A stretch of DNA of 46,247 nt from a virus: IMG/VR virus record IMGVR_UViG_3300020396_000011, positions 1 through 46,247 of that record. The stretch is one strand, 5' to 3'. The translations under genes were made by a program, and so were the position numbers. How positions within the stretch are numbered: the stretch's first letter is position 1; every line of letters begins with the position of its first letter. The notes beneath the pieces were generated by a model. It was not told the DNA's origin and did not search any database. It saw only the letters and a list, made by a program, of their open reading frames with translations. Below, piece by piece: positions 1 to 46,247 of the stretch.

Positions 1-859
1 ATGATCCAAAAGAACCATCTGTTGATGTCCATTTTGCTTCAATATATCTCTTACCAGTAGGCCAACTTGCTGCGGCTTCAGTAGCACCTTCTGGAAAATA
101 ATTATAATTAGAACCAGAAGCAGCGGAGGCATAATTAAATTGAGTAACACCAGTAGATGTTGGTTCAACATAATTGGAACCTCTAGTTTGTCGTGCTGCA
201 ATAGTAATGGTCAGACTAAATGCCAAGGATATTAACGATGTTATAGGAGTTGCTAAAACTCCATCGGAAGCCTTTACTCTAAAAGAAAAATCTCCAGCGT
301 TTGCCTCTGCTGTAGATGGTGTAAGAGTAAAAACGCCGTTAGATTGAGACAATGCAGTGACTTGTGATGGTAAACTATCAGCATTATATAGGGTTGATCC
401 ACTATACGCATCCCAATCATAAGTCACTGGGAATCCAGATTCATCAGTTGCAACAGCAGTAATAGTTGATGTTGTACCATCAGCATTCAAAGAAAGAGAT
501 GCTGCTGGTGTTGTGGTAAATCTAGGGCCAATTTGAGTTCCTATGGACATTCTCTGCCATGCAACACCATCCCACATATATGATGCTTTGGTATTAGTCG
601 CGAAACCAAGATCACCAGCAGTATTTCCACTTGAAGGAAATGCAGCAAGATTGGCATACACAGTGACTCCACCCCCACTACTTGACCTTAGTGATACATA
701 ATCACTATCAACTATATTAGTAACATCTGCGCTATCAAGAGTAGAATTAGCAGAAGAACTGACATTCCATCCAGATACATCTGAATCATAGGTGAATGAT
801 TTTCCTGCTAGTGTTGCACTTTGATTATGTGTTGGACTATCTGGAAAGTTTATTGCCAT
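1..859 (-). CDS. Tail fibre protein, 3' end outside window
   Basis: The open frame runs from ATG at 859 off the left edge, giving at least 286 residues. A GGA-containing ribosome site (AAAGGATAAATAAAACATG) precedes the start. The N-terminus (MAINFPDSPTHNQ) is the usual start of marine T4-like fibres. It is followed by a short module (YANLAAFPSSGNTAG...WDGVAWQRM) that recurs in the genes at 874-2205 and 44743-46056. A cadherin/Ig-like stretch follows (TAVATDESGFPVTY, FTLTPSTAEANAGDF). The last visible residues (GKRYIEAKW) look like the beginning of a SPRY-like beta-sandwich. The protein probably belongs to the host-recognition apparatus. Domain names are my reading of motifs. Confidence 0.8.
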   Translation of the reverse strand, partial: MAINFPDSPTHNQSATLAGKSFTYDSDVSGWNVSSSANSTLDSADVTNIVDSDYVSLRSSSGGGVTVYANLAAFPSSGNTAGDLGFATNTKASYMWDGVAWQRMSIGTQIGPRFTTTPAASLSLNADGTTSTITAVATDESGFPVTYDWDAYSGSTLYNADSLPSQVTALSQSNGVFTLTPSTAEANAGDFSFRVKASDGVLATPITSLISLAFSLTITIAARQTRGSNYVEPTSTGVTQFNYASAASGSNYNYFPEGATEAAASWPTGKRYIEAKWTSTDGSFGS

Positions 860-873
860 GTTTTATTTATCCT

Positions 874-2205
874 TTAATACGCCTGAAAGCCAGTTGGAAC
901 AGTGTAACTTAAAGTTTGTCCTGACCCAGATACGAATTGTGCAGTGGCAACACCATTAGAATTAGCAGAACCAAAAGTGAAGGCAAGTCCAGTAGTAAAA
1001 TTGACTCCAGATATATCTATGCCCGCTCCAGTGCCTGGCGCGCCGCCTGTGTTTGTGGAAGTGTCCCAAGTACCATCAACCCCAAACCATACCCTTTCAG
1101 CGGTAGTGTCATATGCCCACATTAGAGTATGTAGACTGCCATCGTCTATAGCACTAAGACTTGAATTGGTTCCGCTGTGTGGGTAAAATCTAGGAGTATT
1201 TGCGTAAAACGTAATCTGAACATTACCGCTAGTATTGTAACCCAAAGTCCCAGCCTGTGCCATTGCTAAATCTCCTATACCGAACATTAGAACATTATTG
1301 GGTGATCCCAAAGAAGAAGTTATGTCTATCTCTATATAATATTTTCCTAGTTTCAAACCTGTTGTCGGCACATAAGCAACTCCAGAAGTTTCAGTTGAAC
1401 CTCCAGAAGTTATGTCTAACGCACCTGTTGTTGAATTTGCATTGATATCCATTGACCCAGACCCAGAGGTGGAAACATTCATAGGAGTCGTAAATTCTAA
1501 AGTATATGTTGTAGACTTAGAAGTACTATGTAAACCGTCATTCGCTTTATATCTTAAAATGAAACTTCCAGCATCTGAATCTGTTGTAGATGGAGTAATA
1601 GTAAAAGCGTTACTAGATTGAGAAATAGTTGCTTGCGCTTGATTTGATGGATTAGTATCATATGAATATTCAATAGGAAATCCTTCTGGGTCGCTTGCTA
1701 CAACCGTTTGATTTGTTGCAGTTCCATCTATAGCTAAATTTGCAGTTGTTGGCGGTGCGGTTGTCCATTCTGGTACGGCATTTGTATCAGTGTATATTCT
1801 GTCCCATTCAGTACCATCCCAAACATAAACTGCTTTAGTATCAGTTGCAAAACCGAAATTTCCAGCAGTATTACCAGAACTAGGGAATGCTGCAAGATTT
1901 GCATATGAGGTTGGAGAAGAAGATGCACCAGCGGCACCTGCTGCACCTGCTGCACCTGCTGGACCAGAAACTCCAACCCACTGAGTTGATGTACCATCAT
2001 CGTAGTACACATATAATGCACCATTAGAAGAATTGTACCATAATTGACCATCAACAGCATTTGCTGGGGCAGTATCTGAAGTATTACCTATATTAGAAAT
2101 CTGATCTCGCCAAATGCCTTTACTGCTATTGTAAATATAGGTGATTCCACCTATAACAACAGTTTGACCGTTAGTCGGACTTGCTGGAAAATTTGCTTTT
2201 GCCAT
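874..2205 (-). CDS. Tail fibre protein with collagen-like stretch and SPRY-like C-terminus
   Basis: 443 aa. The N-terminus (MAKANFPASPTNGQ) and the YANLAAFPSSGNTAG...WDGTEWDRI module are paralogous to the neighbouring fibre genes. A short GAAGAAGAAG run is collagen-like and typical of trimeric fibre shafts. A cadherin-like Ig segment follows (VVASDPEGFPIEY...FTITPSTTDSDAGSF). The C-terminal third (GKYYIEIDIT, FGIGD, WFGVDGTW, TVPTGFQAY) reads as a SPRY/B30.2-like sandwich common in marine phage fibres. The likely role is receptor binding. It is separated from the next fibre gene by 14 nt, so the genes are co-transcribed. A TATAAATA late-promoter match lies inside the upstream gene. Confidence 0.8.
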   Translation of the reverse strand: MAKANFPASPTNGQTVVIGGITYIYNSSKGIWRDQISNIGNTSDTAPANAVDGQLWYNSSNGALYVYYDDGTSTQWVGVSGPAGAAGAAGAAGASSSPTSYANLAAFPSSGNTAGNFGFATDTKAVYVWDGTEWDRIYTDTNAVPEWTTAPPTTANLAIDGTATNQTVVASDPEGFPIEYSYDTNPSNQAQATISQSSNAFTITPSTTDSDAGSFILRYKANDGLHSTSKSTTYTLEFTTPMNVSTSGSGSMDINANSTTGALDITSGGSTETSGVAYVPTTGLKLGKYYIEIDITSSLGSPNNVLMFGIGDLAMAQAGTLGYNTSGNVQITFYANTPRFYPHSGTNSSLSAIDDGSLHTLMWAYDTTAERVWFGVDGTWDTSTNTGGAPGTGAGIDISGVNFTTGLAFTFGSANSNGVATAQFVSGSGQTLSYTVPTGFQAY

Positions 2206-2213
2206 TTTACAAT

Positions 2214-2426
2214 CTATTCTCTCTTATAGTAATTATCTAATATGGTCTTACAAATAAGAATTGATTCATCATAACCTTTTCTAAATCGGTTTTTAACATG
2301 CCCATTATCTTTAAACCATACAAGGTTATTTATATGTCCAATTTTTTTATCTTTTGGAATTTCTAGATTTTCTATATAATTTTCGTATTGATATCTTAAA
2401 CTAAGTAACTCAGCAATAGATTTCAT
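2214..2426 (-). CDS. Small hypothetical protein
   Basis: 70 aa, basic and tyrosine-rich, with no recognised domain. Its start overlaps the stop of the HAD hydrolase gene by four bases (ATGA), which indicates translational coupling. The stop lies 8 nt before the fibre gene. The frame contains a TATAAATA octamer (2327-2334) that may serve as late promoter for the downstream fibres. Function unknown. Confidence 0.6.
   Translation of the reverse strand: MKSIAELLSLRYQYENYIENLEIPKDKKIGHINNLVWFKDNGHVKNRFRKGYDESILICKTILDNYYKRE
2327..2334 (-). promoter_or_regulatory. Candidate T4-type late promoter inside a gene
   Basis: On the minus strand this reads exactly TATAAATA, about 120 nt upstream of the fibre start at 2205. 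The octamer matches the T4 late -10 element and other exact copies at operon heads in this window. Its position inside a coding frame makes it less certain. Confidence 0.4.
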
Positions 2427-2992
2427 GTAATGACCTCATATAATTCTCTCCAAGTATGGTATCTGGGAATAAAAGATTCTTTATTATGATCATGCGCGAT
2501 AAGAACAGAGTCTAAACCAGCGGCGGCACCATCAATAGCATTTTCGCTTTTATCTTCAATCCAAAGAAGTCCACTATCATTATATTTACAAAGTTCCTCA
2601 CCCTTATCATCACCAACATCAAGAAAGATGTATTTTTCAAAAGCACTTTTACCAAAGAGTCTTTCAGTATTTTCAACTCTTAACTTTCCAGCCCAAGGAT
2701 TTTTAGATAATGACGTTATCATATGAAAAACGTAACCATGTTCTTCATGTAATTTTTTAACATATTTTATAGCATCCCTCAGAGGTGGGAGCCATCCAAT
2801 GCGAGATGATTCATTAAAATATCTTACAAGTTCGCGTTTTTTATCGTCACTTATGTTATATTTTTTTGCCATGTCATATGATTTTTCATATTCTTTATTA
2901 ATCATATATCCGTTACTAATCATCCATTCACCAAATGCTTGTTCCCAATCCATAAGAACACCATCGCAGTCAGTAAGAATTACTTTATTCAT
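2423..2992 (-). CDS. HAD-superfamily hydrolase (nucleotidase-like)
   Basis: 189 aa. HAD motif I is DCDGVLMDW at residues 8-16 (nucleophile and acid/base aspartates). A cap segment follows, then MITSLSKNPW (motif II, Ser/Thr) and WIEDKSENA (motif IV, acidic Mg2+ ligands). Size and motif spacing fit small phage-encoded HAD phosphatases related to 5'(3')-deoxyribonucleotidases. The substrate cannot be read from the sequence. A role in nucleotide or nucleic-acid phosphate metabolism fits the neighbouring rnr and phoH genes. It is translationally coupled to the downstream 70-aa gene. Confidence 0.75.
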   Translation of the reverse strand: MNKVILTDCDGVLMDWEQAFGEWMISNGYMINKEYEKSYDMAKKYNISDDKKRELVRYFNESSRIGWLPPLRDAIKYVKKLHEEHGYVFHMITSLSKNPWAGKLRVENTERLFGKSAFEKYIFLDVGDDKGEELCKYNDSGLLWIEDKSENAIDGAAAGLDSVLIAHDHNKESFIPRYHTWRELYEVIT

Positions 2993-3010
2993 AATATACC
3001 TTTTTAATTT

Positions 3011-3205
3011 TTATAAACTTGGGTCATTATCTTCATCATCAAACTCATTAATACCATCTAAAAGTGCATAATTTATATTATTACCTTTTAAATTAAACCT
3101 TGGTTTTTCATCAACCTCACGAATTCTAGTATCTTTATTTTGAGAATGATTTTTATTTCGGTCACGCTTCTTATTTCGTGGGTCATATCTACCGAATTTT
3201 GCCAT
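3011..3205 (-). CDS. Small basic/acidic hypothetical protein
   Basis: 64 aa. The N-terminus is strongly basic (MAKFGRYDPRNKKRDRNK) and the C-terminus acidic (FDDEDNDP). No domain is recognised, but short MAKFGR-type proteins recur in marine T4-like phages. It lies between the endolysin and HAD genes with short spacers, in the same minus-strand transcription unit. Function unknown. Confidence 0.6.
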   Translation of the reverse strand: MAKFGRYDPRNKKRDRNKNHSQNKDTRIREVDEKPRFNLKGNNINYALLDGINEFDDEDNDPSL

Positions 3206-3222
3206 TTTACTTCATCTTACTC

Positions 3223-4074
3223 CTATGAAAAAATTAATTTTAATGTCTGTGGTCCTGCTATACCATCAACAGTACATTCGTTTACTTTTTGCCATGCTCT
3301 TAAAGCCTCTTCTGTTCCAAATCCAAAATCACCATCAGCAGTAATTCCCAATGCTTCTTGCAATTTTTTTACAGTATCACCTTTAGAACCTTTACGAATA
3401 AGGTTATATGTGATATCATCAGTATCATCACCTGGTTCCCAATGCTCTCCGAAAACTTCAAGGGCATGGGCATAATGTTTTTTTCTATCAGCCAAGCCGA
3501 TAGTACCACCGTTAATTCTTTTTGTCATGGTAATAATATCGTTATTGTCACAATGTTTATTAATATTATTTGTACGCCAGAACCAACAAGCACTTTCAAT
3601 AGCACCTTGTTTTGTTCTTACATAATCGGTAGCATCTTCGGCAGTCATATTAACACTTTTACCAAATGCGGTATAATTATGTCTACCTGTTAATTGTAGT
3701 ATTCCACCACCCCTAAAACGCCATCCATCTCCAGATGCGGTATCGCCATTCTTCATACGATTTGCATAAATATGATTAGCAATCATTGCTGGTTCTCTAT
3801 GATAGTTTTTAGGAGAAATACCAGCGCGTTTAAAATATTTTCCAAAAATAGCATCAAGTGCCTTTGCACTATAATTTAGATTTTCTGAAATAGTTTTGTA
3901 GTTTGCACTTTCATGTGCTGTTTGTGCCAAGAAACCAGCAACTCTATTTTTTGTCGTAATACCATATTTTGGAAACATTTCTATCATGGCATCATACCAT
4001 TCATCAACGTCCCTATCTCTATGTAAAATTTCTTTTAGTTGTTCTTTTGTAAATTCAAAATCCATCTTGTCCAT
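3223..4074 (-). CDS. Endolysin: GH19 chitinase-like lysozyme with C-terminal peptidoglycan-binding domain
   Basis: 283 aa. Residues ~25-215 carry GH19 features: the catalytic HE pair in QTAHESANYKTISE (H54 E55), the GGGILQLTGRHNY substrate-cleft motif (~121-134) and the WFWRTNNIN segment. Residues ~224-283 (GSKGDTVKKLQEALG...TVDGIAGPQTLKLI) are a PG_binding_1 repeat. The enzyme is expected to cleave the peptidoglycan glycan chain at lysis, with the spanins at 11.1-11.9 kb acting on the outer membrane. There is no signal peptide, so a holin is needed. The ATG overlaps the glutaredoxin frame by 20 nt; an in-frame ATG three codons later is an alternative start. Confidence 0.88.
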   Translation of the reverse strand: MDKMDFEFTKEQLKEILHRDRDVDEWYDAMIEMFPKYGITTKNRVAGFLAQTAHESANYKTISENLNYSAKALDAIFGKYFKRAGISPKNYHREPAMIANHIYANRMKNGDTASGDGWRFRGGGILQLTGRHNYTAFGKSVNMTAEDATDYVRTKQGAIESACWFWRTNNINKHCDNNDIITMTKRINGGTIGLADRKKHYAHALEVFGEHWEPGDDTDDITYNLIRKGSKGDTVKKLQEALGITADGDFGFGTEEALRAWQKVNECTVDGIAGPQTLKLIFS

Positions 4075-4315
4075 ACTCCCTTGTGTTTTCTATTTCTACA
4101 ACAAGTCTTTCGTATCCACCGATATGATTACCATTCCAAAATATTTGTGGAACTGTGGGTACTGACCCTATCTTTTCCAATAGTTCACTATAGATATCCA
4201 AGTCTGTTGCATCTTTATATTCATATTTCAAATTATATTTTTTTACTAATGCTACAGACTTATCACAATAACTACAGTTATTTTTTCCATAAATCTCAAT
4301 CACTTTTTTCTCCAT
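4055..4315 (-). CDS. grx: Glutaredoxin
   Basis: 86 aa, a complete single-domain glutaredoxin. It has the redox motif C14-S-Y-C17, the cis-proline segment SVPTVPQIFWNG and the glutathione-binding GGY. It probably supplies electrons to the phage class I ribonucleotide reductase encoded 4 kb away, as T4 NrdC does. It overlaps the endolysin start and lies 6 nt downstream of phoH. Confidence 0.9.
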   Translation of the reverse strand: MEKKVIEIYGKNNCSYCDKSVALVKKYNLKYEYKDATDLDIYSELLEKIGSVPTVPQIFWNGNHIGGYERLVVEIENTREYGQDGF

Positions 4316-4321
4316 ATACGA

Positions 4322-5005
4322 TTAGATATTTAGCATCTCTTTTGTCATTATATAGTCACGAACTAAATCGGACCTAACAATATCTTCCCATCCAAAATTT
4401 ACAATACGAAAGAATCTCATTTGTTCAATAATATTCATAAATTTAATGATGCCATCACTTTCATCTTTAAATTTAAAATCTGTTTGCTTATGATCACCAC
4501 AAAAAATGACACGACAATCTCTACCAATCCTTGTGATAACAGAATCTAACTCATGAAAGTTTAAATTTTGCATCTCATCAATAACAACAATCGCTTGATC
4601 AAATGTACAACCTCTAAGAAAAGAGGTTGTTTCAAATTGAATTTTGTTTGCGGTTTTCATTTTATTATAAGCACCTTCAAATCCAAATAGTTCAGAACAT
4701 ACTAAACGATATGGTGCTTCATACGATGACTCTTTTTCCTCTTTAGTTCCTGGAAGAAATCCTTGATCGCGTGTTGTTACTGCTGATCTAAGAACAATAA
4801 TTTTACGATAAATATCTGGATCATTTAGCATTGCTTCTAAAGCAAGATATAATGCTATAAAGGTTTTGCCTGTACCAGCACTTCCTGATAATATTAGATT
4901 TGAATCATCATCCCAGTAGTCAAAGGCTTTACGCTGATTTTGAGTAATTGGTTCAATTTCTTCAAGTTCATCTAGGTTGACGGTTAATGAATTATTTTTT
5001 TTCAT
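4322..5005 (-). CDS. phoH: PhoH-like P-loop ATPase
   Basis: 227 aa. Walker A is GSAGTGKT (41-48) and Walker B is VIDEMQN (141-147), followed by the GDHKQTDF sensor segment. The QNQRKAFDYW start and the FLPGTKEEK loop are typical of phage PhoH proteins. Cellular PhoH is an ATP-binding protein related to helicase superfamily I and linked to phosphate stress. The role in phages is unsettled; an RNA-linked role has been proposed. The gene overlaps the preceding small gene by 4 nt. Confidence 0.93.
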   Translation of the reverse strand: MKKNNSLTVNLDELEEIEPITQNQRKAFDYWDDDSNLILSGSAGTGKTFIALYLALEAMLNDPDIYRKIIVLRSAVTTRDQGFLPGTKEEKESSYEAPYRLVCSELFGFEGAYNKMKTANKIQFETTSFLRGCTFDQAIVVIDEMQNLNFHELDSVITRIGRDCRVIFCGDHKQTDFKFKDESDGIIKFMNIIEQMRFFRIVNFGWEDIVRSDLVRDYIMTKEMLNI

Positions 5006-5232
5006 GTTTTAATAGTATTACCTCTACCAGAACCTTTTTTAGTTCTTTTCATTAAATCTTTAAATCCATCAGGCGTTTTTCCAAACATATCTTTTACGCC
5101 GCCCACCAAAAGTGGAGCAGATAAACCTTGAACTAAATCAGAGTTTTTTAATATTTCTTGTAACTCCGAATATGTGCAGTCAACATTATAATGTTCGTTC
5201 GTTTTTACGTTTTTTATGGTATAATTAGGCAT
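5002..5232 (-). CDS. Conserved small phage protein, FmdB-like without cysteines
   Basis: 76 aa. The N-terminus (MPNYTIKNVKTNEHYNVDCTYSELQEIL) has the layout of FmdB-type regulatory zinc-ribbon proteins, but the CxxC pairs are missing, so metal binding is unlikely. The basic tail (KRTKKGSGRGNTI) suggests nucleic-acid contact. It is the first gene after the promoter at 5269-5296 and is coupled to phoH. The family resemblance is from memory; function unknown. Confidence 0.65.
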   Translation of the reverse strand: MPNYTIKNVKTNEHYNVDCTYSELQEILKNSDLVQGLSAPLLVGGVKDMFGKTPDGFKDLMKRTKKGSGRGNTIKT

Positions 5233-5268
5233 AGTTTCTCCAAAAACTTTCTCTATATCTATACGAAT

Positions 5269-5296
5269 ATTATACCATAAAAATAGATATTGTCAA
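5269..5296 (-). promoter_or_regulatory. Sigma70-type promoter for the phoH operon
   Basis: On the minus strand: TTGACA, 16 nt, TATAAT. Predicted transcription start is near 5262, 30 nt before the ATG at 5232. The consensus match suggests early expression by unmodified host polymerase. Confidence 0.75.
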
Positions 5297-5300
5297 GTAG

Positions 5301-5465
5301 TTATGCTGCTTCTACTCTTTTTGTAGTAATGTAATTGTCCAAATATTCCTTTTTTGCTTTTATTTTTTTTACAAGATCAAGTTTACCTTCAGACGTTAAT
5401 TTGTTTGCGAACATTTCAAGGTGTGCGCTGTCTTGTTGTAGTCTTTGAAGTTGCTGTTTGGACAT
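5301..5465 (-). CDS. Small hypothetical protein, 54 aa
   Basis: I start it at the ATG at 5465 because AAGGAG sits 7 nt upstream (AAGGAGAATCTTATG). The longer frame to 5546 has no ribosome site and only adds a hydrophobic, poorly placed N-terminus. The product (MSKQQLQRLQQDSAHLEMF...) is a charged, probably helical peptide. It ends just upstream of the phoH promoter, whose -35 lies within 5 nt of its stop. Function unknown. Confidence 0.6.
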   Translation of the reverse strand: MSKQQLQRLQQDSAHLEMFANKLTSEGKLDLVKKIKAKKEYLDNYITTKRVEAA

Positions 5466-5545
5466 AAGATTCTCCTTAAAGTAAAATGCTGGACACTCTA
5501 AAAGAGCAACCAGCATTACAGATATTGAAATTAGTATAAAAATCA

Positions 5546-5965
5546 TTAGGGTTTAACTAATAATTTTGGAAATGCTTCTAGAACGACTGATTTTGGAACT
5601 CCTGTTATTGCTTTTTTGTTTGTCATTTGAATAACCAATTTGGCATCCTCTGGGTGAATAGACTCTAAGAGTTTAATGTATAACATTTCTCTCTTTACCT
5701 TTGGTAACTGATCACCCTCAAGCCCCTTTACAAAATACTTAAATTGACGGTTTTGTCTGAGTAAGTTTGATGCATCATTATAACCATCACTAGGTTTATG
5801 TGGTGGGTCTCCTTTAGGCACATTCCATACAACTAATTTATCATATGTTCCTCTTAAAACGTCTCTGAGTGCAGCAGTATTATCTTTTTGAAGAATCCTT
5901 ACTTTTTCTGGATTCGATTTTGCTTGCCTTGCTGCACTAATAACTTCATGAACTAACTTCACCAT
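5546..5965 (-). CDS. Conserved marine T4-like phage protein (DUF6433-like)
   Basis: 139 aa from the ATG at 5965, chosen because AGGAG lies 11 nt upstream inside the end of rnh (AGGAGTTTATATAAAATG). A longer frame to 5992 would overlap rnh. The pattern MVKLVHEV...EKVRILQKDNTAALRDVLRGTYD...WNVPKGDPPHKP is one I associate with a family conserved in cyano- and pelagiphages (DUF6433, from memory). Location beside rnh suggests a replication or recombination role. No catalytic motif is visible. Confidence 0.7.
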   Translation of the reverse strand: MVKLVHEVISAARQAKSNPEKVRILQKDNTAALRDVLRGTYDKLVVWNVPKGDPPHKPSDGYNDASNLLRQNRQFKYFVKGLEGDQLPKVKREMLYIKLLESIHPEDAKLVIQMTNKKAITGVPKSVVLEAFPKLLVKP

Positions 5966-5966
5966 T

Positions 5967-6818
5967 TTATATAAACTCCTGTACACATTCAAGTAATAAT
6001 CTGCATCTTTTAGATACTAGGTATGGAAACACTTTACTCTTATTAGACCAAGGGTCTTGCGCCTCGTATGTATTTATAATATCTTCTTGGATGTTTTGAG
6101 GGGTTTCTGTTAAATCAATAAGTTTTTTATTACGACAATAGTTTCTATAAGTTTCTTCATTCATCACAGATTTTAGATCATCTGCTGCCATCCAAGCATC
6201 AATCTTTTTTTGTGTCATTGGCGTTTGACGAATACCATCAGGAAAAGAATTATCGGGTGATAAAATATTTGGAACTTTATCTGATTTACATCCTCTAAAA
6301 ACATGCTCCATTAAAGTTGCTTTTGCGTTTTTAGTTTCTAAATGTTTTTTATTTATAGGAGAATACTGTTTAATATTCGAGTATTTTTGAAGTTGAACAA
6401 AATCTTTATCTGATGATACAATCATCACTTCTTCATGTTTGCCAAACTCTTGAGTTTCTAGTGCAATTTTAGCGATTACATCATCTGCCTCACAACCACA
6501 AACTCTCATAGTCTTATAAGGAAAATTTTCAGAGATTTCATCAAAGACCATATTAATAATTCTATATGCTTCTACCCAATCAATAGGAGATTCATCGCGT
6601 GATTTTTTACGACCTAATTTATATTGAGGAAAAATATCTTTTCTCCAATTTCCATCACCGTCAGCAACAATAACTATCTCACCAAATTGTTTTTTGTACT
6701 TACTCCTATACATGCGAATAGAATTTAAAATCATATGCCTTATAATATTTTCGTCTAAAGCAATTCTTTGTACCATTATATTAGAGATAGCGACACCGCT
6801 ATAATCAATTAAAATCAT
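5967..6818 (-). CDS. rnh: T4-type RNase H / 5'-3' flap exonuclease
   Basis: 283 aa, FEN/PIN-like nuclease. The acidic metal ligands of T4 RNase H are all recognisable: D5 (MILIDYSG), D53 (IVADGDGNWRKDIFP), E110/D112/D113 (GCEADDVIAKIA) and D137/D139 (SSDKDFVQL). The C-terminal helix-hairpin region is degenerate. In T4 the enzyme removes RNA primers from Okazaki fragments and is stimulated by gp32. A TTGACT/TAGAAT promoter precedes the gene, and the next gene starts one base after its stop. Confidence 0.9.
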   Translation of the reverse strand: MILIDYSGVAISNIMVQRIALDENIIRHMILNSIRMYRSKYKKQFGEIVIVADGDGNWRKDIFPQYKLGRKKSRDESPIDWVEAYRIINMVFDEISENFPYKTMRVCGCEADDVIAKIALETQEFGKHEEVMIVSSDKDFVQLQKYSNIKQYSPINKKHLETKNAKATLMEHVFRGCKSDKVPNILSPDNSFPDGIRQTPMTQKKIDAWMAADDLKSVMNEETYRNYCRNKKLIDLTETPQNIQEDIINTYEAQDPWSNKSKVFPYLVSKRCRLLLECVQEFI

Positions 6819-6849
6819 TCTACCTTAATCTCCATTTTATTCAATAACC

Positions 6850-6878
6850 ATTCTAACATATATTATTTGAAGAGTCAA
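6850..6878 (-). promoter_or_regulatory. Sigma70-type promoter for rnh
   Basis: Minus strand TTGACT, 17 nt, TAGAAT. Predicted start is about 30 nt upstream of the rnh ATG at 6818. The -35 overlaps the last codons of the upstream gene. Confidence 0.6.
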
Positions 6879-7126
6879 TCATCCTTTAACAATTTCCTTT
6901 TTTCTTCAATAGTTTCTTTCAAATCTAATACAGTTTCTTGCTCTATGAGTGAAATTATTGTTTCTGTAACACCAATTTCATGATTGAGCCTTGCTAACTT
7001 CCTCATTAATTTTTCCATCTCAGTAGTATAAAATTCAAGTTCCTTTTTCTTGCGATTTCTTTGGTCATAAATATCTGTAATATCAATAAGTTTCTTTTGT
7101 GGAATTATAATGCCGTTATCACTCAT
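6875..7126 (-). CDS. Small coiled-coil hypothetical protein
   Basis: 83 aa. After a short N-terminal segment (GIIIPQKKLIDITDIYDQR) nearly all of it is predicted heptad-like helix rich in E, K and L. Its start overlaps the nuclease stop by 8 nt, so it is coupled. Function unknown. Confidence 0.6.
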   Translation of the reverse strand: MSDNGIIIPQKKLIDITDIYDQRNRKKKELEFYTTEMEKLMRKLARLNHEIGVTETIISLIEQETVLDLKETIEEKRKLLKDD

Positions 7127-7583
7127 TAAGAACTACTACTTTCTCATGCAATAATCTTTGTCTGTTTATCATATGATCTTTTTCTACATCTGCCTTGTTC
7201 TGCCCAAAATACTTAACACCATGACCTTCTTCAATCATAATACTAGTCACCCTAACATTTTGCTCATGTGAACCACCAACTTTTCTCTCAATTAAGAAGT
7301 CACCAAGTACTCTGCCAAATTTACCTTTTTTATCTTCACCAGATTTATCTATTTCTGTTTTAAGAATTTGAATTGATCCGACAGGCAATAATTCTTTCAG
7401 TCGCACTTTACTCGCCAAACCAAACTGTTTTTCAACCAAGTCTCTAGTGCGAGATTCTGGCGTGTCAATTCCCATCATTCGCACTCTTTCTTTATGAACC
7501 CAGATACCAAATCCTAGATCAATATCAATGTCTACTGTGTCGCCGTCAACGACTCTTAGGATTTTACATTTATATTCGTACAT
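7119..7583 (-). CDS. Staphylococcal-nuclease-like (SNase/thermonuclease) protein
   Basis: 154 aa SNase-fold domain. VVDGDTVDIDIDLGFG carries the first Ca2+-ligand aspartate. RVRMMGIDTPES carries the catalytic Arg (R35), D40 and E43. KFGRVLGDF carries the second catalytic Arg. All key residues are present, so Ca2+-dependent phosphodiesterase activity is likely. There is no signal peptide, so it acts in the cytoplasm, for example on host nucleic acid. The start is supported by AGAGAGG 9 nt upstream. Confidence 0.85.
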   Translation of the reverse strand: MYEYKCKILRVVDGDTVDIDIDLGFGIWVHKERVRMMGIDTPESRTRDLVEKQFGLASKVRLKELLPVGSIQILKTEIDKSGEDKKGKFGRVLGDFLIERKVGGSHEQNVRVTSIMIEEGHGVKYFGQNKADVEKDHMINRQRLLHEKVVVLNE

Positions 7584-7732
7584 TTTTTAGACCTCTCTTT
7601 AGATTCTGCCATCTTTTTTATTTTTTCTTTTTGATCTTTTATAATCTGCGCTTGATCTTCAAGTTCTAAAAATAATCTGTCATTTTCGCTTATAATCTCT
7701 TGCTTTGGGAATTTTAATATATTATTCATCAT
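7556..7732 (-). CDS. Small coiled-coil protein, 58 aa
   Basis: Frame ATGATGAATAAT... from 7732 to TAA at 7556. GGAAAA lies just upstream, and the start overlaps the GIY-YIG stop (TGATGA). The 3' end overlaps the SNase start by 28 nt. The product is strongly charged (EDQAQIIKDQKEKIKKM) and probably a single helix. Its tight placement in the operon supports expression. Function unknown. Confidence 0.5.
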   Translation of the reverse strand: MMNNILKFPKQEIISENDRLFLELEDQAQIIKDQKEKIKKMAESKERSKKCTNINVKS

Positions 7733-8145
7733 ACTTTTCCTTTCACATGCATTGAGTGTATTTTTACGCCTATAAACTCATTGTAATATTCATCACTGAA
7801 AAGGACTTCCCTATCAAATTGTTCTTTTGCCTCAAAGTAACTCATAATACCCTTTGATTTACACAACCGAATAATATTTCTTTTAAACCTAGATGCGCCT
7901 TCATTTTCTACAAGCATTTTTACTGTTTCATTTGACCCATAATAATTCATCCAATCACTCTGAGTTCTCTTAATTCTTTTTCTTTTTTTACCTTTTAATG
8001 GCGGTAACCTTCTCACTGACCAAAATAATTTTTTACCGATATATTTTTTATCATTACTCAAGTCTGTAATTTCATAAACAAAACCAACCCAAGGCTCTAA
8101 TTCCTCTTGGGTTGGTTCAAATATTGTGTTTTCAAAAAACCACAC
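7729..8145 (-). CDS. GIY-YIG family endonuclease
   Basis: 138 aa, starting at GTG (8145), which overlaps the preceding stop (TAGTG). GFVYEITDL at 21 and KKYIGKK at 33-39 form a variant GIY-YIG motif. A downstream basic loop (KGKKRKRIKR), YYGSN and a late Glu in SYFEAKEQF complete the fold. Family members are homing endonucleases or host-DNA-degrading enzymes (T4 SegA and EndoII types). It has no extra DNA-binding domain. Its place between nrd genes and SNase fits a free-standing homing nuclease. Confidence 0.8.
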   Translation of the reverse strand: MWFFENTIFEPTQEELEPWVGFVYEITDLSNDKKYIGKKLFWSVRRLPPLKGKKRKRIKRTQSDWMNYYGSNETVKMLVENEGASRFKRNIIRLCKSKGIMSYFEAKEQFDREVLFSDEYYNEFIGVKIHSMHVKGKV

Positions 8146-8303
8146 TATTCTTCTTCTTCTTCATCTTCTGTGTATAGTTCTATAGGACTGCCACACATAG
8201 GACAAGCCTCTGGCTCTGCATTGTTGTCACCATTTAAAACTTCAACATGGGTTTGATATTGACATAATGGACAATCAATATAAAATGTTTCTTTCTTCGC
8301 CAT
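8145..8303 (-). CDS. Zinc-ribbon mini-protein with acidic tail, 52 aa
   Basis: ATG at 8303 to TAG at 8145. Two CxxC knuckles (IDCPLCQY and EACPMCGS), about 22 residues apart, form a plausible four-Cys zinc ribbon. The C-terminus is a run of glutamates. It starts 4 nt after the nrdA stop and overlaps the GIY-YIG GTG by one base. Such small ribbons in phages often contact polymerase or other proteins; the partner is unknown. Confidence 0.7.
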   Translation of the reverse strand: MAKKETFYIDCPLCQYQTHVEVLNGDNNAEPEACPMCGSPIELYTEDEEEEE

Positions 8304-8306
8304 ATA

Positions 8307-9950
8307 CTATCCTTCGCATGAAGCACAAGTCATAATATCACGTACTAATTCTTGTGCTGGGTTGGCTGATCGCTGGTAATAAAATGTCTTAACTCCCAGT
8401 TTCCAACCCTCTATTATTAATGAATTTACATCCTTTGCCGAAACGTCTGGGTGTATGAGTATATTTAGCGATTGAGATTGATCAATATATTTCTGTCTTG
8501 CTCCTGCTTGCTGCACAATTGACAACGGTGTGATCTCACTAAAAGTCTTAAATACGTCTTTTTCTTTTTGTGTTAGAAAATCTAAATGCTGAACAGACCC
8601 GCCACGAACAAGAATAGATTTCCAAGTTTCGTCAGAATTTTCGCCATGGTCATGTAGACACGCTTTTAGATGTGGGTTTCTATAAGTAAATTTACCTTTT
8701 GCTAAATCCTTAGTAAAATAATTTGATGCGAGAGGTTCAATAGATGGTGATACTTGACCTAAAATAAATGAAGATGATGTAGTTGGCGCAACAGCAGTTC
8801 TTGTAAGATTTCTTTCACCTGTACCCAACATACCTTTCGGCTCACCATACTCAATGGCAAGTTCTTTTGTTGCTTCAAGTGATTTATCATCAATAAATTT
8901 ACTGATTTTCATGCTTAACATTTGTGCCTCAAATGATTCAAATGCAATCATTTTAGATTGTAGATATGTGTGCCATCCAAGTTGTCCAAGACCCAAGGCT
9001 CTCCAATGAGTTGCGAAATTATAAGCAGAATGCATAAACTGAATATCTTTAGTCTTTTCGCAATACTCTTCCATTACAGCATCAAGAAACCAAATCATAG
9101 TTTCTACAGCGTCAGTTTCACACCATTCATCAAATGTCGCGCAATTCATTGATGCTAGGTTGCAAACAAAAGACCACTCATCACTAGACGGTAAGCAAAT
9201 TTCACTACATAGGTTTGACGCCCATACAGGAATATCTTGATCTTTAAGAACTTGTGGTTTATTATTATTTACAGTATCACTGAAAAAGAGATAAGGATAA
9301 CCACTTTCTCTGCGCTTACGCAAAACTCTTGCCCACACAGTTCTTTTATCGTTGTCACCAGAAATCATAGATTCCATCCATTCGTCACTAATACAAACAC
9401 CTAGAGACAAATGCATAATTGAAGAACCCTCTTCTCTACATTCAAGAAATTCCATAATATCAGGTGAGTCAATGGGCATGTATGCCGCAAACGAACCCCT
9501 TCTAACTGATCCTTGAGCAACAACATCAACTTGAGTTTCTGTCAAGTTCATGAAATGAACTGGCCCATCGGCAGTACCACCTGACTTAATGGGTTCACCT
9601 CTAGCGCGAATAGCACCAAAATATCCAGATGTTCCAGCACCCATTTTTGTTTGCATACCAACTTCAGCATTTTTCATTAGGATTGATGCCATATCATCTT
9701 CAATATAAACTCCATTGCATGAAATGGGCAAACCTTTCTTAGTGCCGAAATTTGACCATACTGGTGATGAAAGAGAATAAAAACCCTTACTCATATAGTC
9801 ATAAAACTTGTCAGCGAAACCTTCTTTATCAAGAATAGTTTCTGCTGTCTGTGCAATATTCCGCACTCTTTCTTCAACGGTCATATTACCGTCAATATAT
9901 CCACGACTTAGAAAAGTTCGTGAGTCTTCATTTGCCCATTCAAATCCCAT
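8307..9950 (-). CDS. nrdA: Ribonucleoside-diphosphate reductase, large subunit (class I)
   Basis: 547 aa. It converts ribonucleotides to deoxyribonucleotides for phage DNA synthesis. The active-site loop NLCSEI has the Asn-Cys-Glu arrangement of E. coli N437/C439/E441. PISCNG and VCNLASMNC carry the disulfide cysteines. KTFYYQRS contains the radical-relay tyrosine pair, and CASCEG is the C-terminal redox CxxC. It lacks the N-terminal ATP-cone (E. coli NrdA is 761 aa), so dATP feedback inhibition is probably absent. It follows nrdB after 9 nt. Confidence 0.95.
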   Translation of the reverse strand: MGFEWANEDSRTFLSRGYIDGNMTVEERVRNIAQTAETILDKEGFADKFYDYMSKGFYSLSSPVWSNFGTKKGLPISCNGVYIEDDMASILMKNAEVGMQTKMGAGTSGYFGAIRARGEPIKSGGTADGPVHFMNLTETQVDVVAQGSVRRGSFAAYMPIDSPDIMEFLECREEGSSIMHLSLGVCISDEWMESMISGDNDKRTVWARVLRKRRESGYPYLFFSDTVNNNKPQVLKDQDIPVWASNLCSEICLPSSDEWSFVCNLASMNCATFDEWCETDAVETMIWFLDAVMEEYCEKTKDIQFMHSAYNFATHWRALGLGQLGWHTYLQSKMIAFESFEAQMLSMKISKFIDDKSLEATKELAIEYGEPKGMLGTGERNLTRTAVAPTTSSSFILGQVSPSIEPLASNYFTKDLAKGKFTYRNPHLKACLHDHGENSDETWKSILVRGGSVQHLDFLTQKEKDVFKTFSEITPLSIVQQAGARQKYIDQSQSLNILIHPDVSAKDVNSLIIEGWKLGVKTFYYQRSANPAQELVRDIMTCASCEG

Positions 9951-9959
9951 TATATACTC

Positions 9960-10931
9960 CTAAAATAAATCATCTGCTGTGATGCCTTGACCCTTTGCAT
10001 ATTCAACAGGTCTTTTCTGGAAAAAATCTGTCATATTAGCACCCAATAATTCTTCTTCAAACCAAAAAGTTTCGTCTACTAAATCTTGATCATATTTAAT
10101 ATCACTACCATCAAAGCCGATTTGTTCAACTGAATCTGCCATGCGATATGCGATAAATGATTTTAGAATATTAGCATCTAAACCCTTTACTGCATAGTCT
10201 CCCATAATCCAATCAATCACTTTACTTTCTGCTTTAAGTGAATCTACACATTCTTGCTTAACTCTTTGTTGTAGTTCTTCATCAAAATATTCTGGATACT
10301 CATTTCTAAGTGTTTGAATTAATTTAATTCCTACTTGAGCATGAAGCATTTCTTCATTTCTTGTGTACTGCACTTGCTGGGCGCAATCTTTCATCACTGC
10401 TTTATTTCTATTCATATGCATAATTATATAGAACTGTGAAAATAGACTTACGTTTTCAACAAACAATGTGAACAAGATAATCGAATATATGTACTGTTTT
10501 CGGTCATCGTCATATACTTTATTATTATATTTGCGTAAATAATTAACGCGATTCTTAATGACTTTCTCATTCATATTTTCCTCAAACACATGAGTCATGT
10601 GAAGAACATCAAGAATTTTTTCATACGCCATATTATGAATGACTTCAGAGTTTGCCATAGCATAACCCAAATCTTTTATGGAAGGATGAGGTAAATGTTT
10701 ACCTACGTCTGCCCAAAAACTTTTCACTGCGATTTCAATCTGACCGATTGCAGACATAGTGCGAACAACCATTTGCTGTTCTTGTTCTGTAAGATCAGTC
10801 TTAAACTGTGAGTAATCTGATCTAAAATTAAATTCTTCTGGTGTCCAAAAACCTTTCCAGATTGCTTCTATGAACTGTTTTGTCCATGGGTATAAATCTG
10901 GCTTTCGGGCGATTTGTTCCTCAAATAGCAT
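9960..10931 (-). CDS. nrdB: Ribonucleoside-diphosphate reductase, small subunit (class I)
   Basis: 323 aa ferritin-like subunit that generates the tyrosyl radical. SEVIHNMAY gives E96, H99 and the radical tyrosine Y103. The second iron-ligand set is FVENVSLF plus NEEMLHAQ. The first ligand position appears to be Glu (IGQIEIAV, E66) where E. coli has Asp. A strong ribosome site (CGGAGAG) precedes the ATG, and a sigma70-type promoter lies 45-73 nt upstream. It is the first gene of the nrd transcription unit. Confidence 0.95.
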   Translation of the reverse strand: MLFEEQIARKPDLYPWTKQFIEAIWKGFWTPEEFNFRSDYSQFKTDLTEQEQQMVVRTMSAIGQIEIAVKSFWADVGKHLPHPSIKDLGYAMANSEVIHNMAYEKILDVLHMTHVFEENMNEKVIKNRVNYLRKYNNKVYDDDRKQYIYSIILFTLFVENVSLFSQFYIIMHMNRNKAVMKDCAQQVQYTRNEEMLHAQVGIKLIQTLRNEYPEYFDEELQQRVKQECVDSLKAESKVIDWIMGDYAVKGLDANILKSFIAYRMADSVEQIGFDGSDIKYDQDLVDETFWFEEELLGANMTDFFQKRPVEYAKGQGITADDLF

Positions 10932-10975
10932 CCGTATCTCTCCGCTTCTTTTATGTTTTGTTTGTGATCCGTACC

Positions 10976-11004
10976 ATTATATAGTAGTTTGGATTACTTG
11001 TAAA
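10976..11004 (-). promoter_or_regulatory. Sigma70-type promoter for nrdB-nrdA
   Basis: Minus strand TTTACA, 17 nt, TATAAT. The predicted start leaves a 5' leader of about 35-40 nt before the nrdB ATG. Confidence 0.75.
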
Positions 11005-11073
11005 CACCAAATATGGTGGTTTACTGGACAATTTTTACACTATTAAGATGCGACATATAGACTTTTTAGTGTA

Positions 11074-11102
11074 TTGACAGAATCATACTATCGCTGTATA
11101 AT
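11074..11102 (+). promoter_or_regulatory. Perfect-consensus sigma70 promoter pointing into spanin genes (antisense)
   Basis: Plus strand TTGACA (11074-11079), exactly 17 nt, TATAAT (11097-11102). Every gene for more than 12 kb downstream is on the minus strand, so a transcript would be antisense to the spanin operon. The intergenic stretch 10932-11113 holds this site and the nrdB promoter and nothing else I can identify. Confidence 0.55.
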
Positions 11103-11113
11103 AAGAAGAATCT

Positions 11114-11512
11114 TTATTGGGGGGTAATAGTATCCATTGTATCTTCTGCCTCAGTATAATATCTTTTATATGCTGCAATGATGGATTGTTGTTGAGAAAT
11201 ATATGTTCTTATATCTGATAGATTTAAAGATACATTCTCATAACCTCTGTCGGTCAAACCAAATAATACAAGTGGCCTTCCCTTGTCACTAATATCGGAA
11301 AATACTTTCTCATAATTTTCTGGAGTGATTAAAATCCACTCAACCTTTCTTTGAACCAACTCATCCGCTTCTGGTAATACTAATAACGGTTTCTCTATTG
11401 GTTTAGTTTTTATTTCTATTGGTTCTGGAATATCATTCCGACCCAGACAACCCGCCAGTAATGTTAAGATCATCATAAATCCAAGGACATTCACTATTGA
11501 ACGCTTTGCCAT
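11114..11512 (-). CDS. Outer-membrane spanin lipoprotein (o-spanin, Rz1-like)
   Basis: 132 aa. A signal peptide ends in the lipobox LLAGC, predicting lipidation and outer-membrane anchoring. The rest is a soluble periplasmic domain. The start overlaps the preceding i-spanin frame by about 80 nt, the classical embedded Rz/Rz1 arrangement. I prefer ATG 11512 because AAGGA lies 10 nt upstream; ATG 11521 is also possible. With its partner it would fuse inner and outer membranes in the last step of lysis. Confidence 0.75.
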   Translation of the reverse strand: MAKRSIVNVLGFMMILTLLAGCLGRNDIPEPIEIKTKPIEKPLLVLPEADELVQRKVEWILITPENYEKVFSDISDKGRPLVLFGLTDRGYENVSLNLSDIRTYISQQQSIIAAYKRYYTEAEDTMDTITPQ

Positions 11513-11918
11513 TTTCTGCATTCCTTTCTTTCAAACTTAATTCTGAACCTGATATAATTTCAAAGCACCTTAATGCTTTTTCACTAGCGTTGTTCACAAC
11601 TCTTTCAACTAAATCAGGTTTTGCCTCTCCAAGCATTCCTATATCATGTTGTTGAATTTTTTTCAATAAAACTTTATTTCTGGTGCGTGTTCTTCTTAAC
11701 TCTTTATTTACAGTATCTAGGTCTGTATTAACTCTTTTTATATTAGTTTCCATAGTGGAAATAGTTGCGGTCTGTGTTTCAACCGCAACTTCTAATTTCG
11801 TATTATTTTCTTTGAGAATTTCTATTTTTGCTTGCATGTTATTCCATGTAACATAACCAGCAAGGCCAACTGAACTTATTAACCCAATAACAAAAAGCAT
11901 TATATAAAGTTTAAGCAT
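11433..11918 (-). CDS. Inner-membrane spanin (i-spanin, Rz-like)
   Basis: 161 aa. One N-terminal membrane helix (MLKLYIMLFVIGLISSVGLAGYV) is followed by a long periplasmic coiled coil (~25-95) rich in K, E, N and T. The region that encodes its C-terminus also encodes the lipoprotein start in another frame. This topology and overlap define two-component spanins. T4 counterparts are the PseT.2/PseT.3 pair. Assignment rests on architecture, since spanin sequences are not conserved. Confidence 0.75.
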   Translation of the reverse strand: MLKLYIMLFVIGLISSVGLAGYVTWNNMQAKIEILKENNTKLEVAVETQTATISTMETNIKRVNTDLDTVNKELRRTRTRNKVLLKKIQQHDIGMLGEAKPDLVERVVNNASEKALRCFEIISGSELSLKERNAENGKAFNSECPWIYDDLNITGGLSGSE

Positions 11919-12109
11919 TATCTTCTCTTAGATACTTCATCTGAAAATTCTCTAAACCTTTTAAGAAGTACAGTTTTACCTTCTTTTTGTTTTTTCTTAT
12001 AACGCCTATCTGTAACATTTATAGGTTTTCCCAGAGGAAAATTCATATGGCTGGCAACATTCGCGGTATTGTTTGCTGCAATTTCCTCTGTAATTTTATT
12101 CTTTGTCAT
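11918..12109 (-). CDS. Small basic hypothetical protein
   Basis: 63 aa. An alanine/asparagine-rich N-terminus (EEIAANNTANVASHMNF) is followed by a strongly basic C-terminus (RRYKKKQKEGKTVLLKRF). It is coupled to both neighbours (4-nt overlap with the kinase gene, 1-nt with the i-spanin). The basic character suggests nucleic-acid binding or a minor virion component. Function unknown. Confidence 0.6.
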   Translation of the reverse strand: MTKNKITEEIAANNTANVASHMNFPLGKPINVTDRRYKKKQKEGKTVLLKRFREFSDEVSKRR

Positions 12110-12819
12110 CCACTTTTCCTTGGTTGCGCTGGCGCACCTTTTTCAGCAGCGGCCTGTTTTAACCATTTTTTACCAGCAGCATTAGACACAGGTTTTTTAG
12201 TCAACTTTGCTAAATCTTTAAATCCTCTTTGAGCATCACGTTTCCAATCTTTTCCTTCAGAGTTATCAACAATGATGAAATTATTTTTAAAGGCACTTTG
12301 ATATTTTCCTAAGTTATCTTGAACACCTTTCCACATTTTTGTTACGTTTTCTACACCAATAGTTCTATCTCTATCCTTATCTCTTTGTATTGCAGTCTCA
12401 AGATTTGTATTTACAAAAACCATTGCTGTGTCATAACCTAGTTTATCAAACATTTTTTTCTGCTTCATTATTTTATCATAATCCTTACCAGTACCATCAA
12501 TAATAATACCTAACCTACCTTTGATATAGATTTCTTTCTGTTTATCCGTAAGTGCTAATGCTTTTAGTCTAATTTCTTGCCCTTTATCAGACCAAATATC
12601 TTCTGGCGTAGTAGACATACCTGCTTTTTTTAGTAAGTTTTCATATGCGGTATCAATATTTGACACTCTCAATCCCATTGCCAATAGTCCTAAATGACCT
12701 TTACTATTTGACGTTGCAATAAATGATTTTCCTGAACCTGGCCCACCAGCAAGAAAAACTGCTTTGAAAATTCCGGGATCATTAAGTCCTTCTGATAGAT
12801 AATTTTTAAAACTTTTCAT
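12106..12819 (-). CDS. P-loop kinase (zeta-toxin/polynucleotide-kinase-like) with capsid-targeting-like N-terminus
   Basis: 237 aa. Walker A is GGPGSGKS (25-32) after VFLAG. IIIDGTGKDY and VFVNTNLETAIQRDKDR (lid arginines) are typical of zeta-toxin and small-molecule or nucleic-acid kinases. Residues 1-10 (MKSFKNYLSE) match the T4 capsid-targeting sequence pattern of internal proteins (MKTYQEFIAE) with a possible prohead-protease site after Glu10. The substrate is unknown. Context with a ligase-like and a cytidylyltransferase-like protein suggests nucleic-acid end processing, which is inference. Confidence 0.75.
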   Translation of the reverse strand: MKSFKNYLSEGLNDPGIFKAVFLAGGPGSGKSFIATSNSKGHLGLLAMGLRVSNIDTAYENLLKKAGMSTTPEDIWSDKGQEIRLKALALTDKQKEIYIKGRLGIIIDGTGKDYDKIMKQKKMFDKLGYDTAMVFVNTNLETAIQRDKDRDRTIGVENVTKMWKGVQDNLGKYQSAFKNNFIIVDNSEGKDWKRDAQRGFKDLAKLTKKPVSNAAGKKWLKQAAAEKGAPAQPRKSG

Positions 12820-13403
12820 TACATTAATTCCTCTGCTGAAACGTATATTTTTTGGTTTGTTTTTAAGTGGGTTGCTTCGTATATATGAAGTCCAAATATA
12901 TCACCAACAGGATTACAATCTTGTGATACTCTTATTTGATCTTTTGCTCTCACAACTTCCTCTATAGTGCTATTAACAACTTTATCATATTTTATTCTAT
13001 AAACACCACTCGCAAGAATATTATTCTCTAACATAAACCATGTGTTTTCTTCTGCTAGGAACATATCAGTCGTGTGACCACACTTCTCTACTATTTGTTT
13101 TATTGACTTATCACTTAGTTCTAATTTTTCTTTTATTAAATAAAGTGCAGCAGCATAGGATGCAATTGTAGTCTTACCACCAGGAAACTTCCCAAGCAAT
13201 TTTTTTATATTAAAAACCATACGATGAAAATGTGTGTACGCACCTTTTTCTTGACTTGTCTTAATTTCTTTTTCTTTAATTCTTTTTCCGCTTTTGTCTA
13301 TGATTCCAAATTTATAAGCGTTTGTTCTCTCAAAAGGTGTAACCAAAAGAGTTAAAAATCTAAATGTATATAATAGGTCACCTGCTCTTGCAATCATTCC
13401 CAT
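12819..13403 (-). CDS. Conserved phage protein, probably virion-associated
   Basis: 194 aa. It has the pattern GDLLYTFRFLTLLVTPFERTNAYKFGIID...FHRMVFNIKKLLGKFPGGK, which I recall as conserved among marine T4-like phages next to similar large structural genes. The central part is helical, and the C-terminus (FGLHIYEATHLKTNQKIYVSAEEL) is beta-rich. No catalytic motif is evident. The stop overlaps the kinase start by one base. Confidence 0.65.
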   Translation of the reverse strand: MGMIARAGDLLYTFRFLTLLVTPFERTNAYKFGIIDKSGKRIKEKEIKTSQEKGAYTHFHRMVFNIKKLLGKFPGGKTTIASYAAALYLIKEKLELSDKSIKQIVEKCGHTTDMFLAEENTWFMLENNILASGVYRIKYDKVVNSTIEEVVRAKDQIRVSQDCNPVGDIFGLHIYEATHLKTNQKIYVSAEELM

Positions 13404-13406
13404 GGT

Positions 13407-13781
13407 TTATATCTTCCTTAATTCTTCTACTACTCTTGTGTCCATATCAATTCCTATAAAATCATCATATTCTATATATTTTAAAAAGATGAGAAAAGGT
13501 TTGATTATTGACCAATGCTCATCATCAAGTTTTAGTTTTAATATTTTAAGTGCTGCATCAATACCAAACACATTAAATATTATCACTATGTGGTTTAAGA
13601 TTAAGCGAACAGATAATTTTTTATCTTCATTTCCAGTATATCTGTTCACCAATCTCTTTACATATTTTACCCTATTTAAATCTTCATAAAATTCTTCAAC
13701 ATCAATACACTTTGGATTGTAATAATGCCTCGCCGCAAAAATAATAAGGTTATCTTCATTTACTTCATCAAATATTTTCAT
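13407..13781 (-). CDS. Conserved small phage protein
   Basis: 124 aa, mostly helical. The pattern FDEVNEDNLIIFAARHYYNPKC...EEFYEDLNRVKYVKRL...RLILNHIVIIFNVFGIDAA is conserved in cyano- and pelagiphage genomes as I remember it. No known catalytic residues. It sits 3 nt upstream of the 194-aa gene in the same operon. Function unknown. Confidence 0.65.
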   Translation of the reverse strand: MKIFDEVNEDNLIIFAARHYYNPKCIDVEEFYEDLNRVKYVKRLVNRYTGNEDKKLSVRLILNHIVIIFNVFGIDAALKILKLKLDDEHWSIIKPFLIFLKYIEYDDFIGIDMDTRVVEELRKI

Positions 13782-13803
13782 TATGTTTTATGCAATCTTA
13801 TCT

Positions 13804-14334
13804 CTATTTGTGACCGCGTTCTGCTGGAGTTTTTCTCATTATAATGTCCACCGCTGTATCAGCATCTTTGGCTTCATTATGTGCCTTTGCCCACGCTTTC
13901 ACTACAGGCTTCAATGTCGTTTTAACATCAGCAATTGCTTTAATAGTAGGATCAATGTGACCTTTTATTATCGCCAATGAATTTTCCTTCTCATAGGCCG
14001 AATTTGAACTGCCGCCCAACTCTTGGCCCAGCCTTTTTTTTCTATCTTGCATATCATCTTCTAACCTTTTAAGTAAACGATGCAAATCAACATACCAATT
14101 TAGTTCTGTAGCGATGCCATCTTTGCTGCGTTGGCGTTTGTGCCACTGCTGTCCAATATACATTTCATTTACACTCTCAAGATCAACATCTTCTTTTTTT
14201 ACATCGTCTTTGTCCCAAGGTGCTTTCTTCACAGACACTTTATCTTTTGATTGCGCCTTAACTTTAGCCAATGCTCTTTGCATTGGTGTCATTCCCTCAT
14301 TCATGTCATTTTCCTCGTTAATTGGTTGATCCAT
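13804..14334 (-). CDS. Virion-type protein sharing a C-terminal domain with the next gene upstream
   Basis: 176 aa, lysine- and aspartate-rich N-terminus with VDLESVNEM. Residues ~78-165 (ELNWYVDLHRLLKRLEDDMQDRK...IKAIADVKTTLKPVVKAWAKAHNEA) are clearly paralogous to the C-terminus of the 590-aa protein (ETDWYSNINRTMKMLESDLKDRK...LKAIADVRSKLKDVVKAFDKA). This indicates duplication or fission. A good ribosome site (AGGAAATAAG) precedes the ATG. Confidence 0.65.
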   Translation of the reverse strand: MDQPINEENDMNEGMTPMQRALAKVKAQSKDKVSVKKAPWDKDDVKKEDVDLESVNEMYIGQQWHKRQRSKDGIATELNWYVDLHRLLKRLEDDMQDRKKRLGQELGGSSNSAYEKENSLAIIKGHIDPTIKAIADVKTTLKPVVKAWAKAHNEAKDADTAVDIIMRKTPAERGHK

Positions 14335-14335
14335 C

Positions 14336-16108
14336 TTATTTCCTAACTGCTTTTTTTGACGCCGCTTTATCAGCGCGGATTATCTCCCTATCCACTGCAT
14401 TAGCCTCATAAAATGCCTTGTCAAATGCTTTCACTACATCCTTCAATTTACTTCTAACATCAGCGATTGCTTTAAGAGAAGCATCATGGTGGCCGCTTAC
14501 GTCCCTGTATGGCCGAGCGGCGCGAAGGTGAAGGTTTTTTCTATCTTTTAAATCACTTTCTAGCATTTTCATTGTACGATTGATATTAGAATACCAATCA
14601 GTTTCAGCACCTTTGCGGCGGTCTATAAAGTATGGCAGTTCGTCGCCCAAATTATCAATCAACGCTTCATTTACATTCTCAAGTTCAACAGACTCTTTTT
14701 TCACATGATTCATAAGTCTTTTACCGATAGCAGTTAGTGTACCATCTTTGTTATACATTTTAGAAACAAGTTTTTTATCTTCAGGCGATAATGGTAGGGT
14801 AATCCTGTTTCCTTCAAGTTGCACAGACTCACCAATAGTACTATCATTATTTCTTGTTGCAGATTTTGACTTAACACTATTTTTTATAGCATCCATAGTT
14901 TTATTGGAAACTTTAGGACCATCAACAAATTCTGGAGTATCAACATTATGCATATCCATAAATTCTTTTTCAGTAATTTCTGTATCAAGAACATCATCCG
15001 CTCTGCGATTAGAAACTTGCTTATCCCAAGTATCAATATTCTGTTCAGCGTCACCTACTCTTTTCTCATCAAGAATACGCTTCATAAGAAGGCTGGGTTC
15101 AACAGATTCTTTGGTATTTTTCTTTTTAGTCACCCAATGTTTAGAACCACCTTTAGGTTTTCCTGCTAACAGACGATCAATGATACCTTCTTCTTTAGTA
15201 CCACCACGTTTGGATTTCTGATAAGCATTATACTCTTTACGTCTTGCAGCGTCATCTTCTTTTTCTTTGGGAGTCATTTGAGACACTGTTTTTTTTGCTT
15301 CAGACATTTTATCAAGTATTTCTAATCCCAACTCTTTGAGATTTTCTTCAAACTGCATAGATGACAGTACACCACTTCTTTCTTTTTCGGCCTGTTTCAA
15401 TGACTTGTATGGTTTACCTTGATTGACAAACTTACCTTTAGTCATCCGTTGTACTTGAAACTCATTATCTTTAGTTTTAATAATTTTGACCATTGCGCGG
15501 CGGTCCAGTGCGGTCTGTCGGTCCAGTGGGATTTGGTCAGATGGATATCTGGCCTGATCCAGTGGGATCATATCTTCTTTTGTTTGTTCAACAGTTTTTT
15601 TCTTATCATTATCTTTTTTAAGAACTGAACCTTTTTCGTCACGATCATCATCATTATCTTTTTCAGAATCAGCGTCTGAAGAAGTTACCTTTGGTTTATC
15701 TTGATCTACTTCACCGTCTTTATCAATCGCTTTACTTACGGTTTTACGGCGATTGTCTAGATATTCGTCAGACTTATCAACATCACCATCATTATCAATG
15801 TCTTTGTCTTTACGATCTTTAAATTTCTTTTTCAGTGCTTTTGGTTGAACTTTATCAAGTCCTTCACCATCATCAGATTTATCATTTGTGTTATCCTCTG
15901 ACATAGAGGGGTCATCATCTCTCATCATAGACCCATCTGGCATCTTATGCTTGCCAATTTTTTTCTTCTCTGACATAGAGGGGTCATCATCTCTCATCAT
16001 AGACCCATCTGGCATCTTATGCTTGCCAATTTTTTTCTTCTCTTCCAGTGCTAACATCTCTAAGTATGCGCTGGCAATATTTTGGTTTACTTCATTATTC
16101 GGGTCCAT
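14336..16108 (-). CDS. Large charged structural protein with 24-aa tandem repeat and EF-hand-like loop
   Basis: 590 aa, extremely rich in K, D and E. Residues ~24-71 are two exact copies of a 24-residue unit (starting KKKIGKHKMPDG). DKDIDNDGDVDKSDEYL (~101-117) is a canonical Ca2+-binding EF-hand/dockerin-type loop. Residues ~217-255 (QVQRMTKGKFVNQGKPYK...SMQFEE) form a module shared with the 537-aa protein. ESVE-type motifs occur near 334, 428 and 472. The C-terminal ~110 residues are paralogous to the downstream 176-aa protein. It is probably a processed virion or prohead component; the function is inferred from context only. Confidence 0.65.
   Translation of the reverse strand: MDPNNEVNQNIASAYLEMLALEEKKKIGKHKMPDGSMMRDDDPSMSEKKKIGKHKMPDGSMMRDDDPSMSEDNTNDKSDDGEGLDKVQPKALKKKFKDRKDKDIDNDGDVDKSDEYLDNRRKTVSKAIDKDGEVDQDKPKVTSSDADSEKDNDDDRDEKGSVLKKDNDKKKTVEQTKEDMIPLDQARYPSDQIPLDRQTALDRRAMVKIIKTKDNEFQVQRMTKGKFVNQGKPYKSLKQAEKERSGVLSSMQFEENLKELGLEILDKMSEAKKTVSQMTPKEKEDDAARRKEYNAYQKSKRGGTKEEGIIDRLLAGKPKGGSKHWVTKKKNTKESVEPSLLMKRILDEKRVGDAEQNIDTWDKQVSNRRADDVLDTEITEKEFMDMHNVDTPEFVDGPKVSNKTMDAIKNSVKSKSATRNNDSTIGESVQLEGNRITLPLSPEDKKLVSKMYNKDGTLTAIGKRLMNHVKKESVELENVNEALIDNLGDELPYFIDRRKGAETDWYSNINRTMKMLESDLKDRKNLHLRAARPYRDVSGHHDASLKAIADVRSKLKDVVKAFDKAFYEANAVDREIIRADKAASKKAVRK
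15896..16039. repeat. Exact tandem repeat, 2 x 72 bp, in frame
   Basis: Two directly adjacent identical 72-bp units. Identity at nucleotide level indicates recent duplication by slippage or recombination. Each encodes 24 residues of the 590-aa protein, so copy number can change without shifting the frame. Confidence 0.9.
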
Positions 16109-16121
16109 TGGTGTTTTCTCC

Positions 16122-16406
16122 TTACATCCAAATCTGCGCTGCTATTGCACTGGCGGCGGCAACAATTGCCGCCCAAAATAGTTTGTTTATTATTTGTACA
16201 GTGTGGTGATTTTCATCCACTTTTTTTTCTATACAATCTAATTTCTCTGAGAACTTATTCATTCTCGCCCATGAATCATCACGGTATTTTGCATATGCAT
16301 CCATCTTTTCTTCAAATCTTGCTATGGTAACAAGAGCATCAGTCAAAGTATCAATCTTTACTTCTATCCGATCTAGTCTCTTATCTGTTGTTGTATCTAT
16401 TGCCAT
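16122..16406 (-). CDS. Coiled-coil protein with C-terminal membrane helix (XhlA/holin-associated-like)
   Basis: 94 aa from ATG 16406, preferred over 16415 because AGGAA lies 9 nt before it. Residues ~8-65 form a coiled coil (KRLDRIEVKIDTLTDAL...CIEKKVDENHHT). Residues ~75-94 (LFWAAIVAAASAIAAQIWM) form one membrane helix at the extreme C-terminus. This layout resembles the XhlA haemolysin/pinholin-associated family. A late promoter lies immediately upstream. It could be the missing holin partner for the endolysin or a minor virion protein. Confidence 0.6.
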   Translation of the reverse strand: MAIDTTTDKRLDRIEVKIDTLTDALVTIARFEEKMDAYAKYRDDSWARMNKFSEKLDCIEKKVDENHHTVQIINKLFWAAIVAAASAIAAQIWM

Positions 16407-16431
16407 AGTAGACATTCCTATTATTTATTGT

Positions 16432-16439
16432 TATTTATA
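16432..16439 (-). promoter_or_regulatory. T4-type late promoter (TATAAATA)
   Basis: Exact late -10 octamer on the minus strand, about 25 nt upstream of the ATG at 16406, with no -35 element. It should drive the 16.1-11.1 kb block, spanins included, late in infection. Confidence 0.75.
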
Positions 16440-16445
16440 TATTTT

Positions 16446-16739
16446 TTAATTGTCCACTTTGGCACTTCCACGCCATTGATAACATGACCAGTATTTTGCT
16501 TTCCATTTCGGCCCAGGATCTTTATCGCACCCATGCCTTGCCCTAAATGCCGCTCTGCGTTTAGGATCATCTCGTTTAATTTCCATATTCGGGTCACCAA
16601 AGGTAACCTTAACAACATTACCTTTGTCGTTTTTTACATACACTCCAAACTTCTTTTTAGAACCAGTTGGTAGTCTGAAAGGATCATTTAATTTTTTATT
16701 GCTCTTTTCTTCGCAAAAGTAACTAAAACTAATCATCAC
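16446..16739 (-). CDS. Conserved small basic phage protein (DUF6321-like)
   Basis: 97 aa. The core pattern (KKFGVYVKNDKGNVVKVTFGDPNMEIKRDDPKRRAAFRARHGC...KWKAKYWSCYQW) is strongly conserved in marine phages as I recall it (DUF6321 from memory). Two cysteines flank a tryptophan-rich, basic end. The start overlaps the stop of the 537-aa gene by 4 nt. Possibly a virion or prohead-associated protein; function unknown. The alternative frame at 16421-16618 is a shadow. Confidence 0.7.
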   Translation of the reverse strand: MMISFSYFCEEKSNKKLNDPFRLPTGSKKKFGVYVKNDKGNVVKVTFGDPNMEIKRDDPKRRAAFRARHGCDKDPGPKWKAKYWSCYQWRGSAKVDN

Positions 16740-18349
16740 TTTTTCATCATTTTATGAGCAATATTTACTAATTTTTCTAATGGAAGTTTGTCCATTTTTG
16801 CTTTATTAGCATCATTAACTTTACTATAAATTTGTGTGATCATAGAGGCAGTAAAAGTATCAACAATCATACCCTTTATTTTTGCATGTTGTTTGTCTTT
16901 TACAATAGTCTGTAGTTGAGGTATTAGACTTGCCTCATCAAGCACAACGGCTTCATTCATCTTTTTCAATTCTCTCTGAGCGTCTTGCTTCATTGATTTC
17001 GCATAACTTTTATAATTAGCGGGAATTTTGCCCATATCCTCAATTTCATCATTATCTGCCATACCAACATAATGCCAAAAATTTACATTACTTTGGGCTT
17101 CTTTTTTATTTGTGGGTTTTTTGTAATACTTGAAAGGATTACCTTTAAGTTCTGGTGTTTTGGCCTCATCAAGTTCAACAGATTCTTTAAAATCTTTTGC
17201 AGTGGCACTATGTTTAGAAATAAGATTTGTTTTCGCTGCTGATGATAGCCATTTAATATCAGCCTTCGCAACTTTCATAAGAGATGCTTTATCAAAGTTA
17301 GCAATCATCTTGCTCATTTTCATTGCTTGATCTAAAGGAAGTCTATCTGGCATACTTGAGTATTGTTTTTTCAACATAGCGATTTGTTTTGGAGAAACAT
17401 TCTCAATAATCATTTCGGCATCTTCTATTACAGATTCTTTATACATATTCAATTCAAATGGTGTTGATCCACCTCTATTATAGACTTGTACTTGAATATT
17501 ACCTTTATCACCTTTCAAACGATATGTATTTGTTTTACCATTTCCAGGTTTTCTTGGACCCATAGCAACTTTATCATCAATCTCATCTGAATCAACAGTA
17601 ATACCGAATTTTTTCTTTGCATGAGCATATGCATGTCCCATTGCACCTGAAAAATCTCTATGATACAATTCATATCCTGTACCAGATTTTTCTTCAAACT
17701 GCATAGAATGTTGACCAGTACCTTGCTGCACTTTTTTTGCATCAGCATATTTCTTATATGGCTTTCCTTGATTTACAAATTCACCCTTGGTCATACGTTG
17801 CACTTGATATCCAGATTTTTCTTTTGCTCCCATTCTATTGTTAGGATGAACACTGGACAAATCTACGACACGAATTTTACCTTCTTCGGATGCCTCATCA
17901 ATTTCAACAGATTCTTTAATTTGATCACCAACCTTATACTTTTTAAGATTCATACTGAAAGAGCCACCTTTATTACCATCTTTTGCTTGCTTGATATTCA
18001 TCTTACGCATAGCATCTTTACTGCCTACTGCTTGAACAACTCCTTTAGGGTCTTGATAATAGTATTGATTAATACTATTTTTCATAGAGATTGCTTCTCC
18101 CATTTTATTTGATCTTTTTTGTACATCTTTAATGTAATCTTGTGAGGCAGATGTTTTTTTAACAGCCTTCTTATTTCTATTCATATGCGCTGCATATTTG
18201 TCAGGATCAATTTTAGGTGCCTTTTCATCAAGTTCAAATGCATCAAGTTCTTCTTCTATTTCTAAAAGTGCCTCAAGAAATTCCTCTTGAGTTACGTCAT
18301 CTTCATTTCTAGTTTCGTTTTCTTTTATAAATTGAAAAATATTCTTCAT
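16736..18349 (-). CDS. Large modular lysine-rich protein with capsid-targeting-like N-terminus
   Basis: 537 aa. It begins MKNIFQFIKENE, matching the T4 capsid-targeting pattern. Successive modules are separated by KESVEIDEA, KESVIEDAE, KESVELDEA and NEAVVLDEA. These look like recurring linker or cleavage sites with phi-x-Glu (IDE, LDE) as used by T4-type prohead protease. One module (QVQRMTKGEFVNQGKPYK...HSMQFEE) is shared with the 590-aa protein. The C-terminal module (LPLEKLVNIAHKMMKK) is helical. It is probably an internal virion polyprotein; unproven. Confidence 0.65.
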   Translation of the reverse strand: MKNIFQFIKENETRNEDDVTQEEFLEALLEIEEELDAFELDEKAPKIDPDKYAAHMNRNKKAVKKTSASQDYIKDVQKRSNKMGEAISMKNSINQYYYQDPKGVVQAVGSKDAMRKMNIKQAKDGNKGGSFSMNLKKYKVGDQIKESVEIDEASEEGKIRVVDLSSVHPNNRMGAKEKSGYQVQRMTKGEFVNQGKPYKKYADAKKVQQGTGQHSMQFEEKSGTGYELYHRDFSGAMGHAYAHAKKKFGITVDSDEIDDKVAMGPRKPGNGKTNTYRLKGDKGNIQVQVYNRGGSTPFELNMYKESVIEDAEMIIENVSPKQIAMLKKQYSSMPDRLPLDQAMKMSKMIANFDKASLMKVAKADIKWLSSAAKTNLISKHSATAKDFKESVELDEAKTPELKGNPFKYYKKPTNKKEAQSNVNFWHYVGMADNDEIEDMGKIPANYKSYAKSMKQDAQRELKKMNEAVVLDEASLIPQLQTIVKDKQHAKIKGMIVDTFTASMITQIYSKVNDANKAKMDKLPLEKLVNIAHKMMKK

Positions 18350-18350
18350 C

Positions 18351-19799
18351 TTATTTGCCCTTTACTTTTGCTGCTAAGTCTGAGTCTGCTTTGCCCCAAG
18401 TACCACTTGACTTAGTTACAAATGAATTTACTCTTGCCATACCCCATTGTTGTGGAGTCGTTCCTGGTCTATGTCCTGTGCGCCATGCTGCCACACCTCT
18501 ATTATAAACTTTTCTTAAAATACCCACTGGCATTCCTGATTTTTCTGCTTTGTTTTTGAGACCTTTAGTATTCTCATTCACATCTTCTGGTACACAATTT
18601 GGAACATCTTTACCTTTTTTCTTTTTCATTCCAACTTGCTTGTAACCATCCCAACAGTCTTCATCATACATCTGCTTGAATTTTTTTGTATGCTTGGAAG
18701 GTTCAGTTTTTGCATCAGCATCACCAGGTGCTGGTTTATATGCGCTATTATCGTTATCGTCTTTCTCTGCACCTTTTTTGAAATGTGCATCTCTTTTACT
18801 TTTTGTGGATTTTGACATATCTCCAGCATAATACTTTGCTGGTTGAGTACCCTCTTTATCTTTAATATCTGAGTCTTGGGCTACTTCTTTTACTTTTTTC
18901 TTACTAGGAATATAGTTTTTTTCTGCTTCCTTACGATATGAATCAGTTCCAAGTTCATTCACTCTTTCTTCAATAGGATCAACTGAAGTAATCCACTTAC
19001 GAGTTGTTGTACCATCTTCCTTTTCAAGAATCAAATAATTTGAACCTCTTACTTGGATAATTGCTTGCTCTTGAATGTCTGTAATCATAACCATATCACC
19101 AACATTAAAGATATTACCCTCAACAAACTGTTCTCTTATATCAGACACACTTTCCAGTTTGACATGATTATGAAACTCATTCGCTTCTTTAAGGCCCATA
19201 CCTTTTCTTACTGCATTAAACAATTCTTTTGCATCTTTGTCCGACATGGTTATAGGTAGACCTTGTGCAAAAGATACAAAATCATTGTCTTTAGCCGCTG
19301 CACGTTGTTTAGTTCCAGAAGCACCTTGAACATCTTCAGAATCTGGATCACGCTGCCCAGCACTAATAACACTTATTGTTTTAAAATTATAGAAGCCATG
19401 CTTTCCTTTAACGCCATTATACTTTTTAATGCGAATGTCAAACTCATCTACCCTATCACTACCTACCACCATAACAAGATTTTGGAAACCTTCATCGTGC
19501 ATTGCACTTGCCGCGCTCCATGCATCTTTCACTGATGTATTCATCATAATACTACGCGATTGTTTAGGAAACATCTTACGCAAATATTTAACTTTTTCGT
19601 TGTATGATAATGGATTTTTTTTATCATCATTAGTTTGAGAAACATAAACTCTGTAAGGATTACGACTTGCTTTTTTACTAAGAGCATTAAGTATGAGACC
19701 ATGACCAGCAGTAGGTGGATTCATTCTACCGAAAGTAAAATATACTGTCTTTTCTTCTTCTACTAAATATTGCTTAAATGATGTAAAATTAACTGCCAC
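18351..19799 (-). CDS. Cytidylyltransferase-fold nucleotidyltransferase fused to DUF5872-like domain
   Basis: 482 aa, GTG start overlapping the upstream stop. Residues 8-14 (FKQYLVE) give a capsid-targeting-like start. Residues ~19-190 form an HxGH-type nucleotidyltransferase: TFGRMNPPTAGH at 22-33, VVGSDRV, then ISAGQRDP...GASGTKQRAAA replacing the usual ISxTxxR. The middle is Lys/Asp-rich with DEDCWDGYKQVGMKKK. The C-terminal ~65 residues (SGMPVGILRKVYNRGVAAWRTGHRPGTTPQQWG) match the DUF5872 pattern as I remember it. It may transfer NMP to a small substrate or nucleic-acid end; the substrate is unknown. Confidence 0.75.
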   Translation of the reverse strand: MAVNFTSFKQYLVEEEKTVYFTFGRMNPPTAGHGLILNALSKKASRNPYRVYVSQTNDDKKNPLSYNEKVKYLRKMFPKQSRSIMMNTSVKDAWSAASAMHDEGFQNLVMVVGSDRVDEFDIRIKKYNGVKGKHGFYNFKTISVISAGQRDPDSEDVQGASGTKQRAAAKDNDFVSFAQGLPITMSDKDAKELFNAVRKGMGLKEANEFHNHVKLESVSDIREQFVEGNIFNVGDMVMITDIQEQAIIQVRGSNYLILEKEDGTTTRKWITSVDPIEERVNELGTDSYRKEAEKNYIPSKKKVKEVAQDSDIKDKEGTQPAKYYAGDMSKSTKSKRDAHFKKGAEKDDNDNSAYKPAPGDADAKTEPSKHTKKFKQMYDEDCWDGYKQVGMKKKKGKDVPNCVPEDVNENTKGLKNKAEKSGMPVGILRKVYNRGVAAWRTGHRPGTTPQQWGMARVNSFVTKSSGTWGKADSDLAAKVKGK

Positions 19800-20931
19800 G
19801 TTTCTCAGCCCCCGAATCTGGCGAAGTTTTATTTACTTTTCCAAATCTCTCTTTTTCTCTTTGTCTCACAACAGGCAACATCTTCTTCGCCAGTGCTTTA
19901 ATTCTAGGCTGCATTTTAGCAATTCTTTTTTCAATTTCAATTTTACGCGCTGTACTTTGATCTTGTTTATCAGCACCCTTTGTAAACTTTTTGATGAGAA
20001 CTTTCTTTGCTGCTTTTTCTGCCCTTTTCAACAAATCCCCTTGGGTTGCTTTGCGGCGTAATTTTTTTTCTCTTTTTCTAGCATTTCTCTTGGCATGTCT
20101 TTTAAACATTCTACTACGAGCAAGACGTTGCTGCATATTTAAAACTTCATCAAGGTTATCTGAGTTGTCGCTTTCCTCTGATTCAACAGACTCTTTAAAA
20201 TTCTTGCTGATCTTTTTACCGATTTTAACGCCTAAATCATTGCCAAGTTTTACAAGTGCGTTCAAGCCCTTGCCAGTTTGATATGCTGATTTAAGCATAC
20301 CTATCATGATATCTGTTGAAACTTTTGCGGCAGTTGCCAACATTACAATCTCTGCCATTGGAGGCATATCTTCAGTTAAGTTTTCTGAGTTATCGCTTTC
20401 CACAGATTCTTTTGCTGCCATTACTGGTTTTCTATTGTTCTTAAAAGAACCATAACTTTTAGGAACTACATCAAACTTGTCTCCCCTAAATCTTAAATCT
20501 TTTCTCTTTGCGTTCTTTACTTCATTACCATAGGCTTCATCACCCTTATCAGCACTCTGCCCAAAGGCAGAATTTCTCATGGCATCTAAATCTTTTTGGA
20601 GTTGTTTCATTCTGCTTTGGGTATTGCGGTTGACCATGCGAGAACCTGGTCTCATCTGAGAAAGTTCATCAAGTTCTTCGCGAATTTTTTTGATTTCGTC
20701 TTTATGCCTAAGTCTTGCTTTTCGCAAGTCTGCGGTCTTATCTATACGATCTTGTTTTCTATCAAGGGGAGTTTCTTCAGATACAGAAGGTTTATCATGG
20801 GTATATCCCATTTTCTTCATTCTTAAATGATCTTCTTCTTTTTCTGCTTTGTAACCTTTACCCGTTTTTGGGTCATACATTATATGTTGTTTAAAGTCTT
20901 TTGACTCGAATAATTGACTGAATTTTTTCAT
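19789..20931 (-). CDS. Highly basic virion-type protein with capsid-targeting-like N-terminus
   Basis: 380 aa. MKKFSQLFESK starts in the capsid-targeting pattern. ESVESDNSENL and ESVESEESDNSDNL repeats flank a central hydrophobic helix region (VMLATAAKVSTDIMIGMLKSAY). The C-terminal third is an Arg/Lys-rich helical domain (SRMFKRHAKRNARKREKKLRRKA...MLPVVRQREKERF) seen in other marine myoviruses from memory. The charge fits DNA condensation in the head or a neck role. It overlaps the next gene by 11 nt. Confidence 0.65.
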   Translation of the reverse strand: MKKFSQLFESKDFKQHIMYDPKTGKGYKAEKEEDHLRMKKMGYTHDKPSVSEETPLDRKQDRIDKTADLRKARLRHKDEIKKIREELDELSQMRPGSRMVNRNTQSRMKQLQKDLDAMRNSAFGQSADKGDEAYGNEVKNAKRKDLRFRGDKFDVVPKSYGSFKNNRKPVMAAKESVESDNSENLTEDMPPMAEIVMLATAAKVSTDIMIGMLKSAYQTGKGLNALVKLGNDLGVKIGKKISKNFKESVESEESDNSDNLDEVLNMQQRLARSRMFKRHAKRNARKREKKLRRKATQGDLLKRAEKAAKKVLIKKFTKGADKQDQSTARKIEIEKRIAKMQPRIKALAKKMLPVVRQREKERFGKVNKTSPDSGAEKRGS

Positions 20932-22157
20932 TACTTCCTACCTGTTTTGTCCCATCCTTTTACAACGTCTGATGAAAAGTTGTTGTATGAAAATTCCATA
21001 CGATCAACAAGTTTCACCGCTTCACCACCAAGTTTATCAATTGCCACATAACCTTCTTCACCAGTTACCTTAAATCCATCTTTGGTTTGAATAAAGGTAT
21101 CTATTTTCTTCATAGTATTAAGGTTATTTATAAGTTTTAATTTTACAACTACTATCAATTTTTGCAAATCAAACATTTTTTTAAGGTTAGATTTGTTTTT
21201 TGATGAGAAAAACTTCAATAATTCATCTCTTTTTTCGGCTTGGGCAGTCCTACCTCTATCAGATTTTCTCTTATCAATCTCTTTCTGGAACCGCATCTTG
21301 TGCCAATCAATAAGATTATCAACATGCTGGAGTGTATCATCCACAGTTTCACCCTTGCGAACATAGGTGTTATTAAAGGTTTCTATAGATTGAGCAAGGC
21401 TCTTATTACCTTCAAGATATTTAAGAGTGGACGATGAAATAGAATTAAATAATCTACCTATCTCAGATAAATTATGATTCACATCATTTGTATCTTTTTC
21501 ACTCATTGTGACATGAGTAACACCTCTCAATAGGGCGTCTTGGCTCCACACATTCTTTGATGTTTTAAATCCACTTACATCAACATCATAAACTGCGTTC
21601 ATATTTTCAAACGCATCACCAACATAAGAAGTATGCCATACAATCCCGATTTTACTATTCAGTACATTCTTGGCAGTATCTGAATCAGCGTCTATCGCGT
21701 ATAGTATGGTATTGGGATGGAAGGTAATGTATTTTTTTCCATGAATTGTTTTTGTTGACAAATCGTTTCTGGAATATAAGAAGTCTCCTTGGACCACGCC
21801 TTTGATGCCCAACTCTGGCAAGTACTTGAGTGCGTCTTGTAACTTAACATTAAGATCACCAGAAGTGTCATCATCAATATCAGTTGCAGATTTATAGACT
21901 TTAGGTTCTTTATTGAATATGCTTTTTTTGGCAACAAAAAAGCGGTTATCACGCGGATCAATACCAGCAAATATAGCAGGAGAGCCATCCCATTTAACAC
22001 TTACATTTCCTTCCTTAACTCCACTCAGCAAATCTCGCATATCACGTAGAGCAAAAATTGCTTGTCTTGTACCATTTACACCACCATATAATACTTTATC
22101 TTCAACATGCCTCATGTGCATATTCTTTTGTTCAATCGTAGAACTAATACTTTTCAT
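20931..22157 (-). CDS. DUF6267-like protein with covalent nucleotidyltransferase (ligase) motifs
   Basis: 408 aa. I read SVKWDGSPAIFAG (K55-x-D-G) as motif I of the ATP-dependent ligase/capping superfamily. GVVQGDFLYSRND fits a motif III region, EEGYVAI (E368) motif IV and AVKLVDRMEF (K382) motif V, in the right order. Lys55 would be the site of nucleotidylation. The family I associate with this pattern is DUF6267. The missing strict spacing means activity is a hypothesis. It has a late promoter and is first in a block with kinase-like and cytidylyltransferase-like genes. Confidence 0.65.
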   Translation of the reverse strand: MKSISSTIEQKNMHMRHVEDKVLYGGVNGTRQAIFALRDMRDLLSGVKEGNVSVKWDGSPAIFAGIDPRDNRFFVAKKSIFNKEPKVYKSATDIDDDTSGDLNVKLQDALKYLPELGIKGVVQGDFLYSRNDLSTKTIHGKKYITFHPNTILYAIDADSDTAKNVLNSKIGIVWHTSYVGDAFENMNAVYDVDVSGFKTSKNVWSQDALLRGVTHVTMSEKDTNDVNHNLSEIGRLFNSISSSTLKYLEGNKSLAQSIETFNNTYVRKGETVDDTLQHVDNLIDWHKMRFQKEIDKRKSDRGRTAQAEKRDELLKFFSSKNKSNLKKMFDLQKLIVVVKLKLINNLNTMKKIDTFIQTKDGFKVTGEEGYVAIDKLGGEAVKLVDRMEFSYNNFSSDVVKGWDKTGRK

Positions 22158-22190
22158 AAGAAGTCCTTCATTTGTGTATATGGTGAATAC

Positions 22191-22198
22191 TATTTATA
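22191..22198 (-). promoter_or_regulatory. T4-type late promoter (TATAAATA)
   Basis: Exact octamer on the minus strand, 34 nt upstream of the ATG at 22157. It should initiate the long 22.2-16.4 kb transcription unit. Confidence 0.8.
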
Positions 22199-22200
22199 TG

Positions 22201-22226
22201 AAAATAGCCCCCATAAATGAAGGCTA
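22201..22226 (-). terminator. Intrinsic terminator after the 115-aa gene
   Basis: Minus strand hairpin TAGCCTTC-ATTTAT-GGGGGCTA (8-bp stem with two G-U pairs) followed by TTTTC. It separates the early small-gene region from the late unit that begins just downstream. Confidence 0.6.
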
Positions 22227-22248
22227 CTTGCAAGGATGTATTTGCAAA

Positions 22249-22596
22249 TCAAGATGTTACTTGATAGGGTTTATTCCACTTTCCGATATTGATATCAATA
22301 TACCAACCAACATGGAAGTAATCTGATTGAATATCAGAATGATCAAAGTTGCCATTCATCATAACATCCGCGAGTTTGGTCAAGAACTTTTCAGCAACGC
22401 CACTATAATGACTTGCAATCCAGTGCTGGTTTACATTGTCATATGTAGAACCAAAATCAATTGGCCCTTGAGACAAGTTAACTACGAGTGTGGAATGATT
22501 ATTCACACCAATAGAACCTTTAATGCCGTACTCTTTCAGTACTGCTTTAATCGCGGGAGCGAGAGATTTTTTCTTCTCTTGAGACATATAAGCCAT
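22249..22596 (-). CDS. Conserved hypothetical phage protein
   Basis: 115 aa. MAYMSQEKKKSLAPAIKAVLKEYGIKGSIGVNNHSTLVVNLSQGPIDF followed by a C-terminal YFHVGWYIDINIGKWNKPY is a pattern common in T4-like and other large phages, also seen as a module in large polyvalent proteins. Fold and function are unknown. The leader is the shared early cassette (promoter plus AAAGGACTCCCAAATG), so it is probably made early. Confidence 0.7.
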   Translation of the reverse strand: MAYMSQEKKKSLAPAIKAVLKEYGIKGSIGVNNHSTLVVNLSQGPIDFGSTYDNVNQHWIASHYSGVAEKFLTKLADVMMNGNFDHSDIQSDYFHVGWYIDINIGKWNKPYQVTS

Positions 22597-22639
22597 TTGG
22601 GAGTCCTTTCAAGACTAGGATGATTCTCTTTACTCTTAT

Positions 22640-22668
22640 AAATTAGCATACCAAACTTGGAGTGTCAA
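22640..22668 (-). promoter_or_regulatory. Early promoter cassette (TTGACA-N17-TAATTT)
   Basis: -35 TTGACA, 17-nt spacer, -10 TAATTT, then ATAAGAGTAAAGAGAATCA as leader. The -35 overlaps the end of the next upstream gene. Drives the gene at 22249-22596. Confidence 0.7.
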
Positions 22669-22843
22669 CAATTAAATCTTCAAGTTGATCGTGAACTTCA
22701 TCAAGATCATCAAAAACATAAGATTTAAATGTCACTGTATCATCTGAATTTATTGTGTAAGTCACATCATAGCCGTGTGAAAACTCATCCAACATATCAT
22801 AGTTAAATGTAGAATTCGGTTGAATTGTAAAACCGTAAGTCAT
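22643..22843 (-). CDS. Small hypothetical protein, tandem paralogue A
   Basis: 66 aa, acidic. It shares FTIQPNSTFNYDML, then a variable stretch, then T/KINSDDTVTFKSYVFDDLDEVHDQL with the gene at 22925-23113, so the two arose by tandem duplication. It has its own early promoter cassette. Function unknown. Likely an inhibitor-sized host-interaction protein. Confidence 0.65.
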   Translation of the reverse strand: MTYGFTIQPNSTFNYDMLDEFSHGYDVTYTINSDDTVTFKSYVFDDLDEVHDQLEDLIVDTPSLVC

Positions 22844-22885
22844 TTGGGAGTCCTTTCAAGACTAGGTAATTCTCTTTACTCTTAT

Positions 22886-22914
22886 AAATTAGCATACCAA
22901 ACTTGGCGTGTCAA
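22886..22914 (-). promoter_or_regulatory. Early promoter cassette, near-copy of 22640-22668
   Basis: TTGACA-N17-TAATTT with the same downstream leader. It differs from the preceding cassette at only a few positions over about 60 bp, including one base in the spacer (gcgtg versus gagtg). Confidence 0.7.
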
Positions 22915-22924
22915 CAATTAAATC

Positions 22925-23113
22925 TTATTGATTGGCAAAGACTTCCTCAACAAGTTCATTGTGAATTTCATCAAGATCATAAAAAAGATAAGATTCAAAT
23001 GTCACTGTATTATCCGAATTTATTTTGCAACTCATATCACGCGAGAGGGCAAACCAAGTCAACATATCATAGTTAAATGTAGAATTTGGTTGAATTGTAA
23101 AACTATAATTCAC
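22925..23113 (-). CDS. Small hypothetical protein, tandem paralogue B
   Basis: 62 aa. It shares FTIQPNSTFNYDML and KINSDNTVTFESYLFYDLDEIHNEL with paralogue A. Start overlaps the stop of the HD hydrolase by 4 nt, so unlike paralogue A it is read from the hydrolase operon. Confidence 0.65.
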   Translation of the reverse strand: MNYSFTIQPNSTFNYDMLTWFALSRDMSCKINSDNTVTFESYLFYDLDEIHNELVEEVFANQ

Positions 23114-23646
23114 AGTTTCTTTTCTCCATGTAAATTCTTGGCATCAAAGGTCAAAGGAGTCCAAAGTGTACTGAAACCCATTTGAGCCAAAGTGGTTAAA
23201 GTCTCGGCAAACCAAACCTCATAGAAGTTAGGATCATGCTCTTTCAAACTTCCTTGATTGTGAAGCATATCATACCGCTTAATTTCTTTCACGATCAAAG
23301 GAGCATTCGCTAACCGCGCATCACATAGTGCTTTCCGCTCTGCCCGATTACCGACATAACTAGGAACCTTTGTAAGAAACCAAACACCTTTTGCTACCGT
23401 ATCACCAAACAGTTTTTGAATATCTTCCATTTCAACATCTGTATCTTCTACAGTGTCATGAAGAACCGCGATAGTACCAGCAAGTTCAATAGTGGCTTTA
23501 TCAAACCCAACATTGGCAAGATGATCTATAACCATACTCGCAACAGCGATAGGATGTGTCACATAATCCTCACCAGTAAATTTCCGCTTTTGACCAGCAT
23601 GGGCCATCGTCGCAAATTTAACAGCATCATTATAATTCATAGTCAT
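23110..23646 (-). CDS. HD-domain hydrolase, small alarmone hydrolase/MESH1-like
   Basis: 178 aa. It follows the RelA/SpoT hydrolase layout: A-H-A-G-Q (H16), YVTHPIAVA (H31), VLHDTVEDTD (H63-D64, E67-D68), FGDTVAKGVWFLTK, and KRYDMLHN (D126), the counterpart of K-x-D-R-x-H-N. All HD metal ligands are kept, and no synthetase domain is present. The likely reaction is removal of the 3'-pyrophosphate of (p)ppGpp, or NADPH dephosphorylation as in MESH1. A phage enzyme of this type could blunt the host stringent response. It lies downstream of a 35-aa membrane peptide and an early promoter. Confidence 0.78.
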   Translation of the reverse strand: MTMNYNDAVKFATMAHAGQKRKFTGEDYVTHPIAVASMVIDHLANVGFDKATIELAGTIAVLHDTVEDTDVEMEDIQKLFGDTVAKGVWFLTKVPSYVGNRAERKALCDARLANAPLIVKEIKRYDMLHNQGSLKEHDPNFYEVWFAETLTTLAQMGFSTLWTPLTFDAKNLHGEKKL

Positions 23647-23648
23647 AT

Positions 23649-23756
23649 CTAATCTCCAATCAAAACCATTACAAACATTGCTAATGCTGGGATTGTTAAT
23701 TCAAGTAAAAAGAAACTTACCGAAGTTAATAGAAATATTAAAGTTGACGATTTCAT
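23649..23756 (-). CDS. Membrane micro-protein, 35 aa
   Basis: ATG 23756 to TAG 23649, with an ideal ribosome site (AAGGAGAATCGTATG). The product (MKSSTLIFLLTSVSFF...) is almost wholly hydrophobic and would span the membrane once. Its stop is 2 nt before the hydrolase start. It is first in the operon after the 23777-23805 promoter. Function unknown. Confidence 0.6.
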   Translation of the reverse strand: MKSSTLIFLLTSVSFFLLELTIPALAMFVMVLIGD

Positions 23757-23776
23757 ACGATTCTCCTTTCAAAGAA

Positions 23777-23805
23777 TATATATCATATAGGTTATACCTT
23801 GTCAA
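23777..23805 (-). promoter_or_regulatory. Early promoter (TTGACA-N17-TATATA)
   Basis: Consensus -35, 17-nt spacer and TATATA -10, driving the micro-protein and HD hydrolase. It lies back to back with a plus-strand late promoter only 4 bp away. Confidence 0.7.
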
Positions 23806-23808
23806 GTA

Positions 23809-23816
23809 TATAAATA
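23809..23816 (+). promoter_or_regulatory. T4-type late promoter, plus strand
   Basis: Exact TATAAATA 34 nt upstream of the plus-strand ATG at 23850, one of only a few plus-strand genes here. Confidence 0.8.
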
Positions 23817-23849
23817 CAGTAAACCATGTTATAAAAACGGATATTACAA

Positions 23850-24353
23850 ATGAAAACATTTCAGCAGTTCAGTGAAGCATTTAATACCAAAGTCAAATGG
23901 AAAACTATTGAAAAACAAGTAGAGGATGATGCAGAATATTATCTCTATGAAACTAGAATTGATGATAGAAATATAATACTTATCTATACGTTAGATAAAG
24001 CAGCATGGCACACAGGCCAATGGGGTAAAGACGATAGTTTCAGTTGCGGTGTTGTATTTCGTACTGGATCAGCCAAACCTGGAGTAGGTACTGGAACGAC
24101 TATCGCAGTAACTGGCGAAGGCTCTCAGATGAAAATACTTGGGGCTGTAATTAACCATATGAAAGAATTTATCAAAAAACGTAAAGATATTAGTATTGTT
24201 GAATTTTCGGCAGATAAGGGTAGAGATGGATCAAGTACAAGTAGAACGTCACTATACAAACGATTAGTTAAAAGGTTTGCAAATACATTAGGATTTTCAT
24301 TAGAAATTGAATCTCAACCAAAGATGGATACTTTTATTCTAACAAGAAAATAA
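23850..24353 (+). CDS. Late protein with capsid-targeting-like N-terminus
   Basis: 167 aa. MKTFQQFSEAF is the closest match in this window to the T4 internal-protein targeting peptide (MKTYQEFIAEA), with a possible cut after Glu9. The remainder is an alpha/beta domain ending in RTSLYKRLVKRFANTLGFSLEIE. The RTSLYKRL helix and the earlier KKRKDISIVEFSADK strand recall N-acetyltransferase-like or phage internal-protein folds, but I cannot assign one. Its own late promoter and reverse orientation suggest an independently acquired packaged protein. Confidence 0.7.
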   Translation: MKTFQQFSEAFNTKVKWKTIEKQVEDDAEYYLYETRIDDRNIILIYTLDKAAWHTGQWGKDDSFSCGVVFRTGSAKPGVGTGTTIAVTGEGSQMKILGAVINHMKEFIKKRKDISIVEFSADKGRDGSSTSRTSLYKRLVKRFANTLGFSLEIESQPKMDTFILTRK

Positions 24354-24354
24354 T

Positions 24355-25125
24355 TCATTTTCTTTCCACCAATATTCTATTATTTTTTTGTAAATTTTCT
24401 TTCCACCAAAGTGGTTGTAAATTAGTATAATGACACGCTTTTAATTGTTCTTCAGCCTTTGTTAAATCAAATGCATCTAGCGGAATTATATGATCAATGT
24501 GCCACCCAAAAGTTGTATGATTATCCCAAGACATTCCATCTTGAAATTTGTTTTCTAGATATGTTTTAAAATCATCTAAAGAACAACCAAGTAATTCTAC
24601 TGTTTTAAATGCTTTAGTGCTGTTTTTACGTTTTAGTGCTTTTCCTATTCTATTCCTTAATGTAACTTTAAGTTTATGTTGAATATTTGTACGATATTTT
24701 TTATTTGCATGGGCGTTTAGCTTTTCTCTATTATTTGTATTATATTTTTTATCCGATATCGCTTTTAATTTTTTAAAGTGTTCTGTTTTTTGTCGTGGTA
24801 CTCTCCATGTTATATAAGCACATTTTTTGCAATGTGTTTTTTTATTATAAAAAACTCTTGGTGAAGAGTCATTAGGAAATTCATCAAGAACTTTTATGGT
24901 ATTACACATCCTACATCTTCTTTGACCATTTTTCTGTAGTATATGAAGTTCCTGTCTATATGATTGTTCTTTTTGATATTCTTCCCAAGTTCCTTTTTCT
25001 CTATGTCTCTGCTCAATATGACAAGGTTTACACGAACCCCTTCTATTGCCGTGTCTATCACATTTAGCAAAATTATCTATAGGTAGACTTTCTTTACAAC
25101 CCTTACATTTTTTAATTTGTGTCAT
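24355..25125 (-). CDS. HNH homing-type endonuclease with zinc knuckles
   Basis: 256 aa. Two N-terminal Cys clusters (CKGCKESLP...SCKPC and CRMCNTIKVLDEF...HCKKC) probably bind zinc and DNA. The C-terminal HNH core is WHIDHIIPLDAFDL...HYTNLQPLWWKENLQKN, with intact His, Asp and Asn. Free-standing enzymes of this type spread by gene conversion. It converges on the plus-strand gene with one base between stops, as if inserted behind it. Confidence 0.82.
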   Translation of the reverse strand: MTQIKKCKGCKESLPIDNFAKCDRHGNRRGSCKPCHIEQRHREKGTWEEYQKEQSYRQELHILQKNGQRRCRMCNTIKVLDEFPNDSSPRVFYNKKTHCKKCAYITWRVPRQKTEHFKKLKAISDKKYNTNNREKLNAHANKKYRTNIQHKLKVTLRNRIGKALKRKNSTKAFKTVELLGCSLDDFKTYLENKFQDGMSWDNHTTFGWHIDHIIPLDAFDLTKAEEQLKACHYTNLQPLWWKENLQKNNRILVERK

Positions 25126-25128
25126 GAA

Positions 25129-25215
25129 TTACTTTTTTCCTACATCTATACACATTGCCACAATAGCAAATACTATAGGGACTGCAACCATAAGAATAAT
25201 AATTTCATTCGTCAT
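25129..25215 (-). CDS. Membrane micro-protein, 28 aa
   Basis: ATG 25215 to TAA 25129. MTNEIIILMVAVPIVF... is one hydrophobic helix with a lysine end. It overlaps the upstream micro-gene by 11 nt. Ribosome site is weak (GGGACTCG). Function unknown. Confidence 0.4.
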   Translation of the reverse strand: MTNEIIILMVAVPIVFAIVAMCIDVGKK

Positions 25216-25312
25216 TGTCACGAGTCCCAAAATCACCATTATTTACTAGAATAAACACACAATGCACTATTATGTAAATGCAGCCGATATTCACAAAGAT
25301 TTCTGAAGTCAT
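25205..25312 (-). CDS. Membrane micro-protein, 35 aa
   Basis: ATG 25312 to TGA 25205, preceded by GGGGAG (GGGGAGAATAAGATG). It has one hydrophobic helix (IFVNIGCIYIIVHCVFILV) and a polar C-terminus. It is part of a run of small membrane genes between 25129 and 26413. Function unknown. Confidence 0.5.
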   Translation of the reverse strand: MTSEIFVNIGCIYIIVHCVFILVNNGDFGTRDNDE

Positions 25313-25313
25313 C

Positions 25314-25538
25314 TTATTCTCCCCTTATAGTTTTAAAGGTTTCATTACCAATCATGAGTGTAATACAAGTCATTAAAAAAGACAGTATTAAAAGCACACT
25401 CATAAAAAAGAAGTGACCAAAGTTTGGATTACTAATCATCTCAATAAAGAGATGACCAGTAAAAACCCAACCGCTTATCATACCCATAGAAGAAAATATA
25501 AACAATAAGTAAATATATGCCTTCACAAAGATATTCAT
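25314..25538 (-). CDS. Small membrane protein, two helices
   Basis: 74 aa with two hydrophobic segments (~4-27 and ~42-65). It overlaps the next upstream gene by one base. Function unknown. Confidence 0.6.
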   Translation of the reverse strand: MNIFVKAYIYLLFIFSSMGMISGWVFTGHLFIEMISNPNFGHFFFMSVLLILSFLMTCITLMIGNETFKTIRGE

Positions 25539-25798
25539 TACACTTCATCCCTTACAAACAAATCCTCAATAATATCTATCACGATACGAGTAGACATAAA
25601 GGTAAACATTGTACTTAACCATGCACCAACAGAACCATATGCCATTTGCTTTAAAGCCGTCCAAGGAACACCATCTGTTGTAACAGTATCAAAGAGGAAA
25701 ATAAAGGTCATAATCCACATTACTATCGTTACACCAATAAGAGTTAAACCAAACATTGCAGATAATGCATTATCAATAGTTGTACTAATACGTTTCAT
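25538..25798 (-). CDS. Small membrane protein, two to three helices
   Basis: 86 aa. Hydrophobic segments lie at ~14-37 and ~50-72, with an acidic C-terminus (EDLFVRDEV). It is the first gene after the promoter at 25832-25860. Function unknown; possibly part of a membrane complex with the adjacent small membrane genes. Confidence 0.6.
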   Translation of the reverse strand: MKRISTTIDNALSAMFGLTLIGVTIVMWIMTFIFLFDTVTTDGVPWTALKQMAYGSVGAWLSTMFTFMSTRIVIDIIEDLFVRDEV

Positions 25799-25831
25799 TT
25801 CATTTCTCCATTAAATATACTCATAGCGCAA

Positions 25832-25860
25832 ACTATAGCATATATCATTACTACTGTCAA
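25832..25860 (-). promoter_or_regulatory. Early promoter (TTGACA-N17-TATAGT)
   Basis: Drives the 25798-25129 membrane-gene run. The -35 overlaps the stop of the 44-aa gene upstream. Confidence 0.7.
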
Positions 25861-25991
25861 TCTTTTCTTCGTGTTGTATCAATATGCCCATTTTTATATG
25901 CCAACCATACCATTACTATCGGCCCACCAATTATAAGAGCCATTCCAAAGAGTATATCACCCAAGTTAGTAAGTGTTACCATTAAATCCAT
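25857..25991 (-). CDS. Small membrane protein, 44 aa
   Basis: ATG 25991 to TGA 25857. It starts within the stop of the preceding gene (TAATG). One hydrophobic helix (DILFGMALIIGGPIVMVWLAY) and a basic tail (DTTRRKD). Function unknown. Confidence 0.5.
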   Translation of the reverse strand: MDLMVTLTNLGDILFGMALIIGGPIVMVWLAYKNGHIDTTRRKD

Positions 25992-26227
25992 TACCAAGCC
26001 TCACTCATTATTTCATTCTTAATATCTGCCAGTGGACTAAGATACTCTTTCATTTTGCGAACTGCGCCTTTTCTACTTACCGCTCCATGAATTATAGACG
26101 CAATATCATCGTCATCATAGCACTCTACTACAATATCCCAACCATCTTCCTCATAGTGCCATGTCGCGTAATTTTTTATACCATCCACAAGTTTTGCTAG
26201 TTCATCTTTCTTATATTCAAAAGTCAT
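25991..26227 (-). CDS. Conserved small soluble protein
   Basis: 78 aa. MTFEYKKDELAKLVDGIKNYATWHYEEDGWDIVVECYDDDDIASII reads as a compact alpha/beta protein. I recall similar short proteins in marine phages. Good ribosome site (CTAGGAG). Function unknown. Confidence 0.6.
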   Translation of the reverse strand: MTFEYKKDELAKLVDGIKNYATWHYEEDGWDIVVECYDDDDIASIIHGAVSRKGAVRKMKEYLSPLADIKNEIMSEAW

Positions 26228-26236
26228 CTTATTCTC

Positions 26237-26413
26237 CTAGTAATTTTCATCTTCATCTTCATCTTCAGTAAATAGTTGACCAGTGTTATTTGCTACAAAC
26301 AACCAACCTAGTACACCCATACACATTAGGTAGCCTGAGAGTGAACCTAGATACATGAGTACTAACCCCATTCCCCCAAATACTACCGCGAACATAACCC
26401 ATAAACCATTCAT
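26237..26413 (-). CDS. Small membrane protein with acidic tail, 58 aa
   Basis: ATG 26413 (overlapping the upstream stop as ATGA) to TAG 26237. Two hydrophobic helices are followed by a glutamate/aspartate run encoded by a GAAGAT repeat. Function unknown. Confidence 0.5.
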   Translation of the reverse strand: MNGLWVMFAVVFGGMGLVLMYLGSLSGYLMCMGVLGWLFVANNTGQLFTEDEDEDENY

Positions 26414-26580
26414 ATTAAAAGTTCTCCAATTTGCATGTTAAGATTATCTATCATGCTTTGAGTAGCATCAACAGCCCTTTGATCTACGGGATTTTGTGCG
26501 AGAATTTCTTTTAAGTTTCTTTCACACGCTGCAATATAACCTTGTAATGTTTCAATCATTGTTTTATCCATAAAGTTCAT
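26410..26580 (-). CDS. Small helical protein, 56 aa
   Basis: I start it at ATG 26580, where AAAGGAGAGAATCATG gives a strong ribosome site. The longer frame to 26706 would read through the promoter. The product (MIETLQGYIAACERNLKEILAQN...) is a likely helical hairpin. Function unknown. Confidence 0.6.
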   Translation of the reverse strand: MNFMDKTMIETLQGYIAACERNLKEILAQNPVDQRAVDATQSMIDNLNMQIGELLI

Positions 26581-26599
26581 GATTCTCTCCTTTATCTGA

Positions 26600-26628
26600 T
26601 TTCTAGCATACGAGGAAATTATTGTCAA
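26600..26628 (-). promoter_or_regulatory. Early promoter (TTGACA-N17-TAGAAA)
   Basis: Consensus -35 with a weaker -10. About 20 nt upstream of ATG 26580, heading the 26.6-25.9 kb group. Confidence 0.55.
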
Positions 26629-26707
26629 CACTTTTATAATGACCGCCTCGCGAAGAACTAATACTCGGATGTTAGTTACGCTTGATATTGTATAGTTCTG
26701 ATACAAT

Positions 26708-26730
26708 GGTGTTAGTTATATTTTAACACC
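26708..26730 (-). terminator. Hairpin at the end of the glycine-zipper gene
   Basis: Seven-bp stem GGTGTTA/TAACACC with a 9-nt loop, overlapping the stop codon of 26723-27094. There is no U-run, so it may be a weak terminator or an mRNA 3' stabiliser. Confidence 0.35.
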
Positions 26731-27094
26731 TAACTAATCTACCACCAACATTACAAGTGGTGAGATTTGAATTTAAATTATTATTTGATCTTGAAAAGTT
26801 ATGAGGATTATTACAGACTTTTACTGTCCTATAACCGATAATCCTAGCAGTAGGTGTATTCAACGCTGTATGACGCCCTAGAAGCGCACCTATAGCACCT
26901 GCTATGTAACTCCCACTACCATTACCAACTTGACTACCAATCAATCCCCCAAGGGCCATTCCAGCCCACTCATTTTGCATTTGGTATACTGGAACCTTTA
27001 CTAAGGTACACTCTTGAGCATGAGATTGATCAGTGAGCAGGATAGAGGCCACAGCGGAAGCCGCAATGACCTTTAGAAGCGATTTCACAATCAT
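26723..27094 (-). CDS. Exported glycine-zipper protein
   Basis: 123 aa. Signal peptide with a likely cut after SHA (~26). A double glycine zipper follows (WAGMALGGLIGSQVGNGSGSYIAGAIGALLGRH, ~43-75), as in Rickettsia 17-kDa-antigen-like and other 2TM glycine-zipper outer-membrane proteins. Four further Cys are present. It probably inserts into or lines the host envelope, possibly altering the surface or blocking superinfection. It overlaps the preceding gene by 4 nt. Confidence 0.65.
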   Translation of the reverse strand: MIVKSLLKVIAASAVASILLTDQSHAQECTLVKVPVYQMQNEWAGMALGGLIGSQVGNGSGSYIAGAIGALLGRHTALNTPTARIIGYRTVKVCNNPHNFSRSNNNLNSNLTTCNVGGRLVRC

Positions 27095-27357
27095 GCGACT
27101 TGCAGCATTGAGAAAGGAACTTGAACATCAGTCACACCATGCCGACCATAGTTCATGCTGACTACAGCCTTTTTGCTGTTGATCTTGACAATAGTGCCGG
27201 GGGTCTGTTTGGTCTTTTGAACAACCATCACTTTTTGGCCTACTGTATATGTGGCTTGAGCGGCAATCGTTTTGATCTGATTTGCATAATGCATGATCTG
27301 GCTCAGTTCAGTTTGGTCCATTTTCATCATTGCTTGCTTGATTTCAGTAACAGTCAT
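27091..27357 (-). CDS. Small protein with KOW/SH3-like C-terminus
   Basis: 88 aa from ATG 27357, set by AAAGGACGC upstream; the longer frame uses a TTG inside the ribosome site. The N-terminal half is helical. YTVGQKVMVVQKTKQTPGTIVKINSKKAVVSM is a KOW/Tudor-like small barrel, which usually binds RNA or protein. Early cassette promoter. Function unknown. Confidence 0.6.
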   Translation of the reverse strand: MTVTEIKQAMMKMDQTELSQIMHYANQIKTIAAQATYTVGQKVMVVQKTKQTPGTIVKINSKKAVVSMNYGRHGVTDVQVPFSMLQVA

Positions 27358-27377
27358 TTTGCGTCCTTTCAAGACTA

Positions 27378-27427
27378 AGTGATTCTCTCTACTCTTATAA
27401 ACTAATATAAAAGTAGAGGTTTGTCAA
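27378..27427. repeat. Exact 50-bp direct repeat, copy 1 (copy 2 at 39210-39259)
   Basis: Covers the complete promoter cassette from -35 to leader. The copies are 11.8 kb apart and identical, pointing to recent transposition-like copying or recombination between promoters. Confidence 0.9.
27399..27427 (-). promoter_or_regulatory. Early promoter cassette (TTGACA-N17-TAGTTT)
   Basis: Followed by ATAAGAGTAGAGAGAATCAC and TTGAAAGGAC. Lies within a 50-bp segment (27378-27427) repeated exactly at 39210-39259. Confidence 0.75.
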
Positions 27428-27430
27428 GTA

Positions 27431-27715
27431 TTATCCAACCTGTGCATTAATGATTTCAACCAACTGATCAGCAAAAATATTATCAAGTTCTTTGTCAGTG
27501 ACCACGTTCATTTTCCGAACTCGCTGGAACTTAACATCATAGAGGTCTTGACCGTTCAATTCAATTGAAACATAACCTTTCCACTTAACCATACCAGAAG
27601 TTTTAAACCGTAGACCCTCAGTGCTGGTCTTGACAAAATCTTTTGCGCCCCAAGCACCAAATGCCCAGAAGTCTAATGCTTTGATTTGGTCACGAATTGT
27701 TTCTGCGATGTTCAT
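27431..27715 (-). CDS. Conserved small phage protein
   Basis: 94 aa. MNIAETIRDQIKALDFWAFGAWGAKDF...FKTSGMVKWKGYVSIELNGQDLYDV is a pattern I associate with many marine T4-like phages. Probably a mixed alpha/beta soluble protein. Early promoter at 27744-27772. Function unknown. Confidence 0.65.
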   Translation of the reverse strand: MNIAETIRDQIKALDFWAFGAWGAKDFVKTSTEGLRFKTSGMVKWKGYVSIELNGQDLYDVKFQRVRKMNVVTDKELDNIFADQLVEIINAQVG

Positions 27716-27743
27716 GTGATTCTCTCTTTCTCTTGTTCACATA

Positions 27744-27772
27744 TTCATAACATTTGAATTACATAGTGTCAA
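27744..27772 (-). promoter_or_regulatory. Early promoter (TTGACA-N17-TATGAA)
   Basis: The -35 lies inside the last codons of the upstream gene. Leader ends in AGAGAGAATCACATG. Confidence 0.6.
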
Positions 27773-27953
27773 GTTGTTTTTCTTGTTTCATTTCTCGCAA
27801 GATTTTAACAGCCTCTTGTCTGCATTCTGCGCGACTATTTTCCCATGGGCTACTATCTATCAGCAATCCCTGATAACGATGTGTGGCGGTCCTACACCCC
27901 ACACTATCTGTTGAGATGGAAATATCCTTGGTCAACCAATATTTATTATTCAT
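27759..27953 (-). CDS. Small hypothetical protein
   Basis: 64 aa. DKDISISTDSVGCRTATHRYQGLLID...ENSRAECRQEAVKILREMK has a central tyrosine/arginine stretch and a C-terminal helix. Start overlaps the upstream stop by one base. Function unknown. Confidence 0.55.
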   Translation of the reverse strand: MNNKYWLTKDISISTDSVGCRTATHRYQGLLIDSSPWENSRAECRQEAVKILREMKQEKQLDTM

Positions 27954-28168
27954 TAGACTGAACCCTCACCGTTATATACACCTTTTTCTGCGGCAGCATA
28001 ATAATCTGGAATTGGCAATTCTCTTTTTGCTAATTCAGCAGCGTATCCTTTAGCAGCAGTTTCGTTCATTGATCCTTTAGTATGACCAATAGAACCACAA
28101 TCAGTAGCGGCAGCATTTTCATAATACTCAACCAATTCTACATCTGTTAAAATTGTTACGTTATTCAT
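27953..28168 (-). CDS. Small hypothetical protein
   Basis: 71 aa from ATG 28168 (AGGAGATAAGTG upstream; a GTG one codon earlier is possible). Helical, alanine-rich (TDVELVEYYENAAATDCGSIGHTKGSMNETAAKGYAAELAKRELPIP). Function unknown. Confidence 0.55.
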   Translation of the reverse strand: MNNVTILTDVELVEYYENAAATDCGSIGHTKGSMNETAAKGYAAELAKRELPIPDYYAAAEKGVYNGEGSV

Positions 28169-28178
28169 CACTTATCTC

Positions 28179-28367
28179 CTAATCTAACAATGCCTCTAAT
28201 TGGCGGGTTGCATCACGTAAAACCATTTGAGCATCACGTAAGCAAGACTCTAACAGATAACCACCACCTTGCGTGATGCTGTTTGTGAGGTATTGAATTT
28301 CTTCTTCACTATCAGCAATGCACTCTTTCAAGGCAGAAATCTTTGCGGAGTTTGTCCATTCAGTCAT
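28179..28367 (-). CDS. Small helical hypothetical protein
   Basis: 62 aa, almost entirely helical with heptad-like spacing (KECIADSEEEIQYL...DAQMVLRDATRQLEALLD). Member of the 28.6-27.8 kb four-gene early group. Function unknown. Confidence 0.55.
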   Translation of the reverse strand: MTEWTNSAKISALKECIADSEEEIQYLTNSITQGGGYLLESCLRDAQMVLRDATRQLEALLD

Positions 28368-28378
28368 AGTCTTTTCCT

Positions 28379-28582
28379 TTATATCGGAGTTTCAGTAACA
28401 ATTATGCGCCGACCAAGATTTTTCATTATTGCGTTCTCGGTATAAACTTTTACCTTACCATCGTTATACATGACAGTGATCAGATTTTCGCCATCAGCAT
28501 CATGTTGGATTGATGAAATCTCACCAATACCAATCCGACCAGAAGCGTAAGGCCGTACAACACCCATTCCAACATCAAACAT
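28379..28582 (-). CDS. Small beta-rich hypothetical protein
   Basis: 67 aa. GMGVVRPYASGRIGIGEISSIQHDADGENLITVMYNDGKVKVYTENAI suggests an SH3/KOW-like barrel. Strong ribosome site (AAAGGAGAGTGATCAATG). First gene of its group. Function unknown. Confidence 0.6.
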   Translation of the reverse strand: MFDVGMGVVRPYASGRIGIGEISSIQHDADGENLITVMYNDGKVKVYTENAIMKNLGRRIIVTETPI

Positions 28583-28600
28583 TGATCACTCTCCTTTGAT

Positions 28601-28647
28601 TACATTATATGAATACATGATTCGTTAAAGATTGTCAATAGTTATTT
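28601..28647. repeat. Exact 47-bp direct repeat, copy 1 (copy 2 at 28893-28939)
   Basis: The repeat spans the promoter plus the last codons and stop of the upstream gene. The two copies flank the 74-aa gene and could recombine to delete it. Confidence 0.9.
28610..28638 (-). promoter_or_regulatory. Early promoter (TTGACA-N17-TATTCA)
   Basis: A TATAAT six bases further downstream is an alternative -10 but would give a 23-nt spacer. Drives 28582-27759. Confidence 0.6.
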
Positions 28648-28870
28648 ACATCTCAATTAGAGTTGCGAGATGATTGAGGGCTTTTGACCGAGCCTTCATT
28701 TCATTCAGTGTCATTAGAACAAGTTGTGTAGTGGTCAGGCTATTCCGCTTAGACCAAACAGCATACATATCATCTCGCTCATATACGACTTGATACTTTG
28801 TACCACGCGCTTCAAGAGCATACATCATTTTGTTGTTTTCGGTCATGGTAGTTTCAACGATCATAGACAT
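28646..28870 (-). CDS. Small hypothetical protein
   Basis: 74 aa from ATG 28870 (AAAGAGAG upstream); the frame to 28930 runs into the promoter and is rejected. MSMIVETTMTENNKMMYALEARGTKYQVVYERDDMYAVWSKRNSL suggests a beta-rich fold. It lies between two 47-bp repeats. Function unknown. Confidence 0.55.
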   Translation of the reverse strand: MSMIVETTMTENNKMMYALEARGTKYQVVYERDDMYAVWSKRNSLTTTQLVLMTLNEMKARSKALNHLATLIEM

Positions 28871-28901
28871 ATTCGGCTCTCTTTCTGTTGGGTACATTAT
28901 A

Positions 28902-28930
28902 TGAATACATGATTCGTTAAAGATTGTCAA
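28902..28930 (-). promoter_or_regulatory. Early promoter (TTGACA-N17-TATTCA), exact copy of 28610-28638
   Basis: Identical core and flanks to the preceding promoter, as part of the 47-bp repeat. Confidence 0.6.
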
Positions 28931-28933
28931 TAG

Positions 28934-29146
28934 TTATTTGAGATTATCGGGCTTCTTTGCCATAGCCATCCAATCTTCTTCCCGCAAGCCATACCCAATA
29001 TCATATCCTTCATAATAAGCAACATGGTGGATGGGCCAAACTTCTTCGCCATTCTTCTTAGGTTTGTTATTCATACCATCTTTCATACCATCATCAAAAG
29101 CATTTTTTGCACCCACCAGCCAGGAGGTGTTATCTTCTTTATTCAT
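28934..29146 (-). CDS. Small hypothetical protein
   Basis: 70 aa from ATG 29146, set by AAGGAAAGAGAAG upstream; the longer frame reads through the leader. SWLVGAKNAFDDGMKDGMNNKPKKNGEEVWPIHHVAYYEGYDIGYGLREEDW resembles small phage proteins with A..G...G helices of the 'Y..GYDxGY' kind. Function unknown. Confidence 0.55.
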   Translation of the reverse strand: MNKEDNTSWLVGAKNAFDDGMKDGMNNKPKKNGEEVWPIHHVAYYEGYDIGYGLREEDWMAMAKKPDNLK

Positions 29147-29188
29147 CTTCTCTTTCCTTGTTAAAAATAAAACTCTTTCTAGATTCCA

Positions 29189-29217
29189 AAGGTAATACAT
29201 TCGGGCGAGATTGTCAA
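29189..29217 (-). promoter_or_regulatory. Possible early promoter (TTGACA-N17-TACCTT)
   Basis: Good -35 but poor -10; assigned from position in front of 28934-29146. Confidence 0.35.
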
Positions 29218-29366
29218 GACTTGATCAGCAAATAAAATAATTTATTTTAGGGATTGACAAACAGGATACAGGCGTGTTATATTAAACTGACAACCTATGA
29301 AAACTGATTCGCATTTACATACCTCGTCAGTTCATCTTAACATGCAGGTAGTATGAATGTCAAGAC
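29201..29366. other. Intergenic segment with inward hairpin and plus-strand promoter
   Basis: No convincing gene. It contains TTGACA-N18-TATATT on the plus strand (29254-29283), a 7-bp inverted pair AACTGAC/GTCAGTT flanking about 35 nt, and on the minus strand a TTGACA just after the terminator at 29367. A 19-codon plus frame lacks a ribosome site. It may encode short RNAs. Confidence 0.4.
29254..29283 (+). promoter_or_regulatory. Plus-strand sigma70-type promoter without an obvious gene
   Basis: TTGACA, 18 nt, TATATT. It would transcribe toward the 119-aa minus-strand gene, i.e. antisense. Confidence 0.4.
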
Positions 29367-29394
29367 AAAAAAAAGAGTAGTATCTCTACTACTC
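29367..29394 (-). terminator. Strong intrinsic terminator
   Basis: Minus strand GAGTAGTA-GAGA-TACTACTC (8-bp stem, 4-nt loop) followed by eight T. It ends transcripts from 29446-29805. Confidence 0.9.
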
Positions 29395-29445
29395 TCAGTT
29401 GGGAAAAACCGTCTGACGAACGGTATTAGTATGTTCTTGGGTTGA

Positions 29446-29805
29446 TCAATAAGAGGTCGCGTAAATCATATCTTCCACTGCTTCAACACAACCTTCGGTA
29501 TCAAGAGCAGCACAAACAGCCGCCTCAAAAACCTCAACCACATCATTACCAGCAACTGTCTCGGAACCTCGTATAGTCGCTTGAATACCATCTCCAGGAA
29601 ACGCTGTGATCGTACCTACATCGTGATAGGAAGAACCATCAACAGTATAGCCAATGCTCCAAACAGGTGTGTTATAATCCCACTCACCATCATGATCTAG
29701 AACTCGCTCCATATTAAAATGAATTGAATTATCGGAACCACGACGATTAACCTCACGCGCCATATGACCGTGACCAGTAATATTCGCTGAAACTGCACTT
29801 TGCAT
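29446..29805 (-). CDS. Hypothetical protein
   Basis: 119 aa, acidic and beta-rich in the middle (WSIGYTVDGSSYHDVGTITAFPGDGIQATIRGSETV) with a helical C-terminus (VVEVFEAAVCAALDTEGCVEAVEDM). No family recognised. Ends before a strong terminator, so it is a single-gene unit. Function unknown. Confidence 0.55.
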   Translation of the reverse strand: MQSAVSANITGHGHMAREVNRRGSDNSIHFNMERVLDHDGEWDYNTPVWSIGYTVDGSSYHDVGTITAFPGDGIQATIRGSETVAGNDVVEVFEAAVCAALDTEGCVEAVEDMIYATSY

Positions 29806-29842
29806 CTGAAACTCTCTTTCTCAATTGTTTCTTTCAATTACA

Positions 29843-29871
29843 GTTATGGCATGATTCGTAACCAATGTCAA
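29843..29871 (-). promoter_or_regulatory. Possible early promoter (TTGACA-N17-CATAAC)
   Basis: Consensus -35 with a weak -10 in front of the 119-aa gene. Confidence 0.4.
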
Positions 29872-29934
29872 CCCTAAATCTTTAAGAAAGTATGCCTCGC
29901 ACCCTTACTTAAAAACTTAGTTGCTGGGCCTTTT

Positions 29935-30234
29935 GAATTGGGCGCGCCCCCATCCATCCAACCCAGACCAGACTTCTCTGGGTTGACCCTATATCACCTT
30001 GCTTCGCCATAGATTTCAATTCATATAGGGAGAACCTACTTTCGCTTTTTGTGGCGTTAATTTAAACCATCGGACCTTCTCCAATTATGAAAGTATTTTT
30101 TAACAAGGTCATGTCCTACTGTCGGAACACATTCTTTATCGTTAGGTCTAGGGATATCGCAACATACGCCCCCAAATCAAAACAGCAAATCTAATTTGCA
30201 CCCTGTTAAAAAATACTTTCGTGATTCTTTCTAC
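29935..30234 (-). ncRNA. Candidate structured RNA with its own early promoter
   Basis: No reading frame of note in about 450 nt. Reading the minus strand from the promoter at 30241-30269, the transcript opens with a 17-bp perfect helix (30204-30220 with 30089-30105) that closes a ~100-nt domain. Further hairpins follow: GGAGAA/TTCTCC, CCCTATAT/ATATAGGG (29987-29994 with 30023-30030), AACCCAGA/TCTGGGTT (29960-29967 with 29977-29984), and the palindrome GGGCGCGCCC (29940-29949). It is more GC-rich at the 3' side than its surroundings. Class unknown; the exact 3' end is not defined. Confidence 0.65.
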
Positions 30235-30240
30235 TCTTAT

Positions 30241-30269
30241 AATCTAGTCTAATTACGCTGTCGTGTCAA
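30241..30269 (-). promoter_or_regulatory. Early promoter cassette (TTGACA-N17-TAGATT) for the structured RNA
   Basis: Full cassette with ATAAGAGTAGAAAGAATCAC downstream, but no gene follows. It overlaps the stop of 30253-30477. Confidence 0.75.
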
Positions 30270-30477
30270 GTGCTTTTAATTTATCTGTTGCAGACACAAT
30301 CATCGCGATTTGTTCATCATAAGCCTCATCAGACAAATCTGCCAAAACTGAGGCCATCGCGCTCTCTAGGTAACCCGCGATATAGGCATGATTATTATCA
30401 CCATACTTATTCGTTGCGCTCTTAGATAGATCAGATAGAACCAACCGCGCTACCGACTTTTTGTTTTTCGTGTCCAT
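30253..30477 (-). CDS. Small helical hypothetical protein
   Basis: 74 aa. A basic start (MDTKNKKSVARLVLSDL) is followed by an acidic helical body (HAYIAGYLESAMASVLADLSDEAYDEQIAMIV). One-base overlap with the preceding gene. Function unknown. Confidence 0.6.
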   Translation of the reverse strand: MDTKNKKSVARLVLSDLSKSATNKYGDNNHAYIAGYLESAMASVLADLSDEAYDEQIAMIVSATDKLKALDTTA

Positions 30478-30707
30478 TACACCAACTCCAATGCTTTTTT
30501 CAACAACATGCTTGCGCCATCATCAGAGGCAAAGCCATTCTCAGAGGCGAAATCCATAGATGAACCAGCATATATTTCAGAGGCCATACCCTTTGTGGTA
30601 AGAACATAAGCAACCATCTCAGGCGACTTACCGTAACCAACAAGACCATCAGTATCTGAATACATCTGGATGCCTCCATTGTGGGCTGAAATATAATCTA
30701 CTGACAT
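30477..30707 (-). CDS. Small hypothetical protein
   Basis: 76 aa from ATG 30707, preceded by AAAGGATTTGCGAATG; the two-codon extension would use TTG. Repeated S/G/D-rich turns (YAGSSMDFASENGFASDDGASML). Function unknown. Confidence 0.55.
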   Translation of the reverse strand: MSVDYISAHNGGIQMYSDTDGLVGYGKSPEMVAYVLTTKGMASEIYAGSSMDFASENGFASDDGASMLLKKALELV

Positions 30708-30736
30708 TCGCAAATCCTTTCTTTAAGAGTAATTGA

Positions 30737-30892
30737 TTAAGGGTTAGTTCCATACGGTCCAGCGACATAAGGCGGGTTTAATTCAACCTCAACCTCATGG
30801 AGCCTTTCTTCCAATTCACTAACAGTTTCGGTCAGACTTGAGACCATCTCCATCAAGGTTTCTATCCTTGCCATCATCAGTTCTTCAGTCAT
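30737..30892 (-). CDS. Small coiled-coil protein, 51 aa
   Basis: ATG 30892 to TAA 30737 with AGAGGATTTGCGAATG upstream, almost the same leader as the next gene. Residues ~5-38 form a leucine/glutamate heptad helix (RIETLMEMVSSLTETVSEL), followed by a proline/glycine tail. Function unknown. Confidence 0.6.
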   Translation of the reverse strand: MTEELMMARIETLMEMVSSLTETVSELEERLHEVEVELNPPYVAGPYGTNP

Positions 30893-30928
30893 TCGCAAAT
30901 CCTCTCAAGTGATTCTCTCTACTCTTAT

Positions 30929-30957
30929 AATCTAGCAAAAGAATACTATCTTGTCAA
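30929..30957 (-). promoter_or_regulatory. Early promoter cassette (TTGACA-N17-TAGATT)
   Basis: Heads the 30892-30253 group. Leader ATAAGAGTAGAGAGAATCAC. Confidence 0.8.
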
Positions 30958-30960
30958 CAC

Positions 30961-31089
30961 CTAAATCGTTGCCCCTATAGTTAATTCATTTGGATTTGCA
31001 ATAAACTTAAAGGACGGGTTTGCGCTCATCCTCGCTTCACATGCGCTCAGTAGAGTAACCACCAAACCTAATACTACAATTCTTTTCAT
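30961..31089 (-). CDS. Mini-lipoprotein, 42 aa
   Basis: ATG 31089 overlaps the SbmA-like gene stop (ATGA) and has TTGGAGAAAG upstream. MKRIVVLGLVVTLLSAC is a complete type II signal peptide with lipobox LSAC, leaving a ~26-residue lipidated peptide. Coupling to the transporter gene suggests a joint envelope role such as surface masking or a transporter partner. Confidence 0.65.
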   Translation of the reverse strand: MKRIVVLGLVVTLLSACEARMSANPSFKFIANPNELTIGATI

Positions 31090-32066
31090 TTGCTTTCTCC
31101 AATCTCAATCTGCTTTTCAAACTCAGTCAATCGTTTATAGACACTGATCAACTCAACCACAATCGCCCATGACTTAACCACATACTGTAAACTACCTTCT
31201 ACCCGCCCAAATGCTCTAATAGTCTGTTGTAATACACCTAGAGTAATAGTACCAGCAAGGATAGTCGGGCCTAACGCAAGATAAGGAATCAACACCATCC
31301 CTTGGAAATAAGAGTACCGTGCCAGATTAAAGTAAGCATAATGGAAATATGATTTGAAATGAATATCTCTCACCCAATCAAATAACTCTGCTAAAGTCTT
31401 AGGCTGACCCGCCTTCGGATCATCTTCAGCATGAACCAGCACCTTACGATAACCAGCCTCTCTCTTTTGAATATCATACTCAATGCCAGGAAGTTTAATT
31501 CCTACCGCTGCCAAGAGAAGTGTTCCCCCCAAGGCAGTAGCAATAGCAACCCACATCAGAGAATTAGATACCTCGCCCAGTATAGGCAAATGAGTTACAG
31601 CCGCACTCAACCCGATCAGAATAGGAATGAACGCGATTAAAGTCATGATTGATTCCATCAAGCCAACCCCAAGGTCTTCCATGATACGAGCGAACTTAAT
31701 AGTATCCTCTTGAATACGTTGTGACGCACCTTCTAGACCTCTAGCATACTTGAACTTATCATGGTAATACTCAACCATACTGGTGCGCCATCTGAATATC
31801 CAATGAGATACAAAGTATTTTGTGACCACCGCAACCGCAATAAACTTCGCTGCCAACCATCCAAATGATGCCAGTGATCCATAGAACTCAGCGGGTGTTA
31901 CACTACCCGGAGTAGCCAATGCCTCTTGGAGATTATTATAGAACACTCCAAACCATTCATTGATAGCAACATCTATCTGTACCTGATACCATGTAGAGCA
32001 TAGGATTACCAGAGTACCTAGCAGTGACCAGTGCATCCAATGCTTTTGTATAAAGAACTTAAACAT
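31086..32066 (-). CDS. SbmA/BacA-family inner-membrane transporter, N-terminally short
   Basis: 326 aa with about six membrane helices. It carries the family signatures FRWRTSMVEYYHDKF, EGASQRIQEDTIKFA, LMESIMTLIAFIPILIGLSA, VGIKLPGIEYD, FHYAYFNLARY and ILAGTITLGVLQQ. SbmA/BacA import proline-rich peptides, microcins, bleomycin and, for BacA relatives, corrinoids, using the proton gradient. E. coli SbmA is about 406 aa. The phage protein starts at the equivalent of roughly residue 80, lacking the first one or two helices. It lies in an operon with two small genes and a mini-lipoprotein under a TTGCCA/TATAAT promoter. Confidence 0.88.
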   Translation of the reverse strand: MFKFFIQKHWMHWSLLGTLVILCSTWYQVQIDVAINEWFGVFYNNLQEALATPGSVTPAEFYGSLASFGWLAAKFIAVAVVTKYFVSHWIFRWRTSMVEYYHDKFKYARGLEGASQRIQEDTIKFARIMEDLGVGLMESIMTLIAFIPILIGLSAAVTHLPILGEVSNSLMWVAIATALGGTLLLAAVGIKLPGIEYDIQKREAGYRKVLVHAEDDPKAGQPKTLAELFDWVRDIHFKSYFHYAYFNLARYSYFQGMVLIPYLALGPTILAGTITLGVLQQTIRAFGRVEGSLQYVVKSWAIVVELISVYKRLTEFEKQIEIGESK

Positions 32067-32307
32067 CTGCTTTGATCATCTTCTGCTTCAGAACTTCGTG
32101 TGCCTCATTCAGTTGCTCCCACTTAGCCTCAAAAGGTTGCCGCCACTTCTTAACATCATTGCGAGTTCCATATGTCAATGAGATACAATCATCAATGAAC
32201 CTCAGAACTTCTAGTCGGGCATGGGTATCCATATCTTCAAACTCAGTCTTTCCTATAGAGCGAGTAACAGCCAATGCCATATTATAACCTATCGTGGTAT
32301 CCATCAT
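32059..32307 (-). CDS. Small helical hypothetical protein
   Basis: 82 aa, soluble and helical (TTIGYNMALAVTRSIG...HARLEVLRFIDDCISLTYG...EHAHEVLKQKM type pattern). It overlaps the transporter start by 8 nt and the upstream stop by 4 nt. Function unknown. Confidence 0.55.
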   Translation of the reverse strand: MMDTTIGYNMALAVTRSIGKTEFEDMDTHARLEVLRFIDDCISLTYGTRNDVKKWRQPFEAKWEQLNEAHEVLKQKMIKADV

Positions 32308-32576
32308 GGTCTTGTTCCAATCTTATATTGTCTCTTAAAGGATTTACGTGTTGTGTTCTTACTGGAGGATTGTTTAAATTGTGTGTTAATTTCCCCTCCG
32401 CTTTGCATCGCTTGATTCTGTTCTATCAGGCTTTCTTTCAGATCATGGCTTTTTTGTGTTACTACATCATCCATCTTCTTATCCATCGCGATAGTATCAC
32501 TCATATCCTTGAGAATTTCATTATATTTTTCTTCATTTGCATCAATAACATTACCGTCAATCATTTTAAGACTCAT
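32304..32576 (-). CDS. Small hypothetical protein
   Basis: 90 aa, charged and helical at first, with a Ser/Lys-rich basic C-terminus (QSSSKNTTRKSFKRQYKIG). First gene of the SbmA operon. Function unknown. Confidence 0.55.
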   Translation of the reverse strand: MSLKMIDGNVIDANEEKYNEILKDMSDTIAMDKKMDDVVTQKSHDLKESLIEQNQAMQSGGEINTQFKQSSSKNTTRKSFKRQYKIGTRP

Positions 32577-32595
32577 TTTATTTTCCTTTCATGCT

Positions 32596-32624
32596 ATTAT
32601 ATCATAAAAAGAGTTGAATGGCAA
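32596..32624 (-). promoter_or_regulatory. Sigma70-type promoter for the SbmA operon (TTGCCA-N17-TATAAT)
   Basis: Perfect -10 and a good -35, 20 nt upstream of ATG 32576. Confidence 0.7.
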
Positions 32625-32650
32625 CCCTTTATCATATAAATATATTTAAC

Positions 32651-32980
32651 CTATAACGTCTCATTGGGTTTATGTAGTGTATCTCGCACCCATTTAATCT
32701 TTTGATCTTGTTCCCAATTACTGAGATAATCGTTGTCTCTATCAAATAAGGTAAGCATTTCTTCCTCGGAACATTGATAAACATCACATTCTTGTTCGCC
32801 TATGTGATATTGAGAAAACTCATCACATTCTTCACAAATGACTGTATCTAACGCCCAATCATCAAGTTCGTGATCATTCGGCTTTACATCAGGATTTAGT
32901 TTTGCAAGGTCATCTTTGTGCATCACATAGCGATGACGGAAAGATGATACTGTAGTTACTACCACATAGTCTTGAGTCAT
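32651..32980 (-). CDS. Hypothetical acidic protein
   Basis: 109 aa. N-terminal VVVTTVSSFRHRYVMHKDDLAKLN is followed by a Cys-containing acidic part (ICEECDEFSQYHIGEQECDVYQC). CEEC plus further Cys could bind metal. ATGA-coupled to the upstream 54-aa gene. Function unknown. Confidence 0.6.
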   Translation of the reverse strand: MTQDYVVVTTVSSFRHRYVMHKDDLAKLNPDVKPNDHELDDWALDTVICEECDEFSQYHIGEQECDVYQCSEEEMLTLFDRDNDYLSNWEQDQKIKWVRDTLHKPNETL

Positions 32981-33141
32981 TCATCCATATCCTCTATTGT
33001 TAACACTTTATTATATTCAATTGTGTATCCACATGCACGAAGAAAGTTTTGAAACTCTTCAAGCAATTCATCTAACGATGCATGACTCGCAATTTCCATT
33101 TTAATCTTTGTTCCATTATCTTGGTATTGAATAAACTTCAT
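32977..33141 (-). CDS. Small hypothetical protein, 54 aa
   Basis: ATG 33141 with an ideal ribosome site (GGAGGAAGATAATG) to TGA 32977. MKFIQYQDNGTKIKMEI...LDELLEEFQNFLRACGYTI is a beta-then-helix mini-protein, like others I recall from marine phages. Function unknown. Confidence 0.65.
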   Translation of the reverse strand: MKFIQYQDNGTKIKMEIASHASLDELLEEFQNFLRACGYTIEYNKVLTIEDMDE

Positions 33142-33173
33142 TATCTTCCTCCCCCATCATAAAGAGTTTCCTT

Positions 33174-33202
33174 ATTATACTATGCGAATGTGATTCTGTC
33201 AA
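33174..33202 (-). promoter_or_regulatory. Perfect-consensus sigma70 promoter (TTGACA-N17-TATAAT)
   Basis: 33 nt upstream of ATG 33141. Its -35 overlaps the end of the proton-channel operon. Confidence 0.8.
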
Positions 33203-33648
33203 GGAGAATCTTTGGGTATATCCTGATGATTTAAGAGGGATTGTTCGCTTATAAAGAGTGATGAGTATCCATTACCATTTGGTTGAAACTTACCTTCCAT
33301 ACTATTACCAGCAAGTGCTGAGTTTTTGGCTTGTTGAAGTTTCTTTGCTTTCTCTCTATCATATGGCATTTTATACAGGCGGTGTCCTCGTTCTTGCTGA
33401 TATATCCATAGTAGAATAGTATTACCTTGATCAGTTATTTCGTGATGAATGTAATTGAATTTACCATTTGGCTCTTGATTGATTGGCGCACCAGCCAATA
33501 ATATAAGTTGATATGATATGAAGATAAAGAATGCAAGTTGAGTTGGAAGCGCGATAAGTTTAAGGCCAAATGATGCATTTGAATAGTATATAAGACTTGC
33601 CGTGTATATACAAGTAATCGCGATTATAATTATAAAGAGTGTTATCAT
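33199..33648 (-). CDS. Membrane protein of the proton-channel operon
   Basis: 149 aa. Two N-terminal membrane helices (~1-20 and ~30-55) are followed by a soluble part with HHEITDQGNTILLWIYQQERGHRLYKMPYDREKAKKLQQA and a disordered NG-rich end. It follows the ExbD-like gene after 9 nt, so it is probably a third subunit. No family recognised. Confidence 0.65.
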   Translation of the reverse strand: MITLFIIIIAITCIYTASLIYYSNASFGLKLIALPTQLAFFIFISYQLILLAGAPINQEPNGKFNYIHHEITDQGNTILLWIYQQERGHRLYKMPYDREKAKKLQQAKNSALAGNSMEGKFQPNGNGYSSLFISEQSLLNHQDIPKDSP

Positions 33649-33657
33649 GTTTGTTTC

Positions 33658-34287
33658 CTATTCGTTTGAAATTTGCGGTCTACCAATCCCTATATTCGGA
33701 CGAATCTTTGTATCTATCTGATCGTTCATATCATATATATTACCATCATTATCCACCATGAAAGAGAATACCGAAACTTCTTCCTTAAACCTAGCCCTTA
33801 CAGTACGACTCATATCAAGAGAAAATGGATGCATATCCATAATATCAATCGTTACTGGCGTGGGATATTCTTCTTCAGCCGTGGAGCGAGATGTGCTGAA
33901 ATTATGAACTGTCACCACATACTCGCCAGGAATGATTGCGTTGATTGAAAGTGTCTCAAGATTTCTCTCAATCGTGATCGTTTCACCATTCAATTGAATC
34001 GTATCATTTGCATCACCAAGATCATCTCGCTCTAGCACCATGTAACCGCCATCCTTTGCCGAGAACCCAACAATCGTTTTGTCTGGACCCTTTACCCACA
34101 AATCAATGTCAATACCAGACTCATCATCCCACGACGATGTAATGATAAACTCTGATCTAGGATCAATCTTACCTTCTTCCGCAATCGGATTAATAAGCAA
34201 AAATGCAATCAATAAGAGTGACGTAAACCCAATCAATAAATTAAATAAAAGATCAGTGAACGCTAAATTATTACTATACTTTCTCAT
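33658..34287 (-). CDS. ExbD/MotB-like stator with periplasmic beta-sandwich domain
   Basis: 209 aa. A single N-terminal helix AFTDLLFNLLIGFTSLLLIAFLL keeps the proton-carrying aspartate (D12), as in ExbD, TolR and MotB. The rest is periplasmic. It does not resemble an ExbD fold or an OmpA peptidoglycan-binding domain. Residues ~47-95 (ITSSWDDESGIDIDLWVKGPDKTIVGFSAKDGG) look like the DUF2135-type 'DxDLWVxGPdg' sandwich, followed by a second beta-rich segment (PGEYVVTVHNFSTS). It overlaps the ExbB-like gene by 14 nt. Confidence 0.72.
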   Translation of the reverse strand: MRKYSNNLAFTDLLFNLLIGFTSLLLIAFLLINPIAEEGKIDPRSEFIITSSWDDESGIDIDLWVKGPDKTIVGFSAKDGGYMVLERDDLGDANDTIQLNGETITIERNLETLSINAIIPGEYVVTVHNFSTSRSTAEEEYPTPVTIDIMDMHPFSLDMSRTVRARFKEEVSVFSFMVDNDGNIYDMNDQIDTKIRPNIGIGRPQISNE

Positions 34288-34735
34288 CTGACGATTCCAA
34301 CATAACTAACTGAAACTTAATTATAATAGATGAAACTAAACCAGCAAGGGTTGTCATCAATGCAATGCCCATACCAGACGCAAGTGTACCTATCACTGCC
34401 TTCATTGCAGATGCACTCGTAGTGTCAACATTCGTGAATGTAGTCGTTAAAACTAATAAGAATCCAATTAATGTTCCAACCATACCTATAGACATTACAA
34501 CATCAGATGAAAACCATAAAAAGTCTGTGTTCCTATTGTTTTCATATGTAAACTGTTGACGCCAACTCTCAATACCAATCTTTAAAGTGGTAATAATAAA
34601 AATAAATCCAATCAAAAAAGTAATGCGTGAAGCATCCTTCTCATATACAAAATTAAATACCAAATATTGATATTGTAAAAATGTACCAAATAAACCTAAC
34701 AAGACAATGCTTGTCCACCATTTCCAAAATGCCAT
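34274..34735 (-). CDS. ExbB/TolQ/MotA-like proton channel protein
   Basis: 153 aa, with membrane helices at ~8-28, ~38-55, ~80-97 and ~113-145. SIGMVGTLIGFLLVL (82-96) and ASGMGIALMTTLAGLVSSI (119-137) are the signature of TolQ/ExbB channel helices, including the conserved threonine and glycines. With the ExbD-like partner it should form a pentamer-dimer proton channel in the host inner membrane. The protein is short (ExbB ~240 aa) and lacks a large cytoplasmic domain. Confidence 0.75.
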   Translation of the reverse strand: MAFWKWWTSIVLLGLFGTFLQYQYLVFNFVYEKDASRITFLIGFIFIITTLKIGIESWRQQFTYENNRNTDFLWFSSDVVMSIGMVGTLIGFLLVLTTTFTNVDTTSASAMKAVIGTLASGMGIALMTTLAGLVSSIIIKFQLVMLESSDEKV

Positions 34736-34794
34736 CGTTAAAATCCTTATGTTAACATAGTAATATATATCACTATATTAAGTATAGAATTGCA

Positions 34795-34814
34795 ATAGGC
34801 AATTTCTTGCCTAT
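34795..34814. other. Hairpin between divergent transcription units
   Basis: Perfect 8-bp stem ATAGGCAA/TTGCCTAT with loop TTTC, directly abutting the plus-strand late promoter. Could be a regulator site, a transcript stabiliser or a bidirectional pause site. No promoter of consensus quality is evident for the minus-strand channel operon. Confidence 0.5.
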
Positions 34815-34821
34815 ATAAATA
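34814..34821 (+). promoter_or_regulatory. T4-type late promoter, plus strand
   Basis: Exact TATAAATA, 35 nt upstream of ATG 34856. A second copy at 34849-34856 overlaps the start codon and is too close to act for this gene. Confidence 0.75.
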
Positions 34822-34855
34822 ATATTATCTGAAACCAAAATGAAAGGTTATAAAT

Positions 34856-35086
34856 ATGGAAGTTTTAAATAAAGTTAAAGCATGGGCAGGTGGACTCGCT
34901 GAAGTAGGCATAAGTATTGCAGCCCTTATGATCGTACTTGAAGTTCTGGGTGTTGGTGCAATCCCATTCATTCCAGCAACAAGCGTTGTAACAAATGTTG
35001 CAACAATGCTGGCAGCATTGGGCGCACAAGGTGTAATCGGTCTTATCGCGGTCTGGATTCTATACGAAATCTGGTCACGTAAATAA
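34856..35086 (+). CDS. Two-helix membrane protein, late (holin candidate)
   Basis: 76 aa. Two hydrophobic helices (~12-38 and ~46-72) are joined by a proline/glycine turn, with short charged ends (MEVLNKVK and EIWSRK). The size and topology suit a class II holin or a virion membrane peptide. A holin is needed for the endolysin here, but nothing else proves this role. It is the only gene on a short plus-strand island with its own late promoter. Confidence 0.6.
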   Translation: MEVLNKVKAWAGGLAEVGISIAALMIVLEVLGVGAIPFIPATSVVTNVATMLAALGAQGVIGLIAVWILYEIWSRK

Positions 35087-35091
35087 AAAAA

Positions 35092-35112
35092 TAGGGGGGA
35101 AAATCCCCCCTA
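35092..35112 (-). terminator. GC-rich intrinsic terminator between convergent genes
   Basis: 8-bp stem TAGGGGGG/CCCCCCTA with 5-nt loop. On the minus strand it is followed by TTTTTTTATT, so it terminates the PiT-like gene. It may also stop plus transcripts of the holin-like gene. Confidence 0.85.
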
Positions 35113-35119
35113 TCATAGC

Positions 35120-36115
35120 CTATTGAGATATATTCTCAACCCCAATCTCTTTCTGAGCATCTTCAAGAGGTACAATCACATAATGAATTGAAAGAACAAT
35201 AGCGAGTGATGCCGCAAGCCCAACCATCATTTTAAGGAAGTCTTTGCCAATCAATGGAAATACTACTTTAAACTTCTCCTTACCAGTTACTGTCGCCATA
35301 GCAAGTTCTCGCCCACATAACAGTCCAACAAAGACCCATGTGGTTGACATTGGAATATCATTCAATTCCTTAAAGAAATATAGAATTAAGAAGTAAACCA
35401 AATCAATAATTGTTGCTGATCTGACATAGCGAGTGTTATGCTTTGATAAAACAATCTGTTGAATTTTACCACCACCCTCTCTTAGCATAAAGCCAAGACC
35501 AGCAACAAACACAACAGATATCATAATCATCAATTCAACCGACAATTCCCTTGGAAGAAAAACGGCAATGTTTGCCATATCATGAGATAACCAAGTCCAC
35601 CATAGGAATCCAGTTGTTATCCATTGACCAACACGCCAATAGTTCTTATGATTTTCTTTTACAGGTTTTGCCTCATCAAGCAATCTGCTTACTATCATCC
35701 ATATAGCATATGCCGCAATCGCTGCAACTGCATAACCTAACATGGATTTCATCAACATTTTCTCTAATACAAACGATGAAGCGAATGCCGAAAGAACAAG
35801 AAATGATGTGCTTACTGGTACACCAAACCTTGTTAATAGCAATAAGACGCCAGGAGCGCAAGCGTGATACCACTGTATCTCTTGCCATGGTATTTTGTTT
35901 AATCTCCCATAACTAATATCACCACCATTATAATACCACCCATACCATAATGCCCACAACAAAACAGACGATGCTGCAATCCACATAGTCTGCCAACTAA
36001 ATCTCTCATTATTTGATGCAATCCATGTTCCCAATGTTTGAACTGAATCGTTTGCGATAACCGCATATGCCGCGAATAGAAATCCGATCAGCATCCAGAT
36101 ACTCATAACTTCCAT
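35120..36115 (-). CDS. PiT-family-like inorganic phosphate transporter
   Basis: 331 aa from ATG 36115, set by AAGGAGAGTATAATG; the frame to 36247 lacks a ribosome site. About ten membrane helices. Two inverted-repeat signatures of PiT transporters are recognisable: VIANDSVQTLGTWIASN near the N-terminus and WLSHDMANIAVFLPR in the middle (family: GANDxANxxG). Each is followed by a P-S-T turn (GVPVSTSF and DIPMSTTW). It probably imports phosphate with H+ or Na+, feeding DNA synthesis in phosphate-poor water. The family call is from motifs; divergence is high. Confidence 0.72.
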   Translation of the reverse strand: MEVMSIWMLIGFLFAAYAVIANDSVQTLGTWIASNNERFSWQTMWIAASSVLLWALWYGWYYNGGDISYGRLNKIPWQEIQWYHACAPGVLLLLTRFGVPVSTSFLVLSAFASSFVLEKMLMKSMLGYAVAAIAAYAIWMIVSRLLDEAKPVKENHKNYWRVGQWITTGFLWWTWLSHDMANIAVFLPRELSVELMIMISVVFVAGLGFMLREGGGKIQQIVLSKHNTRYVRSATIIDLVYFLILYFFKELNDIPMSTTWVFVGLLCGRELAMATVTGKEKFKVVFPLIGKDFLKMMVGLAASLAIVLSIHYVIVPLEDAQKEIGVENISQ

Positions 36116-36159
36116 TATACTCTCCTTTTTTGAGGTTTTAAGTATTGATTTAACATTGC

Positions 36160-36167
36160 AATTTATA
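36160..36167 (-). promoter_or_regulatory. Near-match late promoter (TATAAATT)
   Basis: Seven of eight bases of the late octamer, 45 nt upstream of the transporter ATG. It may give late expression of the transporter. Confidence 0.35.
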
Positions 36168-36204
36168 TGAAAATTACTGAAATTCGTGTAACAGTTTTGT
36201 GAAA

Positions 36205-36480
36205 TGTGAGAGAAGATAAACAGTATCATTGAGCAAACAAAAATCACACTTTACCGCCGAGTACTCAGCTTGTGAAAGTGTCTCTCCTTGAAGGTCTAGT
36301 TCTAATGGAGTAGACCTCTCTCACTGCTTATCTTCTATCGGCAATCTCAATGCCGCACTACTTGTGATCGTGCTTTGTTTCCGTTCAGTTAGACGGTTCA
36401 CTTCGTCAGAGTACAACTCCAGGACTATCTAGGTAACTAGCCTAGCAGGTCAAGTGATGGGAGAGAAACTAATCTCTCCC
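36205..36480 (-). ncRNA. Candidate pseudoknotted structured RNA or long 5' leader
   Basis: About 275 nt without a frame between DUF932 and the transporter. Minus-strand pairs: 36459-36466/36473-36480 (8 bp), CTAGG/CCTAG, GACG/CGTC, CGGCA/TGCCG, AGGTCTA/TAGACCT (36292-36298/36311-36317), ACACTTT/AAAGTGT. Two long-range helices cross: 36211-36223 with 36324-36336 (13 bp, one G-U) and 36235-36248 with 36363-36380 (7+6 bp). This forms a pseudoknot. The RNA may be processed from the DUF932 transcript or act as a riboswitch-like leader of the transporter. Strand is inferred from the neighbours. Confidence 0.6.
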
Positions 36481-36488
36481 AAATTCTT

Positions 36489-37463
36489 TTATGCAGCGTT
36501 AGCGAGTTCAACTGCCTTTTCTGCCGCTTTTACTTTGCGAGTTTGATTAACACCAAACCACTGACTGTGCAAGCGATTTTCAGCATTGCGCCCTTGCATA
36601 TGATCTGTAACATACGTGACGCTATTCAATGCGCTCCACCATGTACCAGGAGCAAACTCTGCACCAGGTTGTGTCTCTAGAACATCGTAGCAAAGTTTTG
36701 CATTGCGTGACAAGTCTGCCAGTTTATCAACTTGATTTTGTTCTTTGGTGCGTGAAGTATTCGGAAATACATCATTATAGAACTGGATCAAGGAGTCGGC
36801 AGTAACGCGCTTGGAACCCAAGAATTGCGCCATGTCTTTGTACTTTGCAAACTTTTCAGATGCAATTCCAAGAGTTGTTTTCACATTGTCTGCATTGAAC
36901 ACTGCGCGATGACCAACTTTTGCTGCATTCGTTGCGTTACGACTAAGTGACATTGTAAGAGTGTTATTACAAACAACACGAACTGGAGTGAAACGAACGT
37001 CAATAGATTTCCCATACTGGTGTGGATTACTGAAAAGTAAGAATGATTCAACAGTATCCTCACCAAATACATCAAATGACTCTTTGACTTTTGCCAATGC
37101 CCAAGTGATCTGTCCACCTTTGAGCGAACCAGCAGTATGCATTTCCATGTCACCAGCGGCGACATACTCTGCAAAGAAATCAAAAGCATCTGAATTTTGA
37201 CAAGGATTCCATCCTTCGCCAACATTTGTCAGAACCTTGTTATCGCTCAGACGAACCAAAGACTCTTGACCAGTTTTGATTTTTTCGCCATTGATTTCAA
37301 TAAATGATGGAACCTTTTGCACTTCCCAATCAAGACCAGCCTTTTGCATCATTTGAACTGGTGTTAGATCATTACTAACTGGTGTGCCTAACCCATGCCA
37401 AGGAACATCTCCCGCATAAGCCATTTGCGCTACACCGTCTACAAATTCTACTTCATGTGCCAT
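36489..37463 (-). CDS. DUF932 phage/plasmid-like protein
   Basis: 324 aa. MAYAGDVPWHGLGTPV near the start, TPVRVVCNNTLTMSL in the middle and GTWWSALNSVTYVTDHMQGR at the end are the classical DUF932 (phage/plasmid-like protein, TIGR03299 type) signatures. These proteins are common on phages, plasmids and in hypermobile islands, and no biochemical function is established. The perfect promoter and good ribosome site suggest high early expression. The structured RNA follows directly. Confidence 0.88.
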   Translation of the reverse strand: MAHEVEFVDGVAQMAYAGDVPWHGLGTPVSNDLTPVQMMQKAGLDWEVQKVPSFIEINGEKIKTGQESLVRLSDNKVLTNVGEGWNPCQNSDAFDFFAEYVAAGDMEMHTAGSLKGGQITWALAKVKESFDVFGEDTVESFLLFSNPHQYGKSIDVRFTPVRVVCNNTLTMSLSRNATNAAKVGHRAVFNADNVKTTLGIASEKFAKYKDMAQFLGSKRVTADSLIQFYNDVFPNTSRTKEQNQVDKLADLSRNAKLCYDVLETQPGAEFAPGTWWSALNSVTYVTDHMQGRNAENRLHSQWFGVNQTRKVKAAEKAVELANAA

Positions 37464-37506
37464 TTTGAACCCTTTCAGTGATTCGTTGTTTTCATTTCAT
37501 TTGTAT

Positions 37507-37535
37507 ATTATACGATAAAAACAAACACTTGTCAA
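37507..37535 (-). promoter_or_regulatory. Perfect-consensus promoter for DUF932 (TTGACA-N17-TATAAT)
   Basis: Strongest predicted promoter in the region; about 45 nt upstream of the ATG. Confidence 0.85.
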
Positions 37536-37559
37536 GCATTTGTTTTCATTTCATTTAAA

Positions 37560-37904
37560 TTACCCTACACACTCTGTGAAGCCCATCATACCAACTTCAT
37601 GCAAGGACTGCCCAAAGGCGGTTTCAATCTCAAACAAATCACCCATCATTGAACTACGCAAACCCATACCACCTTCATTTAGTGGTGCAATGCGATTAAC
37701 ATGGTTAGGGTTATAGTCTGAATTATCAGCAATATCATCACGGCTCCAAGAACCCATGATATTTTGTGTCCAGCGATAGGCATACTCAAGAGCCTCATTC
37801 TGATCAGTGATAGAACTTGGCAGATTTACTTCTGCAACTAAATTCTGACCTTCAACATCGCCAGTTTCACGATTGCGCTCTGCATGATAAACATAAACTT
37901 GCAT
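37560..37904 (-). CDS. Hypothetical protein
   Basis: 114 aa from ATG 37904 (TTGAAAGGACATACCATG). N-terminal strand MQVYVYHAERNRETGDVEGQNLVAEVNL, then a helical, Trp-containing middle. No family recognised. Early cassette promoter upstream. Confidence 0.6.
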   Translation of the reverse strand: MQVYVYHAERNRETGDVEGQNLVAEVNLPSSITDQNEALEYAYRWTQNIMGSWSRDDIADNSDYNPNHVNRIAPLNEGGMGLRSSMMGDLFEIETAFGQSLHEVGMMGFTECVG

Positions 37905-37941
37905 GGTATGTCCTTTCAAGACTGATTCTCTTTACTCTTAT

Positions 37942-37970
37942 AATCTAGTATATGTTGAGGTGATTGTCAA
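37942..37970 (-). promoter_or_regulatory. Early promoter cassette (TTGACA-N17-TAGATT)
   Basis: Leader ATAAGAGTAAAGAGAATCAG then TTGAAAGGAC ribosome site. Confidence 0.8.
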
Positions 37971-37972
37971 CC

Positions 37973-38320
37973 CTAATATGCCATAATCTTTGGACCACCA
38001 ACTTCTGGCTTATGGAGAACAGCAACTTTGCTTTCAAGGATGGGCTGTTCATCTGCCTTTGTTACAAATGAACTGTATTTGTAGGGGTCATATGTGACTG
38101 CAACACCATTATTTAAACCGAAAATTTCTTCAGACATTTCTCCACGAACCATCGCGTGAACATTCTTGCGGCCCTCTTTTAGAACCTTTAAACGTCCAGC
38201 CTGACGAACCACATAAGTTGGGTTCATAATTGTCACATCAGACATATGAGCGATGACACGCCCCTTATGTCTGACAGAAAAGATATGTTTGTGGAGATTG
38301 TAATAGACTTCCACTCTCAT
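37973..38320 (-). CDS. Conserved hypothetical protein
   Basis: 115 aa, basic. MRVEVYYNLHKHIFSVRHKGRVIAHMSDVTIMNPTYVVRQAGRLKVLKEGRKNVHAMVRG is a pattern I recall in several phages and plasmids, probably a nucleic-acid-contacting beta-rich protein. Two bases separate it from the preceding gene. Function unknown. Confidence 0.65.
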   Translation of the reverse strand: MRVEVYYNLHKHIFSVRHKGRVIAHMSDVTIMNPTYVVRQAGRLKVLKEGRKNVHAMVRGEMSEEIFGLNNGVAVTYDPYKYSSFVTKADEQPILESKVAVLHKPEVGGPKIMAY

Positions 38321-38322
38321 TT

Positions 38323-38676
38323 TTACGCTCCTACAAATTTAATGTTGTGGTTGCTTGCGGCACAAATAGTAAGAACCTCACCAGCGATATTGATCGTATC
38401 ACCAATCTCATATCCAAGGTAGACTTTCTGTTCAGTCTTAGAGGATGTTACCATTGAACCATTACCAAAGGCCCAGTGACCATCTTCACTGTCCCAGCCA
38501 ACAGTATAGTTCCGCACCCACTCATATTTATCATTGGCGAATGCCCGAATGGTAATGTTGATGGATGACATAAGCGAGTCACCAGCACCTTCACGGTCCA
38601 AAGGCAAAACAGCATCTGCATTGCTCACTACGAGAGAACCGGGAAGGTTTGAAACGATTGAAACTGCTGAAGTCAT
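38323..38676 (-). CDS. Hypothetical beta-rich protein
   Basis: 117 aa from ATG 38676 (AAAGGACACAAAATG). Repeated beta strands with Ser/Asn-rich turns. No family recognised. Early cassette promoter at 38718-38746. Confidence 0.6.
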   Translation of the reverse strand: MTSAVSIVSNLPGSLVVSNADAVLPLDREGAGDSLMSSINITIRAFANDKYEWVRNYTVGWDSEDGHWAFGNGSMVTSSKTEQKVYLGYEIGDTINIAGEVLTICAASNHNIKFVGA

Positions 38677-38717
38677 TTTGTGTCCTTTCAAGACTAAGTG
38701 ATTCTCTTTACTCTTAT

Positions 38718-38746
38718 AATCTAGTATAAGAGTAGGAGTTTGTCAA
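38718..38746 (-). promoter_or_regulatory. Early promoter cassette (TTGACA-N17-TAGATT)
   Basis: Complete cassette with ATAAGAGTAAAGAGAATCAC; drives the 38676-37973 pair. Confidence 0.8.
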
Positions 38747-39045
38747 GCCATTTTAGAATATTTCCGATACTTTTTAATATCCCACTTTTCAACAACAGGA
38801 TTGCCATACTCATCCTCATCAACGGCAATGTAAGCGACAGTCTTTAAGACTTTACCATATCTATAATTCCATTGGCCTACCGCATTATGAGAAACCCAAA
38901 TCAAATGAGGAAAATCCCACTCATCTGTCATTTCTTCATGATTGGTGGAAAACTCAAAAAGATTGTCACAATCCTTTTCAGTAAAAGAACCAGCGATTGA
39001 ACCATCACCATAAGTGAAACCTACTGAATCTGGAGCGTATGCCAT
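38743..39045 (-). CDS. Hypothetical protein
   Basis: 100 aa from ATG 39045, set by GGAAGGTG; the longer frame to 39105 overlaps the upstream gene. MAYAPDSVGFTYGDGSIAGSF...HLIWVSHNAVGQWNYRYGKVLKTVAYIAVDEDE is beta-rich. Function unknown. Confidence 0.6.
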   Translation of the reverse strand: MAYAPDSVGFTYGDGSIAGSFTEKDCDNLFEFSTNHEEMTDEWDFPHLIWVSHNAVGQWNYRYGKVLKTVAYIAVDEDEYGNPVVEKWDIKKYRKYSKMA

Positions 39046-39049
39046 GCTA

Positions 39050-39196
39050 TTACACCTTCCCGTAAAAGTTAACCCAAAATTCCCATTCTTCTTGACCCAT
39101 CTCACTCAGGTCCATATGGGAAATCTTACTCAAAACTTCTTCTGCGACAGCTTTGGAGCAATTCAAAAGATCAGAAATTTGTTGAATACGAAGCAT
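39050..39196 (-). CDS. Small HTH-like protein, 48 aa
   Basis: ATG 39196 (AAAGGGTTCACAATG) to TAA 39050. RIQQISDLLNCSKAVAEEVLSKIS could be a minimal helix-turn-helix. The C-terminal half is acidic and aromatic. Leads the 39196-38743 pair. Function unknown. Confidence 0.5.
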   Translation of the reverse strand: MLRIQQISDLLNCSKAVAEEVLSKISHMDLSEMGQEEWEFWVNFYGKV

Positions 39197-39209
39197 TGTG
39201 AACCCTTTC

Positions 39210-39259
39210 AGTGATTCTCTCTACTCTTATAAACTAATATAAAAGTAGAGGTTTGTCAA
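39210..39259. repeat. Exact 50-bp direct repeat, copy 2 (copy 1 at 27378-27427)
   Basis: Identical promoter cassette 11.8 kb from copy 1. Confidence 0.9.
39231..39259 (-). promoter_or_regulatory. Early promoter cassette (TTGACA-N17-TAGTTT)
   Basis: Same core as 27399-27427; drives the 48-aa and 100-aa genes. Confidence 0.75.
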
Positions 39260-39261
39260 CA

Positions 39262-39471
39262 CTAATCTAAAATGCAATTCCATTGTTCATGCATATAAAA
39301 TGCTTCTAATGTATTATCTTTACCAAATGGTGAGATAATTTTACATACTGGTGGATTAGTATCATCGCAGCGTTCATTATGCCTCATACTCATAGAACCC
39401 TCTACAATTTGACAATCATGGTGTGAAGGTTGAACCATTGATCCTACAAATCTAACTGTTACAACTTGCAT
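39262..39471 (-). CDS. Small hypothetical protein
   Basis: 69 aa, with His/Cys residues (HHDCQ, ERCDD, VCKI, NCILD) that might bind metal. Ribosome site AAAAGGG. Starts in the stop of the upstream gene (TAATG). Function unknown. Confidence 0.55.
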   Translation of the reverse strand: MQVVTVRFVGSMVQPSHHDCQIVEGSMSMRHNERCDDTNPPVCKIISPFGKDNTLEAFYMHEQWNCILD

Positions 39472-39644
39472 TATACTATCCCTTTTCCGATTTTGATGAT
39501 AGACACCTTTCTATTACCATAAAACATTTTCGCATGTTTTATAGCCTCTTTACGATCTTTCACCGTTACCCTTCTACTTATAGGACCACCACTAGATATA
39601 ACTGGCCCAGTGAGTGCTATTACATATGTTGATAGATCATTCAT
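39471..39644 (-). CDS. Small basic hypothetical protein, 57 aa
   Basis: ATG 39644 to TAA 39471. DLSTYVIALTGPVISSGGPISRRVTVKDRKEAIKHAKMFYGNRKVSIIKIGKG looks like a small beta-alpha-beta protein. Placed tightly between coupled genes. Function unknown. Confidence 0.5.
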   Translation of the reverse strand: MNDLSTYVIALTGPVISSGGPISRRVTVKDRKEAIKHAKMFYGNRKVSIIKIGKGIV

Positions 39645-39645
39645 A

Positions 39646-39852
39646 TTAAAAATTCCTACATAATTGATTGTTTATAATTTCCCAAATGTCACCATTATTT
39701 TCTATATCAGACTGCAAATCTTCCAATTCGGCATCTGATAGGATTTCACCATCTTCATATTCTGCAAATGAAATGTATGCATCACAAAAATCTGGATAAT
39801 CATTCATATCAATACATTCCATTTCCACACTTCCGATATTTACGCTTTTCAT
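39646..39852 (-). CDS. Small acidic hypothetical protein
   Basis: 68 aa. MKSVNIGSVEMECIDMNDYPDFCDAYISFAEYEDGEILSDAELEDLQSDIENN is a strongly acidic pattern that I recall as recurrent in T4-like phages (possible DNA-mimic charge). Ribosome site AAAGGAAAAG. Function unknown. Confidence 0.6.
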   Translation of the reverse strand: MKSVNIGSVEMECIDMNDYPDFCDAYISFAEYEDGEILSDAELEDLQSDIENNGDIWEIINNQLCRNF

Positions 39853-39941
39853 TTTTCTTTTCCTTTACATTAATATTTCTATGATTGCTATTATAACAAT
39901 TAGGTTTATTACATTACTCAAAAGATTTGTCAACATGATTC

Positions 39942-40172
39942 TTACCAACCCCTACTTTCAATCCAAATTTCTTCTTCCCAGATGGATTGAAGAAGTATAT
40001 CATCAATCTTTTCATCATGAGCCTCTTGCTCAAGTTGCTCTACTTGCATACGCTTGAGTTCAATCATTGCAGACAGGCTATTGATCGCCATGCGCTTTTC
40101 ATCACTCGCACCTTCAGTCAAGTTAATGATTGCATTCTCAAGTGTCTCAATGTCTTGTAATACTTCATTCAT
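39942..40172 (-). CDS. Small acidic coiled-coil protein
   Basis: 76 aa, continuous heptad helix (LQDIETLENAIINL...MIELKRMQVEQLEQEA) with a tryptophan-containing acidic end. Ribosome site AAAGGGGCG. Function unknown. Confidence 0.6.
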   Translation of the reverse strand: MNEVLQDIETLENAIINLTEGASDEKRMAINSLSAMIELKRMQVEQLEQEAHDEKIDDILLQSIWEEEIWIESRGW

Positions 40173-40205
40173 GTTTCACGCCCCTTTAAGATTCGTTATA
40201 TGATA

Positions 40206-40234
40206 TACCTAACCTTCTCTATAACAAATGTCAA
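40206..40234 (-). promoter_or_regulatory. Early promoter (TTGACA-N17-TAGGTA)
   Basis: Last member of the early promoter family at this side; 11 bp from a divergent late promoter. Confidence 0.55.
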
Positions 40235-40244
40235 CCCTTAAAGT

Positions 40245-40252
40245 TATAAATA
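40245..40252 (+). promoter_or_regulatory. T4-type late promoter, plus strand
   Basis: Exact TATAAATA, 70 nt upstream of ATG 40323. Confidence 0.75.
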
Positions 40253-40322
40253 GTATTATGAGATACATAATTTTTTATTGGTTTATATTATATTAAAAGT
40301 ATATTAGAAGAAAGATAAAGTT

Positions 40323-40811
40323 ATGATTGATCCACTTACGGCTATAGCCGCTGCATCTGCTGCATATAAAGGGCTTACCAAAATTGTCCAAGCGGGGCAG
40401 GAATTGGAAAACTGTACTGACCAATTAGGGAAATGGTTTGGTGCGCTTAATGATATTAATAGAGCAGAAGAACAAAGAAAAAGACCACCATTACATGCAA
40501 AACTTATGGGTTCGGGTTCCATAGAAGAAGAAGCATTTGCTATATTAACTCACAAGAAAAAAATGGCAGAGCAACAGAAGGAAATCATGTTCATGTTGAA
40601 TATGAGGTTCGGGCCAAATACCTGGGATGAAATGATGGAATTAAGACGCGCTATAAAAAAAGAACGTGAGGATACTGTTTACGCCGCTGAAGAATTTAAA
40701 CATGCCATACTGAATGGTGGAATAATGATAGCATTATCTCTTGGTATTTTGACCACTATTTTTGGTGGTGTATGGTTAATTGGTACGGTTCAACAACCGC
40801 CTTGGTGGTAA
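40323..40811 (+). CDS. Conserved late membrane-associated virion protein
   Basis: 162 aa. It begins MIDPLTAIAAASAAYKGLTKIVQAGQELE, a start that I associate with a family conserved in marine T4-like phages. The middle is a charged helix. Residues ~130-155 (GGIMIALSLGILTTIFGGVWLIG) form a membrane helix near the C-terminus. Probably virion-associated; exact role unknown. Followed after one base by the next plus gene. Confidence 0.65.
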   Translation: MIDPLTAIAAASAAYKGLTKIVQAGQELENCTDQLGKWFGALNDINRAEEQRKRPPLHAKLMGSGSIEEEAFAILTHKKKMAEQQKEIMFMLNMRFGPNTWDEMMELRRAIKKEREDTVYAAEEFKHAILNGGIMIALSLGILTTIFGGVWLIGTVQQPPWW

Positions 40812-40812
40812 T

Positions 40813-41091
40813 ATGGTACAAGTTTTTGCACTCATGCTTTTCATAGGAATTGGTGAAAGTAGAATAGAAGTTGAAGAAAAACTATATTTCTATTCAGTAG
40901 AATATTGTAACTCAACCGCTGAAGCGTTATCTAAAAGATGGGGTCATTGGTCAGCAAAAGATCAGGCGACTGCATATTGTATACCTGTAAGTGTTCCAGA
41001 AGGAACACCTGTAATAAAAACTCATGTTGAACCTTCATACTACCCTAAACCACCAGCACCACCTAATGGTATGCTGGCCTCTACCGATTAG
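40813..41091 (+). CDS. Small exported protein with two-Cys GHW motif
   Basis: 92 aa from ATG 40813, one base after the preceding stop. Hydrophobic N-terminus (MVQVFALMLFIGIGES). A conserved-looking C-x23-C pair contains GHW (RWGHWSAKDQATAYC), the same pattern as the gene inside the tmRNA (44407-44595). Proline-rich C-terminus. Its 3' end overlaps the convergent 213-aa gene by 11 nt. Function unknown. Confidence 0.6.
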   Translation: MVQVFALMLFIGIGESRIEVEEKLYFYSVEYCNSTAEALSKRWGHWSAKDQATAYCIPVSVPEGTPVIKTHVEPSYYPKPPAPPNGMLASTD

Positions 41092-41722
41092 CGAGTGGGT
41101 TATCAAGTGCCTTTGTTAGTTTAGCGTTGAGTCTTTCCTCAAGAGAACTTAATTCTCGTTTAACATAACCTTCAAGTCCAGATATTTTATCATTAAAACG
41201 ATTGTTGGCATCGTCAATCATTGCACGAACATCAGTCTTGAGTCTGTCTTGCTCGGTTTCACCTTCGTCCATTAATTCTCGCACATCATCATTAAGTTTA
41301 TCTGAAATAAGCCTCATTTCATCTTCTGCTTTGGTAACCTCAATTTCAATACGATCAAGATGTTTTTCCATACGAACCATTTCATCTTTCAGATCATGCT
41401 TTGCATCTCTGAGATAATCAGTATTTTCTGTGATACGATCACGAACCCCAGCAAATTCACCTTTAAATAATTCTAATTCTTCTGATACGAAATCCATATG
41501 TCTCTCAACAGTCACTTGATGCTCTTGCTGTATTGCAATTTGTTTATCAAATCCTGATAAATCTGGAGCAACATAACTTTGTATTTGCTCTTTCATATCT
41601 TGGTAATCTTTGTAGAATTCAAATCCACCCCAAAGACCACCACATATTGTACCTAATAATGGTACAATTAGGAGTATTTTTGAACCACTCGCCTTGACTC
41701 CACCATATTCTATCTCTGCCAT
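41081..41722 (-). CDS. Membrane-anchored coiled-coil protein, virion type
   Basis: 213 aa. MAEIEYGGVKASGSKILLIVPLLGTICGGLWGGFEFYKDY is an N-terminal membrane helix with a signature seen in marine T4-like phages (from memory). Residues ~50-205 are a long acidic coiled coil. Probably a late membrane or virion protein. Downstream of the 639-aa gene by 16 nt. Confidence 0.65.
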   Translation of the reverse strand: MAEIEYGGVKASGSKILLIVPLLGTICGGLWGGFEFYKDYQDMKEQIQSYVAPDLSGFDKQIAIQQEHQVTVERHMDFVSEELELFKGEFAGVRDRITENTDYLRDAKHDLKDEMVRMEKHLDRIEIEVTKAEDEMRLISDKLNDDVRELMDEGETEQDRLKTDVRAMIDDANNRFNDKISGLEGYVKRELSSLEERLNAKLTKALDNPLANR

Positions 41723-41738
41723 ATCTTAATTCCTTTAA

Positions 41739-43658
41739 TTACTGCCTTAAACTTGGATATTGTAAATCCTCCATTATCCCAAATGTCGGGTCATTCACGA
41801 ACCATCTTGAAAATGCATGATCTACTGTCGGCACTGGTGGATAAAAATAAATATCTGGTACTTCCATATCTCCATAATCAAAATCTGGTACAAATGCAAT
41901 TAGTGCTGCTAATTGTGACTGTACTGCCACTTGTTCTTCTAAAGTTGATGCCTCTTCAACTTTCTTAGTAAGACTGTTTACTTTATCTGCAATCAATCTT
42001 CTTATCTTTTCTTTCCTAGAATTCTTTTTTTCTGCTTCTGTGGGGGATGAGTTTTCTTCTTTTTTCTTAGGTCTAACAACATCTTTTTCAGATTCAACGG
42101 CTTCGTCAGCATCTACCTCTTTATCCTTTCCATTACCATCCTCAGAGCCAGTATTTTCCCCAGTGTCTTTTTCTTTTCCACCATCGTCCTTGGACTCGCT
42201 CGGTTCATCATCGGATGATTCTTCACCTTTTCCATCAGAGTCGGACTTAGATTTGTTGTTTTTCTCTGGCTTGGGTTTCTCGGTTTCTTGGTCTGTGGTA
42301 TTTCCTCTTTCTTCAGAGGTTTCTCCTGAGTCTGGTTCAGCAACTGTTGTTTCAACGATTTGCTCATTTAATTCTGCCTCCATTGCTGCGAGTTCTATTT
42401 CAATAGATTGAGTGGTAATTTCTTCTACTGGTGCTATTTGAGAAACTATATCAATTTGTGGTACAACAATTTCTTCGGTTACATTGATTTCTGGCATAAC
42501 AATTTCTGGTATAGTTTCGGTTATCGTTATATTTGGATTAATAATTTCTGCAACAGGATCAGTTACCACAATTTCTTCCATGACAGTAGGTACAGAGTAG
42601 TTAGGACAACCAATATCATATTGCGGATCAACATCACATTGCTGATTGAAATATGCCGTTTGATAATTAGGACATTGAACACTATACAATGGATTAATCT
42701 TACATTGTTGGTCTTGATATGCGGTCACATAATTTGGACAGCCAATATCATATAAAGAGTCTGCAATACATGACTGATCATAAAGGTGTGTCGCATACGC
42801 TTCAGCGTAACCAATACACGATGGATTATATAGAGTATCTAAATCACATGGATTATTGCGATATGTAAACCACATTTCACCATCTCTTGCAACAGGACCA
42901 TAGTATCCTTCCCACTGTCCATTATCTTGTGCATTGGCAACAAAACTAATATTTCCCAATTGATTTGGAGTGTATATTGTTCCAGTACCAGTGATATGAT
43001 TAAAAAGTTCTATATGATCTTCGGTTATTTGCCAAACAGCACCTTCACCATCTGTGGTTTCATTTGTACTATGAGAATTTGATTCACTCCAATGATACCA
43101 AGTATCATAATCGTAAGTTTTTGTTTCTATAATAGTTCCATTACTGTCAGTAATCTCTATCACAATATTAAGAGCATCAAACTGATCTGCATATTCTCCA
43201 GTGGGTTTCATATTTCCATCAAGTCGGTTCTCAATATCTGTTGAACACCATACTTTATCACCATTTGCTTTTGTTATATTGAAACAACCATTAATCCATT
43301 TCCAACGATAATGAATTTTATCTAAACTTATGCCTGTACCAGCATCTGATAATACTTCATTTATTGCCATAGTCATTGCAAACGTATCAGAACATGCTCC
43401 CCATTGCAAAGTTGGTGAACCACTCCATGCTTCACTACTACCAGACAATAGATTCAAATGAGATGAACCACCTACACAAGTACCATTAGTTATTGTACCA
43501 CCACTTAAATCTACGATTTCTGGTATAGTGGTAGTTACTCCACTATCAACTGTTATACTTTCTGTTGTAGCGTTAGTTGGCAGCGACCAAAAGAAGTACA
43601 AACAACAAAGCACCACTAATAACTGATCTACCAGTTTCCCATTGCCTTTTTTGAACAT
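41739..43658 (-). CDS. Large exported virion protein with Cys-rich repeats and acidic low-complexity region
   Basis: 639 aa. Signal peptide (cut likely after TNA, ~30). Residues ~50-265 form a beta-rich ectodomain. At ~270-355 there are four repeats of about 23 residues with the pattern C-x-x-xxLYDIGCPNYxxAYxxQQ, giving spaced disulfide cysteines. A valine/isoleucine-proline stretch follows, then a 110-residue E/D/S/K-rich disordered region and a helical C-terminus. Similar repeats occur in cyanophage structural proteins in my memory. Its start lies 86 nt inside the upstream gene; AAAGG sits 5 nt before the ATG. Confidence 0.65.
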   Translation of the reverse strand: MFKKGNGKLVDQLLVVLCCLYFFWSLPTNATTESITVDSGVTTTIPEIVDLSGGTITNGTCVGGSSHLNLLSGSSEAWSGSPTLQWGACSDTFAMTMAINEVLSDAGTGISLDKIHYRWKWINGCFNITKANGDKVWCSTDIENRLDGNMKPTGEYADQFDALNIVIEITDSNGTIIETKTYDYDTWYHWSESNSHSTNETTDGEGAVWQITEDHIELFNHITGTGTIYTPNQLGNISFVANAQDNGQWEGYYGPVARDGEMWFTYRNNPCDLDTLYNPSCIGYAEAYATHLYDQSCIADSLYDIGCPNYVTAYQDQQCKINPLYSVQCPNYQTAYFNQQCDVDPQYDIGCPNYSVPTVMEEIVVTDPVAEIINPNITITETIPEIVMPEINVTEEIVVPQIDIVSQIAPVEEITTQSIEIELAAMEAELNEQIVETTVAEPDSGETSEERGNTTDQETEKPKPEKNNKSKSDSDGKGEESSDDEPSESKDDGGKEKDTGENTGSEDGNGKDKEVDADEAVESEKDVVRPKKKEENSSPTEAEKKNSRKEKIRRLIADKVNSLTKKVEEASTLEEQVAVQSQLAALIAFVPDFDYGDMEVPDIYFYPPVPTVDHAFSRWFVNDPTFGIMEDLQYPSLRQ

Positions 43659-44148
43659 CTGCCTTTGTCTCCGGGTTAAACTCTATAGGAACTTTTTTCT
43701 TACCACTCCAAGTTTTCCATGCTTCTTTTGCTTCTTCACCAATTTTACCTTCATATGGGCAAGGTGTTCCTGCCATACCCATTGCATCAAATACTCTTTT
43801 ATCTTGACACATTACAGAAACAGCAGCAACTTTCATACCCATATCATAGAGTGTTTTTGAAATTTTAAGTCTTTCACAGTTTTGATCTGTTACAGTTTCG
43901 CCAGTAGAAATGCCAAGTATTTGAGTCTGAACAGCACCAGAAATACCAACTGTGCAAAGGTCTTGAGAACTTCCTCCCGCACTAGGAGAAATTGCAGAAG
44001 GTGGTGGCGATATTACAATTGTTCTTCCTTCAGAATTAACTCTACTATTGCTATCAGTTGTAGTTTCTACTACGGTCTGAGCAAAAAGCATTTGTGTAAA
44101 TCCAAATACCATAACAATACATAAAATACTCAATAATTTTCTAAACAT
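43573..44148 (-). CDS. Exported virion-type protein with C-terminal membrane helix
   Basis: 191 aa. Signal peptide (MFRKLLSILCIVMVFGFTQMLFAQ) and an ectodomain with five Cys (DLCTVGISG, QNCERLKISKTLYDMGMKVAAVSVMCQDKRVFDAMGMAGTPC). A terminal helix (VISGALLFVLLLVAAN) follows. The middle pattern is conserved in marine myoviruses as I recall. First gene after a late promoter. Confidence 0.65.
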   Translation of the reverse strand: MFRKLLSILCIVMVFGFTQMLFAQTVVETTTDSNSRVNSEGRTIVISPPPSAISPSAGGSSQDLCTVGISGAVQTQILGISTGETVTDQNCERLKISKTLYDMGMKVAAVSVMCQDKRVFDAMGMAGTPCPYEGKIGEEAKEAWKTWSGKKKVPIEFNPETKADVQKRQWETGRSVISGALLFVLLLVAAN

Positions 44149-44174
44149 GAAAAAATCTCCAAAATATTACCTAC

Positions 44175-44182
44175 TATTTATA
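44175..44182 (-). promoter_or_regulatory. T4-type late promoter (TATAAATA)
   Basis: Exact octamer, 27 nt upstream of ATG 44148, immediately after the tmRNA terminator. Confidence 0.85.
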
Positions 44183-44185
44183 TAC

Positions 44186-44212
44186 AAAAAAGGAAGAGTG
44201 ATTAACTCTTCC
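44186..44212 (-). terminator. Intrinsic terminator of the permuted tmRNA unit
   Basis: Minus strand GGAAGAG-TTAATCA-CTCTTCC (7-bp perfect stem) followed by TTTTTT. Confidence 0.9.
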
Positions 44213-44219
44213 TCTTAAT

Positions 44220-44405
44220 AAAATGTGATATAGTGTCACTTTTCTGTTGCTAGGTAAGTGACCAACCCCCTTAATTATGCAGCGAGTGCGTAACCAGAAG
44301 GTGCAAAATTATCGTTTGCATTTAGTATTTTCTTCGCGTTAACCCAGCTAAGTACGGGGAAGTCTCCATTTTCCTATCAACACCTGTCTATCCTATTTCA
44401 TCCCC
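44220..44405 (-). ncRNA. ssrA: tmRNA coding piece (permuted, two-piece tmRNA)
   Basis: 5' end GGGGATG (44405-44399) is the 5' strand of the acceptor stem and pairs with CATCTCC in the acceptor piece. GGATAGACAGG corresponds to the conserved GGAUUCGAC segment. GTTGATA pairs with TATCAAC of the acceptor piece (helix P2). The A-rich run and CTAAATGCAAACGAT precede the resume codon as in bacterial tmRNAs. The tag reads ANDNFAPSGYALAA then TAA. Downstream is a GTGA/TCAC hairpin and the terminator. tmRNA rescues stalled ribosomes by trans-translation with SmpB. The 3' boundary is approximate. Confidence 0.9.
44275..44319 (-). other. tmRNA tag-peptide reading frame (ANDNFAPSGYALAA)
   Basis: Fifteen codons: GCA resume codon through GCA TAA. 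The ANDN start and the ALAA end are the hallmarks of proteobacterial SsrA degradation tags recognised by ClpXP/ClpAP. Confidence 0.92.
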
Positions 44406-44406
44406 A

Positions 44407-44595
44407 TCATAAAGAAACTGAACCTAAAGGTTTACAGATATATTTAACTGTATCCCAATGACCATCATTCGGTAATTCTGTATATTCTATGAGCATAGTT
44501 TCACACTTCAATTTAGTCTCAAACTGTTGTACATCTTGCTCTAAACAAGTTGATCCAGAACAAACTGTGAGTAGTATTTGCCAAATAATTTCCAT
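44407..44595 (-). CDS. Small exported protein encoded inside the tmRNA intervening segment
   Basis: 62 aa with AAGGATACTAAAGAATG as ribosome site. The hydrophobic N-terminus (MEIIWQILLTVCSGSTC) looks like a weak signal. C-x22-C with DGHWDTVKYIC resembles the plus-strand gene at 40813-41091. Its ATG lies 15 nt after the acceptor-piece CCA, and its stop ends one base before the coding piece. The mRNA and the tmRNA precursor therefore share one transcript, and tmRNA maturation would cut out exactly this message. Function unknown. Confidence 0.65.
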   Translation of the reverse strand: MEIIWQILLTVCSGSTCLEQDVQQFETKLKCETMLIEYTELPNDGHWDTVKYICKPLGSVSL

Positions 44596-44610
44596 TCTTT
44601 AGTATCCTTA

Positions 44611-44670
44611 TGGTGGAGATGCGTGGTACTGCCCCACGGTCCAGTATGCATCAAGTTGATATCATCAACT
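44611..44670 (-). ncRNA. ssrA: tmRNA acceptor piece (permuted, two-piece tmRNA)
   Basis: Minus strand 5' to 3': TATCAAC (44661-44655, P2 3' strand), then a 5+7+5 T-arm CGTGG-GGCAGTA-CCACG (44638-44622), CATCTCC (44621-44615, acceptor 3' strand with one G-U against GGGGATG), A discriminator and encoded CCA (44613-44611). The T-loop GGCAGTA departs from the usual TTCGAAT. The 5' end coincides with the expected start from the late promoter at 44678-44685. An extra stem GTTGAT/ATCAAC at the 5' end could compete with P2. Confidence 0.82.
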
Positions 44671-44677
44671 ACATTTT

Positions 44678-44685
44678 TATTTATA
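44678..44685 (-). promoter_or_regulatory. T4-type late promoter of the permuted tmRNA
   Basis: Exact TATAAATA about 8 nt upstream of the first tmRNA-like nucleotides, so transcription would start at the acceptor piece itself. Confidence 0.85.
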
Positions 44686-44742
44686 TCATAAATTTTGATT
44701 CTTGTCAATAGAGAAATAGTTTTTATTGACCTTTTTAACAGA

Positions 44743-46056
44743 TTATACTACTGTTTCTGTGGCAACATTACTAGCATTACTAACATTTGTAGAAGGAAAT
44801 GATCTACCAGAACCCCAAAGAAGTCTTACTGCGCCAGAACCTGAGTTACCTCCACCTGCGCCTGACCCGCCACCACCGCCACCGCCGCCGTAATTTCCTG
44901 CATTTGTATGACCATAACTACTAGTGGCATCTTCACCACCAGAACCACCTGTACCTGCACCCGTAGTTGTAGGATGTTGATTTGGATGTATGTTAGCAAC
45001 ACCGCCGACACCATTTGATCCTTGACCATAGACACCAACGCCTCCACCGCCACAAGTATATCCACCTGAGTTAGCCATTGATCCCCCAGCACCACCCCCT
45101 TGACCATTTCCAGCCTGTCCAGTTTGACCAGATTTTCCGTCACCGCCATCTCCAGAATAGCCAGCGGCCCCACCGCCACCGCAATACTGATACGTTCCAG
45201 AACCTTGACCATCACCGCCGTTACCACCACCATCTCCAACATAACCACCACCTGTTGCGGCATTACCACCTTCACCCATTACGGTTGATGTGTTTATAAA
45301 ATAACTATGTTGATTTGCTTTATTTTGACCACCAGCACCAACAACTACAGTATAAGATTGGCCGGGCGTGACTGATATATTATTTTTCCAACCAAGACCG
45401 CCACCACCACCTGCTTGCGCCCCCGCTTCTGCGCCAGCACCAACAGCCACTACTGATACGCTAGTAAGTCCAGATGGACATGTCCAAGAGTGTGTTCCTG
45501 ATGTTGAAAATAAATAACTAGAAGCAGCAGGACCAAATGATAACGCAAATGAAGATGGATAACTAACCGCTGAATTTACACCATCTGTTACACTAAATGT
45601 CAAAGTAAATGTCGTAGAATTACTTGCATGGGGAGTAATAGTAAACACATTATCAACATTTGAAACTGTTGTTCCGTTTAATGATCCAGCAGTTACACTT
45701 GATGACCATGTTAAAGCCATTCCTTCTGGGTCTGTAGCAACGGCAGTAATAGTAGTTGCTGTAGTACCATCAGTTGCTAAAGCATATGCTGAATTTACAC
45801 CAGTAATAGAAGAAGGTGAAGCATTTGTCACTTCAGCGACTAGATACCAACCAACACCGTTCCAAACGTATAAATTGTTTGTCGCTACAACAAATGCAGT
45901 ATTTCCTTTTTCTGTAGAATCCGCAGGTAAAGCTGCAAGAGTTGCGTAAACTTTCATGCTAGATTTTTGTGGGCCAGCCGCCTCTGAAGCGGATAGAGGT
46001 GCTGGGTCAAATGTTGGAAGTGCATATGCATATCGGCTTTCAGAATACTTACCCAT
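44743..46056 (-). CDS. Tail fibre/adhesin with glycine-rich receptor-binding domain
   Basis: 437 aa. The N-terminal module (VYATLAALPADSTEKGNTAFVVATNNLYVWNGVGWYLV) is paralogous to the fibres at the left edge. A cadherin-like segment follows (TAVATDPEGMALTW...FTITPHASNS). From ~195 a polyglycine-rich domain (SVVAVGAGAEAGAQAGGGGGLGW... to GGGGGGGGSGAGGGNSGSGAVRLLWG) resembles the polyglycine-helix adhesins of T-even-like and marine phages. Its loops usually decide receptor specificity. It is probably the distal receptor-binding tip. Confidence 0.82.
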   Translation of the reverse strand: MGKYSESRYAYALPTFDPAPLSASEAAGPQKSSMKVYATLAALPADSTEKGNTAFVVATNNLYVWNGVGWYLVAEVTNASPSSITGVNSAYALATDGTTATTITAVATDPEGMALTWSSSVTAGSLNGTTVSNVDNVFTITPHASNSTTFTLTFSVTDGVNSAVSYPSSFALSFGPAASSYLFSTSGTHSWTCPSGLTSVSVVAVGAGAEAGAQAGGGGGLGWKNNISVTPGQSYTVVVGAGGQNKANQHSYFINTSTVMGEGGNAATGGGYVGDGGGNGGDGQGSGTYQYCGGGGAAGYSGDGGDGKSGQTGQAGNGQGGGAGGSMANSGGYTCGGGGVGVYGQGSNGVGGVANIHPNQHPTTTGAGTGGSGGEDATSSYGHTNAGNYGGGGGGGGSGAGGGNSGSGAVRLLWGSGRSFPSTNVSNASNVATETVV

Positions 46057-46059
46057 AAT

Positions 46060-46247
46060 TTATCCTTGCAATTCTGCCGTAGGTGGGGTAAAGGTTGCGG
46101 TATATCTTGCAAGACCTTTTGTAATTCTAAAATCTTGTATATATCCTCCTAAAGAAAGATATGATCCATTGGTATATGCTGCATATAAAACATAATCTGT
46201 TTGATTTAAATTATATGAGTTTGTTCCACTATCAAATAGTGTCCCGT
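46060..46247 (-). CDS. LamG/concanavalin-like fibre protein, 5' part outside window
   Basis: The last 62 codons of a gene that enters from the right edge. SLGGYIQDFRITKGLARYTATFTPPTAELQG is the standard C-terminus of the LamG-like (Laminin_G_3) domains found in marine phage fibres. Stop TAA is 4 nt before the next fibre ATG, so the genes are one operon. Confidence 0.82.
   Translation of the reverse strand, partial: GTLFDSGTNSYNLNQTDYVLYAAYTNGSYLSLGGYIQDFRITKGLARYTATFTPPTAELQG

Follow-up and report, generated by a model that had tools for sequence, protein, structure and literature searches.

A probable structured non-coding RNA downstream of the DUF932 gene in marine T4-like phages

The gap that follows a DUF932 gene in a T4-like virus most likely encodes, as judged from its sequence, a folded non-coding RNA of ~280 nt that falls outside known families. 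The window, by which we mean the whole stretch of DNA analysed, is the IMG/VR record IMGVR_UViG_3300020396_000011 with its 46,247 bases. Its genes lie mostly on the minus strand, and they include a T4-like gene set (ribonucleotide reductase subunits, PhoH-like, endolysin). The gap extends over ~370 nt (36116-36488), between the DUF932 gene and a transporter gene.

The element, its surroundings and its relatives

The features of the locus, in the direction of transcription, are as follows.

37507-37535, minus strand: sigma-70-type promoter TTGACA-17-TATAAT before DUF932, 12 of 12 consensus positions matched
36489-37463, minus strand: DUF932 / TIGR03299 gene (Pfam and TIGR03299)
36201-36480, minus strand: RNA element, 5′ end at 36480 and 3′ end at 36201; the bounds are those of the conserved block, not transcript ends
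36187-36194, minus strand: Pho-box-like CTGTTACA between RNA and transporter, a motif match
36161-36167, minus strand: -10-like TATAAAT between RNA and transporter, a motif match
35120-36115, minus strand: transporter gene, a remote PiT/PHO4 relative (PDB 6l85, Pfam)

The transporter was matched to PDB 6l85 at E 0.0069 and to Pfam PHO4 at E 1.6, the latter far under the Pfam cut-off. The scan that gave this promoter found, overall, about as many sites in the record as in shuffles. Sites resembling the promoter of the window also precede DUF932 in all five related contigs (L008, L005, L004, L006 and L007). On the minus strand, neither a promoter of the RNA's own nor a terminator-like site was found by scanning between the RNA and the transporter. 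Within 120 nt before the start of transporter relatives, 17 of 80 loci carry CTGTTACA, a putative PhoB-like motif, or CTGTAACA, in most cases at a distance of 67-80 nt. The same motif pair occurs in random windows at 0.9% per strand, and exact copies of either are absent upstream of the transporter relatives in L084 (= L008) and L007.

Relatives were sought in viral contigs by protein scans with DUF932 and the transporter and by sequence patterns. Besides the window's own virus, five IMG/VR contigs (L004-L008) hold the element, and two lineages can be told apart. In the window lineage the conserved block spans 280 nt, over which L005 and L008 are 97.1% and 95.7% identical to the window, respectively. 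In the second lineage (L004, L006 and L007) it covers the first 131 nt at 92-93% identity, and the sequences are diverged beyond. IMGVR_UViG_3300020317_000016 (L003/L164) comes from the same virus and is identical to the window across the element; it is omitted from all six-sequence counts, which refer to the window and L004-L008. Of the RNA, L183 retains only a 42-nt remnant of the core (window 36410-36451); there (L183:1-215) a lysine-rich repeat ORF ends in the remnant, followed by a Na/Pi gene as in L005. The distribution is thus narrow, with the core in six contigs and a remnant in one.

Further pattern matches (4, 6, 7, 1 and 20 per pattern) were not accepted as relatives. The core model R1 gave no match in those of the pattern hits that were submitted to it, and the 20 hits of one pattern offered only 0-1 further stem pairs each. 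A pattern hit in L188 was judged by eye and not taken as a relative, and neither of two pattern hits from a genome-contig scan was matched by the core model. Over 99 distinct virus records, matches of R1 were limited to L004-L008 and the L183 remnant; the model was also run on 88 sources among the loci collected. Among 142 genomes of the class of one alphaproteobacterial MAG, scanned with stricter filters and no positive control, R1 had 0 matches, and blastn of the element found none in phages, plasmids and E. coli genomes.

Conservation of the first ~145 nt of the element is far above that of silent sites in the adjacent DUF932 gene. Between the window and L007, 126 of 140 positions of the 5′ part are identical; over the last 100 DUF932 codons the third positions are 52% identical, and the last windows of the gene 81-82%. 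The same difference would arise if only the RNA block had been transferred, so that constraint on the 5′ part is likely rather than proven.

The initial annotation had named no RNA class that fits, and Rfam/Infernal searches agree, with no credible family. At the gathering score, Rfam 15 matched tmRNA families at 44232-44712 of the window and nothing at the element, and up to E 10 all matches in window 35800-36800 and L007 1700-2100 were far below the cut-off. No group I intron was matched in Rfam either, and the element lies between genes and interrupts none. The core box of hammerhead ribozymes is CUGANGA. The window lineage has CUGACGA, the second lineage has CCGACGA, and no Rfam match accompanies them, so that a hammerhead was rejected. 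A hidden reading frame had been named as the alternative to a structured RNA; none is conserved through both lineages. A 35-codon frame is present in the window, L008 and L005, and its start is alike in L004, L006 and L007, where a 2-nt length change turns it into a different frame of 70 codons. The latter has no Pfam match, and its tblastn matches in phages are at chance level only (E 1-8). The literature searched, with most subscription papers and preprints outside it, held no description of the element or of an RNA beside DUF932.

Helices and strand

The proposed structure consists of a hairpin, a 5′ core and a 3′ domain, all given here on the minus strand.

36473-36480/36459-36466, minus strand: P1 hairpin, all 8 pairs unchanged across the six sequences, loop variable
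36336-36458, minus strand: 5′ core with the proposed helices P2-P7, conserved in sequence
36452-36457/36398-36403, minus strand: P2, proposed core helix
36441-36445/36429-36433, minus strand: P3, proposed core helix
36417-36420/36408-36411, minus strand: P4, proposed core helix, extended by 36423-36425/36405-36407
36393-36396/36381-36384, minus strand: P5, proposed core helix
36370-36373/36355-36358, minus strand: P6, proposed core helix
36351-36354/36340-36343, minus strand: P7, proposed core helix
36211-36336, minus strand: 3′ domain, closed by P8
36323-36336/36211-36224, minus strand: P8, 14 bp, retained with different bases in the second lineage
36311-36318/36291-36298 (span 36291-36318), minus strand: P9 hairpin, enclosed by P8, loop CUCC-N3/4-GAAC
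36275-36281/36246-36252 (span 36246-36281), minus strand: P10 hairpin of the window lineage, from the predicted fold

The region is unusually stable as a predicted fold. Over 296 nt, z is -3.89 on the plus and -3.84 on the minus strand, with 0 of 200 shuffles as good. When the minus strand of the record is tiled into 329 windows of 280 nt, none reaches the stability of 36201-36480, a rank helped by a G+C content above the record average.

P8 and P9 are supported by both-side changes between the lineages. P8 corresponds to the first of two crossing long-range helices in the initial annotation (36211-36223/36324-36336), which is supported: in the second lineage the corresponding place, equally far from the core, has different bases, and these pair with a downstream partner. 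Among the 12 pairs common to the lineages there are 6 both-side changes, 1 one-side change and 1 mismatch, and within the window lineage pair 2 occurs as G-C, G-U and A-U. In 1000 shuffles each, a duplex as good as P8 was obtained 0, 0 and 1 times for the window, L008 and L005, and 42, 45 and 55 times for the three sequences of the second lineage. When ungapped pairs are counted, 12 of 12 form in the window lineage (reached by 8-17 of 20,000 shuffles); the second lineage forms 11 of 12, which 122-160 of 20,000 shuffles equal. The figures for the second lineage are post hoc, as the partner was spotted by eye before the shuffle test. In P9, all 8 pairs form in each of the six sequences, 3 of them with both-side changes between the lineages, and the loop ends CUCC and GAAC are constant in all six. 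Since the lineages number only two, the changes in P8 and P9 may go back to a single block replacement. RNAalifold on a MAFFT alignment misaligns the 3′ domain of the two lineages, so the pairs of P8 and P9 were assigned manually and then counted with a script. P10 does not vary within the window lineage, the second lineage could form another hairpin, and no covariation is claimed for P10.

Covariation had been suggested as the check on the fold, and the expectation holds for P8 and P9 only: no both-side changes occur in the pairs of P1-P7 among the six sequences. In P1-P7, 99.0% of the pair cells are standard, and these helices are plausible, not proven. P1 may instead be a hairpin that follows the DUF932 stop and is no part of the RNA.

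The second long-range helix of the initial annotation (36235-36248/36363-36380), by contrast with the first, is not supported. Both helices can be drawn, but the second was equalled in 108-136 of 1000 shuffles for the window lineage and in 554-765 for the other, from which it is absent. Because it stays near shuffle level and is missing in the second lineage, the pseudoknot formed by the crossing of the two helices lacks support. A loop-loop pairing of P3 with P5 (UAGUUA with UAACUR), which all six sequences would allow, was considered as a true pseudoknot and rejected as expected by chance: some loop pair of at least 6 arises in 7049 of 20,000 sets of shuffled loops, P3 with P5 itself in 189 of 20,000, and the loops of P1 and P5 likewise reach 6 pairs.

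The strand, undecided in the initial annotation, is well supported as minus by the proposed pairs. Standard pairs fill 349 of 354 cells on the minus strand vs 333 of 354 on the plus strand, and the 18 extra cells broken on the plus strand are chiefly minus-strand G-U pairs turning into A-C. One core pair is broken on the minus strand in L006 and L007 and would be G-U on the plus strand.

Transcription and possible roles

The neighbourhood indicates which gene the RNA goes with. DUF932 lies upstream in 6 of 6 sequences, with P1 beginning ~12 nt past its stop codon. The gene after the RNA is PHO4-like in the window and L008, a Na/Pi cotransporter in L005, and GAPDH in L004, L006 and L007, where a Na/Pi or PHO4-like gene comes after GAPDH. 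These phage GAPDH genes, between RNA and transporter, lie at L004:1974-2984, L006:4329-5339 and L007:2039-3049, and that of L007 has Gp_dh domains. The initial annotation had offered two options, a riboswitch-like leader of the transporter or an RNA released from the DUF932 transcript. Since the downstream gene varies and DUF932 is always upstream, an RNA within or released from the DUF932 transcript fits better.

The leading, still tentative, reading is that the element is made early, as the distal portion of the DUF932 transcript, persists as a stable RNA and acts through invariant loops. Early transcription from the sigma-70-type promoter before DUF932 would yield the RNA at the 3′ end of the transcript, and processing would then leave a stable phage RNA; as no promoter of its own or minus-strand terminator-like site is present, a free RNA would need such processing. 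It would combine a nearly invariant 5′ core, folded into short hairpins, with a 3′ domain that the 12-14 bp of P8 close and in which P9 lies, and would act through its loops whatever gene follows. Possible partners of the CUCC loop are GGAG ribosome-binding sites or a protein, the anti-Shine-Dalgarno role being a guess. The same reading allows the element to act on the DUF932 mRNA rather than to persist as a stable RNA. A bolder version, which we regard as doubtful, is a new class of early phage RNA that targets mRNAs of the host or the phage in trans via the CUCC/GAAC loop and the core, in a phage maybe equipped with a second early RNA (29880-30235, minus strand).

Should the element exist as a free early RNA, it would be a new family among the RNAs of marine T4-like phages; few structured RNAs are known from these phages, and leaders make up most of them. 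The supported helices and the invariant core are direct targets for probing or deletion, and the case suggests that structured RNAs in phage intergenic gaps are missed by current family libraries.

Placed behind the stable RNA, but possible, is a purely cis-acting fold in the 3′-UTR or between cistrons. It would stay within the DUF932 mRNA and control the stability, processing or translation of that mRNA, and no RNA would be freed. The position directly after DUF932 in all six sequences and the lack of an own promoter or terminator-like site on the minus strand would suit such an element, and a structured 3′-UTR element, the L17 downstream element, has been described (PMC2864571). However, the size, invariant core and constant loop exceed the needs of a stabilising fold, and the other DUF932 relatives (~70% identical and less) do without the RNA.

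A riboswitch-like leader that controls the next gene in read-through transcripts is unlikely. A phosphate-related or central-metabolism gene lies downstream in all six sequences, and nothing terminator-like stands before the transporter on the minus strand. On the other hand, the next gene differs, which leaves no consistent downstream gene or pathway, and in the window the Pho-box-like motif and the -10-like sequence intervene. Moreover, DUF932 is followed within 2.5 kb by a PHO4-like or Na/Pi gene, with no RNA, in 20 of 66 qualifying loci (from a set of 80, those that are RNA-free and extend at least 2.5 kb after DUF932), so that the neighbourhood predates the RNA. No expression platform was seen by eye, that is, no alternative hairpin or masking of the start near the ribosome-binding site, ~75 nt past P8.

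Still less probable is an independent plus-strand RNA that ends at the P1 hairpin. P1 scans as a weak terminator on the plus strand, with the tail AATTCTTTTA, and predicted folds of the plus strand equal those of the minus strand in stability in the window and exceed them in the second lineage. Against this, the T run begins some bases beyond the stem, the first long-range helix is weaker on the plus strand, and more pair cells are broken there, as given above.

That the RNA is left over from a mobile element, for instance an intron carrying an endonuclease gene, is very improbable: the 42-nt core piece of L183 overlaps the end of the lysine-rich repeat ORF, presumably of a kind found in phage endonucleases, with the rest missing, but no intron family was matched up to E 10 in the window, L007 and L183, the ORF fragment has no Pfam or NCBIfam match, no gene is interrupted, and L183 is equally readable as an insertion into the RNA.

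Known RNAs and other features of the window

The stable RNAs C and D of T4 are phage-encoded and lie in its tRNA region. The element resembles them as a phage-encoded RNA of no known function, a likeness of description. The manA, wcaG and glnA RNAs (RF01745, RF01761 and RF01739) are, according to PMC2864571 and PMC9964418, structured RNAs of marine T4-like phages near metabolic genes, and the element is like them in this respect. Unlike them, it has no Rfam match, and whereas they belong to the leaders of their presumed target genes, it follows DUF932 and the next gene changes. The L17 downstream element (RF01708) is a structured 3′-UTR element, a location that PMC2864571 presents as highly unusual, with precedents. 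Like it, the RNA described here lies directly 3′ of one protein gene, and in both the strand was argued from G-U pairs; gene, organisms and structure are different, and the RNA has no match in Rfam.

A second candidate non-coding RNA lies at window 29880-30235 on the minus strand, where ~350 nt contain no ORF that reaches 100 codons. It directly follows a promoter-like unit (TTGACA at 30269), one of 8 units in the record that share the TTGACA..TTATAAG spacing, and its fold has a z of -3.21. No Rfam match, no blastn match in phages and no relative among the collected loci was found for it. From 22640 to 39260 of the window, near-identical early-promoter-like units TTGACA..TTATAAGAGTARAGAGAATCA stand on the minus strand before many small genes. 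The window also carries a permuted (two-piece) tmRNA gene at 44184-44712 on the minus strand, with the tag ANDNFAPSGYALAA.

Follow-up and report, generated by a model that had tools for sequence, protein, structure and literature searches.

A conserved protein gene nested in the spacer of a permuted two-piece phage tmRNA

The two-piece tmRNA described here carries a conserved gene for a 62-residue protein in the spacer that would be discarded as its two pieces mature. We put at roughly three in four the probability, judged from comparative sequence analysis, that this tmRNA belongs to a marine T4-like phage, is expressed late and comes from a precursor that would also serve as the messenger RNA for the spacer gene. 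The tmRNA is intact, the open reading frame (ORF) is nested within it in a fixed geometry, the protein is conserved and the spacer cargo is exchanged between phages. The arrangement is found in nearly every long spacer that we surveyed in related viruses and has apparently not been described before; we found no report of protein genes in permuted tmRNA spacers in the open-access literature. As for two-piece tmRNAs as such, 53 have been counted in phage genomes, 50 of them of marine or aquatic origin (PMC9004378), so the tmRNA alone is not new.

The tmRNA and its nested gene

The window, i.e., the whole 46,247-nucleotide stretch of DNA analysed, is a 46-kb virus contig with T4-like genes such as a homologue of T4 RNase H. 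A circularly permuted two-piece tmRNA occupies positions 44672–44275 of its minus strand (Table 1). The permuted order is matched over the full length of two covariance models, tmRNA_permuted (RF04321; 95.9 bits, E = 1.7e-17) and alpha_tmRNA (RF01849; 83.8 bits, E = 2.3e-21), and ARAGORN calls a tmRNA* at 44184–44705 with the tag ANDNFAPSGYALAA; no further Rfam family was found in the window at the gathering threshold. These full-model matches bear out the original prediction, which had been made from the letters alone and had named a covariance-model search as one means of checking it. The late-promoter motif, encoded CCA, G1, tag and terminator likewise lie where it had placed them, the pairings GGGGATG/CATCTCC (acceptor stem) and GTTGATA/TATCAAC (P2) are in the sequence, and the mature ends that it gave, 44405 and 44611, are consistent with it. 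The acceptor stem comprises seven pairs, with an encoded CCA, and includes the alanine identity pair G3–U70; in a comparison of two spacer-length classes, with 35 and 117 distinct sequences, this pair is invariant. P2 forms between the pieces, and the tag frame has the alanine resume codon GCA and a hydrophobic end. The prediction thus stands as far as a permuted tmRNA with a late-promoter motif on a T4-like phage contig is concerned, which is an already published kind, but it took the 205-nt spacer for a plain intervening segment, and this is in fact a protein gene under purifying selection.

Table 1 Features of the tmRNA locus in the window
Feature	Position	Strand	Basis or remark
T4-like late-promoter motif TATAAATA	44685–44678	−	Sequence; upstream of the tmRNA
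Acceptor (tRNA-like 3′) piece, ending in encoded CCA (44613–44611)	44672–44611 (5′ limit that of the model match)	−	RF04321 match, ARAGORN
P2 strand TATCAAC, acceptor piece	44661–44655	−	Sequence; pairs with GTTGATA 44381–44375
CATCTCCACCA of acceptor piece	44621–44611	−	Sequence
Spacer (intervening sequence), 205 nt	44610–44406	−	Bounded by CCA 44611 and G1 44405
Spacer-end helix, 5′ strand TAAGGA	44610–44605	−	Overlaps AAGGA 44609–44605; pairs with TCTTTA 44415–44410
Nested protein gene, 62 aa and stop (MEIIWQILLTVCSGSTCLEQ...), filling the spacer	44595–44407	−	Translation; relatives; pN/pS; predicted fold
Spacer-end helix, 3′ strand TCTTTA	44415–44410	−	Helix general to these tmRNAs
Conserved UGAU before G1: nested stop and probable RNase P leader	44409–44406	−	UGAU in 30/35 and 94/117 distinct sequences
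Coding (mRNA-like) piece, starting GGGGATG; GGGGATGAAATAG from 44405	44405–44232 (end approximate)	−	RF01849 match, ARAGORN
P2 strand GTTGATA, coding piece	44381–44375	−	Sequence
Tag reading frame ANDNFAPSGYALAA and stop, resume codon GCA	44319–44275	−	ARAGORN, sequence
Intrinsic terminator, stem GGAAGAG...CTCTTCC, then T run	44212–44192	−	Sequence

Late expression is supported by the motif TATAAAT, which precedes 91 of the 142 permuted tmRNAs from phages against a background of 3%, mostly 74–77 nt before the CCA end. No SmpB was found in 18 phage contigs, the window included, and it is the host SmpB that would therefore be used. A second TATAAATA sits directly past the terminator at 44182–44175 (minus strand), facing a conserved downstream gene of 191 codons (44148–43573, minus strand); the latter has no Pfam match, and homologues occur at many tmRNA-bearing loci, usually close by.

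The nested gene takes up almost the whole spacer: the Shine-Dalgarno-like AAGGA begins 2 nt past the CCA, 9 nt separate its end from the ATG, and a single nucleotide lies between the UGA stop and the mature G1. Scanning viral contigs yielded 44 relatives of this ORF. It is nested in 17 loci including the window (L004–L007 and L009–L020). In all of these the CCA end precedes the ATG by 15–16 nt, and G1 is at +190. Elsewhere the ORF immediately precedes the acceptor piece (L002, L003, L008, L032–L038 and L042–L045) or sits further upstream of the tmRNA (L022–L027, L029 and L036). The nested copies vary mainly at synonymous sites, and this low ratio (pN/pS 0.25) together with the homologues outside tmRNAs marks the ORF as a protein gene. 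In a tree of the 62-residue ORF the nested label changes 3 times, compared with 8.5 times in shuffles, indicating that the nested state is clustered and has switched only a few times. At one further locus (L021, 2910–3183) the 62-residue ORF follows a tRNA-Thr at the CCA-to-ATG spacing of the nested form, with no tmRNA found there, which possibly hints at recombination between tRNA-like 3′ ends. We found no cultured phage that carries the window ORF in nested form, and ARAGORN found no tmRNA in the isolate-genome contigs among the matches.

AlphaFold2 predicts a β-β-α-β fold for the protein with a pLDDT of 87. Since Foldseek returned no match to this fold at E ≤ 0.001 in the PDB or BFVD, we claim no function for it; Pfam and PHROGs assigned none to the ORF, and a role as a small accessory protein or one for host takeover is a guess. 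The window contig also carries a gene for an SbmA/BacA-type peptide transporter (32066–31086, minus strand; PF05992, E = 2.4e-131), and in L008 the end of apparently the same gene precedes a free copy of the 62-residue ORF.

A gene selected on its own account could in principle outlive its setting, with the tmRNA decaying and being kept merely as a frame of promoter, structure and terminator for the nested protein, the more so as the host is expected to possess a tmRNA of its own. We regard this as very unlikely, because the acceptor stem, G3–U70, the tag frame and the tag end are all intact in the nested forms, and spacer-free relatives retain the tmRNA.

Protein genes in the spacers of related tmRNAs

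The survey covered 223 distinct phage permuted tmRNAs (143 in a first sample and 80 in a second) on viral contigs, assembled by motif scans and from loci found via the window ORF; apart from that of phage Melnitz, the nested examples come from metagenomic contigs that are often fragments. We scored an ORF as spanning when it covered at least 70% of the spacer and took the expectation from dinucleotide shuffles. Of the 58 spacers 138 nt or longer, 56 had a spanning ORF, where 2.7 were expected. The set is not a random sample, since it depends on conserved tmRNA motifs being matched exactly and on the window-ORF loci, which contribute the 13 members of the window family; 43 of 45 long spacers have one when those loci are left out. 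The first sample had already suggested the rule when the second was drawn, and only around half of the long spacers in the second agreed with our first, narrower definition. That definition was widened after seeing the data to admit ORFs running into the coding piece, with the shuffles scored in the same way. The excess declines as spacers become shorter, to 13 of 36 spacers of 100–137 nt (4.6 expected), 8 of 56 at 60–99 nt (5.6 expected) and none of 73 below 60 nt.

The 56 spacer ORFs fall into about 15 unrelated families, the largest, in distinct members, being that of the window (13), MKN (13), MFKW (7), MDFHW (4), MSEE (4) and MWIYK (3). In all eight nested families tested pN/pS is about 0.2–0.4, and ORFs that extend into the coding piece are similarly constrained (MFKW 0.18–0.33; L424/L433 0.33). 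Among the other nested ORFs the sole near match in Pfam is to DUF2061 (PF09834, E = 1.8e-4, just under the cut-off), and tblastn searches with three of them returned no phage record. One of the two long spacers lacking an ORF that starts with ATG, GTG or TTG, the 194-nt spacer of L147, has one frame open throughout to the UAG of GAAAUAG and, being open over its full length, may contain a gene that begins at an unusual start codon. Isolates of phages other than T4-like ones (L299–L308) have spacers of about 93–111 nt with no convincing ORFs where the scan resolved them. A scan with a host-like tmRNA pattern, which was too strict, returned only four unrelated records.

An objection to a coding role is that the phage permuted tmRNA is an ordinary one whose spacer is non-coding, with chance frames ended by the stops built into UGAU/GGGG and GAAAUAG. 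Such stops do lie near G1 in two of the three frames, and spacers below 100 nt show no excess of ORFs over their shuffles. This reading does not account for the purifying selection on the protein in eight families, the free-standing homologues outside tmRNAs or the near-universal ORFs of the long spacers, and we consider it extremely improbable. In a split gene for a non-coding RNA, the spacer, otherwise a discard, is a recurrent home for protein genes, which annotation that treats tmRNA as non-coding will miss.

Cargo exchange and comparison with known systems

Several loci differ in cargo while agreeing in their surroundings. The coding piece of L008, whose 28-nt spacer has no ORF, is 96% identical to that of L067 and L131, whose 140-nt spacers hold an MDFHW gene, so that these form an empty and filled pair; the coding piece of L057 is 93% identical in the same comparison. 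Conversely, the MDFHW ORFs of L117 and L067 share 96% DNA identity, but their acceptor pieces only 63% and their coding pieces 75%. The gene downstream of the window tmRNA is kept in L057, L067 and L131 (82% amino-acid identity) with a different cargo in the spacer, and seven nested families have free relatives in other phages, often adjoining a tmRNA. Capture of neighbouring genes and their exchange by recombination would be the simplest account, and such empty and filled sites offer a view of how small genes are taken up and swapped by phages.

The window tmRNA shares with the families RF04321 and RF01849 the order acceptor–spacer–coding, the encoded CCA, G3–U70 and the tag frame. However, the consensus spacer of both families is a few tens of nucleotides with no gene, rather than a 205-nt conserved protein gene. 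A close comparison is with the Methylophilales phage Melnitz, a myophage of OM43 with a two-piece tmRNA (PMC9004378), which like the window combines a marine T4-like phage with a permuted tmRNA of the alphaproteobacterial type. Melnitz encodes a homologue of the nested protein (64% identity) outside its tmRNA, directly upstream, whereas the ORF in its spacer is a different, unannotated one (MFKWL...) that extends into the coding piece by 42 nt. No glutamine riboswitch was found in the window by Rfam at the gathering threshold. An early promoter was favoured for the Melnitz tmRNA (PMC9004378), but the late motif TATAAATA is present upstream of it as well.

Group I intron tmRNAs likewise house a protein gene in a segment of the tmRNA gene that maturation removes: a LAGLIDADG gene lies within a self-splicing intron of the T loop (PMC11915505). 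The window tmRNA has no intron and uses the spacer of a permuted gene, and the spacer proteins are small and diverse. Membership in this class of standard-order tmRNAs with an intron-borne homing endonuclease gene was considered for the window tmRNA and rejected on the permuted order, the uninterrupted T arm and the lack of a Pfam match for the nested ORF. The same survey, with its 11,946 permuted sequences, mentioned a single tRNA and a single repeat element within the spacers, and no ORFs (PMC11915505).

Processing and translation of the precursor

The ends of the spacer can pair in a helix that adjoins the acceptor stem. In long spacers 90% of its pairs are canonical, compared with 71% when partners are re-dealt; in the window it is short, at 6 bp. 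Its 5′ strand holds the Shine-Dalgarno-like sequence in the window family and in MKN, MAKY and MDFHW; the MKN ORF begins further along and has a second sequence of this kind. The helix also occurs in spacers without ORFs and is thus a part of precursor folding that did not evolve for translation control. The fold of the whole precursor strand is not more stable than its shuffles (z = −0.93) and is therefore left out of the evidence.

The position of the stop codon defines three classes. In 29 of the 56 spacer ORFs it is the UGA of the conserved UGAU/GGGG junction, in 14 it lies inside the mature tmRNA, at the UAG of GAAAUAG or deeper (+13, +33 and +42), and in 13 it falls further inside the spacer. 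We had taken the fixed stops (−1 and +13) for a sign of selection and dropped this argument, as these positions are conserved tmRNA sequence and provide no independent evidence. Their placement nevertheless means that cleavage before G1 would leave a message that ends at its stop or has none.

For Escherichia coli RNase P, A(−2)U(−1) is the optimal leader dinucleotide and pairing between leader and CCA slows cleavage (PMC9433436). A conserved A(−2)U(−1) precedes G1 in these tmRNAs, and it is from this dinucleotide, the slowing of RNase P by such pairing and the spacer-end helix that we infer an either/or fate of the transcript.

We tentatively propose the following course of events. Transcription from TATAAATA would yield a single precursor ending at the terminator. 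Ribosomes loading at the AAGGA that closely follows the CCA could make the 62-residue protein and stop at the UGA that overlaps the UGAU/GGGG processing site. Alternatively, folding of the acceptor stem and the spacer-end helix would hide the Shine-Dalgarno sequence, and cuts before G1, by RNase P, and after the CCA would release the tmRNA, so that one transcript would become either message or tmRNA and the two uses would probably exclude each other. The phage tmRNA might then, with host SmpB, rescue ribosomes stalled late in infection, while the spacer would offer coding space under a late promoter and a cargo site at which neighbouring small genes are captured and exchanged. This provides a testable case of one transcript acting as mRNA or as ribosome-rescue RNA, and phage control of trans-translation late in infection becomes open to experiment.

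It is also conceivable, though on balance unlikely, that the nested genes reflect mere packing in a compact genome, with precursors translated first and processed later, and with no switch or mutual influence. Phage genomes are compact, the helix is present without ORFs too, and some families stop well within the spacer or start past the helix, all of which would fit. Against this, the 14 stops inside the mature tmRNA mean that cleavage at G1 must truncate the message, and in the class to which the window belongs a ribosome at the stop would be expected to cover the cleavage site. We prefer the reading in which message and tmRNA are competing fates of the transcript.

A bolder extension, which we hold to be rather doubtful, is that the split tmRNAs of marine T4-like phages are dual-function RNAs whose nested message is terminated or cut short as the rescue RNA matures. 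With a stop inside the mature tmRNA, each processed transcript would give rise to a nonstop fragment that the very same RNA could tag. Such self-tagging would imply that the nested protein is produced chiefly when processing of the tmRNA, or rescue, falls behind. The arfA gene of E. coli follows a like logic.

Elsewhere in the window, a zeta-toxin-like P-loop kinase domain is encoded at 12819–12106 (minus strand; PF06414, E = 2.1e-10), and a MotA/TolQ/ExbB-like protein at 34735–34274 (minus strand; PF01618, E = 6.3e-7) lies beside a gene with no assigned function.
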